This document shows, in pieces, positions 1 to 64,000 of a DNA stretch of 64,000 nucleotides. Origin of the DNA: Isoetes taiwanensis. Lineage: Eukaryota > Streptophyta > Lycopodiopsida > Isoetales > Isoetaceae. Both the position numbers and the translations under genes were made by a program. Under the pieces are notes generated by a model, which did no database searches, had not been told where the DNA came from, and was given only the letters and a program-made list of their open reading frames with translations. The stretch is from assembly GCA_021234155.1 (NCBI GenBank), contig JAJEKV010000027.1, positions 124,001-188,000 of the forward strand, written 5' to 3'. Position 1 is the stretch's first letter. Each line of letters begins with the position of its first letter.

Positions 1-797
1 TCTACTATTCCGCATGTGACAACACCGTATAATCTCATGCCGGGATTCCCCGCCTCCATCCGTACCCCCAAATTGTCTCAATTAAGATGGTGGGACCACG
101 TCCCTTATTGCATATAGCTCTCCTCGCTTCTTGGTAGAGATGTGTGCCTTCAAATACTGGTGGAAGATAGTATAGATGCTTTCCCTTCCTTGCACATGCT
201 GGATTTTCCTCATCCTCGTGTTCATTAACTAGCAATTGTTGTAAAGATATTGCAATATCAGAGGGAACATTGATGTGCTGGCAATGCTGGAGTTAAATCA
301 CACAATATGTTTAAGTGAAGTATTTGGCATATTAATAGGGCTCTGACTAATAAATACAGCTTCTTCTTGTAACATGATGGTTGCCCATAAACATCAGTTT
401 ATTGATGTCACCAACACCCATGAAATGCCCACATTTTTTCTTAGTAAGCTCGGGTTAATAACGGGCTCCCATCGGTGCATAAATTATATTGACCACACAA
501 TTTAGGCTATTAAATGGCATCCTAATTAGTGTTGATCTCGAAATCAAGTAGTGACATGCAGTGGTTTATCAGGCTTCAAAACAAGACCAGTAAACATAAA
601 CCAGATATGATGCATTTTGAAGTCCTGTACTTTTCCCTTAACCACCTATTCAAGCCGAATGATTCTCAATTGCAATAACCATGCTTAATTTAGTACAGCT
701 TTATGAACAGTTTGTCATTTGTTCACCTTACAATTGACTATTCAATGTTGACTTGAATCTGTGCAGTATGAGTGACTTTGTGATACCCATTTTACAG
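1..797. other. No gene recognised
   Basis: AT-rich sequence with short open frames only. The longest, on the minus strand at 35-235, has no recognisable motif and no repeat structure. I see no element ends here. It is the region downstream of the PPR gene relic at 798-3654. Confidence 0.5.
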
Positions 798-3654
798 TCA
801 TACTGTCATGACTTTGCGCACCTGCATACAGTTCCACGCATCTGCTCCAGCATAGACATTGGACATCGCTATGTATGCTGTGATGCTGTAAGGATCCAAT
901 TCAAGGACATTGCATGCAGCACGTCCAGCTACATCCTTAATGCCATGAATTTGACAAGCACTAAGTAAACTTGTCCATTCAACAATATCAGGTAAAAATA
1001 GTAGATTGCTTATCAAATCCTCCACCTCATGTACAAGACCCATTCGACCAAGCAGATCGATTAGGCATCCATAATGCTCCCCCATAGGAGTAACGCCATA
1101 AGTATTACTTAGAGAAGTAAAGTAATAAAGACCCTCGTCCAAAAAGCCCCCATGATTACATCCACAAAGAAAGCTTACAAATGTGATCTCGTCAGGTCTT
1201 GTGCCAAGTTCAAGCATAGCTTGTAAGATATCTGGAACTTCCTTCCCATGACCATGTTTCGCATATGCATCGATCAAACTATTCCAAGAAACCTTATTTT
1301 TTTCCATCAATTTTTCAAAAGCATTAGATGCCTCATTTAAACTTCCACATTTCCCATACATATTCACAAGAGCGTTCCCTACAGTGACATCTGATTCAAA
1401 TCCGGCTTCATGAATATAAACACATAACAATCTTCCCTCTGCAAGTGTTGCACATACATCCAGTGCTGTAGCAAGAGATATATTATCTGGCTTCAACCCT
1501 TCCCTTTGCATCTCATGGAAAAGCATCATTGCCTGCTTCCCACATCCACATTGACTGTACGCAGCAATTATTGCATTCCATGAAATCAGATTTCGGTCTG
1601 ATATGTCATCAAATGCATTACATGCACATTCTAGACATTCACACTTTCCATACATATTGACAAGTGCAGTCCCGACAGCCACATCTGAAGCGAGAGCTGC
1701 CTCAAGAATGTCAACATGGATGGACTTGGCTTTTATCAGAGCTGAAGGGGTGCAGCATGCAGTGAGAGCGATGATGAAGGTAATTTTCTCCGGTTTTACA
1801 TCTTCTACCACCATTTGTTGAAAGAGTTTCAGGGAATTACTTTCTTGGCCATGTAGCACATATGTTGCAAGCATAGCATTCCATGAGACAACATCTCGTT
1901 CATGCATGCTTTCAAAAATAACTTCTGCATCTTTCACACTTCCGCATTTCCCATACATGTTGATGAGTGCATTTCCCACAAGAACATCAGTTTCAAGTTC
2001 ACTGTCAACGGTGCATGCGTGTAAGTGCTTGCCTCTGGAGAGGGCTGAACATCCAGCACAACCATCAAGGATAGTAATATATGTTATGTTATCTGCTTCT
2101 AGACCTTCGTTTTTCATTTCCCAAAATAATGTATGCGCTTGTTTCTCTTGTCCACTTTGAATATATTCAGTAATCATTGCATTCCATAATATTATGTCCT
2201 GCTCCATCATCCTGAAGAAAATCCTAGACGCATCTGTTACATTGCTACATTTCCCATATGCATTAATTAAGGCAGTCCCCACAACCATATCCAGTATTCC
2301 ATCATCAATAAGAAATGAATGTAGTAGCTTTACTACAGGTAAGACAACTGCGCCATCTAAAGTACTGATATAGGTAGCTTTATCAGGCCTTACACCTTCT
2401 TGCTGCATTCCTTGAAACAAATCTAAAACTTCATACTCATTTCCATATTGCGTAGAGGCCAAAATCCGAGTATTCCAAGAAATAATGTCATGATCATGCA
2501 TTATTTCAAATATCTTAGAAGTATCCTGCTCGCTGCAACACTTCGTATACATATTCATAATGGCATTTCCCAGCACAATATCAGGCTCAACTGGATTGTT
2601 AATAATGAGCGCATGCACTAATTTACCCTCTGAGAGATTAGTTTGAGATGCACATGCATTAAGAAGTGCCATGAATGTAACTTTGTCTGGTTTCAGGCCC
2701 TCTTTGTTCGTATGGCTGAAGAGCAAAAATACACGATTCCAATTCATATGCTCATATGCTCTAATTACAGCATTCCAACAGACTACATTCCTCTTCAGCA
2801 TGTACTTAAAAACCATCAATGCATCCTTCAAACTGCACAACTTATCATACATATGTATAATTGCAGTGTCAATAATGGTGTCACCTTCTCCTAGCCCTGC
2901 ACAAAAAATATAGGCATGTATCATTCTACCTTCTGCTATAGTGGAACATGCACTAAGGGTAGAAATAAAAGTTATCCTATCTGGCTTTACCCCTTCTTGT
3001 TGCATTTGTTGAAACACCTTTCATGTCCCTGCCCTGCCAATTTTGAAAAGATGTTGCAATCATAACATTCCATGAAATTAGATTATGTTCATGCATTTTC
3101 TCGAAAACACTTTGAGCTGTCTGTAGATTCCCACACTTACCATACATATTGATAAGTGCATTGCTTACAATAAGATCATTCTAGAAGCCATTATCAATAA
3201 GACAAGCATGGATCAACCTCCCATTTGCTAGCTCCTCAATGGCAGAACACGCACCAAGGATGGCAACAAAGCACACCTTATCTGGCTCCACAGTTCTCAT
3301 CATCATTCTAAACATTCGAATTGCCTCTTTTCTTCGGCCATGCCTAACATAAGCCCCCATGATAACTGTCCATGAGAAAATATTAGGATTAGAAAGTTTG
3401 TCAAAAATGTTTCTGGCATCTTCAAGGCTTCCGCAATCCCCATACATTTGAATGAGAAGGTTCCTAAGAAAAACATGCCCTTGTAGCCCATTTTTATCAA
3501 TGTGCCGATGGATTCTTCTGCCTTCTGATAAGGCCTTAGTTTTTCCACACATTCGTATTAAGGAGGCATAGAATGAATCAGTGTGATAAAATCCCTGTTT
3601 TTCAAGACAGGCCAAACCCTCTATCAGGCCCCTCTGGCTACATAAGATGACCAT
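798..3654 (-). pseudogene. PLS-class PPR protein gene, interrupted
   Basis: Pentatricopeptide-repeat proteins bind organellar RNA in plants and act in editing, splicing or stability. The minus strand encodes successive P, L and S motifs with signatures such as NMYGKCGS, VSWNAM and GLKPD, and ends in an E1-like motif (EHYGCLIDLLGRMG to VYAGADAW). There is no DYW deaminase domain. The gene reads in two blocks. The first, from ATG 3654, stops at TAG 3181-3183. The same frame then runs on with PPR text (SNALINMYGKCGN) to a +1 frameshift near 3020. The second, of 739 codons, ends at 798. One nonsense codon plus one frameshift argue for a recent pseudogene. A sequencing error at both sites is the alternative. 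No intron signals fit the breaks. The N-terminus before 3654 may extend in another frame to about 3842, where a transit peptide could lie. Confidence 0.85.
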
Positions 3655-4319
3655 ATCCTCCTTTTTTTGCCGAATCCAAGTCCCTCTGATATATTCTTTT
3701 TCAACCCCAAGTTTAACTGAAAACGAAGGTGTAATACGTTCAGTACCATATCAATTTGCAGCAACAGGTGAAGAAGGAGACTCACCCTCAAGTAAGTCAT
3801 TTGTCTGTGTTGTAGCAACCGTGCTCTGGGTTCTACGAACAAAGCTCTGCGAAAATCCTAGTCGATGAGATTTTTGAAATGGCCGGAGCATCACTAGGTG
3901 GTGACGTAGTCACCACGTGTCAATATGAAATGGTTGATAATGGGTACTCCCTGTTGTAAATGTCATCAGGTGTGTATCCTTAACCGCCAGGTTTCATTCC
4001 AGCCTCATGAGAGGGCGAAATCGGTTGAAACAACGTAGCTATCGGAGATATTTTGCCTGGAAAGCTCTAGACCTCGGATAAAATCTTCGAACTTGTGATA
4101 AACAGCTTCCAAACCTGTGATAGACTTGTTGGGCATCCTGAACCTATGATAATTGAACAGTGGAGCTTCTAAACCTAGGAAAATTGAGCTGTGGATATAT
4201 AGTTTGGGTCTGCTGATTAAGAGGGTTAATGTCTTTTGCTTGCCTATTATGACAAGGGAGATTAACCCCTTCACCTGCTGCATGCTCAGTCGATAAAACA
4301 ATTTGTGCTAGGGCTGTAA
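3655..4319. other. No gene recognised
   Basis: Upstream side of the PPR relic. Only short open frames are seen, none with a family signature. A promoter for the PPR gene could lie here but no specific element is identifiable. Confidence 0.4.
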
Positions 4320-4669
4320 GAGTCTGGTCACATGAAGCTGTTGATCGGGAAGACTCCCTGTCAATCGTCTAAACCAGAAGGGTCACATGCACCCAAATGA
4401 TAGGAACGAAGCCCTATTGATAGGGATTGCTTCCCTGGGCTCCTACCCTTGGTTGAATGGATTCCTATCAACAGGAATCCGTTCGATTTCAACACGTGGC
4501 TTGTATTTTTTATGTAGCACCGCAAATTTTAAAACCTCTTGTTGCGTGAAAGCAGGAAGATGGCTCGGCGGTTCATATCCTATCGACAGCTTCATGTGAC
4601 CCAGCACAAAAAAACAGGTTCCTGTCAACAGGAAATGATCCCTGTCAACAGCTTCATGTGATCAGACCC
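4320..4669. mobile_element. Tourist-like MITE (PIF/Harbinger type)
   Basis: A 350-bp non-coding element with terminal inverted repeats. The left end starts GAGTCTGGTCACATGAAGCT, and the reverse complement of the right end starts GGGTCTGATCACATGAAGCT. It is flanked by the 3-bp duplication TAA at 4317-4319 and 4670-4672. A TWA duplication with G-rich ends is characteristic of PIF/Harbinger-derived Tourist elements. Inside are further copies of CCTGTCAACAG and its inverse, so subterminal repeats and strong foldback are expected. No transposase is encoded. Confidence 0.75.
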
Positions 4670-5022
4670 TAATTCTAATAGTTCGTGTGGTAAGAGAATC
4701 AGATGATGTTTTTTTTTCCTAATGGGAAGGTTTTCTAGTTATCATAAAAGAAAATTACATAAGAAAAAAATAAAGGACCAGAAAAGGTGCCCTTACCTGC
4801 CAAAAAGCCTTCAACAAGTGAAGGGTGTGCTGAAAATAGATGTATGCGTTTTCTTCATTGTACATGTAGCATAGCTCAGAATTCTAGAACTTTGCTCTTT
4901 ATCTAGGAGAAGTTGTTAGAAGATGATGATTTAAGTCCCATAAATTGTCGAATTGGAGGTGGGAGAGGGCACATCAACATAATACTAATATAACATATGA
5001 AATGCATCATAATGAGGGTTCT
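4670..5022. other. No gene recognised
   Basis: AT-rich spacer between the MITE and the chromovirus LTR. It includes a TTTTTTTTCC run near 4710 and A-rich tracts. Nothing codes. Confidence 0.4.
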
Positions 5023-6229
5023 ACCCCAGGCTCAGACTCCAAGGGTGCCAACTGACTGTCAGGTCCTCTAGATAACAACAGATGGAATCATGACAATGGC
5101 ATTGATAGGCATAGAACAATGGCTAGGGTAGTCCACTCACGCCCCTTCCTGTGCACACTTTGCAGATAGGCTGGAACATGCTATGTCATGGTTGTAGCCT
5201 TGCGGAGATGCAATCTCATGGAATCACCCTATGAGACTACTCCAGGTTACATCTCCTCGATCTGATGAGGCAAGAAAGGGGTGAATCCCCTCCCGGGCAC
5301 AATGGTTCCATAGATGGTTAGAGGATCGTGGCACCCCTGGTACCCCCGCATACGTACCTGACTTAACCCCCTAAAATCCACAAGCTGGCCCCGGCTGCAC
5401 TCATCGAGTCTAGGACGTCACTATAGGTACGTATCCTGTGACCCAGGGGGTGTCAGACCCATACTTGGCCCACATACAGTGATCGACTATAAGCCTAGCA
5501 CACTATAGAAAGCCTTGTAGCCATGCTAAGCAAGGTTCCACCTCTACTTCACCACCGTGTTCGTTATTTGGTGCTGAACCACAATATACCATCTCTAGCT
5601 AGGTGGGCTCTTGTGCACAGGCCGCATTTAACGGAGTTTAAGGGATCTTGCTAGGAGCATATCTACTACTAGATGGCCTTTAGGTCTCTACCCTCTAATT
5701 AATTCCTAAAATACACGAGGAACAAAAAGAGAACATCCACTACATATATATTGGTTCATCCATAACCTTAATCAAAGCATAAAATAGAGACTAATCACAC
5801 ATCTACACATAGAAGGGTTAGTTAGAAAATCAATCTATTTAGGTACTAACATGTTTCCTGGCTTGATCCGTTGTTTCTGAGAGTTTCCATGGTTAGCTGG
5901 TTTGACAGCTATGAACAAGCAGCTGCTCCTTCTCCAACTCTTCCCAAATCGATTTGGGTCAGAATTGGGCTGGAGACCCACCTGATTACTTCTCAAATAT
6001 GTAAGTAGTCTGGGCCAATCGAGTTGATCCAGGTGGCTTTACCCCATTGGTCAAATTATTCTAATTATTAATAAATAACTAAACATTTAATCATTAAATA
6101 GCTTAATTAGCTGGTATATTAGCATAGTTAACTTAAACTCTTTTAGTTTATTCCACAACGGTCCAAAATACCCATAGTGATGTGTCATGATATTTATACG
6201 TATACTGTATAAATATATGGAACATCACA
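5023..6229 (-). repeat. Probable 3' LTR of the chromovirus
   Basis: On the minus strand a purine-rich tract (AAGTGGGAAGAA, 6230-6241) is followed directly by TGTGATGTTCC, a typical polypurine tract and LTR start. The far end is placed at 5023, where the minus strand reads GGTAGAACCCTCA, because it gives a TG...CA LTR of about 1.2 kb. Only one LTR copy is present, so the lower boundary is inferred rather than shown by comparison. Confidence 0.5.
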
Positions 6230-6871
6230 TTCTTCCCACTTAGAAGAATGATGTCCTCAGCATTGGAATTAGGTGGTTAGATGATACAACAATTAAATTA
6301 TAAAAGATTTAATATATTTAAACAAGTAATATAGAAGACACATAAATTGATCATGGTCGATCATAGTTCTGACCACAGTCCTTCCCACAAAGCTTAGAGA
6401 CAATACAGATGCAATTACAAGGGGGGTTCTCAGTGGACCATATTGGTAGAAGACAACACGTCGAAAGAAAAACATATATGAAAACAAGTATATGGGGCCT
6501 CAGTGACCCCTAAGAAGCTGCAGGGCCCACAATAACCGCTACTGACCTGCAGGTTGAGGGTACATCAGTACTTACAAAGATAATGTAAAGACTGTGGTTG
6601 AAGGGTCCACTTCCTTTTAAAAGTAATAAAGAAAAGCAATGAAAAAGGGTGACCTGTCATGCCTAAGGCTGCTATTTGTCTCGGCGTAAGGAATGGCATC
6701 ATTCCCATTATAGTCGTAGGCGAACGCATCCTATCATGCCTAAATGTTCATTTCCAATCCTAAGATGCAGTTAATCCCAACCCCTGCATGATCCCTACCG
6801 GATCAAACACTCAATTGCTTATCGTCGGAGTTGGGGTCGATAGCATCATGGATGGTCCGACCCTAGCACTG
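6230..6871 (-). other. Chromovirus 3' untranslated region
   Basis: Sequence between the chromodomain end and the polypurine tract. No conserved coding motif. It belongs to the retrotransposon by position. Confidence 0.4.
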
Positions 6872-7171
6872 TCACATAAAGTCTGGATAAGCCTTATCAA
6901 GATCCGCCTTAAGAACCCACAAGATTTTAGTCCTTCGGGTTTGTTTATATGCTCGATCAAGAAGAGCCTCTGGGACGATCTCCAATTCTTCATCAGCCAT
7001 TTCCAGAAGTGTTGTTGTATCGAGGATCTCTTCTGGATCGTGTATATGCTTCTTCAAAAGGCTTACGTGGAAAAATTTATGGACCTTTATATGCGCGGAC
7101 GAATTCAACCTATAAGCTTGAGGGCCTATTCGTTGGATGATTTCAAAGGGGCCCGCCCATCGTGGCGCCAA
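6872..7171 (-). pseudogene. Chromovirus integrase tail and chromodomain region
   Basis: The minus strand encodes MAPRWAGPFEIIQRIG, the conserved GPF region after the integrase core, then HKFFHVSLLKKHIHDP and a chromodomain-like stretch with EALLDRAYKQTRRTK. Chromodomains of these elements direct integration to heterochromatin. The frame decays after ILWVLKA, where the usual W-K-G-aromatic core should follow, so the domain is probably damaged. It is in a different frame from the integrase block upstream. Confidence 0.7.
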
Positions 7172-7218
7172 TTTCTTACAATTGCCAATCTTAAGCTTAG
7201 CTTGCTTGATCTTAATCT

Positions 7219-7799
7219 TCAGTCAGATAGATTCACCAACTTGGAATTCCCGTGGCGTACGATGCTTGTCTGTGACACCCTTTTGCCTACTTCTGGCGGC
7301 CAATAAATAACCATCGACTTCCTGCACCAAGGCTTGCATATCTGTAAGCAATTGTTGGGACAGTTCCAATAGGATTGTGCCATGTGTCTGGAGTAAGGCA
7401 TTGGTACCATAATTAATCATAAATGGAGACATTCTGAAAGATGTTGTTTGGTACTATTGTAGGCAAACCTCATAAATGGATATAGTCTACCCATTGTAAT
7501 TGCTTGTTTTAGACATAATTACGCAGCATATCTTCAACAATTCTATTAGCGTGTTCCGTCTGACCGATTTTCTGTGGGTGATACGCAGTACTCATGGCAA
7601 GCTTGGTTTGAATAGTGCCAAAGAAGTCCTTCCAAAAATCACTAACAAACTTAAGTTCCCGATCTGAGACGATGGCGCTTGGCATATCATGAAGGCGAAA
7701 AATCTCCTTAGAAAACAATAGTGCCATGTCCAAGGCAATATTAGTGGTGTGACATCGCAAGAAATGAGTCATCTTAGAAAGTTTGTCCACCACTACCAT
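7219..7799 (-). pseudogene. Ty3/gypsy integrase catalytic core, frame-broken
   Basis: Integrase joins retrotransposon cDNA to host DNA. The DDE triad is visible: D in VVVDKLSKMTHF, D in IVSDRELKF and E in QTEHANR (usually QTERVN). This block stops at 7509. The following block (7432-7219) starts MSPFMINYG and continues the core in a shifted frame. The zinc-binding N-terminus expected just upstream, around 7800-8100, is not in a clean frame. Confidence 0.8.
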
Positions 7800-8186
7800 T
7801 AATCAAATTCCCTAAGAGTTATCGGAAGACCGGCGATGAAATCCATGGTGATGACTTCCCATTTGGCATGGGGAACTTCCAACGGTTCTAGCTATCATAG
7901 AATCTATAATTGTTCTGCTTTTGTCTGCTGGAAAAGTTGACACTTCTTAATGTACAGGCAATGTGCTTCTTCATTCCCAGCTAAAAATAGCTAGATCTGA
8001 TCTTGAGAAAGGTCTTCATGAATCTAGCATCTCCAGCTATAGGACTATTATGTGTGTCATGGAGGATGAGCTTCCTGACCCCTGATGTTTCTGACACACA
8101 TAATTTATTCTTGTAAAAAAAGAGTTTGCCTTCCTTTTTATAATGACGAAGAGCCTCATGCTCTTTATCCGTCCTGGCTTCCTTAG

Positions 8187-8573
8187 CTAAACTTTGCCAA
8201 ATCTCGTGAAATTTAGGATCGGTCGGAAGAGCTTGATCAACTGTCTTCCCAAACTCACTGTTGAGCGTGGAGATAGCATTACAATGCGTGCGAATGACAA
8301 AGGATGCTTAGAAAAGGCATCGGCAATGACATTGTACTTGTCCGGCTTGTAGACAACGTCAAAATCATATTCCTCCAAGAATTCCATCCATCTATGTTGA
8401 CGAAAATTGAGGTGGGGTTGTGTGAATATATATTAAAGACTTTGATGATCTGTGTCCAACTAGAATCTCCTCCTAAGAAGGTAATATCTTCAAATTCGCA
8501 AAGCCCGCACAACGGCAAGCAATTCTTGGTCATGCATCGGGTATCGCTGCTCCGCGTCATTCATCTTCTATGA
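8187..8573 (-). pseudogene. Ty3/gypsy RNase H fragment
   Basis: The minus strand gives WMEFLEEYDFDVVYKPDKYNV followed by IADAFSKHP, the well-known end of the gypsy RNase H domain (usually NVVADALSR). Frameshifts separate it from RT upstream and integrase downstream. Confidence 0.7.
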
Positions 8574-8724
8574 CCCTTCCCTCTTGCATTAGTACGCCTC
8601 CCGTAGCTATCTTACTGGCATCAGTGGCAATCGACTTATCCTTTTGAGGATCCGGCAAGGTGAGAACTGGAGCAGTAGTTAATTCTTCCTTCAATTCCTA
8701 GAATCCGGACTAGACTTTCCCCTT

Positions 8725-9415
8725 TCAATATGTTATCCAATCCCTGACTTTTTCATGTTTTGTGAGATCAGTGAGGGGGACAGCTATCTTTGAGAAATCC
8801 TTAACAAATTTTCGATAATAACCCGCCAAACCCAAAAAACTTCCGACCATTGAAACATTTGTAGGATTGGACCATTCTTTAACAACCTCAATCTTAGCTG
8901 GATCCATGGAAATGTCGTCAGCAAAAACAATGTATATTAAGTAATCCACTTTAATGGCCGCAAGTTTGCACTTGGAGAATTTAGCAAATAGTTGATGGCA
9001 TTGCAATTTTTGTAGGGCCAGCCGAAGATGGCGTTCATGGTCCCGTAAAGTCTTATTATAAATAAATCTATCATCAAAGAAGATGATGACAAATTCATCC
9101 AGATAGTCATGGAAGACATCATTCATTAGCTGCATAAATGTCACAGGGGCATTGGTTAGTCCAAAGGGCATAACCGTGAATTCATAATCCCCATAATGGG
9201 TCCTGAAGGCTGACTTATGGACATTCTCCTTTTTTATCCTTATTTAGTGATAACCGAATCGAAGCTTGATCTTGGACAAGCATTTAGCTCCTTGTAATTG
9301 GTCCATAAGGTCATCGGCCCCCAGTAGAGCATACCGATTCTTAATAGTATGCTTATTTAGTTGCCGGTAATCAATACACATCTGTAACATGTCATCTTTT
9401 TTCTTGACAAATAGA
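8725..9415 (-). pseudogene. Ty3/gypsy reverse transcriptase, C-terminal side of insertion
   Basis: Starts with ILFVKKKDD, then MCIDYRQLNKHTIKNRY and DDLMDQLQGAK (finger and palm motifs), then a second block from 9171 with MPFGLTNAPVTFM and the region of the YVDD motif, which here reads FVIIFFDDRF, so the usual Y-V-D-D is altered. The thumb (FLGLAGYYRKFVKDFS) follows. It begins exactly at the ATGG target duplication of the 9420-23291 transposon. Its N-terminal half lies at 23296-23331. Confidence 0.85.
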
Positions 9416-9419
9416 ATGG

Positions 9420-9444
9420 AACACGATTGCAAATTAAACGGGAG
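9420..9444 (+). repeat. Left terminal inverted repeat of the DUF7869 transposon
   Basis: 25 bp pairing with 23267-23291 at 22 of 25 positions. The last 9 bp are the left arm of an 11-bp perfect hairpin (9436-9446 with 9453-9463), so the GGGAGTG end can fold back on itself. Confidence 0.85.
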
Positions 9445-9768
9445 TGTTGCATCACTCCCGTTTCAAAGATTCCCTTTAAAAAAACACCATGTTTCTAAAA
9501 TAAGTCTTTTTTGATAGTTGTTGAGAATTTCTAGAGGTTTGCATTTTTTTTCATGCCATTTTGGCCCATCATTAGGCGAAAACTTTGTACTTATGAAACA
9601 GAAATCATAAAAATAGTGAAATTTAGGCATAGACTTGAAGAGACTGAAAGCATTACAAAAAAAAGCACCAGAATAGAAAGGAAAAAAAAGTAATATGTTT
9701 TTAATAAATTTTTGTATATCAATATTGAAGATTCATTGTAATAAATAATGATAATTTTAATATGCAGT

Positions 9769-10262
9769 CAAGGTTGTCACGTACGTCAAAATCCGTACGG
9801 GTTTCGTACGTTTTTAAAGATTTTTTGAGGTTTTTTAAAAAATTTTGAAAAAAACTTTAAATACGTTTTTTATTTAAAAAAATCTTTAAAAATCTTAAAA
9901 ATCTTAAAAAACCTTAAAAATCTTAAAAATCTTTAAAAATCTTCGAATTTTTCAGAAATACATGAAATTCCAGTAAGAGTTCTTATATCATTTAACTTGC
10001 CTTGAGAGTTCATGTCAAAAAACAGTTAAATCCTTGTTTGTACTTATAATAATAGCCCCAAAAAGAGTATGTTCAGCATTTAGCATTACATTAGCATTGC
10101 ATCCACTTACTAATAATCTCTAATAATAGTAGAAAGCTTGTTCTAAGAGCATATCAGTCTAAGACTTGCTGATTTTTTATAGCAGCGCATAAGTAGTGAG
10201 ACAACCCAACAAACAATTAAATAAATTAGAGTAAAGAAGTTGAAAATTTAAAGTAACTAGAT
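9769..10262. other. hAT right-hand subterminal and 3' untranslated region
   Basis: Contains a cluster of AATCTTAAAAA-type repeats (9820-9960) and three GTACG motifs (9780-9810). Probable transposase-binding region. No coding. Confidence 0.5.
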
Positions 10263-13162
10263 TCATTCATCTTCCTCGTCAGAAGACTCTGTTGTACTAG
10301 CACCATCGTCATCCATTGCATCCGAGGAGTCGTCATCTAGCAGCCCATAATCAAAATCTTCTTCCTCGTAATTGTTTTCACCAAACTGATCATTTTCTTC
10401 AACCTCTTCAATCATGCCTGCAGCAGTAGACCTAGTCGTTATAGTCCTCCTTGCATTTTGTCTCACACCACGGCCTCGCCCTCGCCCTCGTCTCCCTCTA
10501 GACCTGCTTCCACTTGTACTAGCTAATTCAGCTGCTGCCCTGGATCTACTTCTTGTGATCCGACCAATATTCATGGCTTCTGCCTCTTCAAAATATGTTT
10601 GGGCCAATTGTGTATCAATATCAAGCAAAGGTGTGGGTAATTCGGGAGTCTTCTCAATATCTATCTCATCAGGATTAACCTGTCAAATCAAAATAAATTG
10701 GCTAATCTAGAAAATAAAGAATGAAAGAAATTAAGCAAATAATGGAACCTGCGATGGGAGACTATGACGAGTTTCAAAGTTGCGCACAAGCCTTAAAGTT
10801 TCTCGAATATATACTAACCGCTCTACTTGTTTTACCTTCAAACGGTTCCTTCTCTTCGTATGAGCCAATGCGTGTGCATTCCAATTTCTTTCAGCAGCAC
10901 CAGAAGAGCAGTCCTGTGGCATAAATTACGTCTCATATAACAGAAATAAAGTCTTGTTTATATGAGCATATATTGATATAAACAAGTAGATATACCTGCG
11001 ATAATATCCTACGTGCTAAGGATGCAAGTAATGGCACGGAATCTCCGTATCTTTCCCACCAAGACACGGGCTTACACTTTGCACCATGTGACTTTGATAG
11101 CTCATTCGTAAATCTGCCAACACCATTCCTGTACATATCTAGTTCATCTTGCAGTCTTTCACACTCCTCTATAGAATAAACTCGTTGAATATATGACAAC
11201 CATCCATCAGTTAACTCTTGGCTCATCATTGTCGTTTGATCTGTTGGCTTCCAAAGAGGATGCAAAATGTGGGCAACCATGTGAATGGGTTTCTTGAACC
11301 AAGTCCAACGCTCATCAAAACATTCTAGAACTTCTTTGTACCTACATCAAAAATATAAATGTAAAATTGATGTTACATGAAAGTGTACAGCAGATTTACA
11401 ACAGAATTTTTGAATGATATAAACATGAAAAAAAAAAAGATACTTTCTGAAACTCTATTATAGCAGAAATCAAGTGTGTTAGATACTTTCTGAAACTCTA
11501 TTATAGCAGAAATCAAGTGTGTTACAGCAGAAAGAAAACATGTTATAACATGCCAAACAGGGCATTCAAAAAATTTATAATAACATAAATAAATTGCTGG
11601 TACAATAAGCCACTTAAAAAACCTGAATACTTAAAAAAATCAGCAAAAACAAATAAAGAATTGACTTACTTGTGTGAGCTCGTGGCCTCGCTTGAAGCTC
11701 CATTCTCTAAAACAATTCTAGCCCTTCTCATAAACTCGTATAATAATCCCATTGTTGATCCTTCACGATCCGTGAGGCGAAGAACAGAAAATAATGGTCG
11801 CATTACTGTGATTACAAGCGAAATAGAAGGCAAAGTACTAGGATCTAGTATAATAGATTTAACTCTGACGGCATCATTCTTGCTAGAGTCGGACCAATCT
11901 CTCCAATAATTGCTAACCACGGTTTGTTCCAAGGCACTCCAAACTCTTGCAAGCCTCTCAAGCACAATGAGAATATACCCAAACCGAGTTGCACTTGGTC
12001 TAATAATCACAAGGTTGGAATAATGGCTGAAAATCTTTCTTGCATTCCGTTTCTTTGTAAATAACTTGACCACCATGCTTGCTTTCTTATGGACGTCATG
12101 AACCCAACTCAACTTTCCAATATCCTCCAATAATAAATCTAAGCAGTGTGACGCACATGGAGTCCATACAAGCTTGGGAAATTCAGCCTCTAAAAGTTTT
12201 CCCATCAAGATACAATTGGACGCATTATCAGTAACAATTTGCACTACATTTTCAGGGCCCACCTCTTTTATGGCAGAAGATAACATTTCAGCCAGCCAAG
12301 CACCATCAACAGTTATTGCTACATTACTAGAATCAATTGATTTCAAATACAAAGTTCCGTAACAACAAGATACCAAAACATTGACAAGTGCACGTTTGCT
12401 CGTATCGACCCATCCATCTGAAAGAATTGTGACGCCATATTTTGGCCAAAGTGCTTTTACATTTTCAACTTTGCGTTGCACTTGCACAAATTCCTTGCGT
12501 AAATATTTTCCCCTCATATCATGGTAGGAAATGCCAGTGTAATTTTCTCCTATTTCTGAAAATGCAGCCAACATATTTTTCCAGCAAGACATCTTTAAAA
12601 GATTGAAGGAGAGATTACCTTCGACGATGCATCTGACCAACATAGAATTGGCCTTCTCCTTCCTAATCATTGTAGCAGCATTTGATGCCTTCGATCCCTT
12701 CTTGAAGGTGCTTTGGCTGAAACTTGATGTCTTCTTAGGAGCAGCGGCATTAGAGTTATGAGATTGCGGAATAGAGGCAACACCCACACTACTTGATGCT
12801 TGTGGCTGAAATCCCATGTCAATGGAAGAAGATGCCAGGCCAGGAGTATGACCACCACCAATAGGCTCCTCGACCTCATCTTCGTCATCCAACAAATCAA
12901 CTGACTCAGCTTCTCTAGAACGTTTTTTAGTCCCCATATTTTTTGATTCTCCAAGTGCCTCCTGATAAACTTCTGGAGGTACTTGTTGACATGCTGATTT
13001 TCCATAACCTGCTAGTCCAGCAAGATGAGCAACAAGACGTGTCTTCGTTCCCGTGCAATAATCATCACAAAAAACACAGTTCCAACTATAAACTCCAGCT
13101 GATCCTGTATTTTTTCTGTTCTTGGTATATTTATCCCATAACTTGCTTTTCCCTTTTGCCAT
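10263..13162 (-). CDS. hAT transposase, BED zinc finger and DUF659, four exons
   Basis: Cut-and-paste DNA transposase. Exons, all with GT/AG borders and consistent phase: 13162-11670, 11341-10996, 10913-10749 and 10679-10263, giving 806 residues. ATG 13162 is chosen because the BED finger (C29, C32, H45, C57) follows at once; the frame is open a little further upstream. DUF659 follows with TILSDGW and VTDNASN (catalytic aspartates) and CASHCLDLLLEDIGK. Exon 2 ends in the dimerisation motif WWERYGDSVPLLASLARRIL. Exon 3 carries AAERNWNAHALAHTKRRNRL. Exon 4 has an RGRGRG basic patch and an acidic tail. Introns 1 to 3 are 328, 82 and 69 bp. No stop or shift is visible in the joined frame. Confidence 0.9.
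11438..11523. repeat. 43-bp tandem duplication in hAT intron 1
   Basis: Two adjacent identical 43-bp copies beginning AGATACTTTCTGAAACTCTA. Recent duplication, no coding effect. Confidence 0.9.
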
Positions 13163-15292
13163 CGTGATGAAAAGTTCGATAAATCTGACATGCCAAGGCA
13201 TCAAAAGTCAAGACCAGAATAAATAAATAAAGAAATACAACAAGGCAATAACAAGGCTAGTTTCCAAAGAACCATATACTTGATAAGTCTGTTTTAAGAT
13301 TTAATTGATATTGATGTCTCATACTATAAGATGCATTTAGAAAACAAAAAGGGTTTCTTGAATAACATAGCAACATCCCTGCTGTTGAAAACGTTATTGT
13401 ACCTTTGATCTTGGTCTCAAGTTGGGGTTTCTTGCGTACTTCAACTAAGAAAAATCCAGCCAGTTCTGCATGCGCTCTCTCTTCTCAACTAACTTTGCAA
13501 CAGCATTGGCATTGTATACAACCTGCAATTAAGGAATCAGACAAGCTAATTTGACATACCATTGCTGAGGCTATTGAGACAAACAGGGCATTCAAGTTCA
13601 TATACAGAAAACATGTTACAGACCGTGTTATTCCTCAGCTTCTCTCTTTGAGAAATCAACAAATCTTGCAGCAGGAGTTGACCCAGCTTCCAGAGTAGGC
13701 TTTGCACCTTACAATCCTCATTTGGTTGTACAATCCAAGCTAGATTTTATTGAGCCATCAAAAAAGGAGTATGGCGCTTTTGGGCGGACTTTCTTTCTTG
13801 ACAAAATGGCATGCATCGAAAGAAAAAGAAAAACAGAATATACTACAAATGGCTGATCATTGATCAAACAAGCGAGCCCATGTGTGTGGTGGAAGATTCA
13901 TCAAAATCGAGTCATCTAATCTTAGTGAGGCATGCGGAACCAAACATCACCAACACCTCTTGTAAGCAATATTGAGAGAGAAGTAGAGAATGCGGGGTGG
14001 GGTTACTCGGGGACATCAAAGTTGTGAAAGCGGCGGGCTCCTCTTGAGGCGATGAATGAGAATAGCATGGAGCAATCTCACAAGCTCCGGATTGGCTGCT
14101 AAAGATCTTGAAACTATTGCATGAAGCAGCGTTTAAATCCGCGGTTTTAAATTCTTTAGCGGCCGGTGGGCATTGCGGTGGCATGGCACCTCATGCCATT
14201 GTCGAGACCTATATGGACTGGAATTTGGCAACCAATGTCTTCACTTTCTCCGGCACATTTGTCTTCCGCAATGGAAAACATGTGGCCCGGATTAAATTCA
14301 GAACCTTCTCCACCAAAGCAGGCTTAAATTCAGAACCTTCTTGCTGCAGGCTTGAACCCAGCAGTTGCTTCCTTTTATCAAAATGCAAGTCACTGAAACA
14401 GAAGCCCAAAGACAAAAGCTGGTTATTATTTTCACAGACTATGATGGTTTCTTATATGATTACTATTTCTCCTATCATATTTCGCTACATTTCTAGAATT
14501 TTCCAGTTCAATCAATACAGTTTTCTCACATACAAGCCATTCGACTTCCTAAAGGAGATTCATAAAATTAAATTGAAGAAATCAAACGAAAAACTTCATA
14601 GTATTTAAGATAGAAATAAGTACCTGATGGCCAAGATAGTAATCCAGATGGTTGACACGGAAGAAATGATCAATATGAAGGCTTATTGGATCATCCGGAT
14701 CAAAAATTGGTATCTGCTTGGGACTAAGACACAGAGACCAATATTTCAAGCTTGTTTTAGACGAAAAATTATACATGGAAGTTAAACTTATTCCTCATTC
14801 AGCCTGTAACTTGAAGTTCAATAACATTCTAAACACTCTCCAAACAGGTATCGAATTGTAAACAGGTCTCATCTGCAATGGATGCTACTGTGACTGTGTA
14901 ATGCAAATCAACCACAATAGTAAGCTTTTCTAAACACTAAAGCTAAGAATAAACCTTGAAAGCCAGATTATCTTGATGCAGCCATATATATGCCCTTGTT
15001 TCCTGCTATGCTAAAGAGGAAGCTCCCTGCCCACTAGTGTACAAACATCCATAATAGAATTGACAGAGGCTACAGCGGCCACGGTGAGAATCGAATCGGC
15101 TACAGCCGCCACGGTGAGGTTTTGCCACAAAATTTTTTGCTGCCCTAAACCCTAAACGTGCATGAAACTATTTTGGGACAAAAAAATTTTTTTGGACTAT
15201 TGACTAGACTAAAACATAAAAATCTTCATAAATACGTACGGATTTTTAAAAAAGTATTTTATGAATAAAAATCGCGTTTTTTAACAACATTG
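13163..15292 (-). other. hAT 5' untranslated and promoter region
   Basis: About 2.1 kb between the transposase start and the hAT left end (minus orientation). Open frames here (for example 14108-14608 plus) show no family motif. Contains a direct repeat of GGCTACAGCNGCCACGGTGAG at about 15067 and 15095 and two telomere-like CCCTAAA units at about 15144, which in plants can act as a telo-box promoter element. Confidence 0.4.
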
Positions 15293-16926
15293 TATGCAGT
15301 AGTCAAAGATCTACATCATAGTCCTCCTCATTCTTTTTGCTGCTCTCTGCCGTCTCGTCCTTCTGTTCAATCTGCTCCTTTGCTGGAGACTTAAGTTTTG
15401 TATCCTCCTCGTTCTCTGGAATGGTAGCTAAAGCTACTTCTTTAAGCTCTGCAAAGGTTGCCTCGTCGTCTAGTGAACTCGAGAATGGAGGCTGTATCTC
15501 TGAGGACGTTAGTTTAGCATAATCAGATGAAGACTTGGCCCCTAACTCTTGATTTTCATCACGGTAAAGTAGGTAAAGGCAGCCAGTCTCATCTTCACAA
15601 AATGCCACTGACCTCCTTATCAATATCCACGGCTACAGTTGCGGCCCTTCTTAAGTGCACATCGCGATAGTAGTACGAACCGAGGAGAAAGCATCAAGCA
15701 CCCAATCTCTGGGCCGAGAACATGTCGGGGAGATGGTTGATGAGCTTTTGTGGTTTTGGTAGTGATTCACAATCTGCCTTGTGCACTTGGGTCCTGCAAT
15801 TTACGTAGGCTATTTGGAAACTCTAGGGCGTTTGAAAAGTTTTGGCCAATGGCGGTGTTGAAGTGTTCCATGGACCTCTTCCCATCAAAACTCCAATAAG
15901 CTACATGAAGGTACTCTACCTTCGAGCAACCTTGGTCCTCCACCATGGTAGTTGATGTTAGTTTTTGTACCTAGTGAAGCATTTAAAGTGATGTTAGCAA
16001 AAACAAGAAAACACTTGAAAACCGAAAGCGAGGAAACACTATTCGGAATACACTCGTAATTAAAAGAAAAATAATTGTGATACGGAATAAGACTTACCGA
16101 ACAAAGGTTTTCATATATCTGCTGGCGGGAAACCAAAGTGATTTTTGAAAGCTGATTCCACCAAAGCGGTACATGCTTCGAATGGAGCGTAACTAAGCGC
16201 CAATGTTTGGCCGTTGAGATCTGCTTGATTCCTTCAATGAAAGCATTAAACTCACGAAAATTTGAAGGGCTGGTCGTCATTCTCTGGCGTCTTTAAAAAC
16301 TTAAACCGTAGGGGAAGATCAGCAATAACCAAAGTAAAGTCACGTGGCTTAACCGTTCCGACAAGGTTAGGTTGCAATCACCATGAATGATTGAATATAA
16401 ATTGTTTTGATCAAACATCACGAGAATCACATTTACGGCTCAGCAGTTCTTCTTTTCATTAATCGACCTCTCTTCACGTCTTTGTTGACCAAATTCATAA
16501 AGCCCTCGGTGCGGTCCTTATTTTTCTTTTGCTCTAAAGAAAAACAAAACAACAAGCGTCAAGAGATGGTTTGTGCGAGAGAAAAGGAATTTTGAGAGTA
16601 CTTACCCTCAAAATTTGGTGCATATTGCACAATAAAATGTTCGTCCGATGTGGCAATTAGGGTAGAGTTCCTTGCACCTTTCCATGTTTACGGCGTTTAG
16701 CTGCTCCATCAAACATGTTTGACATGTTATGACGTTCTTTGGCTGCAAGACATTAAAGAAACAATGAGATTAAGCGTAAGAATCAAGGCAAAGTAAAAGG
16801 AAAACAAATAAAAGTCAAGCTATTTGTATTACGGAATACAAAACCGTTAACTGTGATGCTACCTCGAAACAATATGCGAGAAAATAGTTACGCTGCACAG
16901 GACAAACATCTTGCTTGTCTCTAGAA

Positions 16927-17117
16927 AAGCAATGTGTATTCCTAATCTGATTGCTTCTCTAAAGGCAATGTGTATTCGGAATACACATGCCTTTCTTTAG
17001 AGGAGCAATGTGTGTCGAATAACAATGCTTTTCTAGAAGACAACAATATTTGTATTCAGGAATACATTGCCAGGTGTGAAGGAAGGCATGTGTATTCGGA
17101 ATACACTATATGCTTAG
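16927..17117. repeat. Degenerate palindrome array in an intron
   Basis: Intron 16743-17175 of the methyltransferase-like gene contains four or five imperfect copies of GCAATGTGTATTCNGGAATA followed by CACATTGC, at about 16930, 16962, 17005, 17045 and 17090. They share the inner TGTATTC-GGAATACA palindrome with the array at 19119-19311. Confidence 0.75.
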
Positions 17118-19118
17118 CCGATGTTTTTTGGGAATCTAACATGCAAAGAGTAAAGTTTGTGTCGAGAGAACTTACTTGTGCAATTCCTTTGACATTTCTT
17201 CTAGGCTAAACTCCTTATCAACAACTTTTTGGAGAAGGCGTTCGGAAGCTCAGGTGTCGGAGAAAGCCACGCATTTCCCTCAGGGCGGTAATGGTCATTT
17301 CTTTTTTTTTTAGCACGTCAGGGTTTTTTTCTTGGTACGTCTCCTTGCCCTTGCTCTTTAACTCCCTATTTCGAACATTGTAAATATCTAGATCACGGGT
17401 TCCCAAATCTGTTCAAGAAGATTTCCGCGTCAAATAGTGGGTTTGCTATTACGGAATACATTTTGTGCTTACCTTGCCATCTCTAAAAGCTAAGCGGAAC
17501 CGGTTAATGGTGGCCAATGAGAGGCGCCTTTTATTGGCCTCGTCATATTCGGCGGCATTCAATGGCACCGCCTCCTTAAGCTCCAAGGAAAAGCGGCCCG
17601 GCTTCTTAAGGTCCTCACCGTACTTTTCCTTGAAAATTACATACTCCTGATGCATAAACCGGATCTTGTCGACAAAGCTCATCTTTTAGTTTGTACTTTC
17701 GTTGTCGGCATTGTGGGTGTTGGCAGCGATTTTTTACTTCTTCATCACGTAAAGACCACGGTATGCAACGGTGTAGAGGGGCGGAGAGGTACCTCGGGTT
17801 CTTCTTTTCTTTGTAAAAGTTGCCTTCTTGCCTTGAAGCTATGATTCCCTCCCAAGGCGTAGTGAGTGTAGGTGTCGGCGTTTTCTGTCATACTCACGGG
17901 GGTTGTGCCTTTGCTCCCACGTCAACAAGGACAACTATTGGGGCCCACATGAGCATTTGGATTGCTCCTTATTACGTCCTTCAGGTTCCTCAAGTGATGG
18001 GCATAAATTTTGCGAACCTGAAGTGGCCTTTCACCGACTTCATTTTTAGGAGGAAGCTTCATTGAAAGTGGCCGGCAAATAAATGACACCTTGCACAAAC
18101 TTGTGCGGGTTAATCTCTTCCATTTTTCAGATGTTTTATCAACTTTTTTTTTTTCCTTAATAGCAACACGGGTGCTTTACCCTTCCCCTTCTTCTTCTTA
18201 GGTTCCTCGGGGACTTACGTGATTTCAAATTGGCGTGCTTTCCTTCTTTGGTTCTTTAGCAGCTATGGTTGCCCTTGGCTTTGCTAAGTTTCTTTGGCCG
18301 CCTGAGGGGTTCTTCCTCGTCTTGTTCACGGGAACCTCCATCCGATGACCTCCACGAAGAACTAGCATCGAGGGGTGATGATTGTGACCTTTCTCCATCG
18401 AATGCTTCGGACTCAGCGGCGGGAAAGTCCTGCTTGTGCTGGTAGAAACACGTCTAATTCTTGAACACATGCTTCTTTTTGTCAGGTAGTGTGAAAAGAA
18501 TTTATCTGATCACCGGTGGTTACCTGCCGACAATTCTAAAAATCGCGATGTCCACAACTATGAAGCCTTGGGAGGTCTTGAAAAGATAGCCTCCCCACGA
18601 CCACCTTGTCCGAGCAACTTCCTCAACATCTTTTATTGTCCCAAGGTTCTACAAGGCTTCGGTCGGGCGTACCTTTTTGTCGGCACTTTTCTGGGGCGGT
18701 ACAAAAGCGTTAGTGTCTTTGTATTTTCCATCTGCACCCACAGTTCTGAACCAACTGCGTTTGAAAGTTTTAAGTAAATAGCGAGTTCATCCGTGTCGGC
18801 GGTGTGCTTTTGTGGGTGTGGGCCAGCTTAGGCTTGTGAGATTTCTTTGATGCCCTCTTGCTTCCTTCTTCCACACTTGAAGCGTTTAAAACAACAATGT
18901 TAAGGCAAATTGAGCAGCGTATTCGGAATAACATTTACTAATCTTGTGCCCTAAAGGCCAGAAAAAGACAGGAAAACAAGCAGAAATATAGTAACTCTAA
19001 GACAATTTTTTGTGCCTTAATTGGACTCGAAATTGTTATTTTAACCTTTAAAGTGGTCTGTTTTAGCTAAAAGGTGTCTTCATTAAGTGCTAAAAAACAA
19101 GAGTTTCCAAAAAGACAA

Positions 19119-19311
19119 GCAAAGTGTATTCCGGAATACACTTTGCCCTTCGGGTGAAGAGCAAAGTGTATTCCGGAATACACTTTGCCCTTCAGTGAGG
19201 TGCAAAGTGTATTCCGGAATACACTTTGCACTTCACTCGATGACCAAAGTGTACTCGAATACACTTTGCTCTTCGACTGTGAATGGGCAAAGTGTATTAC
19301 GAATACTTTGC
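19119..19311. repeat. Array of five 25-28 bp palindromes, about 42-bp period
   Basis: Copies at 19119-19146, 19161-19188, 19202-19229, 19244-19269 and 19287-19311. The first three are identical 28-bp perfect palindromes: GCAAAGTGTATTCC joined to its reverse complement. The last two have lost a few bases. Spacers are 12 to 17 bp, partly alike (CCTTC, CACTTC). Single half-sites or cores (ATTCGGAATA, GCGGAATAC) are scattered from 16031 to 19630. No coding potential. Could be binding sites or hairpin-forming DNA. Confidence 0.95.
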
Positions 19312-20407
19312 CCTAAAACAAATCGGGGAAACAAAAAAGAAAGTGCATTACTATGTACTTTATATGCTTACCTGTCCATTGTCTTCGCTATGTAAATCGG
19401 AATACAGCAAATGTATATTGATCGGAAGGCGCTCGGGCTGGCGACTAAATCTCTTAAAGCGGAATACGCAACTGAGGCGCTCGATTTTCCTTTTTAAAGG
19501 TAGGCCACTGTCAGTTGTGTTTTTCTATGTAATGCGGAATACGTCTTGTCCAAACACTCACGGACAAGTGTGATTTAGAATAACATCTTTGCACACACAC
19601 AAAATCTTTGCACACAAAATACTATTCGGAATAGCATTTGTATTCTTGAATATCATTAGTTCAATCGACTTGTGAGTTAGTAACAAGCCCACAATTTTTT
19701 TTGCGGTTGTTTGACATGGTTAACCGCCATTGAACAAACTTCCACCGCCATTTGTTTGCCCAAGTACCTCAAGCTTCCCGGATGGAACACAAGGCCCAGA
19801 TGCTTCTTCAACACCTACCTCGACAAGGTCTTTGTTGCTTCTAAGACACTCAGGAGTCCGATAACTAGCGGTTGCCACCACCTTTCCAACCCTCTCCAAG
19901 TCCGGTGGGAAAACCGCCGCCACCACCTTTCCAACCCTCACCGTTTGCCGCGTAGCAATCTTCCACCACCATTTGTACCATCCCCAGACACTACAATGGC
20001 TCGACCTCGACGACAAATTTTTCGAACCGACTACCTCCGTAGTTTGTTGTTTCTCCATCTTCACTTACACATGCCGAGGAATCGGCCGTTAAAGGCTGCG
20101 AGATCCTCCATAAACTTCTCTACCCGCGATTTCACTACAAATGAAGGCGACCTGCGGCATCTACACCTCTTCACAAAGCGTGGTGACACATGGGTTTTGC
20201 GAATTTCGATCGCTTTAAAGAGACATGTTTGAGCGAACTCCACAATGAAGGCAGCTACAACAACTTTATTTGGCACATCATATGGTGGCCCATCTCCTTC
20301 ATTCAACCTTTGCACCTCCGCCTTATCCAGAATTACGCGACTTCCGCGTGGTTTGTTCTCCTCTACAAGCACACCACTAAGGGTAGAGGGAGGTCACCCC
20401 CGAGTAG

Positions 20408-22917
20408 AACTCTCTTGAGGAAGATGAAGACACCAACGAAGTGCAACGAGATTACACATTCTCTAGCCAATCCACTAAGAAATTCAAGGTGGATTTTAGT
20501 TTGAGAGCATGCTCCTCTGTAGAAGAAGAAGAAACCTTATGGGCCGAGCACAAAATGAGAAGACTTTTAAGAAGTAAATCTTTGCTCATTGGGTTGCATC
20601 AACAAATTTAACGTGGCTAAATTACGAGCAATTAGAGACAACTTCTGATTCAATGACATTGGCTGACCCGGAATGCTTATTTGGCCTATCATGTAAGACC
20701 AGACCGCAACACCTTCTTGCACTACATTAACCGTCAAGAAGTTTGCCAGAAATGCTTTATGGTTGTCCACCGTTTAGGGTCCACCAGAATGTCTAGAATA
20801 CACAAAAGACTGGACAAAAATCCAGCAATTGATGATCATTGTGGACCAAGAAGAGTTATAACCATGCATGCCCTTGCTGCTGTGTCGTGGATGGAGAAAT
20901 ATTTTAGAGAAACATGTGAGAAGCTGCCTAACAGTAACATGTATCATTTAACTGATAACATCACCAAAAAAGATGTTTTTAATGAGTACAAAGAGACTTG
21001 CACTCAGCTTCAGCACATCTCTTACTCACACTTCACCAGACTGTGGAAAAGTGAATTCGGTTTAGTGAAAATTCCCAGGAGACATAGAATGTCTGTTTGT
21101 TCAAGGTGTGCAGAATTAAAGAGTCAAAGAGAAACTGCAAAGACAGAGGTCGAAAGAAGTAAGCTCATGTTCTCCAATCTCTCACTTGTTTTAAAGATAA
21201 TGCTTTGACCTCATTTCTTCTACAGATATTGTGCAACAGAACCTTGCCAGACATCGTGAACAACAAGCAGCAGAGAGAAGAAAGCTTGCCAAACACAGAA
21301 AAAAAGCTCTTGAACGTCCACTGCAATATATGTCTGTTGTGATTGATGGAATGGACCAAAAAAAAACTACTCTACCGCATTTCTTGAACATTCCTAAAGA
21401 TGTGCCAGAGGAATGTTTTGTTAAGGTCCACCTTGTAGGAGCTATGGTCTTCAAAGGAAGTCTAAAGTGCAAAGTATTCTTGACGTATCCAAACTTGCAT
21501 GGTGACCCGAACCTCACAATTACAATTCTTAACAAGGTCCTGTGCGAGCAAGAGCAATTACCACCAGTGCTTTACCTGCAACTTGACAATACTACAAGGG
21601 AGAACAAGAACCAAACACTCTTTGCGTACTGTGCCATGTTAGTGGAGCTAGGGATCTTTAGAAAAGTGAAGCTGGGTTTCTTACTTGTAGGCCACACTCA
21701 TGATCAAATTGACCAAATGTTCAGCAGATTTTCTGTGCGCCTCAGAAGGAAGAAGGCTTTCTCTCTTCCTACTTTAGTTCGAATTATTGAAGATTCTTAC
21801 ACTCCCACTCCAGTGATTGATCTTCTTAAAGAGACTGCTGATTTCAGAGAGTTTATTTTCTCTCAACGTTCAGACAGAGAACAAGCTGTGAACAAATTGA
21901 ATGATCTCACCTTTCAACATCACATCAAGTTCTACTTGAAGGATGACCAGAGTTTCTTACAGGGCAAGAAGTATACCACAACTAAGGACTGGAGTCCACC
22001 AGAGGGATTACGCTTCCTTAAATATATTCCAGACACTTCCTTCGTAGAACGTGCTGAGCAACTTCCTCTCAAAAATCCTAAGGAGTCCAAGCAGAAGAAA
22101 AGTACCCCAGAGTCATCCTTAAAAGCCATAGAAAATGGAATTTCCTCAGGCTTTAAGTACTTCTTAGAAGAAGATCGAATGTGGTGGAGTAACTTCTTTC
22201 TCGAACAGAAAATTGTTGTGAAAAATATAGCTCTAAGACAGTTGCAAGAACCATTTCAATGGCCTAACACCTTCCATCAACCCCAGCACCAAGCAGGTCC
22301 AAGCAATGCTACGTTAGCACTGCAGAGAAGAAGACGAGGATCGAGTCATGTACCTCGGACCAAGACGCAGGAATGAGCCTCAAGGTAATATCACAGAAAT
22401 TACCAAGGGTATGCTAATTGCTCTTCCTACTGAGGAGGATGACAAAGGTCGACCTTTCTGGATAGCAAAAGTGCTTGACACAGTCAAGGAGGAAGGCTTA
22501 GTCACTAAACTCAAGATTCATTGGCTTGCAACACGCTCAGAAAATGCTTTTGAAGGTAGATATGAGTTAGAAATGAGAAGCCAAGGAAAAGGGAGAAAGT
22601 CCAAGAAGGTGGGTTGTAGGGATGAGCTGATCCTTAATGACGTGACTATATTATGCTATGATTTTAAATTGAAATCTGACAATCGTCTCACGGAAGGACT
22701 ATCAATTTGCTTAAAAAAAGCTTGTAATTACGAAGAAGATGATGAAGAAGGTGGTGGCAATGCTTCACCATCTGTTGATAGTGATGAGGAAGATAACTCA
22801 AGCACTTCCTCTAGTGATAGTGAAAGAAGTGAAGGTGATGAGGATGGCATAAATGAACATGATGACGTCCTGGATCCCTCTCTCATCACTCCTCACACTT
22901 TTGTACATAACTGAGTC
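20408..22917 (+). pseudogene. DUF7869-type protein, putative DDD transposase
   Basis: Candidate transposase of the 9420-23291 element. Blocks: 20408-20600 (DTNEVQRDYTFSSQSTKKFK), shifted frames to 20680, 20681-21158, intron 21159-21225 (GTAAG to TACAG, phase correct), 21226 to about 22345, then a shifted frame to TGA 22915-22917. The core has the DUF7869 signature LQLDNTTRENKN with FLLVGHTHDQIDQMFSRFS, preceded by VVIDGMDQKKTTLPHF. The three aspartates (VVID, LQLD, HTHD or QID) are spaced like an RNase H-fold DDD triad; that reading is mine. A cysteine pair (SVCSRCAELK) precedes it. The C-terminal block has PFWIAKVLD then an acidic-serine tail. Shifts near 20600, 20655 and 22350 make it a pseudogene. 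It diverges from the methyltransferase-like gene. Confidence 0.7.
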
Positions 22918-23266
22918 TTAGAAAAAGACTGTAAATTTTGCATGTGAATATGAAGATTCTATCTTCAAATTTTGAGAATACTACAGTTTCAGTTACGGAC
23001 TTACTTCAATTTTTTGTTAAATATTTTATCCTCTGAAATTAGAGATTCTCTCGTAAAATATACTTCAAGAACATTCTATTTGCTTAGAAAAGTGACACTT
23101 TAAAAATGTCAATTCTTTGGTTGCACAAAAAAATTAGTCATTTTGGGGGGGTTCAAAATAGAATTTCATGCATCTTTTTTTTTTTAACCTAGTTTCACCC
23201 CCTTTTTGTAAAAAAAAAAAAGGAATCTTTGAGGAATATTCCTTTCGCTCTCGTTTCGATGATTTG
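22918..23266. other. Right subterminal region of the DUF7869 transposon
   Basis: AT-rich, with homopolymer T and A tracts at 23176-23185 and 23209-23220 and the palindrome AGGAATATTCCT at 23232-23243. No coding. Confidence 0.5.
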
Positions 23267-23291
23267 CTCCCGTTTAATACGCAATCTTGTT
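23267..23291 (-). repeat. Right terminal inverted repeat of the DUF7869 transposon
   Basis: Reverse complement matches 9420-9444 at 22 of 25 positions. Followed by the duplication ATGG at 23292-23295 and then directly by chromovirus RT sequence. Confidence 0.85.
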
Positions 23292-23295
23292 ATGG

Positions 23296-23839
23296 GTGCT
23301 CCAAAAGGTGAGACACATGGGTGAATGAAATCTAGCTAAAGAAGTTCCTGCAACTGCTCCCAATCAGGCTAGCAATGGCTTTGGGCAAGCCTCTAATAGT
23401 CTCTTCTTGCTTAGAAATAGCTTCTACTGATGCAAGTCTAATAATACAAGCAACTTTATCTCTCCTGATGGCTTTATCCAACTGACGCAATGATATACAT
23501 TGTATAATCGAAATTATTGGGTTACCTGCGATAGTGACACGGGTCCCATTAGATGTGTTGAATGTGACCTCTTGCTTCTCACAGTCAATATTGGCCTTTG
23601 TGGTGGCCAAAAACTCTGGATTTGATGATAAGGTCATACTTACCAATATTCAGAATCTCCGCATCTAAAGTAACGGGTTCTCTTGGCAACTGAATGTTGA
23701 GGTTAACCCAGCAGCCCTGTATGTGATGGATAGCTCCACTAGCCAATGTAACTGGACATGGATTAGACTTCAAAAGGGTGAGCTGTAAAGCTTCGGCCAG
23801 TCTAGGAGATGCAAAATTGTATGTACTACCCATATCCAT
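23296..23839 (-). pseudogene. Chromovirus protease and RT N-terminus
   Basis: Retropepsin region: MDMGSTYNFASPRLAEALQL matches the usual DSGAT-HNF-IS, with the catalytic D followed by M instead of S or T. HHIQGCWVNLNIQLPREPV and KYDLII follow (usual YDLILGMDWL). After a shift the frame continues to 23332. The RT start reads FIHPCVSPFGAPI and runs into the transposon at 23292-23295. Confidence 0.75.
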
Positions 23840-25100
23840 GAGAATATTTCAATTGCAGCAAAAATATGGGACTCACCTTGTATGTACTCAGGTGCTTCTT
23901 CGTCGGTGAGAATGGAAGATCATATATAGCTAACATCTCATCCCATTCAACTTCGACTAGGGCTGCTTGCACTACTTGGGTCACATAGGGACAATCCTGC
24001 ATATGGTGTCCTGGTCGGAAACATAAAAAACAGGCTTTGTCTCGCCTTACCTGATCATGAGCCTCCCTAGGAATAGATTGGAGGATCTGTTGCATGGTGC
24101 CCGTGACGGTTGCTGGTTTGTCTGGGACATTAAAGATCATCTTTTTGTCGGGCTTCTGATAAGCCGGTTGCTGAGGGATCCTCGTGCTAGGAGATCGGGC
24201 TTTGTATGTCGCATAAGACTTTTCCATGCCATAATTGGAGGGATGCTGGTATGGAAATCTGGGGTAATCTTCTTCTAGACTCGACGCTTTGGCTTCTGCT
24301 TCTGCCATTGTCTTAGGGTCAATCGCGCGGACCATCTTCCTAAGAATTAGAGACGAGCCCTCAATGTAGTCCTTGGCATCGTGGCGCTCGGTAATACCTG
24401 GGACATAGAGGCGTAGACACATAAATCCATTTATGTAGGTCTGTACTAACATGTTCTTCTGTTATCTGTATCTATTGACAACGATGTGCCCTAGGAACAT
24501 AATGGGACTTAAATACTAAGACAAAAAATTTGAACTTGCAATTATCCCTAGTCAAGCCATGGGATCTAGTATATCCCTTCCACCATATACGTGCGGACTT
24601 GGTAAGATTTGTGGTGGCGACTTGACCAATGTCCTTCTCAATCATACCATACGACTTCCGGAACTCGTGCATCTCATCGAGCCAGGATTCGACATCCACA
24701 CCGGATCTGGACTTGCCTGACAACTGCACAAGCTTACGATTCTTCCATATTCTGGTAACCACTGAATCAATTGTTTTCTGGTAGTCTTTGTTACAGAGTT
24801 AACATGGTCCTCCTATGACGCTGAAGAGTTTGAAGAGTCAGAAGGATCTGAATCAGAGTCAGAGAAAGAGCAGGTGCGAGCATGTATAGAACGTGTCGAC
24901 GTAGTCGCGCAGGGGCCGGTGCAAGTGGAGGTACCAGATTGACTTCGGCTACTAGCACTTCAAGGCCATACTTCGGAACTATGGGCGGAGGGTGCCTCTA
25001 GAGGACATATGCCTGAAGTTCGGCCATTTGACGCTTCATGAAGATTAACTCTTGTTCGAGCGTCAATTGACCAGTTGCCCAAGTTGGATTCCGTATGCCA
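23826..25100 (-). pseudogene. Chromovirus gag with CCHC knuckle, frame-broken
   Basis: Gag forms the virus-like particle. The minus strand gives TLEQELIFMKRQMAELQAYV near 25040, a capsid block at 24762-24472 (WLDEMHEFRKSYGM, ARIWWKGYTRS) and a block at 24452-23826 with KACFLCFRPGHHMQDCPYV, a C-x2-C-x4-H-x4-C nucleocapsid knuckle. Stops and shifts separate the blocks. A chromovirus gag start would lie near 25100, where the retrotransposon sequence appears to end. Confidence 0.7.
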
Positions 25101-25968
25101 TCTATATCAGAAAGAAAAAATAGATTATAGATGGTATGTGCGTATGAAAAAAGAATGATTCATATAGTATGCTATTTTCGTTTTGGGGTTGGGGAGGGTT
25201 TTCAGGCAGTGGTTTGGCCTATGATTTCCGTATAGTATTGTATTGAAAAGGGTATAATTTGCCATCTTAGAGGAGCTTCACTGTTTGATGCTATTTTGGG
25301 TGGTCTGGAGGCCGCTTTTTGCATGGGGCGTTGTTGCAAGGGTTGAATTGCAGTGAGCCGGATTTGGAAGGCACCAGCCATTTGGATCGCTGCCCTGTGG
25401 TGTGTGTACAGAGGGAGGCCTCTGGGAGAGGCAGGCGTGCGCTTCGGCATGTGGGAAACGGCCCGCTATCATTTCTGTGGTGTTACCGCTGAAGCAATCC
25501 GGCTGGAGCTTGGAGGGCGATGGAGGCTGTTGGTGAGCGTCCTTGAATCCCTCACAAATCTCGTGTGTTTGTCTGTGCACGGTCAGTGAGGCGAAATTAG
25601 CATAGCAGGCCGTAGGTGAAAGGTGTTTCCGGAGAGGGCTGGGCAAACTTGGATTCCTGTGTGTGTGTGGAGGCTGGGGCCAGAACGCTGCAGCATGCAG
25701 ATGAGAAGAGAGGGTGGTGGAGCAGAGGCGGTTGTTCGATAGTTGTCCCTGCAGGTGTTGTAGAGACGGAGGTGGCGGGCCTATATTTCATTCCCTTGAT
25801 GCTGTAGGCTGTCCACCCGAGTGTAGTAGGGCTGCTGAGATCAGGAAGGGGAGCTGGAGCAGAAGGCCTGCCCCAGTTAGCTTTGCGAGGCCACAGCCAC
25901 CGCTTCGGGATGTTGTAATTGAGGGGGACGGAGGTCTGGATGGGAGGATCAAACAATTGAGCCTGGGG

Positions 25969-27291
25969 ATGGGGAGTTCAGTGCAGAGAGGTGGAAGCGA
26001 GAGAAATGGTGGTCCAGTGCGGGGTGATGCTGGTATACCTGCCGTGTTTGAGGATCGAGTAGGTGCATTGGCACCTGATATGTGTAGGAAGGATGGAGGA
26101 AGGCGGGGAAGGGGTGGTAGAGGTGGAGGTAGACTAGGTAGTGGTGGGCGCCGAGGGGGAAGGCAGGTGAGATGCGCGCCTTCAATCACACAATCCGGTG
26201 CTGAACCTATATGGGATGAGTCTGTAGAAGAGGCGGAGCCCCGTGTCAATGTTAGGACTGCCAGGGGTGGGGCTAGGAAGCGGGGACGTGGGAGAGGCCG
26301 TAGGATCCCCAGCTTCATAGAGGAGCATGTCGGGATTGACATTGGTGGGGGGCCTGGAGAAGAAGCTGTGGAGTTGCCCGGGGTGCTAGATGCATCCGTG
26401 ACGATTGTGTTTGGGGGATGTGATGTCCCACAAGCGTTATATGATCGGATGATTGTGTTTCTGAAGGAGAAATGCAAAGCAGGTGTGGTTGCATTGGAAA
26501 GAGGGTCAGACCTTGACCATTTGCACATCCAAGCTGTGATGCGATCTGACGCGAAGACCCCATCCAGCTTGAATGTGAGAATCAAGAATTTTCTAGGATG
26601 GAACACTTGTAAACCGGTAGGGGCCATGATCCTGTGCAAAGCCTTGAGGGGAAGCAAATTGCATTGCTTCGAAGGCCTCGTGGGCTATTGTTTGAAAGAC
26701 ATGGGGAAGTTACACTTTAAAGCTCACATGCACAATGTATCTTCGGAGCAAGTGCACACTGGGAAGGAGCTTTATGCATTGTATGGGGCTGGGGAGGTCA
26801 AGCATTTGATAGTGCTTGACAATCGAAACCTCATGGCCAAAGCTTTCCACTATGTGTCATATCATGCTGGCAGGTTTAGGACTGTCTCCCTTCTTCACAC
26901 CATCAGATGCATGCTGCAGACCGGCAAGTTCAGGCTGGCAAGTTCTTGGGTGTTGCCCAATAACTCTGCATATGCCTCGTTGGAACGAGTGCAAGCAGCC
27001 TGGCGGATTATGCTGGCACCGCAGCAATGCAGCTATAAGGATGTGCGCATGGCATTATTTGGGAGCCAGCCAGGAGTGGTCCCAATAGAGCGTGTTGGAA
27101 GGAGAAGAAAGCGCTTTTGGGATGCTGCAGGCGTGTTCGAGGATGGGGAGGAGAGATCTGGAGATGGAAGCAGTAGTGATGAATTCGTCTATGCTAATAG
27201 CGGAGTGCAGCCCCCGTGTCAAGAGCCTGCTGATCCCTATGCTGATTTCATCCCGCTTGACATTAGGGATGATGAGTTTGATGTAGTTTGA
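25969..27291 (+). CDS. Rep-like HUH endonuclease, no helicase
   Basis: Predicted rolling-circle type single-strand nuclease. 440 residues from ATG 25969; the frame is open to 25714 without an ATG, so an upstream exon is possible. An N-terminal third rich in R and G (about residues 40-110) is probably disordered. The Rep fold follows: VTIVFGG (motif I position), HLHIQAVMRS with H184 and H186 (HUH metal site), and GYCLKD with Y240 and K243 (motif III nucleophile YxxK). About 150 residues follow with no Walker A, so no SF1 or SF3 helicase. The tail is acidic. The order matches CRESS-type Reps and the HUH proteins of Replitrons, as I recall that family. Frame and catalytic residues are intact. 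Confidence 0.7.
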   Translation: MGSSVQRGGSERNGGPVRGDAGIPAVFEDRVGALAPDMCRKDGGRRGRGGRGGGRLGSGGRRGGRQVRCAPSITQSGAEPIWDESVEEAEPRVNVRTARGGARKRGRGRGRRIPSFIEEHVGIDIGGGPGEEAVELPGVLDASVTIVFGGCDVPQALYDRMIVFLKEKCKAGVVALERGSDLDHLHIQAVMRSDAKTPSSLNVRIKNFLGWNTCKPVGAMILCKALRGSKLHCFEGLVGYCLKDMGKLHFKAHMHNVSSEQVHTGKELYALYGAGEVKHLIVLDNRNLMAKAFHYVSYHAGRFRTVSLLHTIRCMLQTGKFRLASSWVLPNNSAYASLERVQAAWRIMLAPQQCSYKDVRMALFGSQPGVVPIERVGRRRKRFWDAAGVFEDGEERSGDGSSSDEFVYANSGVQPPCQEPADPYADFIPLDIRDDEFDVV

Positions 27292-27374
27292 TGTAGCTGC
27301 TTGCCTTTACGCTTTGCTTTTATTTCATTGTGCTTCATTTAGCTAATGTCCTTGTTGTCGCAGGTGACAATGGT

Positions 27375-27779
27375 ATGGGGGTGGGACCTCGTCATGGGCA
27401 GGAGCTAATTGTCATCACCGATAGCTCAGAGGATGCTGAATCCATTGATCAATCGGTTGTGGAGTCAGGCAATAAGGAGGAGGTGTATGATTTTGTACAG
27501 GAACTAAGAGATGCAGAGGAAGCTGTTAGGGTTGTCTGCGCAGCAGTGGGGAATCTTCGTACGGCGCTCATGGCCTTACTCGAGCAGATTGAGAGTGCTG
27601 TTGAGTTGGTTGAGGCTTGTCCTGTAGACGATGCTAGTTTTGAGAGGAAGATGCTGCGATCACACTTGAACCTCACTAGGGGCTTGCTCATAAGGGAGTT
27701 ACGTGAGCTGGAAGTGATAAGGCGCAGGCATGACACCCAGGATGCTGGGCCTAGCAAGAGGAGGACAGGTGATCGATAG
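27375..27779 (+). CDS. Unknown helical protein, second ORF of the Rep element
   Basis: 134 residues from ATG 27375, rich in E, L and A with heptad-like spacing (EEAVRVVCAAVGNLRTALM), probably all-helical, with a basic C-terminus (SKRRTGDR). It starts just after a good splice acceptor (TTGTTGTCGCAG, ending at 27363), so it may be a downstream exon of a transcript that includes the Rep ORF. I could not find a donor in the matching phase. Same strand and base composition as the Rep gene. No family recognised. Confidence 0.45.
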   Translation: MGVGPRHGQELIVITDSSEDAESIDQSVVESGNKEEVYDFVQELRDAEEAVRVVCAAVGNLRTALMALLEQIESAVELVEACPVDDASFERKMLRSHLNLTRGLLIRELRELEVIRRRHDTQDAGPSKRRTGDR

Positions 27780-27830
27780 TGGATTCTCCATGGCTATTTG
27801 TAGATACACTTGTGTGGTTCAGTTGTCATG

Positions 27831-27990
27831 CATGCTGTTTTGCCTATGAAGGCTTATGTAAATTATCTCTGTTGATGCTGTTGTGGTTTGAGACCATAGG
27901 TCAATGTATATATGCTGCTTTGCCTATGAAGGCTTATGTAAATTGTCTCTTTTAATGGTATTGCGGTGTTTACACCATAGACGTCAATGT
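27831..27990 (+). repeat. Two-copy tandem repeat, about 80 bp, after the Rep ORFs
   Basis: Copies start near 27831 and 27913. Both contain TTTGCCTATGAAGGCTTATG then TAAATT and, about 40 bp later, ACCATAG and GTCAATGT. They differ at several positions. Position suggests the element's 3' terminal region. Confidence 0.75.
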
Positions 27991-28194
27991 GCACCTTAGG
28001 AACAATTTGAATCACTGTAATTGTAAATGATGTGGGCCATCGATCTGGCACAATGCCAAGAATATTCCCCTCCTCGACGGCTTGCAATGAAAGTTCAACG
28101 AAACGCTATAATACATGGAAAAAACGAATTTCATCCATAATTGAGTAGTCGAGCAATTTATAAGACATCAAAATTTATCCTTCTATATATATTA

Positions 28195-28222
28195 CTAGTT
28201 ATGGTGCCCGGCGTTGCCGGGC
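28195..28222 (-). mobile_element. Helitron 3' terminus
   Basis: On the minus strand a 7-bp GC stem with 3-nt loop (GCCCGGC AAC GCCGGGC, 28222-28206) is followed by 7 nt and CTAG (28198-28195), then T. A GC-rich hairpin a few bases before CTRR-T is the diagnostic Helitron 3' end. The element body lies at higher coordinates. I could not locate the 5' TC end, and no RepHel gene is visible to 35 kb, so it is probably a short non-autonomous copy. Confidence 0.7.
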
Positions 28223-30538
28223 TTTAGCAACTATCTGTCAGGAAATAGAAAAATAAAAGTCGTTACGTGTAGAGACTATTGCTAAGATGTACGAATTCAT
28301 AGATAATTTACTTGACATTTTATTGCAAGATTGTAATGGAATTGATGAAGGTGCCAATAATTCAAATGCAAATTCAAAATAGAAGATATTATGGTTGGGA
28401 GTTAATTTTCTCTCATACCTAGGTATTTATACACCCTTCACTGAGTTGTAAGCTACCATTTTTTATTTTTTATAACATGTGTTTTTTAACGTCCATATGT
28501 GCAACTTCGACAACAATGTGCAACTTCGACAACAATGCACGTTGATATTGGCAAGAATGGATATTATTTTTTCGTAATTATTTTTGTTATTGAAATTGTC
28601 TAATGACAGAATCGTCAATGTATTCACTTTGCAATTTTAATAAGAAAAACAATGCGGAAATTGGGGGCAGTTAAATCTACTTCTAAACACGAAAATTTGA
28701 AAAGACAGATCCAAAATTTATGCTCAAAATATCACCCTTAGAGGGAGTTAAATACACCAACAAAAAATAGATAGAGAAATGCAAAACACAAAATTTTATC
28801 ATGGTTCATTAGCATGCTTTAGTTCATAATGGAACTCTAACACATCAGCAAAAGGCCTAATATTGTACTTTATTGGATCCTCCTATGATATCTTCACTTC
28901 TTCGACATATAACATCTTAGCCGAGGTACGAAACGCACGTTATTGTCACACATTCGCCGCATAAGTATGGGCATGTGCTGACATAGGCATTTAATGTAAG
29001 ACTGCTTATTCAAAGTTATTACCCATTATGATTTTTATGGAATGTATGCCAAAGTTATTTTAGTTGTGGATCCCTCAAAGGTGTGCTCGAAAATGTGAGA
29101 ACTACATCCTTGATGTCTAAGGCCATGTGCCGCACACAATAAGTATGACTCACATGTATACAAAGAAACCAGAAGAACGAAATGTTGAGATTTAGATTGC
29201 GTCGCTCAGAACAAAATGCAAGTGTGAGTGACTTACCTCCATAACTCTAGACCACATGCTAGCATACTGACAAATAAGTCAACCAAATCGTATGCCATCT
29301 TCCATTCTTTCATAGTTCCATAAACAGTTATGTTGTCTTTGCTATAATTAAAATGCTATAATTATCAATACTTTCCTTATTAGGCTTAAGGAATTGAATA
29401 AGGACATTCTTGTTGCCAAAACATTGCCAACAACCTAAACCTATTGTTATGTTGTCCTCAACCTATTGTTTTTGTGATAAGAATGCTCTTGTTGCCAAAA
29501 CAAAGTTGCCATGTTTTATCCTAAACCTATTGTTTTTGTTAATCAATAGTGAACATTGTTATCCTCAACTTTGTCGGGTGTCATTGCGTGTCTATTATGG
29601 GTTACCTAATGTATTTGCAAGTCAGCTGTGGTTATAAAAACACAAACTTCATTCATGTAACTGTTATTTTCGTCTTATTGCAATTAACATAAGTCAAGAC
29701 AATTAGCCTACCAAAAATGTCAAGTGCCAAAGTGGCAAAAGCCAAAACCATTCCATACATAAAGCTCAACTAATCGCATATTATAGCCCTTCTTAAGGTG
29801 ACATGCCTTACTTTTAAGACCGATTGAATTTTTTGCCTTCAAGACTGTTATTTACATGTATTCACATGCCCTCTATTTTTTTTATCTAGGATCTCATGCT
29901 TAAGGTATAGATAGGATTGCACAATTCAGGCATCAATTGTTGTCTGGGTTGGCTATAGAGCTGCGTTGTTTTATGATATCAGAGTAATGCTTCTGCTAAA
30001 GAGTACGGCTAAGAGTACAACTCTTAGAGAAACAATGTATGTCATGACAGTGCAACGTTTTGCATGCAAATGTTCAAATGGACCATAGTGCAACGTTTTG
30101 CATGCAAATGTTCAAATGGACCATAGAGTCTTGACGAAGGCCCTGAATAACTTGTTCCATATTGCATATTCATCTTTTCCTTTCTCCATAAAGATTTGAC
30201 AGTATAAAAATACTCGGGTTCAGCAAGAAATATTCTCCTATGCATTTGTACTGTCCTTCAGATCTTTGAGCATGAAACAATGAAGTCTGATCAGATAAAC
30301 AAAAGATATGGCAAAACAAAGGGCTGGAATGTTAATGCTACGCAAAAAAATTCATTAGTTCTCAACATTTAGTTCAATTCCAGCATTTGCAGTTTCGCTG
30401 TCCAACTTCTCGCCATCTATTTGGTCTATTTTTTCCACCATCTATTTCCTCTAATGCCTGCAACATATTGTGTAGTGATCTTAAATCAAATCGACATGAT
30501 CAAACATAAACCCCCAATTCTAGTGTAATCAAATACAT

Positions 30539-30658
30539 AACTTATATTGGATGAAATAAGTCAGGTGCACGATATTACCTATTGTGGAGATGTTATAAAA
30601 CTTATATTGGATGAAATAAGTCAGGTGCACGATATTACCCATTGTGGAGATGTTATAA
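30539..30658. repeat. 60-bp tandem duplication
   Basis: Two adjacent 60-bp copies starting AACTTATATTGGATGAAATA, differing at one position in the body. Recent event in non-coding DNA. Confidence 0.9.
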
Positions 30659-33389
30659 ATGGGAAAGCATGCTGATGAATACATCCAATCCATATTCATT
30701 GTCCATATCCACGAATTGTCCGCATGTCAATAACGTATCTATTAGCAGCAAAATGAGGAAGCATGATTTACCTGTTGTGAAATTGCCAGAACTGGGCCAA
30801 TCATAGCATTGCAAATACCAAACCCATCTTCACTTTGAGGATCGGGTTCCAATGTTGGTGGGAGGAAAGCAGTGTTAGTGGGATGTGAATGCTCTACAGA
30901 TCGAAAATCTGAGAACAAATAAATAGGAAGGGCTCAAAAATACCGTTGGAAATACATGACATGTTTCAGCATTAAACATGTAAGAGCATTAAGCGTCTAA
31001 AAGCTGACAAACATAGGCAACTTCCTTAAGGCATTGTGGAACATGTGTAGAATTGTAGAATAGAAAGTGTCTCACCTGGAGTAGAATGGACCTGAAGAGA
31101 AGACATATGGACAAATAACGCATCAAGTCAATATTACCCGGTTGTAGATCTAAAAATTTGCTTTAACTATAAAAGTTTAATTTTACCTCACTGCCTTGCT
31201 TTGCTGAATGATCAGGCTCGCATATCAAGACTCTAGCTATGGCCCTCTAGATGCTGACCATAAAACAAATGGAACTAAAGCATTAGTAGAACTCTAAATT
31301 TCAATGCAACTATGAAGGCACAAAATTAGCTTCTCTCACTTATCATTTAGCATACCATTATTAGAGGAGTTGTAGCAACCCTAGACTCAAATACGAAATG
31401 ACTTTAAATGTTTGTTCAAAATCAAAAATAAGATCTATATTGTAATGACATAATGCAAAGGGAATATAGTGACAAACAACAAAGGGATTGCTTCAAGAGT
31501 TACCTTAATGTACAGTTGTGCTCATTGCAGTTGCTACGGAGAGCTTGTTGCGACCTCGAGATGCATCTATTGAATGCTTACATTTACGATCTGCTCCAAA
31601 CCATCCATATATTTAGATGTCTAATCCTACACAGAATCCTGCACACAACAAAAGGGATTTCAGAGCATTTCAACACAGGCTCGTATATTCTATATTCTGA
31701 TATTCATTGCACGTCTAAATGCATCCACAAAATTGAACATCTCTAGGCCATTGGATTTGTAGCTTGTTTTGCCTTCGCAGCATCGCATTGTTGAGGTCAT
31801 GTTTCCCTGTAGGCTACGGCACAGGTATATGTCGATGCCTAGGTAGAAATAGATGGGTGTACTATAAGGATATCAACAAACATTTGGGCCTTTGTTTTTA
31901 ATCAAGCAAACCGCATGGGAAAAGCTACCAATTTAGAAAGGAAAACAAAAATAAAATCTTACTCAGTGGGAGAGATTCAGAAGCTTGCCCCTATATTTAA
32001 CCTCATAAGCTTTGCAAACACGATGGTAGAGGTAGTTCCTGGTTTGAGAGTAGCCTAATAAATTCCACATTACCGAAATAATGATGTTTGCAGATCCTTA
32101 AATAAGTGGTTGCCAGGGCTAACAGAAATATGTGGTGACACTCTCATCCTTGGGTAGGCTTTTGCAAGCAGATTTGAGGAGGTGCCTCCTCGAAATCACA
32201 TTAAAAACTGTTATAATGTATAATAGAGTCTCTAAGTCCTGGCCAGTGAAATTAATCATGAGCTTCAAAGCAAAGCAATCAAAATAATATGGGAAAGCAT
32301 GAAGCAACGCTTACAGAGAGGCCCTGCACCTGCTAATTGTCTGGCTCTAAATCTGATTGATAGATCTTTCAAGTGCCTGCATCAAAAGAAAACATAGAGA
32401 GGGGCAGAAAATCCTAAAATCTCAGCTTTCAGGAAAGTATTGTATCTTGATATTTTCCTTCTTCTGATACTTTCCAAGTCTAAACCTTTTCAACCAAGTG
32501 GACCGATTTGCCTCAACAAAAAAAACAAAATCCTACGACTGCTTGAGAGATTTCGGATTTGCTTCAACCATCTCTCTTATACACGAAACAAAAAATTACG
32601 AAAAGGGAGGAAAATACCTCGCTATGATCCTTGCTGCCAGGCAAAATCATCACAGACGGAGTTGTAATGGCGATGCTCTGAAGACCTAAAGAGAGCTATT
32701 AAGGTTCTACTTGCACCAAGCTCAACCAGATGGATGAAACAACATGCTGGTGTGCTCTTCCAGAAAGAAACCTACCTCCCCCTCATGAAGAAATCTGGAA
32801 TGCACAGAAGACGTCTCTGCTCTGAGATGAGATGGGTCTAAAAAAATCCAACCGGAATAGCACAGAGATGGTCAGAACACAAACTCCTATTTCTGTCTTC
32901 TACACGCGTCTCATACCTATCAAAATCCATGCCGTCATATCCATGAAAACCCAAAACCAGAAATCTTAGCAATGACTCTTTCCCGATTTTTGGAATATCG
33001 GGAAACTTTCCCGGTAGAAAAAACCTTTAAAACCTTGGAAAATTAACCTTAAAAAAAAATCTAAAAAGTTTCTCACTTGCCGGAAAAACCAAATTTAAAC
33101 AATAGATTATTAAAAAAAAACTGGTTATATATTATTATTAAAAAAAATTGGTTACAAAAGTGGCATTTTGGAATTAGCTATACTGAGTAAAATTAGAATT
33201 ATGTATGTTTTTGGAAACTACATTTTTTTTCTGCAGTTCTTACATTACGTTGTACCACTATTTTAGCAAACCAAGTTCTTACAAAATTCCATATTTATTT
33301 GCTCCCAGCTTCCGCCTCCATAACCGACAGCCTCATCTCTGGCGAAGCAATCGAAGCTGCAAGCTGATGGCTTTGGCGATTTTAAAATT

Positions 33390-33690
33390 TCTATAAAAAA
33401 TTAAGCAGAAAATGCTTTTCAGCATTCGGATTCTCGCAGTTTTTCGTCGGACAGAGCTTTGGTGTTCGATGGAGCTTCCCCTGCAAAGAGCTCTGTAAAA
33501 ATTTAAGCAAAAGACGCCTTTGAGCATTCTGATTATTGCAGCTTCTCCCTAGACAGGGTTATAGAATTCGATGCATGCAGCTTCCCCTGTAAAGACGTCT
33601 CTAAAAATCTAGGCAGAAGATGCCTTTGAGCACTCAGATTCTTGCAGCTTTTCGCTGGCCAGAGCTATGGAGTTCCCTGGAGCTGGATTC
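33390..33690. repeat. Three-copy degenerate tandem repeat, about 104 bp
   Basis: Units start at about 33390, 33492 and 33598. Each contains TNTAAAAA..AAGCAGAAGATGC, then GAGCATTCNGATT, TTGCAGCTTTTC and CAGCTTCCCCTG. No long frame is shared. Confidence 0.75.
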
Positions 33691-35158
33691 AAGGCATTGC
33701 GCCCACAGATGAGAACAGAGGCATGAATATCCCATTAGCCAGGTCGCTGCCGCCATTGATAAATAAATGACAAAAGCTTGATGAGCCACATCTGCGAATT
33801 TACATTGAAGTTTCTAAGCAAACCAGATTCATGTTGAATAAAGAAAAAAATCACTGTTCTTATCTGCATGTTGATTGCCCAAAACCGTTGCTCTACTACT
33901 CCTGAGCTTTTGTTGTAACCTGCATTCAAAAGTCACCACCATAGGTCGGCAATGGCGCCAGTTTGTCTCTGGGATTCTAACAAATGCCTAAACAGATTAT
34001 TTATGGCAGCGGTGAAGCTTTCGGCCCTGTTGTAGAAAAAAATATTGTCCTTTGAGCTTCTGACCCGACCAAGCCAATCAGTCGTATTTCTCTTGAATTC
34101 CCTCGTTTTTTTCAATCAGAAGAGCTGCCATGTTTACAATTTCCGACAAATGCAAAATCCCAGTATTCCAATCAGAGTTTTGAACGGAGTAAAATGCCAA
34201 GTTTTTCTTCCCATTATCATCTGAGCCAATTAACAAACTCTAAACCATAGATATGTTTCTTTTCCAGACGGCCTCTTTGTGGATCAAACAAGAGCAAGCA
34301 GGAGTAAAACTGTGTTTTTGAAATTTTCTACCTTTTTCCTTCCAGCAACACACACGCATGTTTTGAGCAGTGTTTATCGCTTTTACTCTTCAGGATTCGC
34401 AGGCAAATCAACCTGTGTTATTGCAGAATTGCATGGCAGAATCCGTTGTTGTCTGTTTAATCCGGTGAATTTCTCTTCCCACCAATACTCCTGGATTGAG
34501 TACAATGTCAGTGGCCCTGCCGTTGCAATCTAGCTCAATGCAATTAGATTGGATATTGTAACATCTATTTTTCATGTCATGGGGTTATTATAGTTTCTTT
34601 ATACATTGGTGCGGCATTGAAGCCTCAAAGACATCACTTTTCCATGGTCTTTTGGAGTTGCATATATTTTTAGCACGCCAGCCTAACCAAGCCTACAGCC
34701 TTCCTTGCAATTCTAGCCTATCCACGTAGCGCCTCCACCTCACCAAAATCTGAGGTGGCATGTCCTGCACCTTTAGATCGTCTCTTTCACAAATCAATGG
34801 CCAAGGAAATTAGAAAATTGGCTAAAAATTGGCACGGAGATGGAGAAGGTCGCGAAATAACTTCCTCTTTCCATCTCCATCGAGCCTGTGTTTTTTATTT
34901 TTCGTGCTTTCGCTCGTGCAACGATTGAAAATCGTCTTTTTGCTTCTTTCGATCAACCCGCAACTTGCATATTGAACCGATCAAAGCTTTCTTAATGCTA
35001 AGGTGATTTGTTTTTTACCTTTTTAATTCTGTGTTGGAACAGGTTTTGATCTTAAGCAAAGGTAGCTGATACCTGGTGGGATCTGCACTTTATAATGCCC
35101 GAATTTGTCTGCGTAGAGTACCTTCCCCTCTTAATTGTTCATCGAATTGATTTGATAC

Positions 35159-36503
35159 TCATTGTTTAGCTGCTGAAATTTGAACAAGTCGTTGATCTAA
35201 TACATCAACATGGATTTTACAAGCATTAAGCAAGGGAGTCCATGTCACTATATCTATATCATTTCGTTTTGAACCTCGAAGCAAAAGTTCTGCTTCTCTG
35301 ATGCTTCCAACATAGCCCAATAGATCAATCATGGAGGTATAATGGGGAATAGTTGGCACAACTCCCATTTCTTTCACGGCATTAAAATACCATCGAGCTT
35401 CCTCATGTAGACCTGCACGATTGCATGCAATAAGAATCTCGTCTGGTTTCATTCCTTCATGTGGTATGTTCTCAAGGCATTGGACAGCCATGGGACCTTT
35501 TCCATGCTGTGCGTATCCTGCCAACATTGAATTCCATGATACCATATTCAGGTTTGACAAATTATCAAAAATCTCTGTTGCCTCCTCTATGCTCCCACAA
35601 TTGGAATACATATCTACTAGTGTACTTCCAACAATAACATCTGATTGAAGCTGCTTTTTAGTAATCTGTTTGTGAATAAGTCAGCCGTGCTCTATTGTCC
35701 CTATGTTCATACACGCCCTCAAGGAACTGGAGAATGTTCATCAGGCTTAAATCCTTTCTGTTGCATTTTCTCATAACATTGCGGGGCCAAAGTGCTATCT
35801 CCACATTGGACATATCCTGCAATCAATCCATTCCATGTCACAATGCTTTCTTCTATGCCTTTCTGTTGCATCCTGTTAAAGCATTCCATAGCTAGGCCAT
35901 ATTGACCAGACTTAGCATATCTTGAAATAAGTGAATTCCATGTTACCACATTAGGCTCGATGCCTGCTTGCTGCATATTGTTTTCAAGTTCGAGAGCTAC
36001 AACATCTGCTCCTTGCTGCGCATATCCTGATATAATAGCATTCCAGGATATTAAATCTCTACGTGGTAGCTTGTCGAAGACCTTGCATGCGTTGTTTAAG
36101 CTACTACATGTGACATGTGTCCAATTAGCGCGTTCCATACTCAAGGAACTGGAGAATGTTCATCAGGCTTAAATCCTTTCTGTTGCATTTTCTCATAACA
36201 CCAAAGTGCCATCTCCACATTGGACATATCCTGCAATCAATCCATTCCATGTCACAATGCTTTCTTCTATGCCTTTCTGTTGCATCCTGTTAAAGCATTC
36301 CATAGCTAGGCCATATTGACCAGACTTAGCATATCTTGAAATAAGTGAATTCCATGTTACCACATTAGGCTCGATGCCTCCTTGCTGCATATTGTTTTCA
36401 AGTTCGAGAGCTACAACATCTGCTCCTTGCTGCGCATATCCTGATATAATAGCATTCCAGGATATTAAATCTCTACGTGGTAGCTTGTCGAAGACCTTGC
36501 ATG
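35159..36503 (-). pseudogene. PLS-class PPR gene relic with internal duplication
   Basis: Minus-strand PPR motifs: an upstream part twice (36390-36193 and 36144-35719) with GIEPNVVTWNSLISRYAKSG and RMQQKGIEESIVTWNGLIAG, then after stops a C-terminal part (35611-35159) with MYSNCGSIEEATEIFDNLSN, MVSWNSMLAGYAQHGKG and an E-like IPHYTSMIDLLGYVGS. The usual KPDE-ITFV segment lacks residues (KPDEILIACNRAG), a small deletion. Truncated at both ends. Not the same gene as 798-3654. Confidence 0.8.
35719..36503 (-). repeat. Tandem duplication of about 370 bp within the PPR relic
   Basis: Copy 1 35719-36089, copy 2 36141-36503. Near identical, with one 8 to 10-bp deletion (after CATTTTCTCATAACA) and a few substitutions. 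The 51-bp spacer is unique. Duplicating whole PPR repeats is a normal way PPR genes change length, but here it follows inactivation or caused it. Confidence 0.9.
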
Positions 36504-36678
36504 ATTGTTTGATCCTCTCATCTGTATTTTATTTTATTCAATCTGTAGATTCCAATTATAGCCGCTGCAGAAGCCTTAGTATTTATCACTCAATTCTCTC
36601 TCAACATGCAGCTCAGTCTATTCCAAGAATTTAAGCATTGTGTTCTCTCTAGGAAAGCCTTAGATTTGTCTACTCGAC

Positions 36679-36936
36679 ATGGCTATAGCTGAAATTGAGG
36701 CAATTGAGATGTCTCCAAATATTGTGCTTCACGAGGTGAGGTCTTACATATTCATATCTTTGAGAAGTGTTTTCTAGACATCAAATTCTTCTATGGAAAA
36801 GCAGGCAGTGGAGTTGGCTAAAAGCTTTTGTGATGCTGTGGCTCCACGTGTCATTAATGGGTGTCTTGGAAGCTATCTTCACAATCATGACGTGGATAAG
36901 AATGCTTCTGAAATAACCCGGTGTAGTCAACAATGA
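36679..36936 (+). pseudogene. NusB-like C-terminal fragment, two exons
   Basis: Exon 36679-36735 encodes MAIAEIEAIEMSPNIVLHE and ends at a GTGAGG donor. Exon 36805-36936, after GAAAAGCAG, encodes AVELAKSFCDAVAPRVINGC then a tail to TGA. Joined in phase this matches the end of NusB antitermination proteins (lR.ai.Em...P..v.iNEAVELAK.f......FvNGvL), which plants keep in plastids. Only the last 62 residues are present; the upstream side is PPR relic sequence. I read it as a gene remnant, though a live gene with distant 5' exons cannot be excluded. Confidence 0.5.
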
Positions 36937-37999
36937 TCCTTAAGTGCATCTACGCTTAATGGTGTTTGTTCTAATGATTATTTGGAGTCAGCATGAAGTT
37001 GCCTATATATATCTCTCGGCTCATGTTGTCCTAATGATGCGGCACCTGATTGTATATATACATTGTTGAAAAGGTACAGGTTGATGGGCCCCTTTTTGCT
37101 TGTGCGAGGACAAAGCGTTAGAAAACCCCGATTTGTGACTCGGCTTGAGTAATTTGGGAGATTGGCATTGTAAGCCACTTGGCCTTTTATTGTTGGTTTT
37201 TGCTCATCAAATTTTACCAGCCCAAGGATGGGCTATGGATCACCCTATAGAGATCCTATTGTCTGTTTGATGTTTTTGATCAAGCCAGAATCATTGCCAT
37301 CCTTGTCAAAGAGACACCCATGTCTGTGAATGGTACCCTCTTTTAGCATTGGCTACTCTTCAAATAATGTTGATTTTGAACTTACGGCGATCGTCGATAT
37401 GAGCTTTGGCACAAAAGTGTTCCTCCCATCATCCTACTAAAAGGAGCTGCTATGGTGAAATGACTGGAAAGATACTGATTTAGCCTCATGATGCATCTCA
37501 AGGATCCCCGATCCACCAAAGGTAGTTTACTGTGAACCATCATAACAGTGCATTACCAAATGAGTCCATCTGATGCACTAGTCGCTTTATCAATGCTTCC
37601 AGGACAAGATTAATATATCCAATGGAGTCAAACAATGAGCTTCCATGCTGGCCATTGATTATACATGCTTTAAATCAATATGGCTATTGCAAACTTTTTA
37701 CATTGTTGGATCGGAGTTCAATAGGCCAGGTCTCATGCCTGGACATAGTACATTAGCAAATATATTCCATGTTTTTCTCTTTAACTTCCTAGGGTACACT
37801 AGGGACCAATACTGTATTTATCACCTTCTGATTACAGAAATCGGCATGGACACAAGTATTTGACATGACCACTATATGCATCAGAGAAAGAATGATATAG
37901 ATGAATAATCTCAATGAAGCATTGTCTACCTATCTCCACATTGCTACGTGTCTAGAGACACCAAGCAAAGTCATCCAACTGATGATGCTGAAGATTGAA
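36937..37999. other. No gene recognised
   Basis: Mixed AT-rich sequence with short open frames only. It may contain decayed gene sequence continuous with the PPR relic that follows. Confidence 0.4.
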
Positions 38000-38270
38000 C
38001 TACAAAAGCTTATGCTGCTTGAAGCTTCTTGCATGGTGCAAAAGATCAACAAAGCAACTCATGGTGAGATGCATTTGTTGCTAATTGAAATATTCCAATC
38101 CAACAATCTGTATAAGGAGCTTAATTCCTTTTACTTTCATATCCTCAAAAATATACACAGCCCATGCTGCATTCTCAAGCTGAGCATATCCACAAATTAT
38201 GGCACTCCGGGACACAACATTCTTCTTAAGGAGGCTTTACAGACTTTGCATAACATGACTTTGTCAGGCT
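38000..38270 (-). pseudogene. PPR relic
   Basis: In one minus-strand frame, around 38230-38130, the sequence reads NVVSRSAIICGYAQLENAAW then AVYIFEDMKVKGIK, a clear PLS-type PPR repeat (usual VVSWNAMIAGYAQ). A neighbouring frame reads SVKPDKVML. Everything else is stops and shifts. Confidence 0.55.
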
Positions 38271-38276
38271 TCACGC

Positions 38277-38344
38277 TGTAAAATGTCGAATTGGGCAAAA
38301 ACTCCAATTTTACATTAGTCTTTGCCCAATTCGGGATTTTTACA
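38277..38344. repeat. Foldback element, 23-24 bp arms
   Basis: Arms TGTAAAATGTCGAATTGGGC then AAA, and TGTAAAAATCCCGAATTGGG then CAAA (reverse complement of the right arm), with a loop of about 20 nt. Could be a solo miniature element or an ordinary hairpin. Confidence 0.7.
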
Positions 38345-38639
38345 CGTGCTTCTTATTTTGCTTCCATTGATTTAGTAGGCTAAATTCCATGTATGCTCAC
38401 ATGCAGATGCAAAACAAGCACAAGGTTCTATAAAGTTTTATCAGAAGCTTTCAGACGTATGCCTTTTCCAATTCCACATTTCTGGACATTTGAGAATCTT
38501 CCAAAAATAGTGTTTTGCATGTACTCCTCAGACTAAAACTCCTTTTGCTTGGCTCAGTATTTATTTGCATGTGCTACACCGTTAGATTTTTAGTTTTAGA
38601 AATCAAAGGCCATCGAAATTAGAAAATCCTTGGAAAACA

Positions 38640-39080
38640 CTTAAAGACATGTTGTGGGTCAGAAGCTCCACCACAATCGATGGTAGAGGCTTCAATGTGA
38701 CAATCACAAGGAAGACAATTAGTTCTAGCTGGAGTACACAATGTCATAATCCATAACATTCAAGTTAGTAAATTGGATGAGAGTGACACCATACATAGCT
38801 TTAGATGCTGACCTTCAAGATCAAAAGATGACAGTCACTATTTACAGAAATTGGTTCAAGGATACGATGCAACGTATGCTACATTGCAGGTAAATCCATG
38901 TTTTCCATCCAAAGTGTTGATGTAGACAAATTAGGGCTAACTTTTCTTTATTTTAATTATTTGGGCTTTCAGATGGGGATAGTAACAATCTATGCACCAA
39001 CTGGGGCTACTATGCCATTGGAGCAAGAGTACATGCAATTAGCATCTACAAACACATAAATTACTCCCTGGTTTGAAGGC
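38640..39080 (+). pseudogene. Pectate lyase relic
   Basis: Pectate lyases cut pectin in plant cell walls. The plus strand reads VRSSTTIDGRGFNVTITRK, then in other frames VIIHNIQVSKLDESDTI and FDADLQDQKMTVTIYRNWFK. An intron begins at about 38890 (CAG then GTAAATC). After about 38970 comes YYAIGARVHAISIYKH. These match the SNTTIDGRG, NVIIHNI and W-YAIG blocks in order, with the catalytic segments missing or frame-shifted. Confidence 0.55.
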
Positions 39081-42000
39081 GCTGGAAATGACTTAGATCA
39101 AATAGCCACAATAGAATCCATTGGAGATTTGCCAAACAATTTGCCAAACATCACCTAACCTTAATTTCTTAAGTTGTGGGCACTGATTTGGTGTTTGTTT
39201 TAGCACAAAGGATTGCTTGGTACTAGTTTAGCAAGGATTCAGGCATCTAACAAAAGCTTAATCCTTGCTATGTTTCTTCAAGGTAAGGTGAAGTCTGCAT
39301 GCATATGTTTATTTAACTTTTATTAGAACAAATTTAGTGTCTAGAAGACTTAAGTTGAAGTTTACATCACAAATCTCGAATTACATCACGTGGAACCACC
39401 TCACCTATATAGAGAAAGCTCTATGAACTAGAAGCTCAGTAATTCCAAAAGTATCCGAATGAACTTCGTTCCTCTTGCATTGATATGAATTTGTATTTGC
39501 TATATGAACATCTCCCTTTCTGGTTAATTTTAAGATTTCCAAAGAAAGAATTATGCACCTTTAACAGCTGAGTTCCTTTCTTTTCGATTCTGAGATGGCA
39601 TGAGTCTACACCATTCGATCCCCAATTTTATAAATCGAAGGATCAGCAAAATTAGAAAATAGCCAATAAAATACAATGGAGATGGGAGGAGGCGCAACAC
39701 GAGGTCTTTCATAGCTTTCAAATTAGCGAAGATCATGAGCCGCAGACGTCGACAAACTATAAGCAAAAAACTTCAACATCAACCTCTTAGAAAAAACCAA
39801 ATGCAAGAAAATAGCAAATGAAATTGAAAAACATTATATAAACCACCACCAGAGGGGGGCAACAACCTCATACTTTGCATGTAAAAAAAACTAGAAAATA
39901 CTGGTACCTTAAATGCAGGGGCATCATCTAAAATATTCAAACAACATGTGCTATTTGTACTTTGAAATGGTTCATCGTGATTTCATGAACAATAAAATTC
40001 AATTTAATTTTTATCACTTTGCCCTAACCAGGCTTTGAAATGATTTGAAAAAGACGTAAATGACATTTCAATTATTTTTTGGTATCCAATTTAATTCAAT
40101 TTATAATATTTTATGCCTTCATTTTCTATAGCCTCTGGCGTGCCTTTTTGCTAGTTTATTTTTATTTTTACGGCATAACTTCCATGATAGCACTAAATGG
40201 ATGTTTCTCATAATAGTGGTGCTTTTCTGTAGTCTTTTATGTTGCATGATTGTTGTTCTTTCCTTGCCATGACATTGTAGCCTCTAAGCTCACACTTATA
40301 GGAGCATTTTTTTCGACATGGATAAATATGTAAACCTTAAAATATGTATAGTATGATACGCCTTGCACACGGTACGCATGGGTGCAGAACTCCAATGTTA
40401 AAGACAGACATGTGACATTCCTTAGTGCATTTGTTATGATGTTAGCTTAAATAAAAAGGCATTCCTTAACATTGCATTTTTTATTCTACTTATGTTCCTT
40501 TACTCCCTCCATTACATAGGTACACTGTCCAAATTTTGTAGTTCGTCTCATTGAATTCCCTCAATTCATTTTTCTTTTACACAAATTTGCGTTCAAGCTT
40601 CTAAAATTACACAAAGGACTTCACATTTCATTTTTTAGATTTGTTTGCACGTCAAACTAGACAACTATATTTTCACCCATGGTTAAAATTGTAAACCTTT
40701 GGGGCATGAAGGAGATTCACTAAATATTAGCATACATACAATAGATTTTACAACTAATCATTTGCTTCCATATGGCGAGCGTAATCCTGTGCATGGCATG
40801 CTAAGGTGGTAGATTACGTTGAATTTAAAGAAGATTCTTCAAGCCAATTTGATAAATTATTTCATTTAACGTTTATAGAAATTATTTTCTCAAGTTCCTC
40901 ACGATAGAATGGAACATGCACCTAGATTTATGATTTGTTTACAATGGTGTGTTGCAAGATGGTGACCTTGAACATGCTAACAATATGGTATTTGGGTCAC
41001 GATTTTTTGCTTTGGGTTAATTTCCTGTTGCCATGTGGCACACGATTCCATTGCAGAATGGTAATTGAGTCTACCATTCCGCATCTCCGGTTTCTAGCTT
41101 GCATGATTGTCGGAGAAGAGAAAGTAAAGGCATGCGAAAACAAAGAAATACTGCTTCAAAAAATAGAGCAAGCTTTATTGGAACTTCAGATCTGGCAACG
41201 TACTGCCATAGCTTCAGACCTGGCTATGGATATGGCTTCAGCCGACCATAGCTTCAGATCTGTGCCGGTCCCGGGACCCCACCGGTCCACGCCGGAATGT
41301 CATTAAAAAAACCTTGAACCTATACATAAGGCCAAAACCTTGAGATCCCTAATGGATCCTAGAAAATGTGCAATTCTGCAATGGTGAATTTGTCTTCACC
41401 CCACTGTGTACTGAAAGCCATTAGCCAATAACCCACTAAATATTTATCGCCCATCCTCATCTACCAATTCAATGTCCTTGAAACCTGTAAATCGAAACAA
41501 ACCATCAGCCACTTAAAATCAAAGCTAAATGCGCATTTTTAAAGCAATTTGTGCATTTTTATAGCCTGATTTGTTGTAGCGGCAAGGAATTTGGGTTTTT
41601 ACCTTCCAAATTAGAATGTTGATATCATATTATGGTCCGATGAAAATTGACAGTGGAGCAATCAAAGCCAAACTTCCATCGAAAATGCTGTTCATAAGGA
41701 ATGTAAAACACAGGAATTTTAGATTTTCAAATCCCAAGAAGGAAAACATAGATGATCTTTAAATTATGTAATACAACTAACTATTCCTTGATTTTTTTTG
41801 CCTATAACAAATGCTGGGCGTATTCCTCTCCCACGGCCAAAACTAGTGTTCTTCCCAAGCTGCCTTTTTTTAATGGCTCCTGCCAATGTGGCAATAGCAC
41901 ATGGTGACCACTAGCAGCAGGCCTCCCAACCCAATCCGATGCTAACATGGCAGCTCTGCTGCTTATTTTGAAGGGGCTCCCGATTTACGGGTGCTCACGT

Positions 42001-43799
42001 TTTCCCAATGGTTTAAATAAATCATTGTTTTATTGTCCCGACAAATTTTTACCCACGATGTAAAATATGTTGTTGTTGCTAATAGTATAGCATATGTTGC
42101 TGCCTTTGATGTTATAAATTTTTTTTACCCATGACATAAAATATGTTATCTTCCCAAATATAATAGAATAGAATAGAATTGTTTTTATTGTTTTTATTGT
42201 TTTTTTATTGTTTTTAGGCCTATTTATCAATGCCCTTAGGCATAAATATGCCATCCACTGGCATCCCTAGCCTAAGAAATACTAAGGTGCACCATAAACT
42301 TAGAACTAGAACAACACACTGACACAGATACATGTTGGTACAACATAAATGTAACATAGAATCTCTCCATTATTAGAATACTCAGGAGCTGGGCCCTGTG
42401 CCTTTCTCCATGGGAGTTGGAGGCTCAGGAGGTCGTCGGTGCCGGAGTAAGGTGACGCCTGGGCTGATGGTGAGGGACGCAACCTCTGGCGGGATGGCGG
42501 TGGCCCAAGGTGCTGCTACGAGCAATTTCATGCTCATCCAGGCCGCTATATCCTGGCCCAAAGCAGTAATGGCAAGGTCTCAACGTACTAGCACAAGTGT
42601 AGATGTGCGGTAATTTATCTTCTTATGACCTGCCAAAGTTGATAAGGCACGAAGTGCCCACCATAATGCCTCGGCCTCAGGAGCAAGATCCCATGCAATA
42701 AAGAGGACCTGCCCTTCCGTAAATGCTGATAAGAAGAAGAGCGAGATATGGTTACCGAGGGCCTTTGCTTCTTCCGAAGTGGAGGTCTCTACTTCATTGT
42801 CAATGTCCACAGACATTTCTTCTTCTTTGGCTTCCCGTTTCTCTTCCTAGGCATGATCCTTATTTTTCCCCTTCCTCATCGGGTTTTATAGTGACTTCGA
42901 CATCATTGATATTGGAGACGTGAGGTCCCATCGCGGCAAAAGCTTTCGCAAGAGGTTCTGATGGGGCGCCCTACAGTATCAAGTGTCGCAGCCTTAAAAG
43001 GGTATCCAGGGCTCAATATCCTCAGGCTGGAAACTTAACAATCGTTGAACCTATGGCGGGAGCTCAGTTGGAGAGAAATCAAGGAAGTCACCCATGCAAT
43101 ATTCAACAAGCTCGTAGAGGACCTCAGTCTTCTGTTTGTGCTTGAGGTTAGTGGCACGAGCAGAAGATACTCCTGCATGTTGACATAGACTATGGGTATG
43201 GTATCCAGGCCAATAAGCTTGGATCCCTACCTCCTGGATATTGGCATCTCTCAGCTATGGCGAAAGCAGCTCAATCTGATGGCTATGGCGACTGGAGGAG
43301 GTAGGAAAAGACACAAGAAAAAGGTCGGAAGGAAAAGTTACCCTTAAAAAATATAAATCCCTATTACTAAAAAAAAAGGGAGAGTATGAGCATGTATATT
43401 CAACTGGTTGAAGAGGTGTAAGCTGTCACTTTAATGACAAAAACAAAGGGAATAGTGATCAAATTTATTTCCTCATCTCTATATCTTTTTCTCATTCGAA
43501 AATCTAAAATGATATTCAAATCTTGCACTTGAGAAATGACATAACTATCAACACTAGTACCACCCGCCTGCCTATCTTGTTTGCATGAAATTCCTCTAAA
43601 GTGTGGCCATTGCTCTAATCCATTACAAATTACCATCTCAAAAGTTTCGCACAATTGCATGAGCTCCCTTTCAAATGTTGAGACAATCCTCAAATATAAG
43701 TTGAGTAGCTTGCATTGCAGCAGTGCGAGTATAAAAATCACCAAGAACGACAGCATGCCCTATGTTTGAATTCAGCAATGTCATATGACCTTTGACTAG
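39081..43799. other. No gene firmly recognised
   Basis: AT-rich with scattered short frames. The plus-strand frame 40935-41306 (123 codons) has no family signature. At 42580-42816 the minus strand reads DLAPEAEALWWALRALSTLA, which recalls a LINE-type RNase H helix but is too short to call. Pure T/A tracts and repeated GTTTTTATT near 42170-42220. Confidence 0.35.
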
Positions 43800-44383
43800 T
43801 GAATGTAACATTATTAGGCTCGAGGCCTATTTTGAAGCATCTGTTCTAGGAATTTCTGAGCTTCATCTAATCTTCTTTTTGTGCTAAGCCCATTGATAAG
43901 AATATTATAAGTGACCATATTGGGTGAACATTGAAAGTCCTCCATCTGATTGAAAAGGTACAATGCTTTACCTATCATATTTTCTTCACAAAATGCATCC
44001 AGAAGGAGATTGCAAGAGCGAAAGATCCTGTGTCAACTTATTGGTCAAGAAGAATGCATGCCTCATTACTTCGCGATTTCTATAAAAATACCCAATTGAA
44101 ATTGCATATGTCAATAGTAACAGATCTACCCCACATTTACTATTCTCTTGAAAACGTTTAATGTGCCCTTCTGTCCGCCAGACCTACAAAGGCAGCTGAT
44201 AAGAGTGTCCATTGTGAAAGGAGTGACGTAGGACTTACGATCAGCCGCTATGTCATATAGCCTATGCTTCATGTGCCATTTCAGCTTTATTGGAGCATCG
44301 ATGGATGTCTTCGCTAGTAGTAACATAGTGCTAACCAAATCAAGTTTCTTCAAGTATAAAGAAGATAATTTGGCATGCATCAC
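43800..44383 (-). pseudogene. P-class PPR relic
   Basis: A minus-strand frame around 44000-43815 reads LLDAFCEENMIGKALYLFNQ, then MEDFQCSPNMVTYNILINGL and STKRRLDEAQKFLEQML, ending in a stop: textbook P-class repeats. Upstream, 44383-44126 contains PFTMDTLISCLCRSGGQKGT in another frame. Frameshifts between the blocks indicate decay. It lies just downstream of the rubredoxin gene on the same strand. Confidence 0.65.
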
Positions 44384-44715
44384 AGTATCGACAATTGCAC
44401 TAAGACGTTAGAGGCATTATTGAGCATAGGTCAGAGTCTCTTTAAGTATGGGTTAACTTGCATGCTACTTAAATTCACAAAACAGAAATGGACATGCCTT
44501 TGGATGCTAATGCTGCTACAAATTCTCAAGGAAATAGAGTATGCAAGTAAACTACTATTCTGAATAAGAAAGCTTGTAATCTGACAAGACTATAGTGGCG
44601 AGAGGACCGAATTGTGGCCGGTTTGGATTGTGTCCAGTTTTCTTTACTTCATTTAGTTAAGAACATTCAAATCATCAATATATCTTTAAATTGGTTGAGA
44701 TATTTAATATTTATA

Positions 44716-45746
44716 TCATATTTGATTCACATAGATGTAAACACCAATGAGTGCTAGGACTCCAATAGCAACTCCAATGGGAAGTGCAGAACTGCAAAGA
44801 AAAACAACAAGTCAATGATCATTGGAGTGTTGAAAACTTTCTTTAGTATTTTTCTCTGGACTGGCAATGAGTTTTTCTTTGCAGTGGCAATGAACATATT
44901 TTGGAAATAGTTATCGTACCCTATGGCCGAATCGACTTGCTTAAGCTTTTCTTTGCGAGCTTTTCTTACTTTAAGATCATTAGCATCCTTTGCAACCACA
45001 TCCTGATAAGGTCTGAACCGTTTCTTAGAGGCACTACAGACTGCCATCAGCCATGTTTCCCTGTCAACATTGTCCTTCAAGCAAGGAATATACAAGACCA
45101 TGCAATCCCTATAAGGACTGCAAAATAATTTAAGCAAGTGCATATCTTCTTATTGCAACTCTTTTACCTGGACAAGAGTAATCATCTGGGAGCTGCTCAA
45201 ATGGCTTTCGATCATTGTATATGTACCTATTCAGAATCCAAACGTAAATTATCCCTAACCCCACATTTGAAACACAGAATTCCAAACCCAGATTATCACT
45301 AAACCTATATGTTCCAGAACTACAATACAGGGCACCATTAAAACTCCGATTAAAGAATGCTCAATCTAGCAAAAATAGATAAAATCAAATAAAATAGAAC
45401 TGAACTTGATGAACATGAACATTTTCTGTTTGTAATTTAGGTCTATTTTGCTTAACCCTGTTTGACTGCATCAATGTTATGAAAAAATGATAAGAAACGA
45501 GATGTGAATTTACCCGCAATCTCTGCAGATATAAGCGTTTTTGGAAGCTACTCTCATGGTAATGCGAGAAGCTGTTGCTGTGAGCGCATCAGGAAGAAGA
45601 ATGGCGCCTCCATTGTAAAAGGAGCTCCTTAGAGCCAACTGGCGTGTCGGAGTTGGGAGCAAGCCTCCTACATTGCGATGGAAAACCAGATTTTCGGTAG
45701 CAGATCGAACAGGCGAAGGAATTCCCATACAGAGATCCGTCGCCAT
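44716..45746 (-). CDS. RBD1: Chloroplast rubredoxin with C-terminal membrane anchor, RBD1 type
   Basis: Iron-carrying electron-transfer protein of the thylakoid, needed for photosystem II assembly in plants and algae (RBD1, cyanobacterial RubA). Four exons, 45746-45514, 45226-45168, 45040-44920 and 44791-44716, all GT/AG and in phase, give 162 residues ending at TGA 44716-44718. Residues 1 to about 65 look like a transit peptide (S, T and R rich). The rubredoxin centre is YICRDCGY (C74, C77) and YSCPVCSASKKRF (C96, C99). A KVRKARKEK basic helix follows, then a C-terminal transmembrane segment (about 139-158, LPIGVAIGVLALIGVYIYV). No defect is seen; this is the only clearly intact host gene in the window. 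The symbol rests on architecture, not on an alignment. Confidence 0.9.
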
Positions 45747-46508
45747 AGCCTGCTTCTCCTTAGCACCTCTCTTTTTAGTGGATAACTAAAATGTGAACAG
45801 AAATCAAATAATTATTTTTTTGTGGCAGAAAAACATTTCAATCCATTTTTCGAGCTTAAAGACCTGACTTTTTCGATTTAAAATGGGAATATCGAGTATT
45901 CAAATGTAATAAATGTAATAATTAGTTGGCTGCCATATATTGGATAAAATCTGGACGGTTTAGATTGGCCGCAAATTCCCTCGGAATCATGCAAACCACT
46001 CTCGACGGGGCTTTTTGAGAAAAACGAATACGGAATATTCTTAGATATCCTTCCGTGCTTACTCGCTCGTAAAGGTGGTAACCACCATGCCTGAGAGAGG
46101 CCATCCCCTCCATATGCCATTTTCATATAAGAGAGGTGATTTGTCATAAGAGAGAGGGGGGTCAAGGAGATTTATGAGTGATTGAAGAGACAATCTATGC
46201 TCTTTGATGGAACACTAAAAAATGATGTCTTTCCCTCTCTTGCTCGATCAAAAAGGGCCAAACTATCCGACGAATCATGCATGTGGCCGTCTCCTTTGTG
46301 TCAAGATTCTTGCACAGAATCTTCTCCACATATATCACAACCAGCCTTGTTGATCTTAGAGGATGGAATTATTAACAACCCTAATCAAAGATAATCAAAT
46401 ATTATCTCTGCCTCCAGAATTATCATGTTAAGTAGAATTCTATTGTGCATGTCCAAGGTGTTTTTAGAAGATGAATCTCGATCAACTGGGAAGAATATTT
46501 ATGAGAGA
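45747..46508. other. Rubredoxin upstream region
   Basis: Should hold the promoter of the minus-strand rubredoxin gene. No clear TATA box can be singled out. Two short frames (46113-45922 minus, 46182-46394 plus) are open but carry no recognised family; the plus frame could be a first exon of a divergent gene cut by the LINE at 46509. Confidence 0.4.
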
Positions 46509-47228
46509 TTTTTTTTTTTTTTTTTTTTTATTGAAGGCTGATATGTATATTTATGTATAAATAAGATTACAAAAATGACTTTTTACATGCAAGTATAACC
46601 CATTCATAGAAGGATAAGTATAAAAAGGAGTTGTTTTCACCATTCAGATACTGGCTAAGTAGCATAGCATGAAGATCAGCGAGTGAGTTCCATATACAGG
46701 GGGGGTCACCAGCAATGGACCACTTAAGGCGCTAATCCATATATCAGGCTACTGGATTAACCAATCTGCCTAATTTTTATCACAAATTGATCCTTTACTC
46801 CTGCCTTGAAAGTTAAACCAAAAAACAATAAAAAAAAAATGCTGGCTTTGGTCCCTAATTGCATGCTAAAATGACCTGGGTTTTGCACCTCAATTGTCCA
46901 CCCTGATCCTTACATGTCCGCCATAATTGTCCGCCACCCTGAGTCATGAATGGACTACAGAAATACAGACAACGGACCAGAGACTCACCTCAATGGATAT
47001 GGTTGTGTTGGTAAATTGACCACCTCTGTTACACCATTAGATAATAATTGCACCAGCAGTGCTTGCTCTACCATGGCATTGGATCTCCCCTGCACTCAAA
47101 TTGACATGTTTTCTACTAAAATATCTTCTCAATTCCTGTTGGGGGATGGAAGGCAATGATCCTTCTTAACCTTTATAGGCTAACACCCATGCATCCCCTC
47201 GGTAACACCCCAACAAATACATCAGTCT

Positions 47229-47284
47229 ATGAGTTTGGAATGTTAGACAACAGCATTTGTTGCTGTCTAACATTCCGAACTCAT
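47229..47284. repeat. Imperfect palindrome inside the pogo element
   Basis: Two 27-bp arms, ATGAGTTTGGAATGTTAGAC then AACAGCA, and its near reverse complement, with almost no loop. Lies in the non-coding left part of the pogo element. Confidence 0.8.
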
Positions 47285-47823
47285 AAAAAAAAAATTAGCT
47301 CTGCATAAATTAAAGTGCTCTTACCTAAACCAGCTAAGCAACACCCAAGTATTCCACAATCTAAAATTCTGAATACAACAAAAACATAAACTTGTAATTG
47401 TACAATGCCATTGATATAAATAAGAAAAATGGAAGTTGTTTGATACCTTATGTTGGATGTTTAATGAGCCCATGATTAGCCAAGAATGGTCATATGATTT
47501 TAAATATTTTGTGCTACAACTAAGCCTATAAAATAGATACATTAAATCAAATTACAAAATTGTGCAACAAACAGCAAGCAACAAAATGTTGCAGCAAATT
47601 GCAAATACAAAAACCTTTATAAGGCATTCAATGACTTCGTCTTTTGCTTGGCAATTTCTAAACCAGAGCTTGTATCAGATTCATTGCCACCTCCTTGGTA
47701 TTCATGATAGACTGGTCCATCATCATCATCACCAGCTCTTCCATGAAAGCCATCGGGTAGAGAGTAGTAACCCTCTGGATCAGCCTGCCAATCACTTAAT
47801 GTTTTTGCTCTAATTTGCTTCTG

Positions 47824-50050
47824 CTACAGATAGTGATCCCAAGAGCACTCATGTGTTTCGTCAAATGAACACCCAAAGCAAGTGTCATCCTTCTCACTAT
47901 CCTGCAACTGAGCAATACATGGTTGATAAGCAGCATCTTCATGCCCATGTTCTGCTACAATTTCAGCTGCAAAATGTTCTCCAATTGCAACAGCCTTACC
48001 AGTCAGATTAGCATTAAACAATGATGTCAAATGAGGTACACAATTCATGCCAGCAGGTGCCATTTTCCTCTTTCTTAATTTCTCTTTGGCCTTTGATCTT
48101 GCTTCCAAAACAGATGTTGAAAGGCTCTTCTCTTCTCCAAACAATTGGTCAAGGCTAAACTTACATTTTCCTCCTGTATAAAAAATAAGAGCCATGTACC
48201 TTGCAGACATGATTTCATAATGTGCCTTAGCAGATTTCTGAGCCTCCTTAGTAGCTTTCAAGATTGCTTTCCTAGTTGCCTCCATTTCTTTTACCTTTTT
48301 CCTCTCAGCAGCTAGCTTCTTCTTTTCAACAATTCTTTCTTCTCTAATCCTTATAGCCTCACGCTTCTGTTTCTCCTCTTCAATCCTAGCATGAATCATT
48401 TGATCAGAGGTTATAAATAGCTGGCCAGCAAGTATCTTACATAGCTTACTTTTCTTGTCTTTAGGCCTTGTGTCAAGAACAACAACATGCGTGGCTTGTG
48501 GAATAAGAGCAGCATGTGTGGCTTGTTGAACTTGCACTTCAGGTGCAATAGGAGCCACAATTGGCACTTGTGGCTCATGATCAGGGTCCTCAAATGGGAC
48601 GGGTAAATCTTGATTTAAAACAGTAGAGGCTAGTGGATCAGCATGTAAGTTAGCTACAAGACAATGAAGAAGAGGCATGTTATCCTCATTGTCTTCACCA
48701 TCTTCATCTTCACTATCTTGCACAATGGTTTCTACAGCAAAAGGATCAGGAGATACAACATTAGCATTGAAGGGCCAGATTCCTGTTTTGGCAAAACCAG
48801 CAACTATGTTTGGACGAGTCAAAGACTCTTTGAGAGAAGTAGAAACCAGAACTGCCATGTCTTCCTTTGTTGGTTCAGTCTTTGGCTTGGCATGCATAAA
48901 AGCTCCCCTATTCCTTCTAAATCTATACTTGAATGGGGAGAAATAGGATACGTCAAGTGGCTGCAATTTATGACTGGTATGTGCAGGTAAACAAAGGATG
49001 TGGAGGCCAATACTCTTAGCATGCTGGATAGCTTTCAAACTCACATGACTTCCATATCCATCACATATGAGTAGATGTGATTTTTCAGCTGAAATTCCAC
49101 CAGGAACATTGGTTGCAAAATGATCTAGCCAGGCATCAAACAATTCATTTGTAATCCATGTTTTCTTTTGGTAGGCCATGGCAGCACCAGGCTCACACCC
49201 AGCCATCAAGTCCCTATCTCTCATCCTCTTCCCTTTGAACACATAGCAACCTGGCAGAGAATGACCTGCAGCATTTACACAACATAAAACAGTTAGCCAT
49301 TCTCTATTTTTTGGGGTTATCTCAGTTACATTTCTATCTCCTCATCTAGCGAGAGTTCTAACACCCCTCCTACCACCAACTTGCACGCCAGTCTCATCAC
49401 AATTCCAAATTGTGGCAGCAGACAAATTTAAATCAACTTGCAGCTTCTTCAAAGCAGTGTAAAAAGCCTCGAAATTAGTGGAGGTCATGACCTTAATCCT
49501 TTGGACCTCCATACATTGTGGAGACCTCAAAGATAATTGTGGATTTCTCTTCTTGAATCCTCCCCACCAAGATTTGCCAGGAAGACCATCTTTGAACAAT
49601 GTTTGCCTATTTATACACATCTCTTCCACCTTCTCCCTCAATAATTCCAATGTATGACCCTCTGCCCTCATCAGCAGATTGATAGCAGAATTGAACTAAT
49701 GCTCTTTCTTCCTCTTGAGTGAGGCATTTGGGGACAGATCCGAATTTCTCATTAGTTATGCCATTTACCCAATTCCTAAGTGTAGTTTTGGGAATGCCAA
49801 AGTGCCCAGCAGCCTTTGTTATAAACATAAGACCGTCATCAATGGCATCTATGGCCTCTTCCATTTGCTCTACAGTCCAAGCCCCCCTATACATTGATCT
49901 CACTCTTTTACTGCCAGGATTGCTAGAGCTGGATGGGTTTATCAGAAGTCTCTTTGACTTACCCTTGCAACTGGCTGCTTGCCTTGAAATGTTAGGCACA
50001 ACAGCAGCAACTGGGGGTGGGACATCTATAATTCGGTCTCTTAATTGCAT
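47824..50050 (-). pseudogene. pogo-like transposase, one frameshift and one stop
   Basis: From ATG 50050: a psq/HTH region (RGAWTVEQMEEAIDAIDDGL, then FGIPKTTLRNWVNG), a CENP-B/Tc5-type DNA-binding region (KSWWGGFKKRNPQLSLRSPQ), then the DDE_1 core with aspartates in WNCDETGVQ, LICDGYGSHVS and LQPLDVSYFSPFK, followed by RPNIVAGFAKTGIWPFN. A charged coiled-coil tail rich in E and K (RIEEEKQKREAIRIREERIV) ends at 47824. A single extra base near 49668 shifts the frame, and TGA replaces CGA at about 49342. Otherwise open, so inactivation looks recent. All three catalytic residues are kept. Confidence 0.88.
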
Positions 50051-50770
50051 GGGTGAGTAAAGAAGATCAAGCGAAAGAAGGATGCAGCAGCAAGCAAGAC
50101 AATAATACAGCAGATAATAGTAGAGAAAGAACAAAGCAATCTGAAAGAAGCAATGAAATTGAAGATAAAACACTTAGCTGCATTTACTCATCCGATTCTT
50201 GAGCCTTAAATATATCAAGTAATCCGCAAATGCAAACCAGAGTTAGTTTACAAACAAAATCATTACAAATTTCTAAGAGGGAAGAAGTACCAGCAAATTG
50301 TGAGGTCTTGATCAATCCAGCTCCTTGATGCATCTATTTAAGGGCTTAGATTTTGAAGATTAAGGTGGGAATCCTTAACATTTTCGCGCCAGCAGCTTGT
50401 AGAGTCTTCCATGGCGCAAGATTAAGGCGCCAATATCTGCTGATACACAAAACAGATAGGGTTACTCAAGAACCCTACGTAATCCGTCAAGGACGGTGCC
50501 AAAGCCATGCAAAACCGTAGCTGGACATACCTTCAACTGCAAGGGAGCCATCACAATCCATTCCGGGCCATGGAAGTGATCTGGAGGGCATATCCGGACG
50601 ATATCTCACGCAGTCCATCTCCTCGAACATAAAAACGAAAACCCTAAACTGGCTAACCTAAATCCATTTACCTTAATAGCATGGACCATTAACAACCCAT
50701 GGTTTGTCATTTTTTAGCCCCGGTCCATCCCGAAAATAAGACTTGGTCCATTGCTGGTGACCCCCCCTTA

Positions 50771-51113
50771 GGCACCAAACTAGAAGGGGGATCTGAGGTT
50801 AATATTTTTAATCTTTTGACCTCTTCCCCTGACCATAATAGTGAGAATGCAGAAAATGCACAGGCAGGAATCTGCTTTCGCCATATTGAATCTCCCTTTA
50901 GTATCCTTGGCTTCGCACAGTAGAGCTCTTTTGACATCCGGATTTTGGTCACAGCAGCAATTGCACAGACAAGGTTCATTATGCCCATAGATATTCGGAG
51001 GGCCGAACACCTTGAGCTATTCCTGATTGGTGCTGAGATTGATTCTCTTCCATTTGATTTTCCGCACCAACACGAAGATAAGTCCTGAAATCCAAAGATA
51101 AACATTAAGTATA
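50771..51113 (-). other. LINE 3' region between the two insertions
   Basis: Continues the LINE from 57171 once the LTR element is removed (its GTATA duplication is at 51109-51113 and 57171-57175). Open frames (51105-50707) have no recognised domain beyond a cysteine-rich stretch (EPCLCNCCCDQN). Confidence 0.55.
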
Positions 51114-51677
51114 TGTTTAGGGTCTGGGTTCGGGAGCTCCTGTAAGACAGTCCTCTGTGAGGACCCTTGGATCAAACAGGAGAATCCTTGCTGAGTGTCA
51201 CACGAGATTTTGCAAAAGAACAAGAAGAGAGAAACAGGAAAGAAAAACAACAACAGAGAAGATAATGATGCTTCCTTATCACTGAATGTACATGAGCTCT
51301 CGGAAAACGAGAGAAAGACTAGAGACAAGGACTGAAACTCATCTAAAAAATGAGTTCTAACTCTACTCATATATATAATACAATGGCCTTGGGCCCAAAA
51401 TAGATGTTTGGCAGATCTCGCTACCAACTCCTGAATCAAGGCCTGATTTCCAGGAAATCTTGTGGTGCCTTCTTTATGTGCCTGGAATCACGCGAAGTGC
51501 TTACTGTACCTCTGCAGGGCCGTCATTTATCTGTTCTTTGTCTCTTCTTCAAGGTCTTTGTCGGTATTCGGCGGGGTCTGGCCGCTCGATGCTTGACCTT
51601 GACCTGGTGGTGTCTTATTTCTGCCTTGATCCATGGTGTGCATGAATAGTCCTGTACCAGGACGTACAGGACTAACA
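51114..51677 (-). repeat. 3' LTR
   Basis: 564 bp, TG...CA. Contains the inverted repeat GTCCTGTACC-AGGACGTACAGGAC near its left-hand transcript side (51649-51670). Confidence 0.9.
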
Positions 51678-51755
51678 CTCCCCCCCACCAAATGACACTC
51701 AGGGGTGAGAAAAGAGGGAACGGATTCAGGAGGGGGGAACTCAACAACAGAAAAA

Positions 51756-52389
51756 TCATCTTGTCTGGTATGGGGGCGGTTGCCGGAGTGGTAGGTCGTG
51801 ATAAGCTCCTGCCGTTCCTTGAGAGCCTCGGGAGTATTTGAGACCAATTGCGGGATGTACGCCGATGAGAAAGCCAGACTGCACCATGTCTTCAAGGGCA
51901 CGGTGAACCTCTGCAGGTACATATTGACACTCCATCAGAAGACAGGTCTGAAGGCCAAAGGCACTGGCACTTGCATTAGGATTGCAATAATAAATAGGGC
52001 ACTTCCGTGCAAGAAAACACAACAGAAGGCACTTCAGGGCAGCACGAAAACCTGTTTGTCGGTGAACAGAAGGATCCAGGGAGGTGGTAGCACGCTCCAA
52101 GAACTGAGTGAGACCCCAGAAAGCGTGAGTAGGCATCTGCCAGCCTTTCTCGTTGGGGATGTAGATCCAATTGCGGGTGTGTTCCAATGTATCCCCTTCT
52201 TGCCAGACAGAGCGGCGAACAAAATGGAGATCCCACCTGAGATCAGTAGAAATCTGAGCAGCGGGTCCAGTCGGCGTGCCCGTCTATAACTTTGGTCCAA
52301 AAGAGAAGACGCCAGTCAGAGGTGAGATAGCGTCGGCATGGTGGCGCTCCCAGAGATGCATACGGATAATTATCTGGTTGGGACTGCAT
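51756..52389 (-). pseudogene. Extra ORF 2 of the LTR element, unknown
   Basis: From ATG 52389 (MQSQPDNYPYASLGAPPCRR) to a stop at about 52254, then a shifted frame to 51756 (STDLRWDLHFVRRSVWQEGD ... GLTQFLERATTSLDPSVHRQ). About 200 residues if joined by one shift. Tryptophan- and cysteine-rich and soluble-looking, with a possible hydrophobic helix LKCLLLCFLA. It follows extra ORF 1 by 30 bp. No family recognised. The shift is either damage or programmed frameshifting. Confidence 0.45.
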
Positions 52390-52419
52390 CGTGGGCTTCT
52401 GAGCCTGCTCCCTGAATTC

Positions 52420-53931
52420 TCAGACAAGATCAGCATCCAATGTTTGACACCATTGTTCCCAATCAGAAGAAGGCAGCATATTATGTACAGGGGGAGAAAC
52501 CCATTCCGTGGGGACAGTCTGGCTATCCAGATAGACACGCAGAGTGTTATAGCCACCAAGGTGTTGTAAATAAATTTGGGCAAATTGAATACCCTCGTCC
52601 TCGGACAAATTCTTACGGACTTGTTGCAGAGTCTCGGCAACCCAGAGAGGAAGATGATTAGCTAGCTCTGGCATGTACTCCTCTTTGAAGGTGGTGGCGT
52701 GAATAGGATCCTGCAAATATTTGTTCTCTGGTAACAACAACCATTGAGCGTATTCATTGCCACTGAATACCCGGTTGGGTCCATCATTGAACTTGTCCAT
52801 AGTATCAGCCAGATAGAAATCATGAAGGACATAAGGCATGGGTTGGACCAGGCGGAAGATGAAGAATTCAGGATCATCGCAGGTGAGGAGGCCATATACC
52901 AAGAGAGCACAGAAGAGGCATTCATTCTCAATGGAGAGATCGGGCCATATAGTGAGAAGATCGGTGCTGGTGAGGGGCTCATGAATTTTGCCGTTTGCAG
53001 AATACCACTTGAGAAGAAAAAGATGGCGACGTGAGACAACATAATCCAGATAACTGGAGGGAATGAAGTAATCCCGTGGAATTGTCATAGCAAGCTGTAG
53101 GTAGATCTCGTGTTGACCCTGCGCGTCTTCAGCAGACTGGAGAGCTTGGTTGAGCTGATGTTCCAGATCACGAATTTTGTTATCTTTGTCCATGAGGAGA
53201 CGTGACTGATCACGGACTCTACGGTGTGAGTGCGTGGCGTGGGAAGATGAGGGAGCCTGAGTGGAGAGCTGAAGTTGAAGACTAGCAATTTCCGTGTCAT
53301 CAATGAGTTTCTGCTTCTGAGCTTCAACAACCTGAGCCTGTAAAGGCGTGACCTGATTTTGAAGGGTGGAGACTCGACCTTCTAGAAGAGTGATGCGCTC
53401 ATCTCGAACTTCAACTTGGTGTAACTGACTGTTGTAATCTTTGGAGAGATCTGTATACATGGTCTGGAGATCAGTGAGGAGCTTATCCTTATCCTTGAGC
53501 TGGGCAAGAAGATCCTGGATGGTGGTCTGCAACTGAGCCTGCTGATCTGCAAGCATGGTGGTCCTTTCTTCTTCAGCTTTGAGAGCCTCACGGGTCTGTA
53601 ACAGGGCAGCGTGCTTATTTTGGAGACTTTCTTCAAGGGACTGAACTTGTGTTGTGGCAGCCTGAAGATCACGTTGAAGAGCATCTGTGGAATCCATGTA
53701 ATGTTGGATTCCGTTCATAAAATTTTCGTGGGAGTCTTGGAGCTTGATCATACATTCTTGTATCCTGCTGATACTGATAGAGGGCTCGACGGGATAGTGG
53801 AGGATGCATGGGGTTGAATTGGTAAGGACTGGTGGGGGCGGACAAAATGGGTATTCTGAGAGACTTGCTGAGAGTAGGAATGCTGGATTTCGGTGGACTG
53901 AGAGGATGAAACATTGATGATGGTTTCGCAT
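52420..53931 (-). CDS. Extra ORF 1 of the LTR element: coiled coil plus globular domain
   Basis: 503 residues from ATG 53931, intact. A long coiled coil spans residues about 60-270 (LQRDLQAATTQVQSLEESLQ, AQLQTTIQDLLAQLKDKDKL, heptad leucines), followed by a folded-looking C-terminus (YLQLAMTIPRDYFIPSSYLD, FKEEYMPELANHLPLWVAET). It sits between RNase H and the 3' LTR, where Athila/Tat-type elements carry additional ORFs. No signal peptide or transmembrane segment, so not envelope-like. Upstream in another frame, FVKFLWRKFFGYSIKN and HIDWPQILFHRLCYEIDRI resemble the putative plant transposon protein domain, perhaps the original N-terminus. Function unknown. Confidence 0.6.
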   Translation of the reverse strand: MRNHHQCFILSVHRNPAFLLSASLSEYPFCPPPPVLTNSTPCILHYPVEPSISISRIQECMIKLQDSHENFMNGIQHYMDSTDALQRDLQAATTQVQSLEESLQNKHAALLQTREALKAEEERTTMLADQQAQLQTTIQDLLAQLKDKDKLLTDLQTMYTDLSKDYNSQLHQVEVRDERITLLEGRVSTLQNQVTPLQAQVVEAQKQKLIDDTEIASLQLQLSTQAPSSSHATHSHRRVRDQSRLLMDKDNKIRDLEHQLNQALQSAEDAQGQHEIYLQLAMTIPRDYFIPSSYLDYVVSRRHLFLLKWYSANGKIHEPLTSTDLLTIWPDLSIENECLFCALLVYGLLTCDDPEFFIFRLVQPMPYVLHDFYLADTMDKFNDGPNRVFSGNEYAQWLLLPENKYLQDPIHATTFKEEYMPELANHLPLWVAETLQQVRKNLSEDEGIQFAQIYLQHLGGYNTLRVYLDSQTVPTEWVSPPVHNMLPSSDWEQWCQTLDADLV

Positions 53932-54339
53932 TGTTGCTGATGGTGCGGAGAAGAAGAAATGATGTTGGATGGTTGTTGAGTGGAGGACTGAGAAGCTGCA
54001 CCCAGATTAGTAGGAGAACCCTGACTTGGAACAAGAAGACAGTGGTCGATGAGGGTTTGCATGTGAGCACCCATAGCAGATTCTAGGTTAGAGGCAGGAG
54101 AATGACGGATGCGATCAATTTCATAACACAACCGGTGGAACAAAATTTGAGGCCAATCAATATGATGCGGAGAGTGAATGGCCATGACAGCAGTATGAAA
54201 GAACTGCTCGTTGATGTGGGTGTTCTTGATGGAGTAGCCAAAGAACTTACGCCACAAAAACTTCACAAAGCCTTCGTGAGGTTTGGCAATGTTGGTGAGA
54301 GATAATCGGGCACACATGAGATTTGCCTGCCTTGTGAAC

Positions 54340-54998
54340 GATTTCGAAATGAGCGAACTCTTGCAGAAGTAGGACCCAACGAGCAATGCGACCGTGGGCA
54401 TGGCCTTGTTGATCAAATATAGAAGAGTTTGATGATCAACGAAGAACTTGATCTTGCTGCCTAACAAATAATGACGGAAGTGTTGGACACAAAAAACTAA
54501 GCCCAAGGCTTCCCGCTCCGTGGCAGAATAATTTCGCTCGCCAAGATTGAGTTTCCGGCTAGCATAACGGATGGGTTTATCCGTGTGCTCGTCATATGCC
54601 TGAGAGAGAACAACACCAATAGCAAAAGCCGAGACATCCACATGAACATGAAAGGGCTTGTCCCACTGAGGAGGAACAAGAACCGGTGCCTGAGTAAGCA
54701 ACAACTTCAGCTTCTAGAAGGCAGCCTCCGCCTGGGGATTCCAAGCCCAAGAGGATTCATCACCCGTGAGTTTATGAATGGGATCAGCAATGGCCGCGAG
54801 TCCAGGAATGAAGGTGGCATAGTAATTGACCTTACACAGGAAGGAGCGTGTCTCTTTAATATTGGATGGTGCATGTGCCTTCAGCACGCAACTGATTTTG
54901 GCAGGATCTGTGGTGATGCCTTCTTTACTAACCACATGACCCAAAAGAACGCCGGAGGAATAACAATTAATGCAGGCAACTCGAGAGTTGGACATCAT
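54340..54998 (-). pseudogene. RT thumb and RNase H of the LTR element
   Basis: GVLLGHVVSKEGITTDPAKI and FLCKVNYYATFIPGLAAIAD are the RT thumb. Then PFHVHVDVSAFAIGVVLSQ, ASRKLNLGERNYSATEREAL and HFRHYLLGSKIKFFVDHQTL are gypsy RNase H with catalytic D and E. A shift follows near 54350 (true reading RWVLLLQEF). The palm with Y-x-DD and the protease are missing: gag joins the thumb at about 54990, an internal deletion. Confidence 0.8.
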
Positions 54999-54999
54999 A

Positions 55000-56794
55000 A
55001 AAATGAATGGCAGAAGGTACCTTGACTAGATTTGCGGCCGGAGCCAGAGGAGTGGATGACGACGCTGCTTGCTGAGGTCGTTGTTGTTGAGGTGGCCGTG
55101 GTGGCTTTCTCAGAACAGGACGTGGGCCTTGTTTGCCATTGGCAACCCACAACTGATAAGCCGTGAGTCGTACTGAAGCAGTTTGATTTGTTCCTGGGAG
55201 TTGAACTTGGACTTGAGGAAGCTGAGGGTAGGCAGTGGTGGTATGACCCCATTCTTGGCAGTGGTAACACTGAGCCTTAGAAGGATCAAAAGGTTGACAG
55301 GGACCTTGACCTCGAGACTGCTAAGGTTGCTGAGATTGTTGATACTGTTGAGGTTGTTGAGCTTGATATTGCTAAGGCGGATATGATTGTTGCTGCTGGG
55401 GCGTGATTTGCACCTGGAAAACCATTTTCTATCGGAAGGGTGTCGGATGAGAACGAGTACACTCTTTCGTGGCGTGATTGCACATGTTGCACCGTTTACA
55501 ATGAGGAGGACCATTGGTGGAGTTGCATTCATTGGCAAGATGTCCTTGATATTTACAGATGTGACACTAGATCTGTGTGCGTTGACGGGCCGGCTGTTGA
55601 GGCTGAACCGCACTCTGAGGAACCATGACGGGAGGCATGAAAGGCAGTTCCCTGAGGGCAACACCTCGTGAGGAGACATTGACTGAGTGGTTGACTAGTT
55701 CGATAGCCTGCTCCAGGGTCTTGGGTCGCAGGTACTCAGTCATGAGACGGATGGCAGGAGGAAGACCTTGCAGAAACCAGACAAGAATCTGGCTTTGCGT
55801 GGGGTACTCCTGGAGCTTGCTGACCAAAATGTGAAGACGATCCGCAAAGTCAGGGGCAAACTCCGTGGGCTGTTGCTGAAGATCATTGAGTTGCTTGAGC
55901 AGAAGTTGGTCATCGTCTGTGGTGCCATAATGAGAAAGAAATGCAGTCTTCATTTCTTGCCAGTTTTGTTTCCAATGGCTTTTGTTGGCCATGAGCCACT
56001 GATGGGGGGCACCTCGCAGCGTGGTGGAAAAGATATGGAACTTGAGTTGAGGTTGAGCGTGGCCATTGAGGATAGCCAATGCCTTAAATTCCTCCATGTG
56101 AGCTTGGGCACTCTGATCCAGAGGCTTGCCTTTAGTATTGCCGAAGGTAGGATATGTCAGCTTCAGATTGTGAATAGGAGATGGAGGCAGAACTGGTGCA
56201 TAGACAGGTGGAGCATAAGCAGGAACATAGCTTATGGGATGGAACGCTGTGGGCTGAGAACAAGGTGGCATAGGAACAAAAAAACCCGGAGGGCCAGAAA
56301 GTGGAGCATCCTGTGGCGAAGGACCATGAGAGCCCTCCTCATTAAGCTTGAGATCTGTAAGATTGTAAACAGGAAGGGCGTGTTAGAAAGATGGGGAAGT
56401 CTGATATTCATGGACGTGGGGAGGGCCAAAAGAGACATGTGGATAGCCCATCCCCGCAGGGGGAGAGGAAGGTTGCGAAGGCAGGGGAGTATGACCAGAA
56501 GGAATATGAATGTAGGTGCTTTTCCGGAGTTTGAAAATAATGAGGAGTGGGCTGAACGGGGGTATGATGGGGCGACTGGGGTTGAGAGCAATGCTTACAC
56601 ACAGGGGGAGACCATGGTCGAGAATGAACACGAGGAGTAGGCGGTGCCGACTGTGCTCTTGAACGGACACGACCTCCCTCAATATCATAATCAGTGTCAT
56701 ACATATCTCGAGCAGCTTCGCGACGCTGATGGCGCTCTAGACGAGCCGCCGTTTGGCAAAGAAGTTCTTCAGGAGTGAAAGCACGAGCAGACAT
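55000..56794 (-). pseudogene. Gag of the LTR element with zinc knuckles
   Basis: N-terminal block from ATG 56794 (MSARAFTPEELLCQTAARLE), then the capsid block 56271-55567 with LTYPTFGNTKGKPLDQSAQA, LRGAPHQWLM and the conserved gag helix FLSHYGTTDDDQLLLKQLND. After a stop the sequence carries CHICKYQGHLANEC and CKRCNMCNHATKEC (55570-55450) and a third knuckle CYHCQEWGHTTTAY near 55260. A stop at 56392 and others break the frame, so the copy is probably inactive. Confidence 0.75.
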
Positions 56795-56841
56795 AGTGAA
56801 GAGAAGGAAAGAAGAAAGATCAGACCCGGCAGCGGTGATAG

Positions 56842-57170
56842 TGTTTAGGGTCTAGGTTCGGGAGCTCCTATAAGACAGTCCTCTGTGAAGACCCTTGGAT
56901 CAAACAGGAGAATCCTTGCTGTGTCACGCGGGATTTTGCAAAAGAACAAGAAGCGAGAAACAGGAAAGAAAAACAACAACAGAGAAGATAATGATGCTTG
57001 ATATCACTGAGTGTACATGAGCTCTCGGAAAATGAGAGAAAGACTAGAGACAAGGACTGAACGGAGGGGGTCTGCTGCCTGATGCTTGACCTTGACCTGG
57101 TGGTGTCTTATTTCTGCCTTGATCCGTGGTGTGCATGAATAGTCCTGTACCAGGACGTACAGGACTAACA
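56842..57170 (-). repeat. 5' LTR, internally deleted
   Basis: 329 bp. Same ends as 51114-51677 but lacking about 235 bp of its middle. The shared parts differ at only a few bases, so the insertion is fairly young. Confidence 0.88.
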
Positions 57171-57177
57171 GTATATT

Positions 57178-60100
57178 TTAAGCTGCAGCATTAATCCAAT
57201 TGATATCATAGTTAATCTGCTTAATCACAGCTTCCGGATGCGTAATTTTAAAATTGAAAATGAAGTTATTACACCCTTTCCAAATCCTCCATAACAGGAT
57301 GTAAATCCTCCAGTCATTTGGGTTCTCCAGCATAAAGAAGTCCAGAGAGCTCATTAAAGAGAGGTTATAGCCTAATATATTAGAGGCTAACTCGAGCACC
57401 CATTCGGACCATATGCAGGTCCAAAAAAGGTGATCTTCGTCCTCCCTCTGCCTCAAACACATGGGGCATGTCATCTGCAACCTATAACGCTTCTGCTTCG
57501 TTGCCAGCTCTATGCCATAATTGCCACATAAAGGATTTAATCTTGGGATAAATTGGGTTGGTCCACATAAACATCAAATACCTGGAGCACCTATTAGCCG
57601 CTATTTGCCATTTGATATGTATGGAAATACTCTGCTTTCTCATGAGGTATCTGTAGGCTATCCTAACCGTGAAGCCTATTATACCATTATGATTCCAATT
57701 GAATTCCTCATTGGACCATCTGCCGTGAAGGAGCGAGGTACAGATGTTATTATATAGGATTTCACAGTTCTCTCCTTCTTCAGCTAAGATCGATTCCCCG
57801 AAGGGGATGACACCATGCTCGTTGAACAAATCCCTAATGAGAAGAATCCCTTTGGTACTCCAAAGCCTGGCTTGATCTGGAAAATGACAAGCTAAACACA
57901 GAGAAGGGTCGTTAGTAATAAGAGCAGGATTTCAAAAAATGGATTGATCCATGGAAAGCCCCTCCTTCCAAGTAAACATACCTTTAAGTGAATTCCAAGT
58001 CTTAATCCACTTCTTAATCAAAGCTGGGATGGAATTGGGGACAGTAAAGGGAAAGTAAATAGAGTGGGGCAGAACCAATCTAAGCTGCCTCCAGCCAAAG
58101 GACAGACATTTGCTTAGGTAATATCTTATAATAATGGAAATCGAGTGCTTGATCTGATTGTAAGCCGCCTTATAGAAATATTTAGTTTTAAGAGCTATAC
58201 CCTGTTTTTCAATATTAATAACCCCTAATCCACCATTTTTCTTCTTCTTGCAGCATTCTTCCATAGCAACTGGAGTCCAGCATCTCCTGTTCTGCCCAGA
58301 AGAAATATCTACCTATGATACTTTGAAGCTTGGTAGACACCTTTTTGGGAGTCAGAATCACAGAAGACTGATAAACATGAGAGGAAGAAATTACAAAATT
58401 TGCAATGATGGCACGGCCGTGCTTAGATATGTATTTAGAATTAAGGCTATCAACCTTCCTTTGGAACTTCTCGATAATATCATTCCAAATATCAGAGGGG
58501 CTGCCTTTTAAAGCATAAGGAATACCTAAGATTTTAGAAGCGCTGATGGGAAGGATATATTTACAGCCCAAGAGAGCAGCCGTTTGCTCCCCCTTTACCT
58601 GATCCTTGGCCAAAACCTTCGATTTGATGGGGTTAATGTTACAGCCCGATGAATCCCCAAAATTCTCCAAAATAGTCTGAGTGTTAATAATAGACTGGCA
58701 GGAAGGTGTCATCTGCAAAATGACCATTCAAAATCTGATCCATCTCACCATTATCTTGGAGGTTGAGGCCCTGGATCAGGTTAGTTTTTTTAGCTTCCTC
58801 CATCTTACCATGGAGGGCTTCCATAATAATCAGGAAGAGAAAGGGGGCAAGAGGACATCCCTGCTTGACTCCTCTTTTCAGGGGGAAGAAGGGACTACAC
58901 TCCCCATTGATCAGGACCGAGGATATAGAATTAATAAGAATAGCTCTAAAGATAAAATTTACCTCGTTGGAGAAGCCCAGGTCGCGGCAGCACTTAAAAA
59001 GGAAGTTCCAACTTACTGTATCAAAAGCTTTGGTAATATCAAGCTTGATGAGGGCTATGTCCTGTTTAGAATCCTTGGCCCAGTTCAACCCAATAATGGC
59101 TGTCACCATATTATCAAGAATGAATCTGTCCTTAAGATACGCTGCCTGAGAGGAACTGATTATTTTGTCCAACACTGGTTTGAGCCTCCTGGCTATAGTA
59201 CCCGAAATCAGCTTGTAAATCATATTGGATAAGGATATAGGCTTGTAACCCGAGAACGAGATGGACATATCGACCTTAGGAATCAATGTGATGAAGCTAG
59301 TGTTAATTCTGGCATCTATGCACTTTTGATTTCTAAATTCATTGGCTAAGCAAGTGATGCTGTCACCAAGAATAGGCCAGGCCTTAATGAAAATTTGACA
59401 GGAAGACCATCTGGCCCTGGAGTCTTGCCTTTATCCATCTCTCAGGCAATTTGAAGAAGCTCAGCATTCGGTAAAAGGCCTATCAATATGGGCATTATCC
59501 TCGTTGGTAATCTTAGCCTAAAGATTTATGAATCTGTCCATGATATCTTGATGGCAATCCTGATTGGTACCATTATATTGGTAAAATGCTCTGCAGCAGC
59601 CTTTTCGCAGATTCTCCTCTATGATAAATTCGTCCCCTACTTTAATATCAAAAATATGGTTCCTTTTGGTCCTTCCTTTTTCCTTAACAAAGAAAAATTT
59701 CGAGCTGCATCTTTCGTCATCTCTAATTTCTCTGATCTTGGCTTTCAGCCTCCAACCCTGAGCAATTCTAATCTCCTCTCTCTCAATTTCAGCTATAATA
59801 TTGTCCTTTGTTTCCTATAATGCATGGGGAAGGGAATCCCTTAAGTTCTGCAATGAGGCCATCTTCTGTCTGTGAATGTCTTTGCCCCACTCCTTGAGCC
59901 AATTCTTAATTGCCTTGGAGATTGTAATCCACCAAAACATCCATCCAGAGACTCCCATAGGTTTGGAAAATCTGGAGATAACCTGCTGCAACCTATCCAT
60001 GAAGTCATCCTGGTCCAGAAGGCCTGTATTTAGCTTAAAATACGTGTTTTTCCTCTTAACATCATTCAGAACCAAGATTGTCAGTTGTTGGGGGTTGTGA

Positions 60101-60790
60101 TCAGAAAGGGTATACCCTTCCAAGTTGACTACCCTATTACTATAATTCCAAAGATTTTCTGAGAGATAGAACCTGTCATGAAGGCATAGGATAGGGTCAT
60201 TTCTTTTGTCAGTCCAGCTGTAGGAATTAGGTCTCGTTCTTGCCAGCAACAGATTATGGCCCTGAATGAGATCCCTCCATGAATTCTTTTCCTAAGCACC
60301 CAAAGGCCTTAAATTCTTATTTTTCATAAAATCATTAGTGACCATGTTAAGATCCCCTCCTAAAATACACTCCTCGAAATCCAGATTATCTAAACTATTT
60401 CTTACAATATTCCAAATCCCAACCCTATCCCCAAGATTGTTGTAGGCATAGATGTTAACTAAAGCTAGCCTAGTCCTAAAAATAGTACACTAGAGAATCT
60501 GCCACCTACCATCCCTGCCATTAATCATATAAAAATTAGACATATTAAGATTATTCTTCCAAGCTATAGCAATTCCTGCAGAAGAGTCATTAGCAGGGAT
60601 AGATCATAGATTAAAATCAGGGGGGAGAGTTCTACTAATCATAACCTGATGGTTGGAGTCATGAATCTTATGCTCCTGAATAAAAAAGATGTCGGGATTA
60701 AGGGAGGAGGGGCACACTTTTAATCTATCCCTTTTAATACTATTATTTATACCCTAGAGATTTCAGGTTATACAGTTAATCTTCTTGTCC
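57178..60790 (-). pseudogene. LINE ORF2: endonuclease, reverse transcriptase, zf-RVT
   Basis: From the N-terminus on the minus strand: apurinic-type endonuclease (PDIFFIQEHKIHDSN, GIAIAWKNNLNM, LGGDLNMV, LEGYTLSDHNP with the SDH motif), then RT with YKPISLSNMIYKLISGTIAR, motif A LIKLDITKAFDTVSW, motif B GVKQGCPLAPFLF and motif C HFADDTFL (58684-59286), the thumb and linker (58727-58215, 57829-57482), and the C-terminal zinc finger CPMCLRQREDEDHLFWTC. Stops and frameshifts occur in every segment, including near the start codon. Typical plant L1 layout. Confidence 0.85.
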
Positions 60791-61310
60791 ATTAATATCT
60801 ATACTTCCCTACCACCTTCCCAGCCTGGATGGTGGATTTCCTTAGGCTAGCTCTGCTAGGTTTTGAGTAGAATTTCTTCTTTCCTCTTCCCCTCTTTCTA
60901 TCAACCAATCCAACTATTTTCTTTAGTGTCTAAGAGGTCTTCAATCTTTTGCTCAAGATTAGTTACCTCCCATTGCTGAGGAAAGTCCGGGAGCTTGGGC
61001 AGAGAGAGAATGGTATCTTCTGTATCAATTTTAATAGAGAGGTTAATATTCTCAATCATAACCACCATACCTTTGTCAATGTTGACCCTCATCTGATCGA
61101 GCTGATCCACAGGAAAGTGAGAATTGATAGTTGGGGTATTATTCAGCTCATGCTTGATTGGCTCCTGGTCTCATGAGATGGTGCTGCAATCACCCTTCTC
61201 CTCCTTATTATGCTTTGGGATCCAGACCTGCTTATAGCCATGCTGGTTTATAGGCTCCTTCCTGTTCTGCTGTTTCTGACTGTATGACTTGGCAGATTCC
61301 CTGTTCCCCA
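60791..61310 (-). pseudogene. LINE ORF1 C-terminal remnant
   Basis: YKQVWIPKHNKEEKG followed after a stop by DQLDQMRVNIDKGMVVMIEN and KIEDLLDTKENSWIG, ending at 60901, about 110 bp before ORF2. Plant L1 ORF1 proteins often carry a VWVPK-type motif after the zinc knuckle. The knuckle and RRM are missing: the element is 5'-truncated or rearranged here. Confidence 0.5.
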
Positions 61311-62425
61311 TCTATGGGTATGTTTTCATAACATTTTGTTATGTCACATACAAATAAGTCATCGATTTTATTTGGTAGATTTATGGCTAGATCATAGATA
61401 GAATTTATGATCCATGAGGCTTTTATTTCATGTTGGCTCTCATTATTAAATTCTCTACATCTTTCATTACATATTCTTGGCCATATTTCCACTACTGTAT
61501 TTAATCCAGCAGCAATTAAAGAAGCTAGATCAGAGAAAATACTTTTGTGCGCATTGGTTATCCATCTGTACTCTCTTTTGTGGGCCTCAAGCTTTCTATG
61601 ATCAGGTCATTTACTAGAGCTGCTATATCAAATTCAATCTGTTCAACTATCATGCTTTCAGTAAAGTTTGTCTTCACAAAATCAGGTCCTTCAAGCCTCT
61701 TATATGCCTCAGCTCTAATATGGTATGGACATATAAAGGACGGGTTGTTAGCCGCCTTGTCTACACCAGATATGTAGAAGTTACTTTTAAGCCACTCTAT
61801 ATTTTTTATTACTTCAGCATCTTCAATCATAAACTTAGTCATGTTACCCCTGTTGTTGTTAACTGCTTCGACGGCCAAGATTTCTGATACCAACAGAATT
61901 TCTGCTTTGCTCTTATTAATCAGATCCAAATCCTTCTCATTAAATGAGAATCTATGCAGGGAAAAGAACTGATCTATGGTGATCTTTAGTTCCTTCTTAA
62001 ACAATGGGATAGAGAATGGGTGGTCGGGTATATGGTTAAGACACATGCTAAACAGATTTCTAAGTGCCTTATGATGCACTATGCTGATGTCTGTGGTCCT
62101 GATGTGTCCTACTTCCTGGTCAATGAATTTCGCTAAAGTAGGATTGCCACAAGGGCATTTCATACTGTCATCTTTAGCAAAGACCATTTTGGGTTTATAA
62201 AATATTGCTTTAAGATTACTTACATACTTCCAACCAAAGGTTAGAATCTTCGTATATCCTAATACCTTTGTTCCCAAAGTACTTAAACAGTACCTGCTCA
62301 AAAACTTTATTGAACTTCACTTTGCTAACCATTTTAGAGAAAAATGAGAAGTGGATGTATTTCTTATTCTGTTTTCCTTTTGTGGTTACTAGAATCCAAT
62401 CGCCATCATCTCCAAGTGTCGTCAT
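61311..62425 (-). pseudogene. Penelope-like reverse transcriptase, N-terminal half
   Basis: Candidate exon 62425 to about 62230 (DWILVTTKGKQ ... IYEDSNLWLEV, donor TAT-GTAAGTAA). A second block follows with KCPCGNPTLAKFIDQEVGHI and TTDISIVHHKALRNL, then LKSNFYISGVDKAANNPSFI (the DKA-x-N-F motif typical before Penelope-like RTs). After one base shift near 61590 comes EAHKREYRWITNAHKSIFSD (HK..yR.I motif), and near 61360 motif A DLFVCDITKCYENIPIDGEQ. The remaining RT motifs (B, C with DD) and any GIY-YIG nuclease are missing, cut off by the LINE sequence from about 61310. Distinct from the LINE RT. Confidence 0.5.
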
Positions 62426-64000
62426 TCTCCTTATCTGTGAGAAAGTATATTGTATATGTCATGATCACAAGGATCAAATGGTATGTAATGCCTATGTAGG
62501 CATTTGAGAACTAGAGTCTAAATGCAAACTAACCCCCAGTACAAGAGTTTTTATGGACAATATCCTAGTAAAACGAACTTTATTTTCAAAAGATACTACT
62601 TCAGTAAAACACAACCAATCATTGAAACTTCATTATAGACGAAAATAGTAAAGCATAACCTTTAAAGATTTGGATCACAGAAATCAAACTGGTAGTATAG
62701 TTACTTACTTACTTACTTCACTAGATATAGGCTGCATGGTGATGTCTCGAGGGCTCTGCTTTTCTCCATATCCTTAGCCTTAGTGACTGATCCTCCATCA
62801 TTGATACTAGTTTCCTCCAGGTTAATGACATCAGTTCCATAATTGTCAGATGCTTTTGACAGAGTTGGTTCAGAGCCCCTATATAGTTTTGGAGGCATAA
62901 TTATGGAGCCATCCGGACTGTCTGGTTTGCTTGACCTTTTCCTATTCCCATTGTTGCAATTGTCGCCTTTTGCATTAAATTGTTGCTGTTTACTGATCAG
63001 GAATTTGATTGGTTTGACTGTCTTCTCTAGAATGTCAGTGAGTTTGGTACCTCCAAACTCAGCACTCAAATCAACGTTAGCATTTTCAGAGAACTTGACT
63101 GTCATCTTCATGAGTATATCCCTTACCCTGAGTTATCCTAAAAAGGCAATGATAGCATTCTTGAAGGGCTTTGTAGACATGACTGATGTAAAAAATGCAA
63201 ACCTGACTGGGATAGCCTGATCGGGAAATGCTTTGTCCAAGTTATTCATGAGGTACCATATAGCATGGTCCAGCCAAATTATAGTATCAGGACAGTCACC
63301 ATTTTCTTTTGCCATCTTGTCACATTTGCATTTAACAAACGGGCAAAAAGTCCTCCACATTTTCTTGATAAAGAATTTGTGTCTCCTTTCATCAATTCTT
63401 GCTTGATGTGCTTTTTGACCAATAAAAATCTGTTTACTGTTGCTGCATGTAAGCCCAAGGAACTTAGCTGAAAATGGCAGAGTTACCTCAAGTTTATCAA
63501 CACTACGGATGAAGTTGTCTGCGTCATTATATGCATCGGTCATTTCGTTGTCATGGACAGATGCCAGACTTTTTCAAGCTTCCATTGAGATAGGTGCAAG
63601 TACTCCCAAGTTTTTGCTCATCCATATTGCTTGCTTATATTGTCTTCCATGCGATTCAACTTCCCTGGGTGTCATGATGGGAAACCTCCCGCAGTTAAAG
63701 AAGTGTAACATATTAATGGGCAATCTTTCCTCCACAACCTCAATCCTCTCGGCTATGATAGCGTTGTCAGCAAACCCGAATGCTGCCTTTTGTTCATCTG
63801 TTAACATGTCAATGTTAAACAAACAATTGGATACATGAGCATTGGGAGCTACCATGCTCTGCGTCACAGGGGGAGTCCTGACTCTTCTAGCCGTATTGGC
63901 TGAGGGAAAGGAGAATTTTACTCCGTTGGCCCTTTCTAGGGCAGTTAGGCTCTTAATGAAAATCCTTAGATTGCTGGCTTCTCTTTCAGTTGCATTGATC
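62426..64000 (-). other. Upstream exons or ORF of the Penelope-like gene, running off the window
   Basis: Three successive minus-strand frames, 63867-63574, 63543-63133 and 63111-62713, read as one protein with a few interruptions: FGFADNAIIAERIEVVEERL, SVDKLEVTLPFSAKFLGLTC, FCPFVKCKCDKMAKENGDCP and a basic stretch GNRKRSSKPDSPDGS. A GTGAAGTAAG donor near 62716 and a CACAG acceptor near 62434 suggest an intron joining it to the RT part. No family recognised. A (CTTA) simple repeat lies at 62701-62716. Confidence 0.4.

Follow-up and report, generated by a model that had tools for sequence, protein, structure and literature searches.

Can a transposon of a land plant carry a bacterial-type DNA modification enzyme and use it on its own DNA? 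The question is raised by a 64,000-nucleotide stretch of the Isoetes taiwanensis genome (contig JAJEKV010000027.1; hereafter the window), in which an initial annotation placed a ParB-like domain joined to an N6/N4 DNA methyltransferase inside a DNA transposon. Few systems by which transposons resist silencing are, to our knowledge, known in detail, and in land plants N6/N4 DNA methylation is either rare or a matter of dispute.

A two-gene transposon and its copies

Mapping the homology limits of this locus, we found that positions 15293-23291 hold one copy of a multi-copy DNA transposon, decayed and truncated on the left, laid out as follows.

15293..23291, no strand: transposon remnant, bounded by sharp homology limits against 20 fetched copies and by the ends and target duplications of other copies
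15303..15969, minus strand: last exon of the ParB-methylase gene, motif I half (PF01555 C-terminal half, E=3.8e-18 in copy L040; limits by eye)
16099..16534, minus strand: ParB-methylase exon carrying motif IV, which open copies read as IADLPYG (limits by eye, using GT/AG and open copies)
16606..16742, minus strand: small ParB-methylase exon with a CxxC pair (KNVITCQTCLMEQLN), found whole or in part in the copies examined (limits by eye)
16906..17110, no strand: palindrome array in the intron between exons 17175-17408 and 16606-16742 (near-sites at 16970, 17050 and 17090)
17175..17408, minus strand: ParB-methylase exon between the ParB-like and CxxC exons (limits by eye)
17473..18123, minus strand: ParB-like part of an exon (RPLQVRKIYA..., GGNHSFKAR, ANTHNADNE), open in copy L019 and matching TIGR03764 there
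18550..20393, minus strand: probable 5' exons of the ParB-methylase gene with a large intron between them (open frames 20393-20061 and about 18960-18550; limits uncertain)
19118..19314, no strand: second palindrome array, a 42-bp unit repeated 4.8 times (sites at 19124, 19166, 19207 and 19249)
20573..22914, plus strand: DUF7869 gene, probable transposase, divergently transcribed (PF25273, E=3.3e-52; outer limits approximate)
23267..23291, minus strand: right terminal inverted repeat (TIR), AACAAGATTGCGTATTAAACGGGAG read inward

The element had been thought to end at 20372, but it continues to 23291. The window copy keeps its right TIR and lacks about 340 bp at the left, including the left TIR. 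Full copies are 8.2-8.5 kb long, with TIRs of about 25 bp and 4-bp target duplications. Both ends were located in 14 of the 20 fetched 10-kb copies, and 13 of these 14 have an exact 4-bp target duplication (at most 13 being independent, since L014 and L015 have a common flank), the other having a single mismatch, while the adjacent 4 bp used as a control match in none of the 14. Terminal inverted repeats with a target duplication of fixed length characterize the cut-and-paste type, in agreement with the annotation as a eukaryotic TIR transposon, and 4 bp is also the target duplication length of the Sola1 superfamily.

Two genes lie on opposite strands of the element, one encoding a DUF7869 protein and the other, spliced, a ParB-like domain with a methylase. 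With 40 of 1783 candidates scored, the window among these 40, the region of the ParB-methylase gene has 39 matches elsewhere in the genome, and 34 of these span nearly all of the query with 83-90% DNA identity; the C-terminal methylase exon matches all 150 scored places out of 3237 candidates. Since copies were fetched by their methylase gene, its presence in them is by design, and DUF7869 elements that lack the methylase may also exist. By tblastn, DUF7869 is present in 19/20 copies fetched from the window's subfamily and in 3/3 elements tested from divergent subfamilies, where its distance and orientation are those predicted. In the window this gene has frame breaks and an open stretch of 391 aa at 21201-22376, with the reading running on beyond 22376 in copy L045. 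The architecture of a TIR transposon with a ParB-like methylase gene and a DUF7869 gene is almost certain; the DUF7869 protein is probably the transposase, and the family is probably of the Sola1 kind and moved by it. The term DUF7869 was not found in the literature searched. In a single-sequence model of the open 391 aa the order of strands and helices resembles RNase H, but at a mean pLDDT of 36 the likeness carries no weight.

A constrained methylase joined to a ParB-like domain

The methylase and ParB-like motifs occur in the window where first reported, though in different frames of a broken copy: RPLQVRKIYAHHLRNLKD at 18029-17976, YALGGNHSFKARRQL at 17861-17817, DLPYG at about 16323-16300 (which requires an internal frame change), KPQKLINHLPDMF at about 15756-15718 and VLDAFSSVRTT at 15701-15669. 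Pieces read by hand from the window copy alone reach E=5.2e-5 against PF01555, and their 23.7 bits fall short of its cut-off of 26.7. Related copies with open methylase exons were sought, as had been advised, and found: they read IADLPYGFK and WVLDAFSGSGTTIACALKKGRNCVAVDID, with DAFSGSGTT in the last exon where the window reads DAFSSVRTT, and match PF01555 at E=9.4e-20, covering positions 4-220 of the 221 in the profile, motif IV preceding motif I. Profile, motif order, D-x-P-Y and F-x-G-x-G-T-T are thus all present in related copies, which confirms the spliced beta-class N6/N4 methyltransferase and rules out a chance resemblance in a single case. Motifs were read in the window and at 33 further loci (34 readings in all, those of L028 and L029 overlapping): 21 have DLPYG or DIPYG, 11 have DAFSGSGTT and 6 have DAFSGSRTT. 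CcrM-type beta-class enzymes (PDB 6pbd) share the order of motif IV then I, HGDC, D-x-P-Y and DxFxGxGTT, and phmmer aligns CcrM at E=1.5e-12 over 246 residues; in contrast to them, the Isoetes gene is eukaryotic, spliced and fused to a ParB-like domain. The source copies very likely had an active methylase.

Assignment of the ParB-like part is tentative and depends on one modest profile match. The TIGR03764 ParB family profile matches copy L019 at E=1.7e-4, far below the model's own cut-off, with 3/5 members matching, and GGNHSFKAR is found in 20/26 readings that cover this region. Hand-read pieces of the window copy match no ParB profile, and PDB sequence searches with the exon of the proposed ParB/sulfiredoxin-like domain returned unrelated chains and no ParB chain. 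A Pfam search of the exon gave only DUF6551 (E 0.01), profile comparison against a single plasmid ParB was unsupportive (probability 2.5), and tblastn found nothing in phages and one match in plasmids, annotated ParB family, at E=0.3.

The methylase exon is under strong purifying selection between subfamilies. In 19 between-subfamily pairs among 7 copies, dN of the last exon is 0.08-0.17, a range favored by the choice of L037-L041 for a methylase exon listed without a stop; dN/dS is 0.03-0.15 in 15/19 pairs, with dS near-saturated and 4/19 pairs saturated. Comparisons inside subfamilies give higher dN/dS values, 0.26 and 0.38 for the last exon and as much as 0.98 for a partial exon, which fits copies in decay. 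We reject a single capture event into a dead copy, since the gene is in many copies and constrained between subfamilies. Two observations count against the explanation proposed below. Synonymous divergence is very different in the methylase half and in the DUF7869 half of the same elements, which therefore need not share one history, and changes of CG to TG/CA at 20 inferred columns suggest that the copies have been 5mC-methylated, although CpG o/e is higher in 5 copies (0.70-0.83) than in the window (0.51).

Palindrome arrays inside the element

Within the element are arrays of an 18-bp palindrome, GTGTATTCCGGAATACAC, at a spacing of about 42 bp. Each of the 20 copies has 6-14 near-sites, against a shuffle mean of 0.02, and none were found in the flanks of these copies or in the rest of the window; of 179 intervals shorter than 60 bp, 138 are 40-42 bp. 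Genome-wide there are 2585 perfect 18-mers and none of a reversed control, and most of the 50 perfect sites listed are on contigs without a scored methylase exon. One array is in an intron of the ParB-methylase gene, and the second is probably in a 5' intron. The two-base centers of the palindromes still read CG in 99/177 cases vs 19% in 20 other inferred CpG columns, a contrast that we discarded because those columns had been picked for being decayed.

Global alignment identities of the methylase introns were too loose to decide on conservation, and a shuffle test was used instead (L019, L037, L038 and L040; L041 omitted for its 109-bp intron and L039 as kin of L038). In 6/6 pairs from four subfamilies, whole introns align far above 200 shuffles and fall within the shuffle range once the sites are masked, leaving the array as the sole part of the intron that is still alignable. 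Array copy number varies, and the array is not retained in every copy, since L041, one of five divergent copies, has only 2 weak sites and the 109-bp intron. Such variation, and the near-absence of arrays from L041, would suit tandem-duplication by-products that have no protein partner and accompany a passenger methylase of unrelated function, a reading that we consider highly improbable because the same core is kept across subfamilies, which duplication alone does not lead one to expect, while its surroundings are randomized at a divergence where synonymous sites are near-saturated.

Possible roles and known counterparts

From this sequence pattern, the arrays are probably binding sites of the ParB-methylase. 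The protein would bind the palindromes of its own element, probably as dimers on one helix face, because about 42 bp is four helical turns, and from there would methylate element DNA or keep it open. The element, which its DUF7869 protein probably moves, could thereby stay expressible or mobile despite host 5mC silencing. Three steps of this scheme are inferences: binding of the arrays by the ParB-like domain, DNA methylation by the enzyme, and anti-silencing or self-regulation as the outcome. Self-marking is made more likely by the arrays being in the gene's own introns, and on balance the ParB-methylase of this Sola1-like element probably recognizes the element's palindromes and marks its DNA or relieves its silencing, as VANC proteins relieve that of their own elements; that the net effect is anti-silencing is a more tentative proposal. 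For the complete scheme, a self-contained epigenetic marking in which a ParB-like methyltransferase recognizes helically phased parS-like palindromes in its own introns, writes 6mA/4mC and blocks or bypasses host 5mC silencing, we put the probability at about 0.42.

The arrays could instead bind the DUF7869 protein or a host factor. Some transposases bind internal repeat arrays, and bacterial IS elements are known to time their transposition by methylation, so that DUF7869 binding sites or excision-control sites, with the ParB-methylase acting elsewhere, for example in a Dam-like timing of transposition after replication, would agree with arrays in 20/20 copies examined. However, the arrays of full copies are some 1.9-2.2 and 4.1-4.5 kb inside the left end, away from the terminal regions, and one of them is in a ParB-methylase intron in each of four subfamilies, which makes this alternative unlikely. 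Less likely still is a ParB-like domain that serves as a nuclease or nickase, in a nick-and-protect or self/non-self pair with the methylase protecting the element. Nonspecific nicking by a Bacillus ParB-adenine methylase fusion and other nuclease ParB domains are cited in PMC5512222, but an activity described there as largely sequence-nonspecific fails to explain conserved, regularly spaced 18-bp palindromes.

Two known systems are close counterparts of this element. The combination had been annotated as undescribed, but the brown alga Ectocarpus has a Sola1 transposon, Sola1-1_Ec32, with a ParB-like domain and methylase (Dinatale et al. 2025, PMC12477816), and green and red algal relatives are cited there (Iyer 2011, Petroll 2025). 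By its description, its ParB-like N4-C/N6-A methyltransferase gene lies opposite the transposase strand, as the Isoetes N6/N4 methylase gene lies opposite the inferred transposase gene of the same element, and its authors also propose binding and marking of its own DNA (PMC12477816). Sola1-1_Ec32 is 21.5 kb long and algal, whereas the Isoetes element is 8.2-8.5 kb and occurs in a land plant in several subfamilies; the passages describing Sola1-1_Ec32 mention no palindrome arrays and no selection test (PMC12477816). The ParB-methylase transposon type was known before from algae; what is new is the occurrence of several subfamilies in a land plant, with strong purifying selection acting from one to another, and the arrays of palindromes.

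The second counterpart is VANC of Arabidopsis, an accessory protein encoded by VANDAL transposons that binds tandem arrays of short motifs in introns and non-coding parts of its own element, leading to loss of DNA methylation there (PMC5735166, PMC10398659). Isoetes likewise has motif arrays in intronic and other non-coding parts of the element that encodes the protein. In contrast, VANC is not described in these accounts as a methylase or as ParB-like, and the VANC21 motif has 9 bp, all in one orientation, with rapidly diverging arrays (PMC5735166, PMC10398659), while the Isoetes motif, an 18-bp palindrome, keeps one core throughout the subfamilies examined except L041, where it is weak. If self-marking is true, the Isoetes system would be an independently built VANC counterpart from bacterial-type parts. 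The family offers a concrete enzyme, a candidate target palindrome and a host for assaying both. N4CMT of bdelloid rotifers also brings bacterial-type N4-cytosine methylation into a eukaryote, but it is presented as an epigenetic mark of the animal, in an account that mentions no cargo between transposon ends (PMC8885841).

Neither outcome named beforehand as speaking against the initial annotation, no profile match or two genes never found together, occurred. A recent capture from bacteria is unsupported, though weakly tested: phage matches to the methylase, among the 15 of 150 matches listed, are 26-27% identical, and a low-sensitivity scan of GTDB contigs, using only two peptide patterns, detected no close prokaryotic relative. 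A viral origin was set aside, since nothing viral was seen and full copies have two genes together with TIRs and 4-bp duplications. Viral contig scans found no relative of DUF7869 and none with one methylase sequence, and a scan with a methylase alignment returned 4 loci at 32-40% identity over about 60-70 residues.

Element limits and gene content

A search of the 1.66-Gb genome with window 15300-18110, in which 40 of 1783 candidates were scored, returned 39 places besides the window; of these, 34 match nearly the entire query at 83-90% identity. Twenty copies, taken as 10-kb stretches, contain one element with sharp common ends. Where both ends were located (14/20), the element is 8239-8459 bp long and carries terminal inverted repeats (TIRs; left AACACGATTGCAAATTAAACGGGAG, right AACAAGATTGCGTATTAAACGGGAG). 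The 4-bp target duplication is exact in 13 of these 14 copies, with one mismatch in the other; as a control, the adjacent four bases agree in 0/14. Since copies L014 and L015 have one flank in common, at most 13 insertions are independent. Within the window, the element and its repeat arrays are as follows.

15293-23291: copy of the element, right TIR kept, left ~340 bp lost
16906-17110: related repeat units
19118-19314: array of 42-bp units

The methylase and ParB motifs that the initial annotation read on the minus strand of the window are real, but scattered over different frames; the hand-read pieces match PF01555 only at E=5.2e-5 and gave no ParB match in profile search. Exons of this ParB-methylase gene are open in other genomic copies, and the methylase C-terminal exon (220 aa) is matched at all 150 scored places, from 3237 candidates, at 68-90% identity, many of them stop-free. 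Joining two methylase exons of L040, a copy from a divergent subfamily, covers nearly the full PF01555 profile (E=9.4e-20) with motif IV preceding motif I, the beta-class order, which bears out the methyltransferase assignment. CcrM is the best solved structure by sequence (E=1.5e-12), and PHROG 67 DNA methyltransferase also matches (E=3.3e-27).

There is modest support for a ParB-like domain in an exon upstream of the methylase: as read from L019, where this exon is open, residues 43-178 match NCBIfam TIGR03764 'ParB family protein' (E=1.7e-4), a profile matched by three of the five copies tested. Pfam returned DUF6551 only (E 0.01) for this exon, PDB sequence searches found no ParB chain, and direct comparison with one plasmid ParB gave no support.

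An open 391-codon stretch on the plus strand of the window matches DUF7869 (PF25273, E=3.3e-52), and because this is the sole other gene seen within the TIR element, its product is probably the transposase. Five copies of divergent subfamilies (L037-L041) were obtained for the methylase gene. For three of them, the stretch expected to hold DUF7869, judged by the layout of the window's subfamily, was fetched; the gene lies at the predicted place in 3/3, opposite in strand to the methylase and 77-92% identical. Together with tblastn matches in 19 of the 20 fetched copies of the window's subfamily, all examined copies having been obtained via the methylase gene, this upholds the proposal that the two genes share one element. 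Homology of the exception, L020, ends near window position 21162. The DUF7869 protein extends beyond the frame break of the window into a conserved C-terminal region (GRPFWIAKVLDTVKEEGLVTKLKIHW...; 22390-22700, plus strand), which has no significant Pfam match and, judged by eye, could be SH3/Tudor-like.

Palindrome arrays and a proposed role

Near-palindromes of the form GTGTATTC-N0-3-GAATACAC number 6-14 in each of 20 copies of the window's subfamily (19 fetched copies plus the window, L028 being left out), with a mean of 0.02 in shuffled sequences and none in the flanks of these copies or elsewhere in the window. In full copies they form two blocks, one lying some 1.9-2.2 kb and the other some 4.1-4.5 kb away from the left TIR, and 138 of the 179 intervals below 60 bp measure 40-42 bp, equal to four helical turns. 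The palindrome core recurs in the corresponding ParB-methylase intron of divergent subfamilies, whose fetched stretches hold 8 (L037), 5 (L038), 5 (L039) and 9 (L040) near-sites, the majority in that intron; L041 has just 2 weak ones. Among L019, L037, L038 and L040, the array intron aligns far above 200 shuffles in 6/6 pairs, and all six drop into the shuffle range after masking of the sites. Since the signal vanishes with the sites, the palindrome is the conserved object within an otherwise randomised intron. Genome-wide, the perfect 18-mer occurs 2585 times and its reversed control 0 times. Two contigs (C23 and C50), found both in the methylase-exon list and among 50 listed palindrome places of the 2585, have sites as far from a methylase exon as each of the two blocks would predict; most of the 50 places are on contigs that have no scored methylase exon.

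A dimeric ParB-like protein would be well suited to reading helically phased palindromes, and the enzyme fused to it to writing the mark. A parallel comes from VANC, a protein of Arabidopsis VANDAL transposons that is reported to bind motif arrays within introns and other non-coding segments of the element encoding it and to induce loss of DNA methylation (PMC5735166; PMC10398659); here, too, one array lies in an intron of the element itself. Given the suitable reader, the fused writer and this parallel, we infer that ParB-methylase binds the palindromes and marks DNA, and we favor a model in which such self-recognition and 6mA or 4mC marking would promote expression or mobility of the element.

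Unequal divergence of the two halves

The last methylase exon was compared in 7 copies (21 pairs). The 19 between-subfamily pairs have dN of 0.08-0.17, with dN/dS of 0.03-0.15 in 15 and saturated dS in the remaining 4; the 2 within-subfamily pairs have dN/dS of 0.26 and 0.38, as expected from post-insertion decay. Copies were partly selected for open frames, biasing toward low dN, but this choice cannot produce low dN against near-saturated synonymous sites.

Compared with the window's subfamily, synonymous divergence is near-saturated in the methylase half of L037, L038 and L040, whereas the DUF7869 gene of the same elements (L037/L044, L038/L045 and L040/L043, each paired with its DUF7869-side stretch) has dS of just 0.09-0.82. 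This suggests separate histories for the two halves, for which recombination or modular exchange between elements is the simplest explanation; unusually rapid synonymous change in the methylase gene is the alternative.

Known relatives and neighboring features

The initial annotation knew of no description of this combination. However, PMC12477816 reports a 1104-aa ParB-like plus methyltransferase protein opposite the transposase in Ectocarpus Sola1-1 and refers to further examples from green and red algae, so the combination is already known. The listings and passages covered by a search of mainly open-access literature showed neither a land-plant transposon with this combination nor a palindrome array in ParB-methylase transposons. 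Sola1 transposons make a 4-bp target duplication, which our element fits; on this footing we call it Sola1-like rather than a Sola1 member.

The window also encodes an E-motif PPR protein, which points to a land plant, and holds the following features; the frame at 25705-27288 represents a Replitron-type element in the genome of a land plant.

11669-13207 (-), left of the element: open 513-aa protein matching DUF659 (E=3e-50), which we take to be hAT-like
25705-27288 (+): Replitron HUH endonuclease domain (PF21859, E=2e-20) in a 528-aa open frame
47827-49341 (-): DDE_1 transposase, open 505-aa frame (PF03184, E=1.2e-21)
52400-56400 (-): pieces of a Ty3-type LTR retrotransposon (RNase H, gag)
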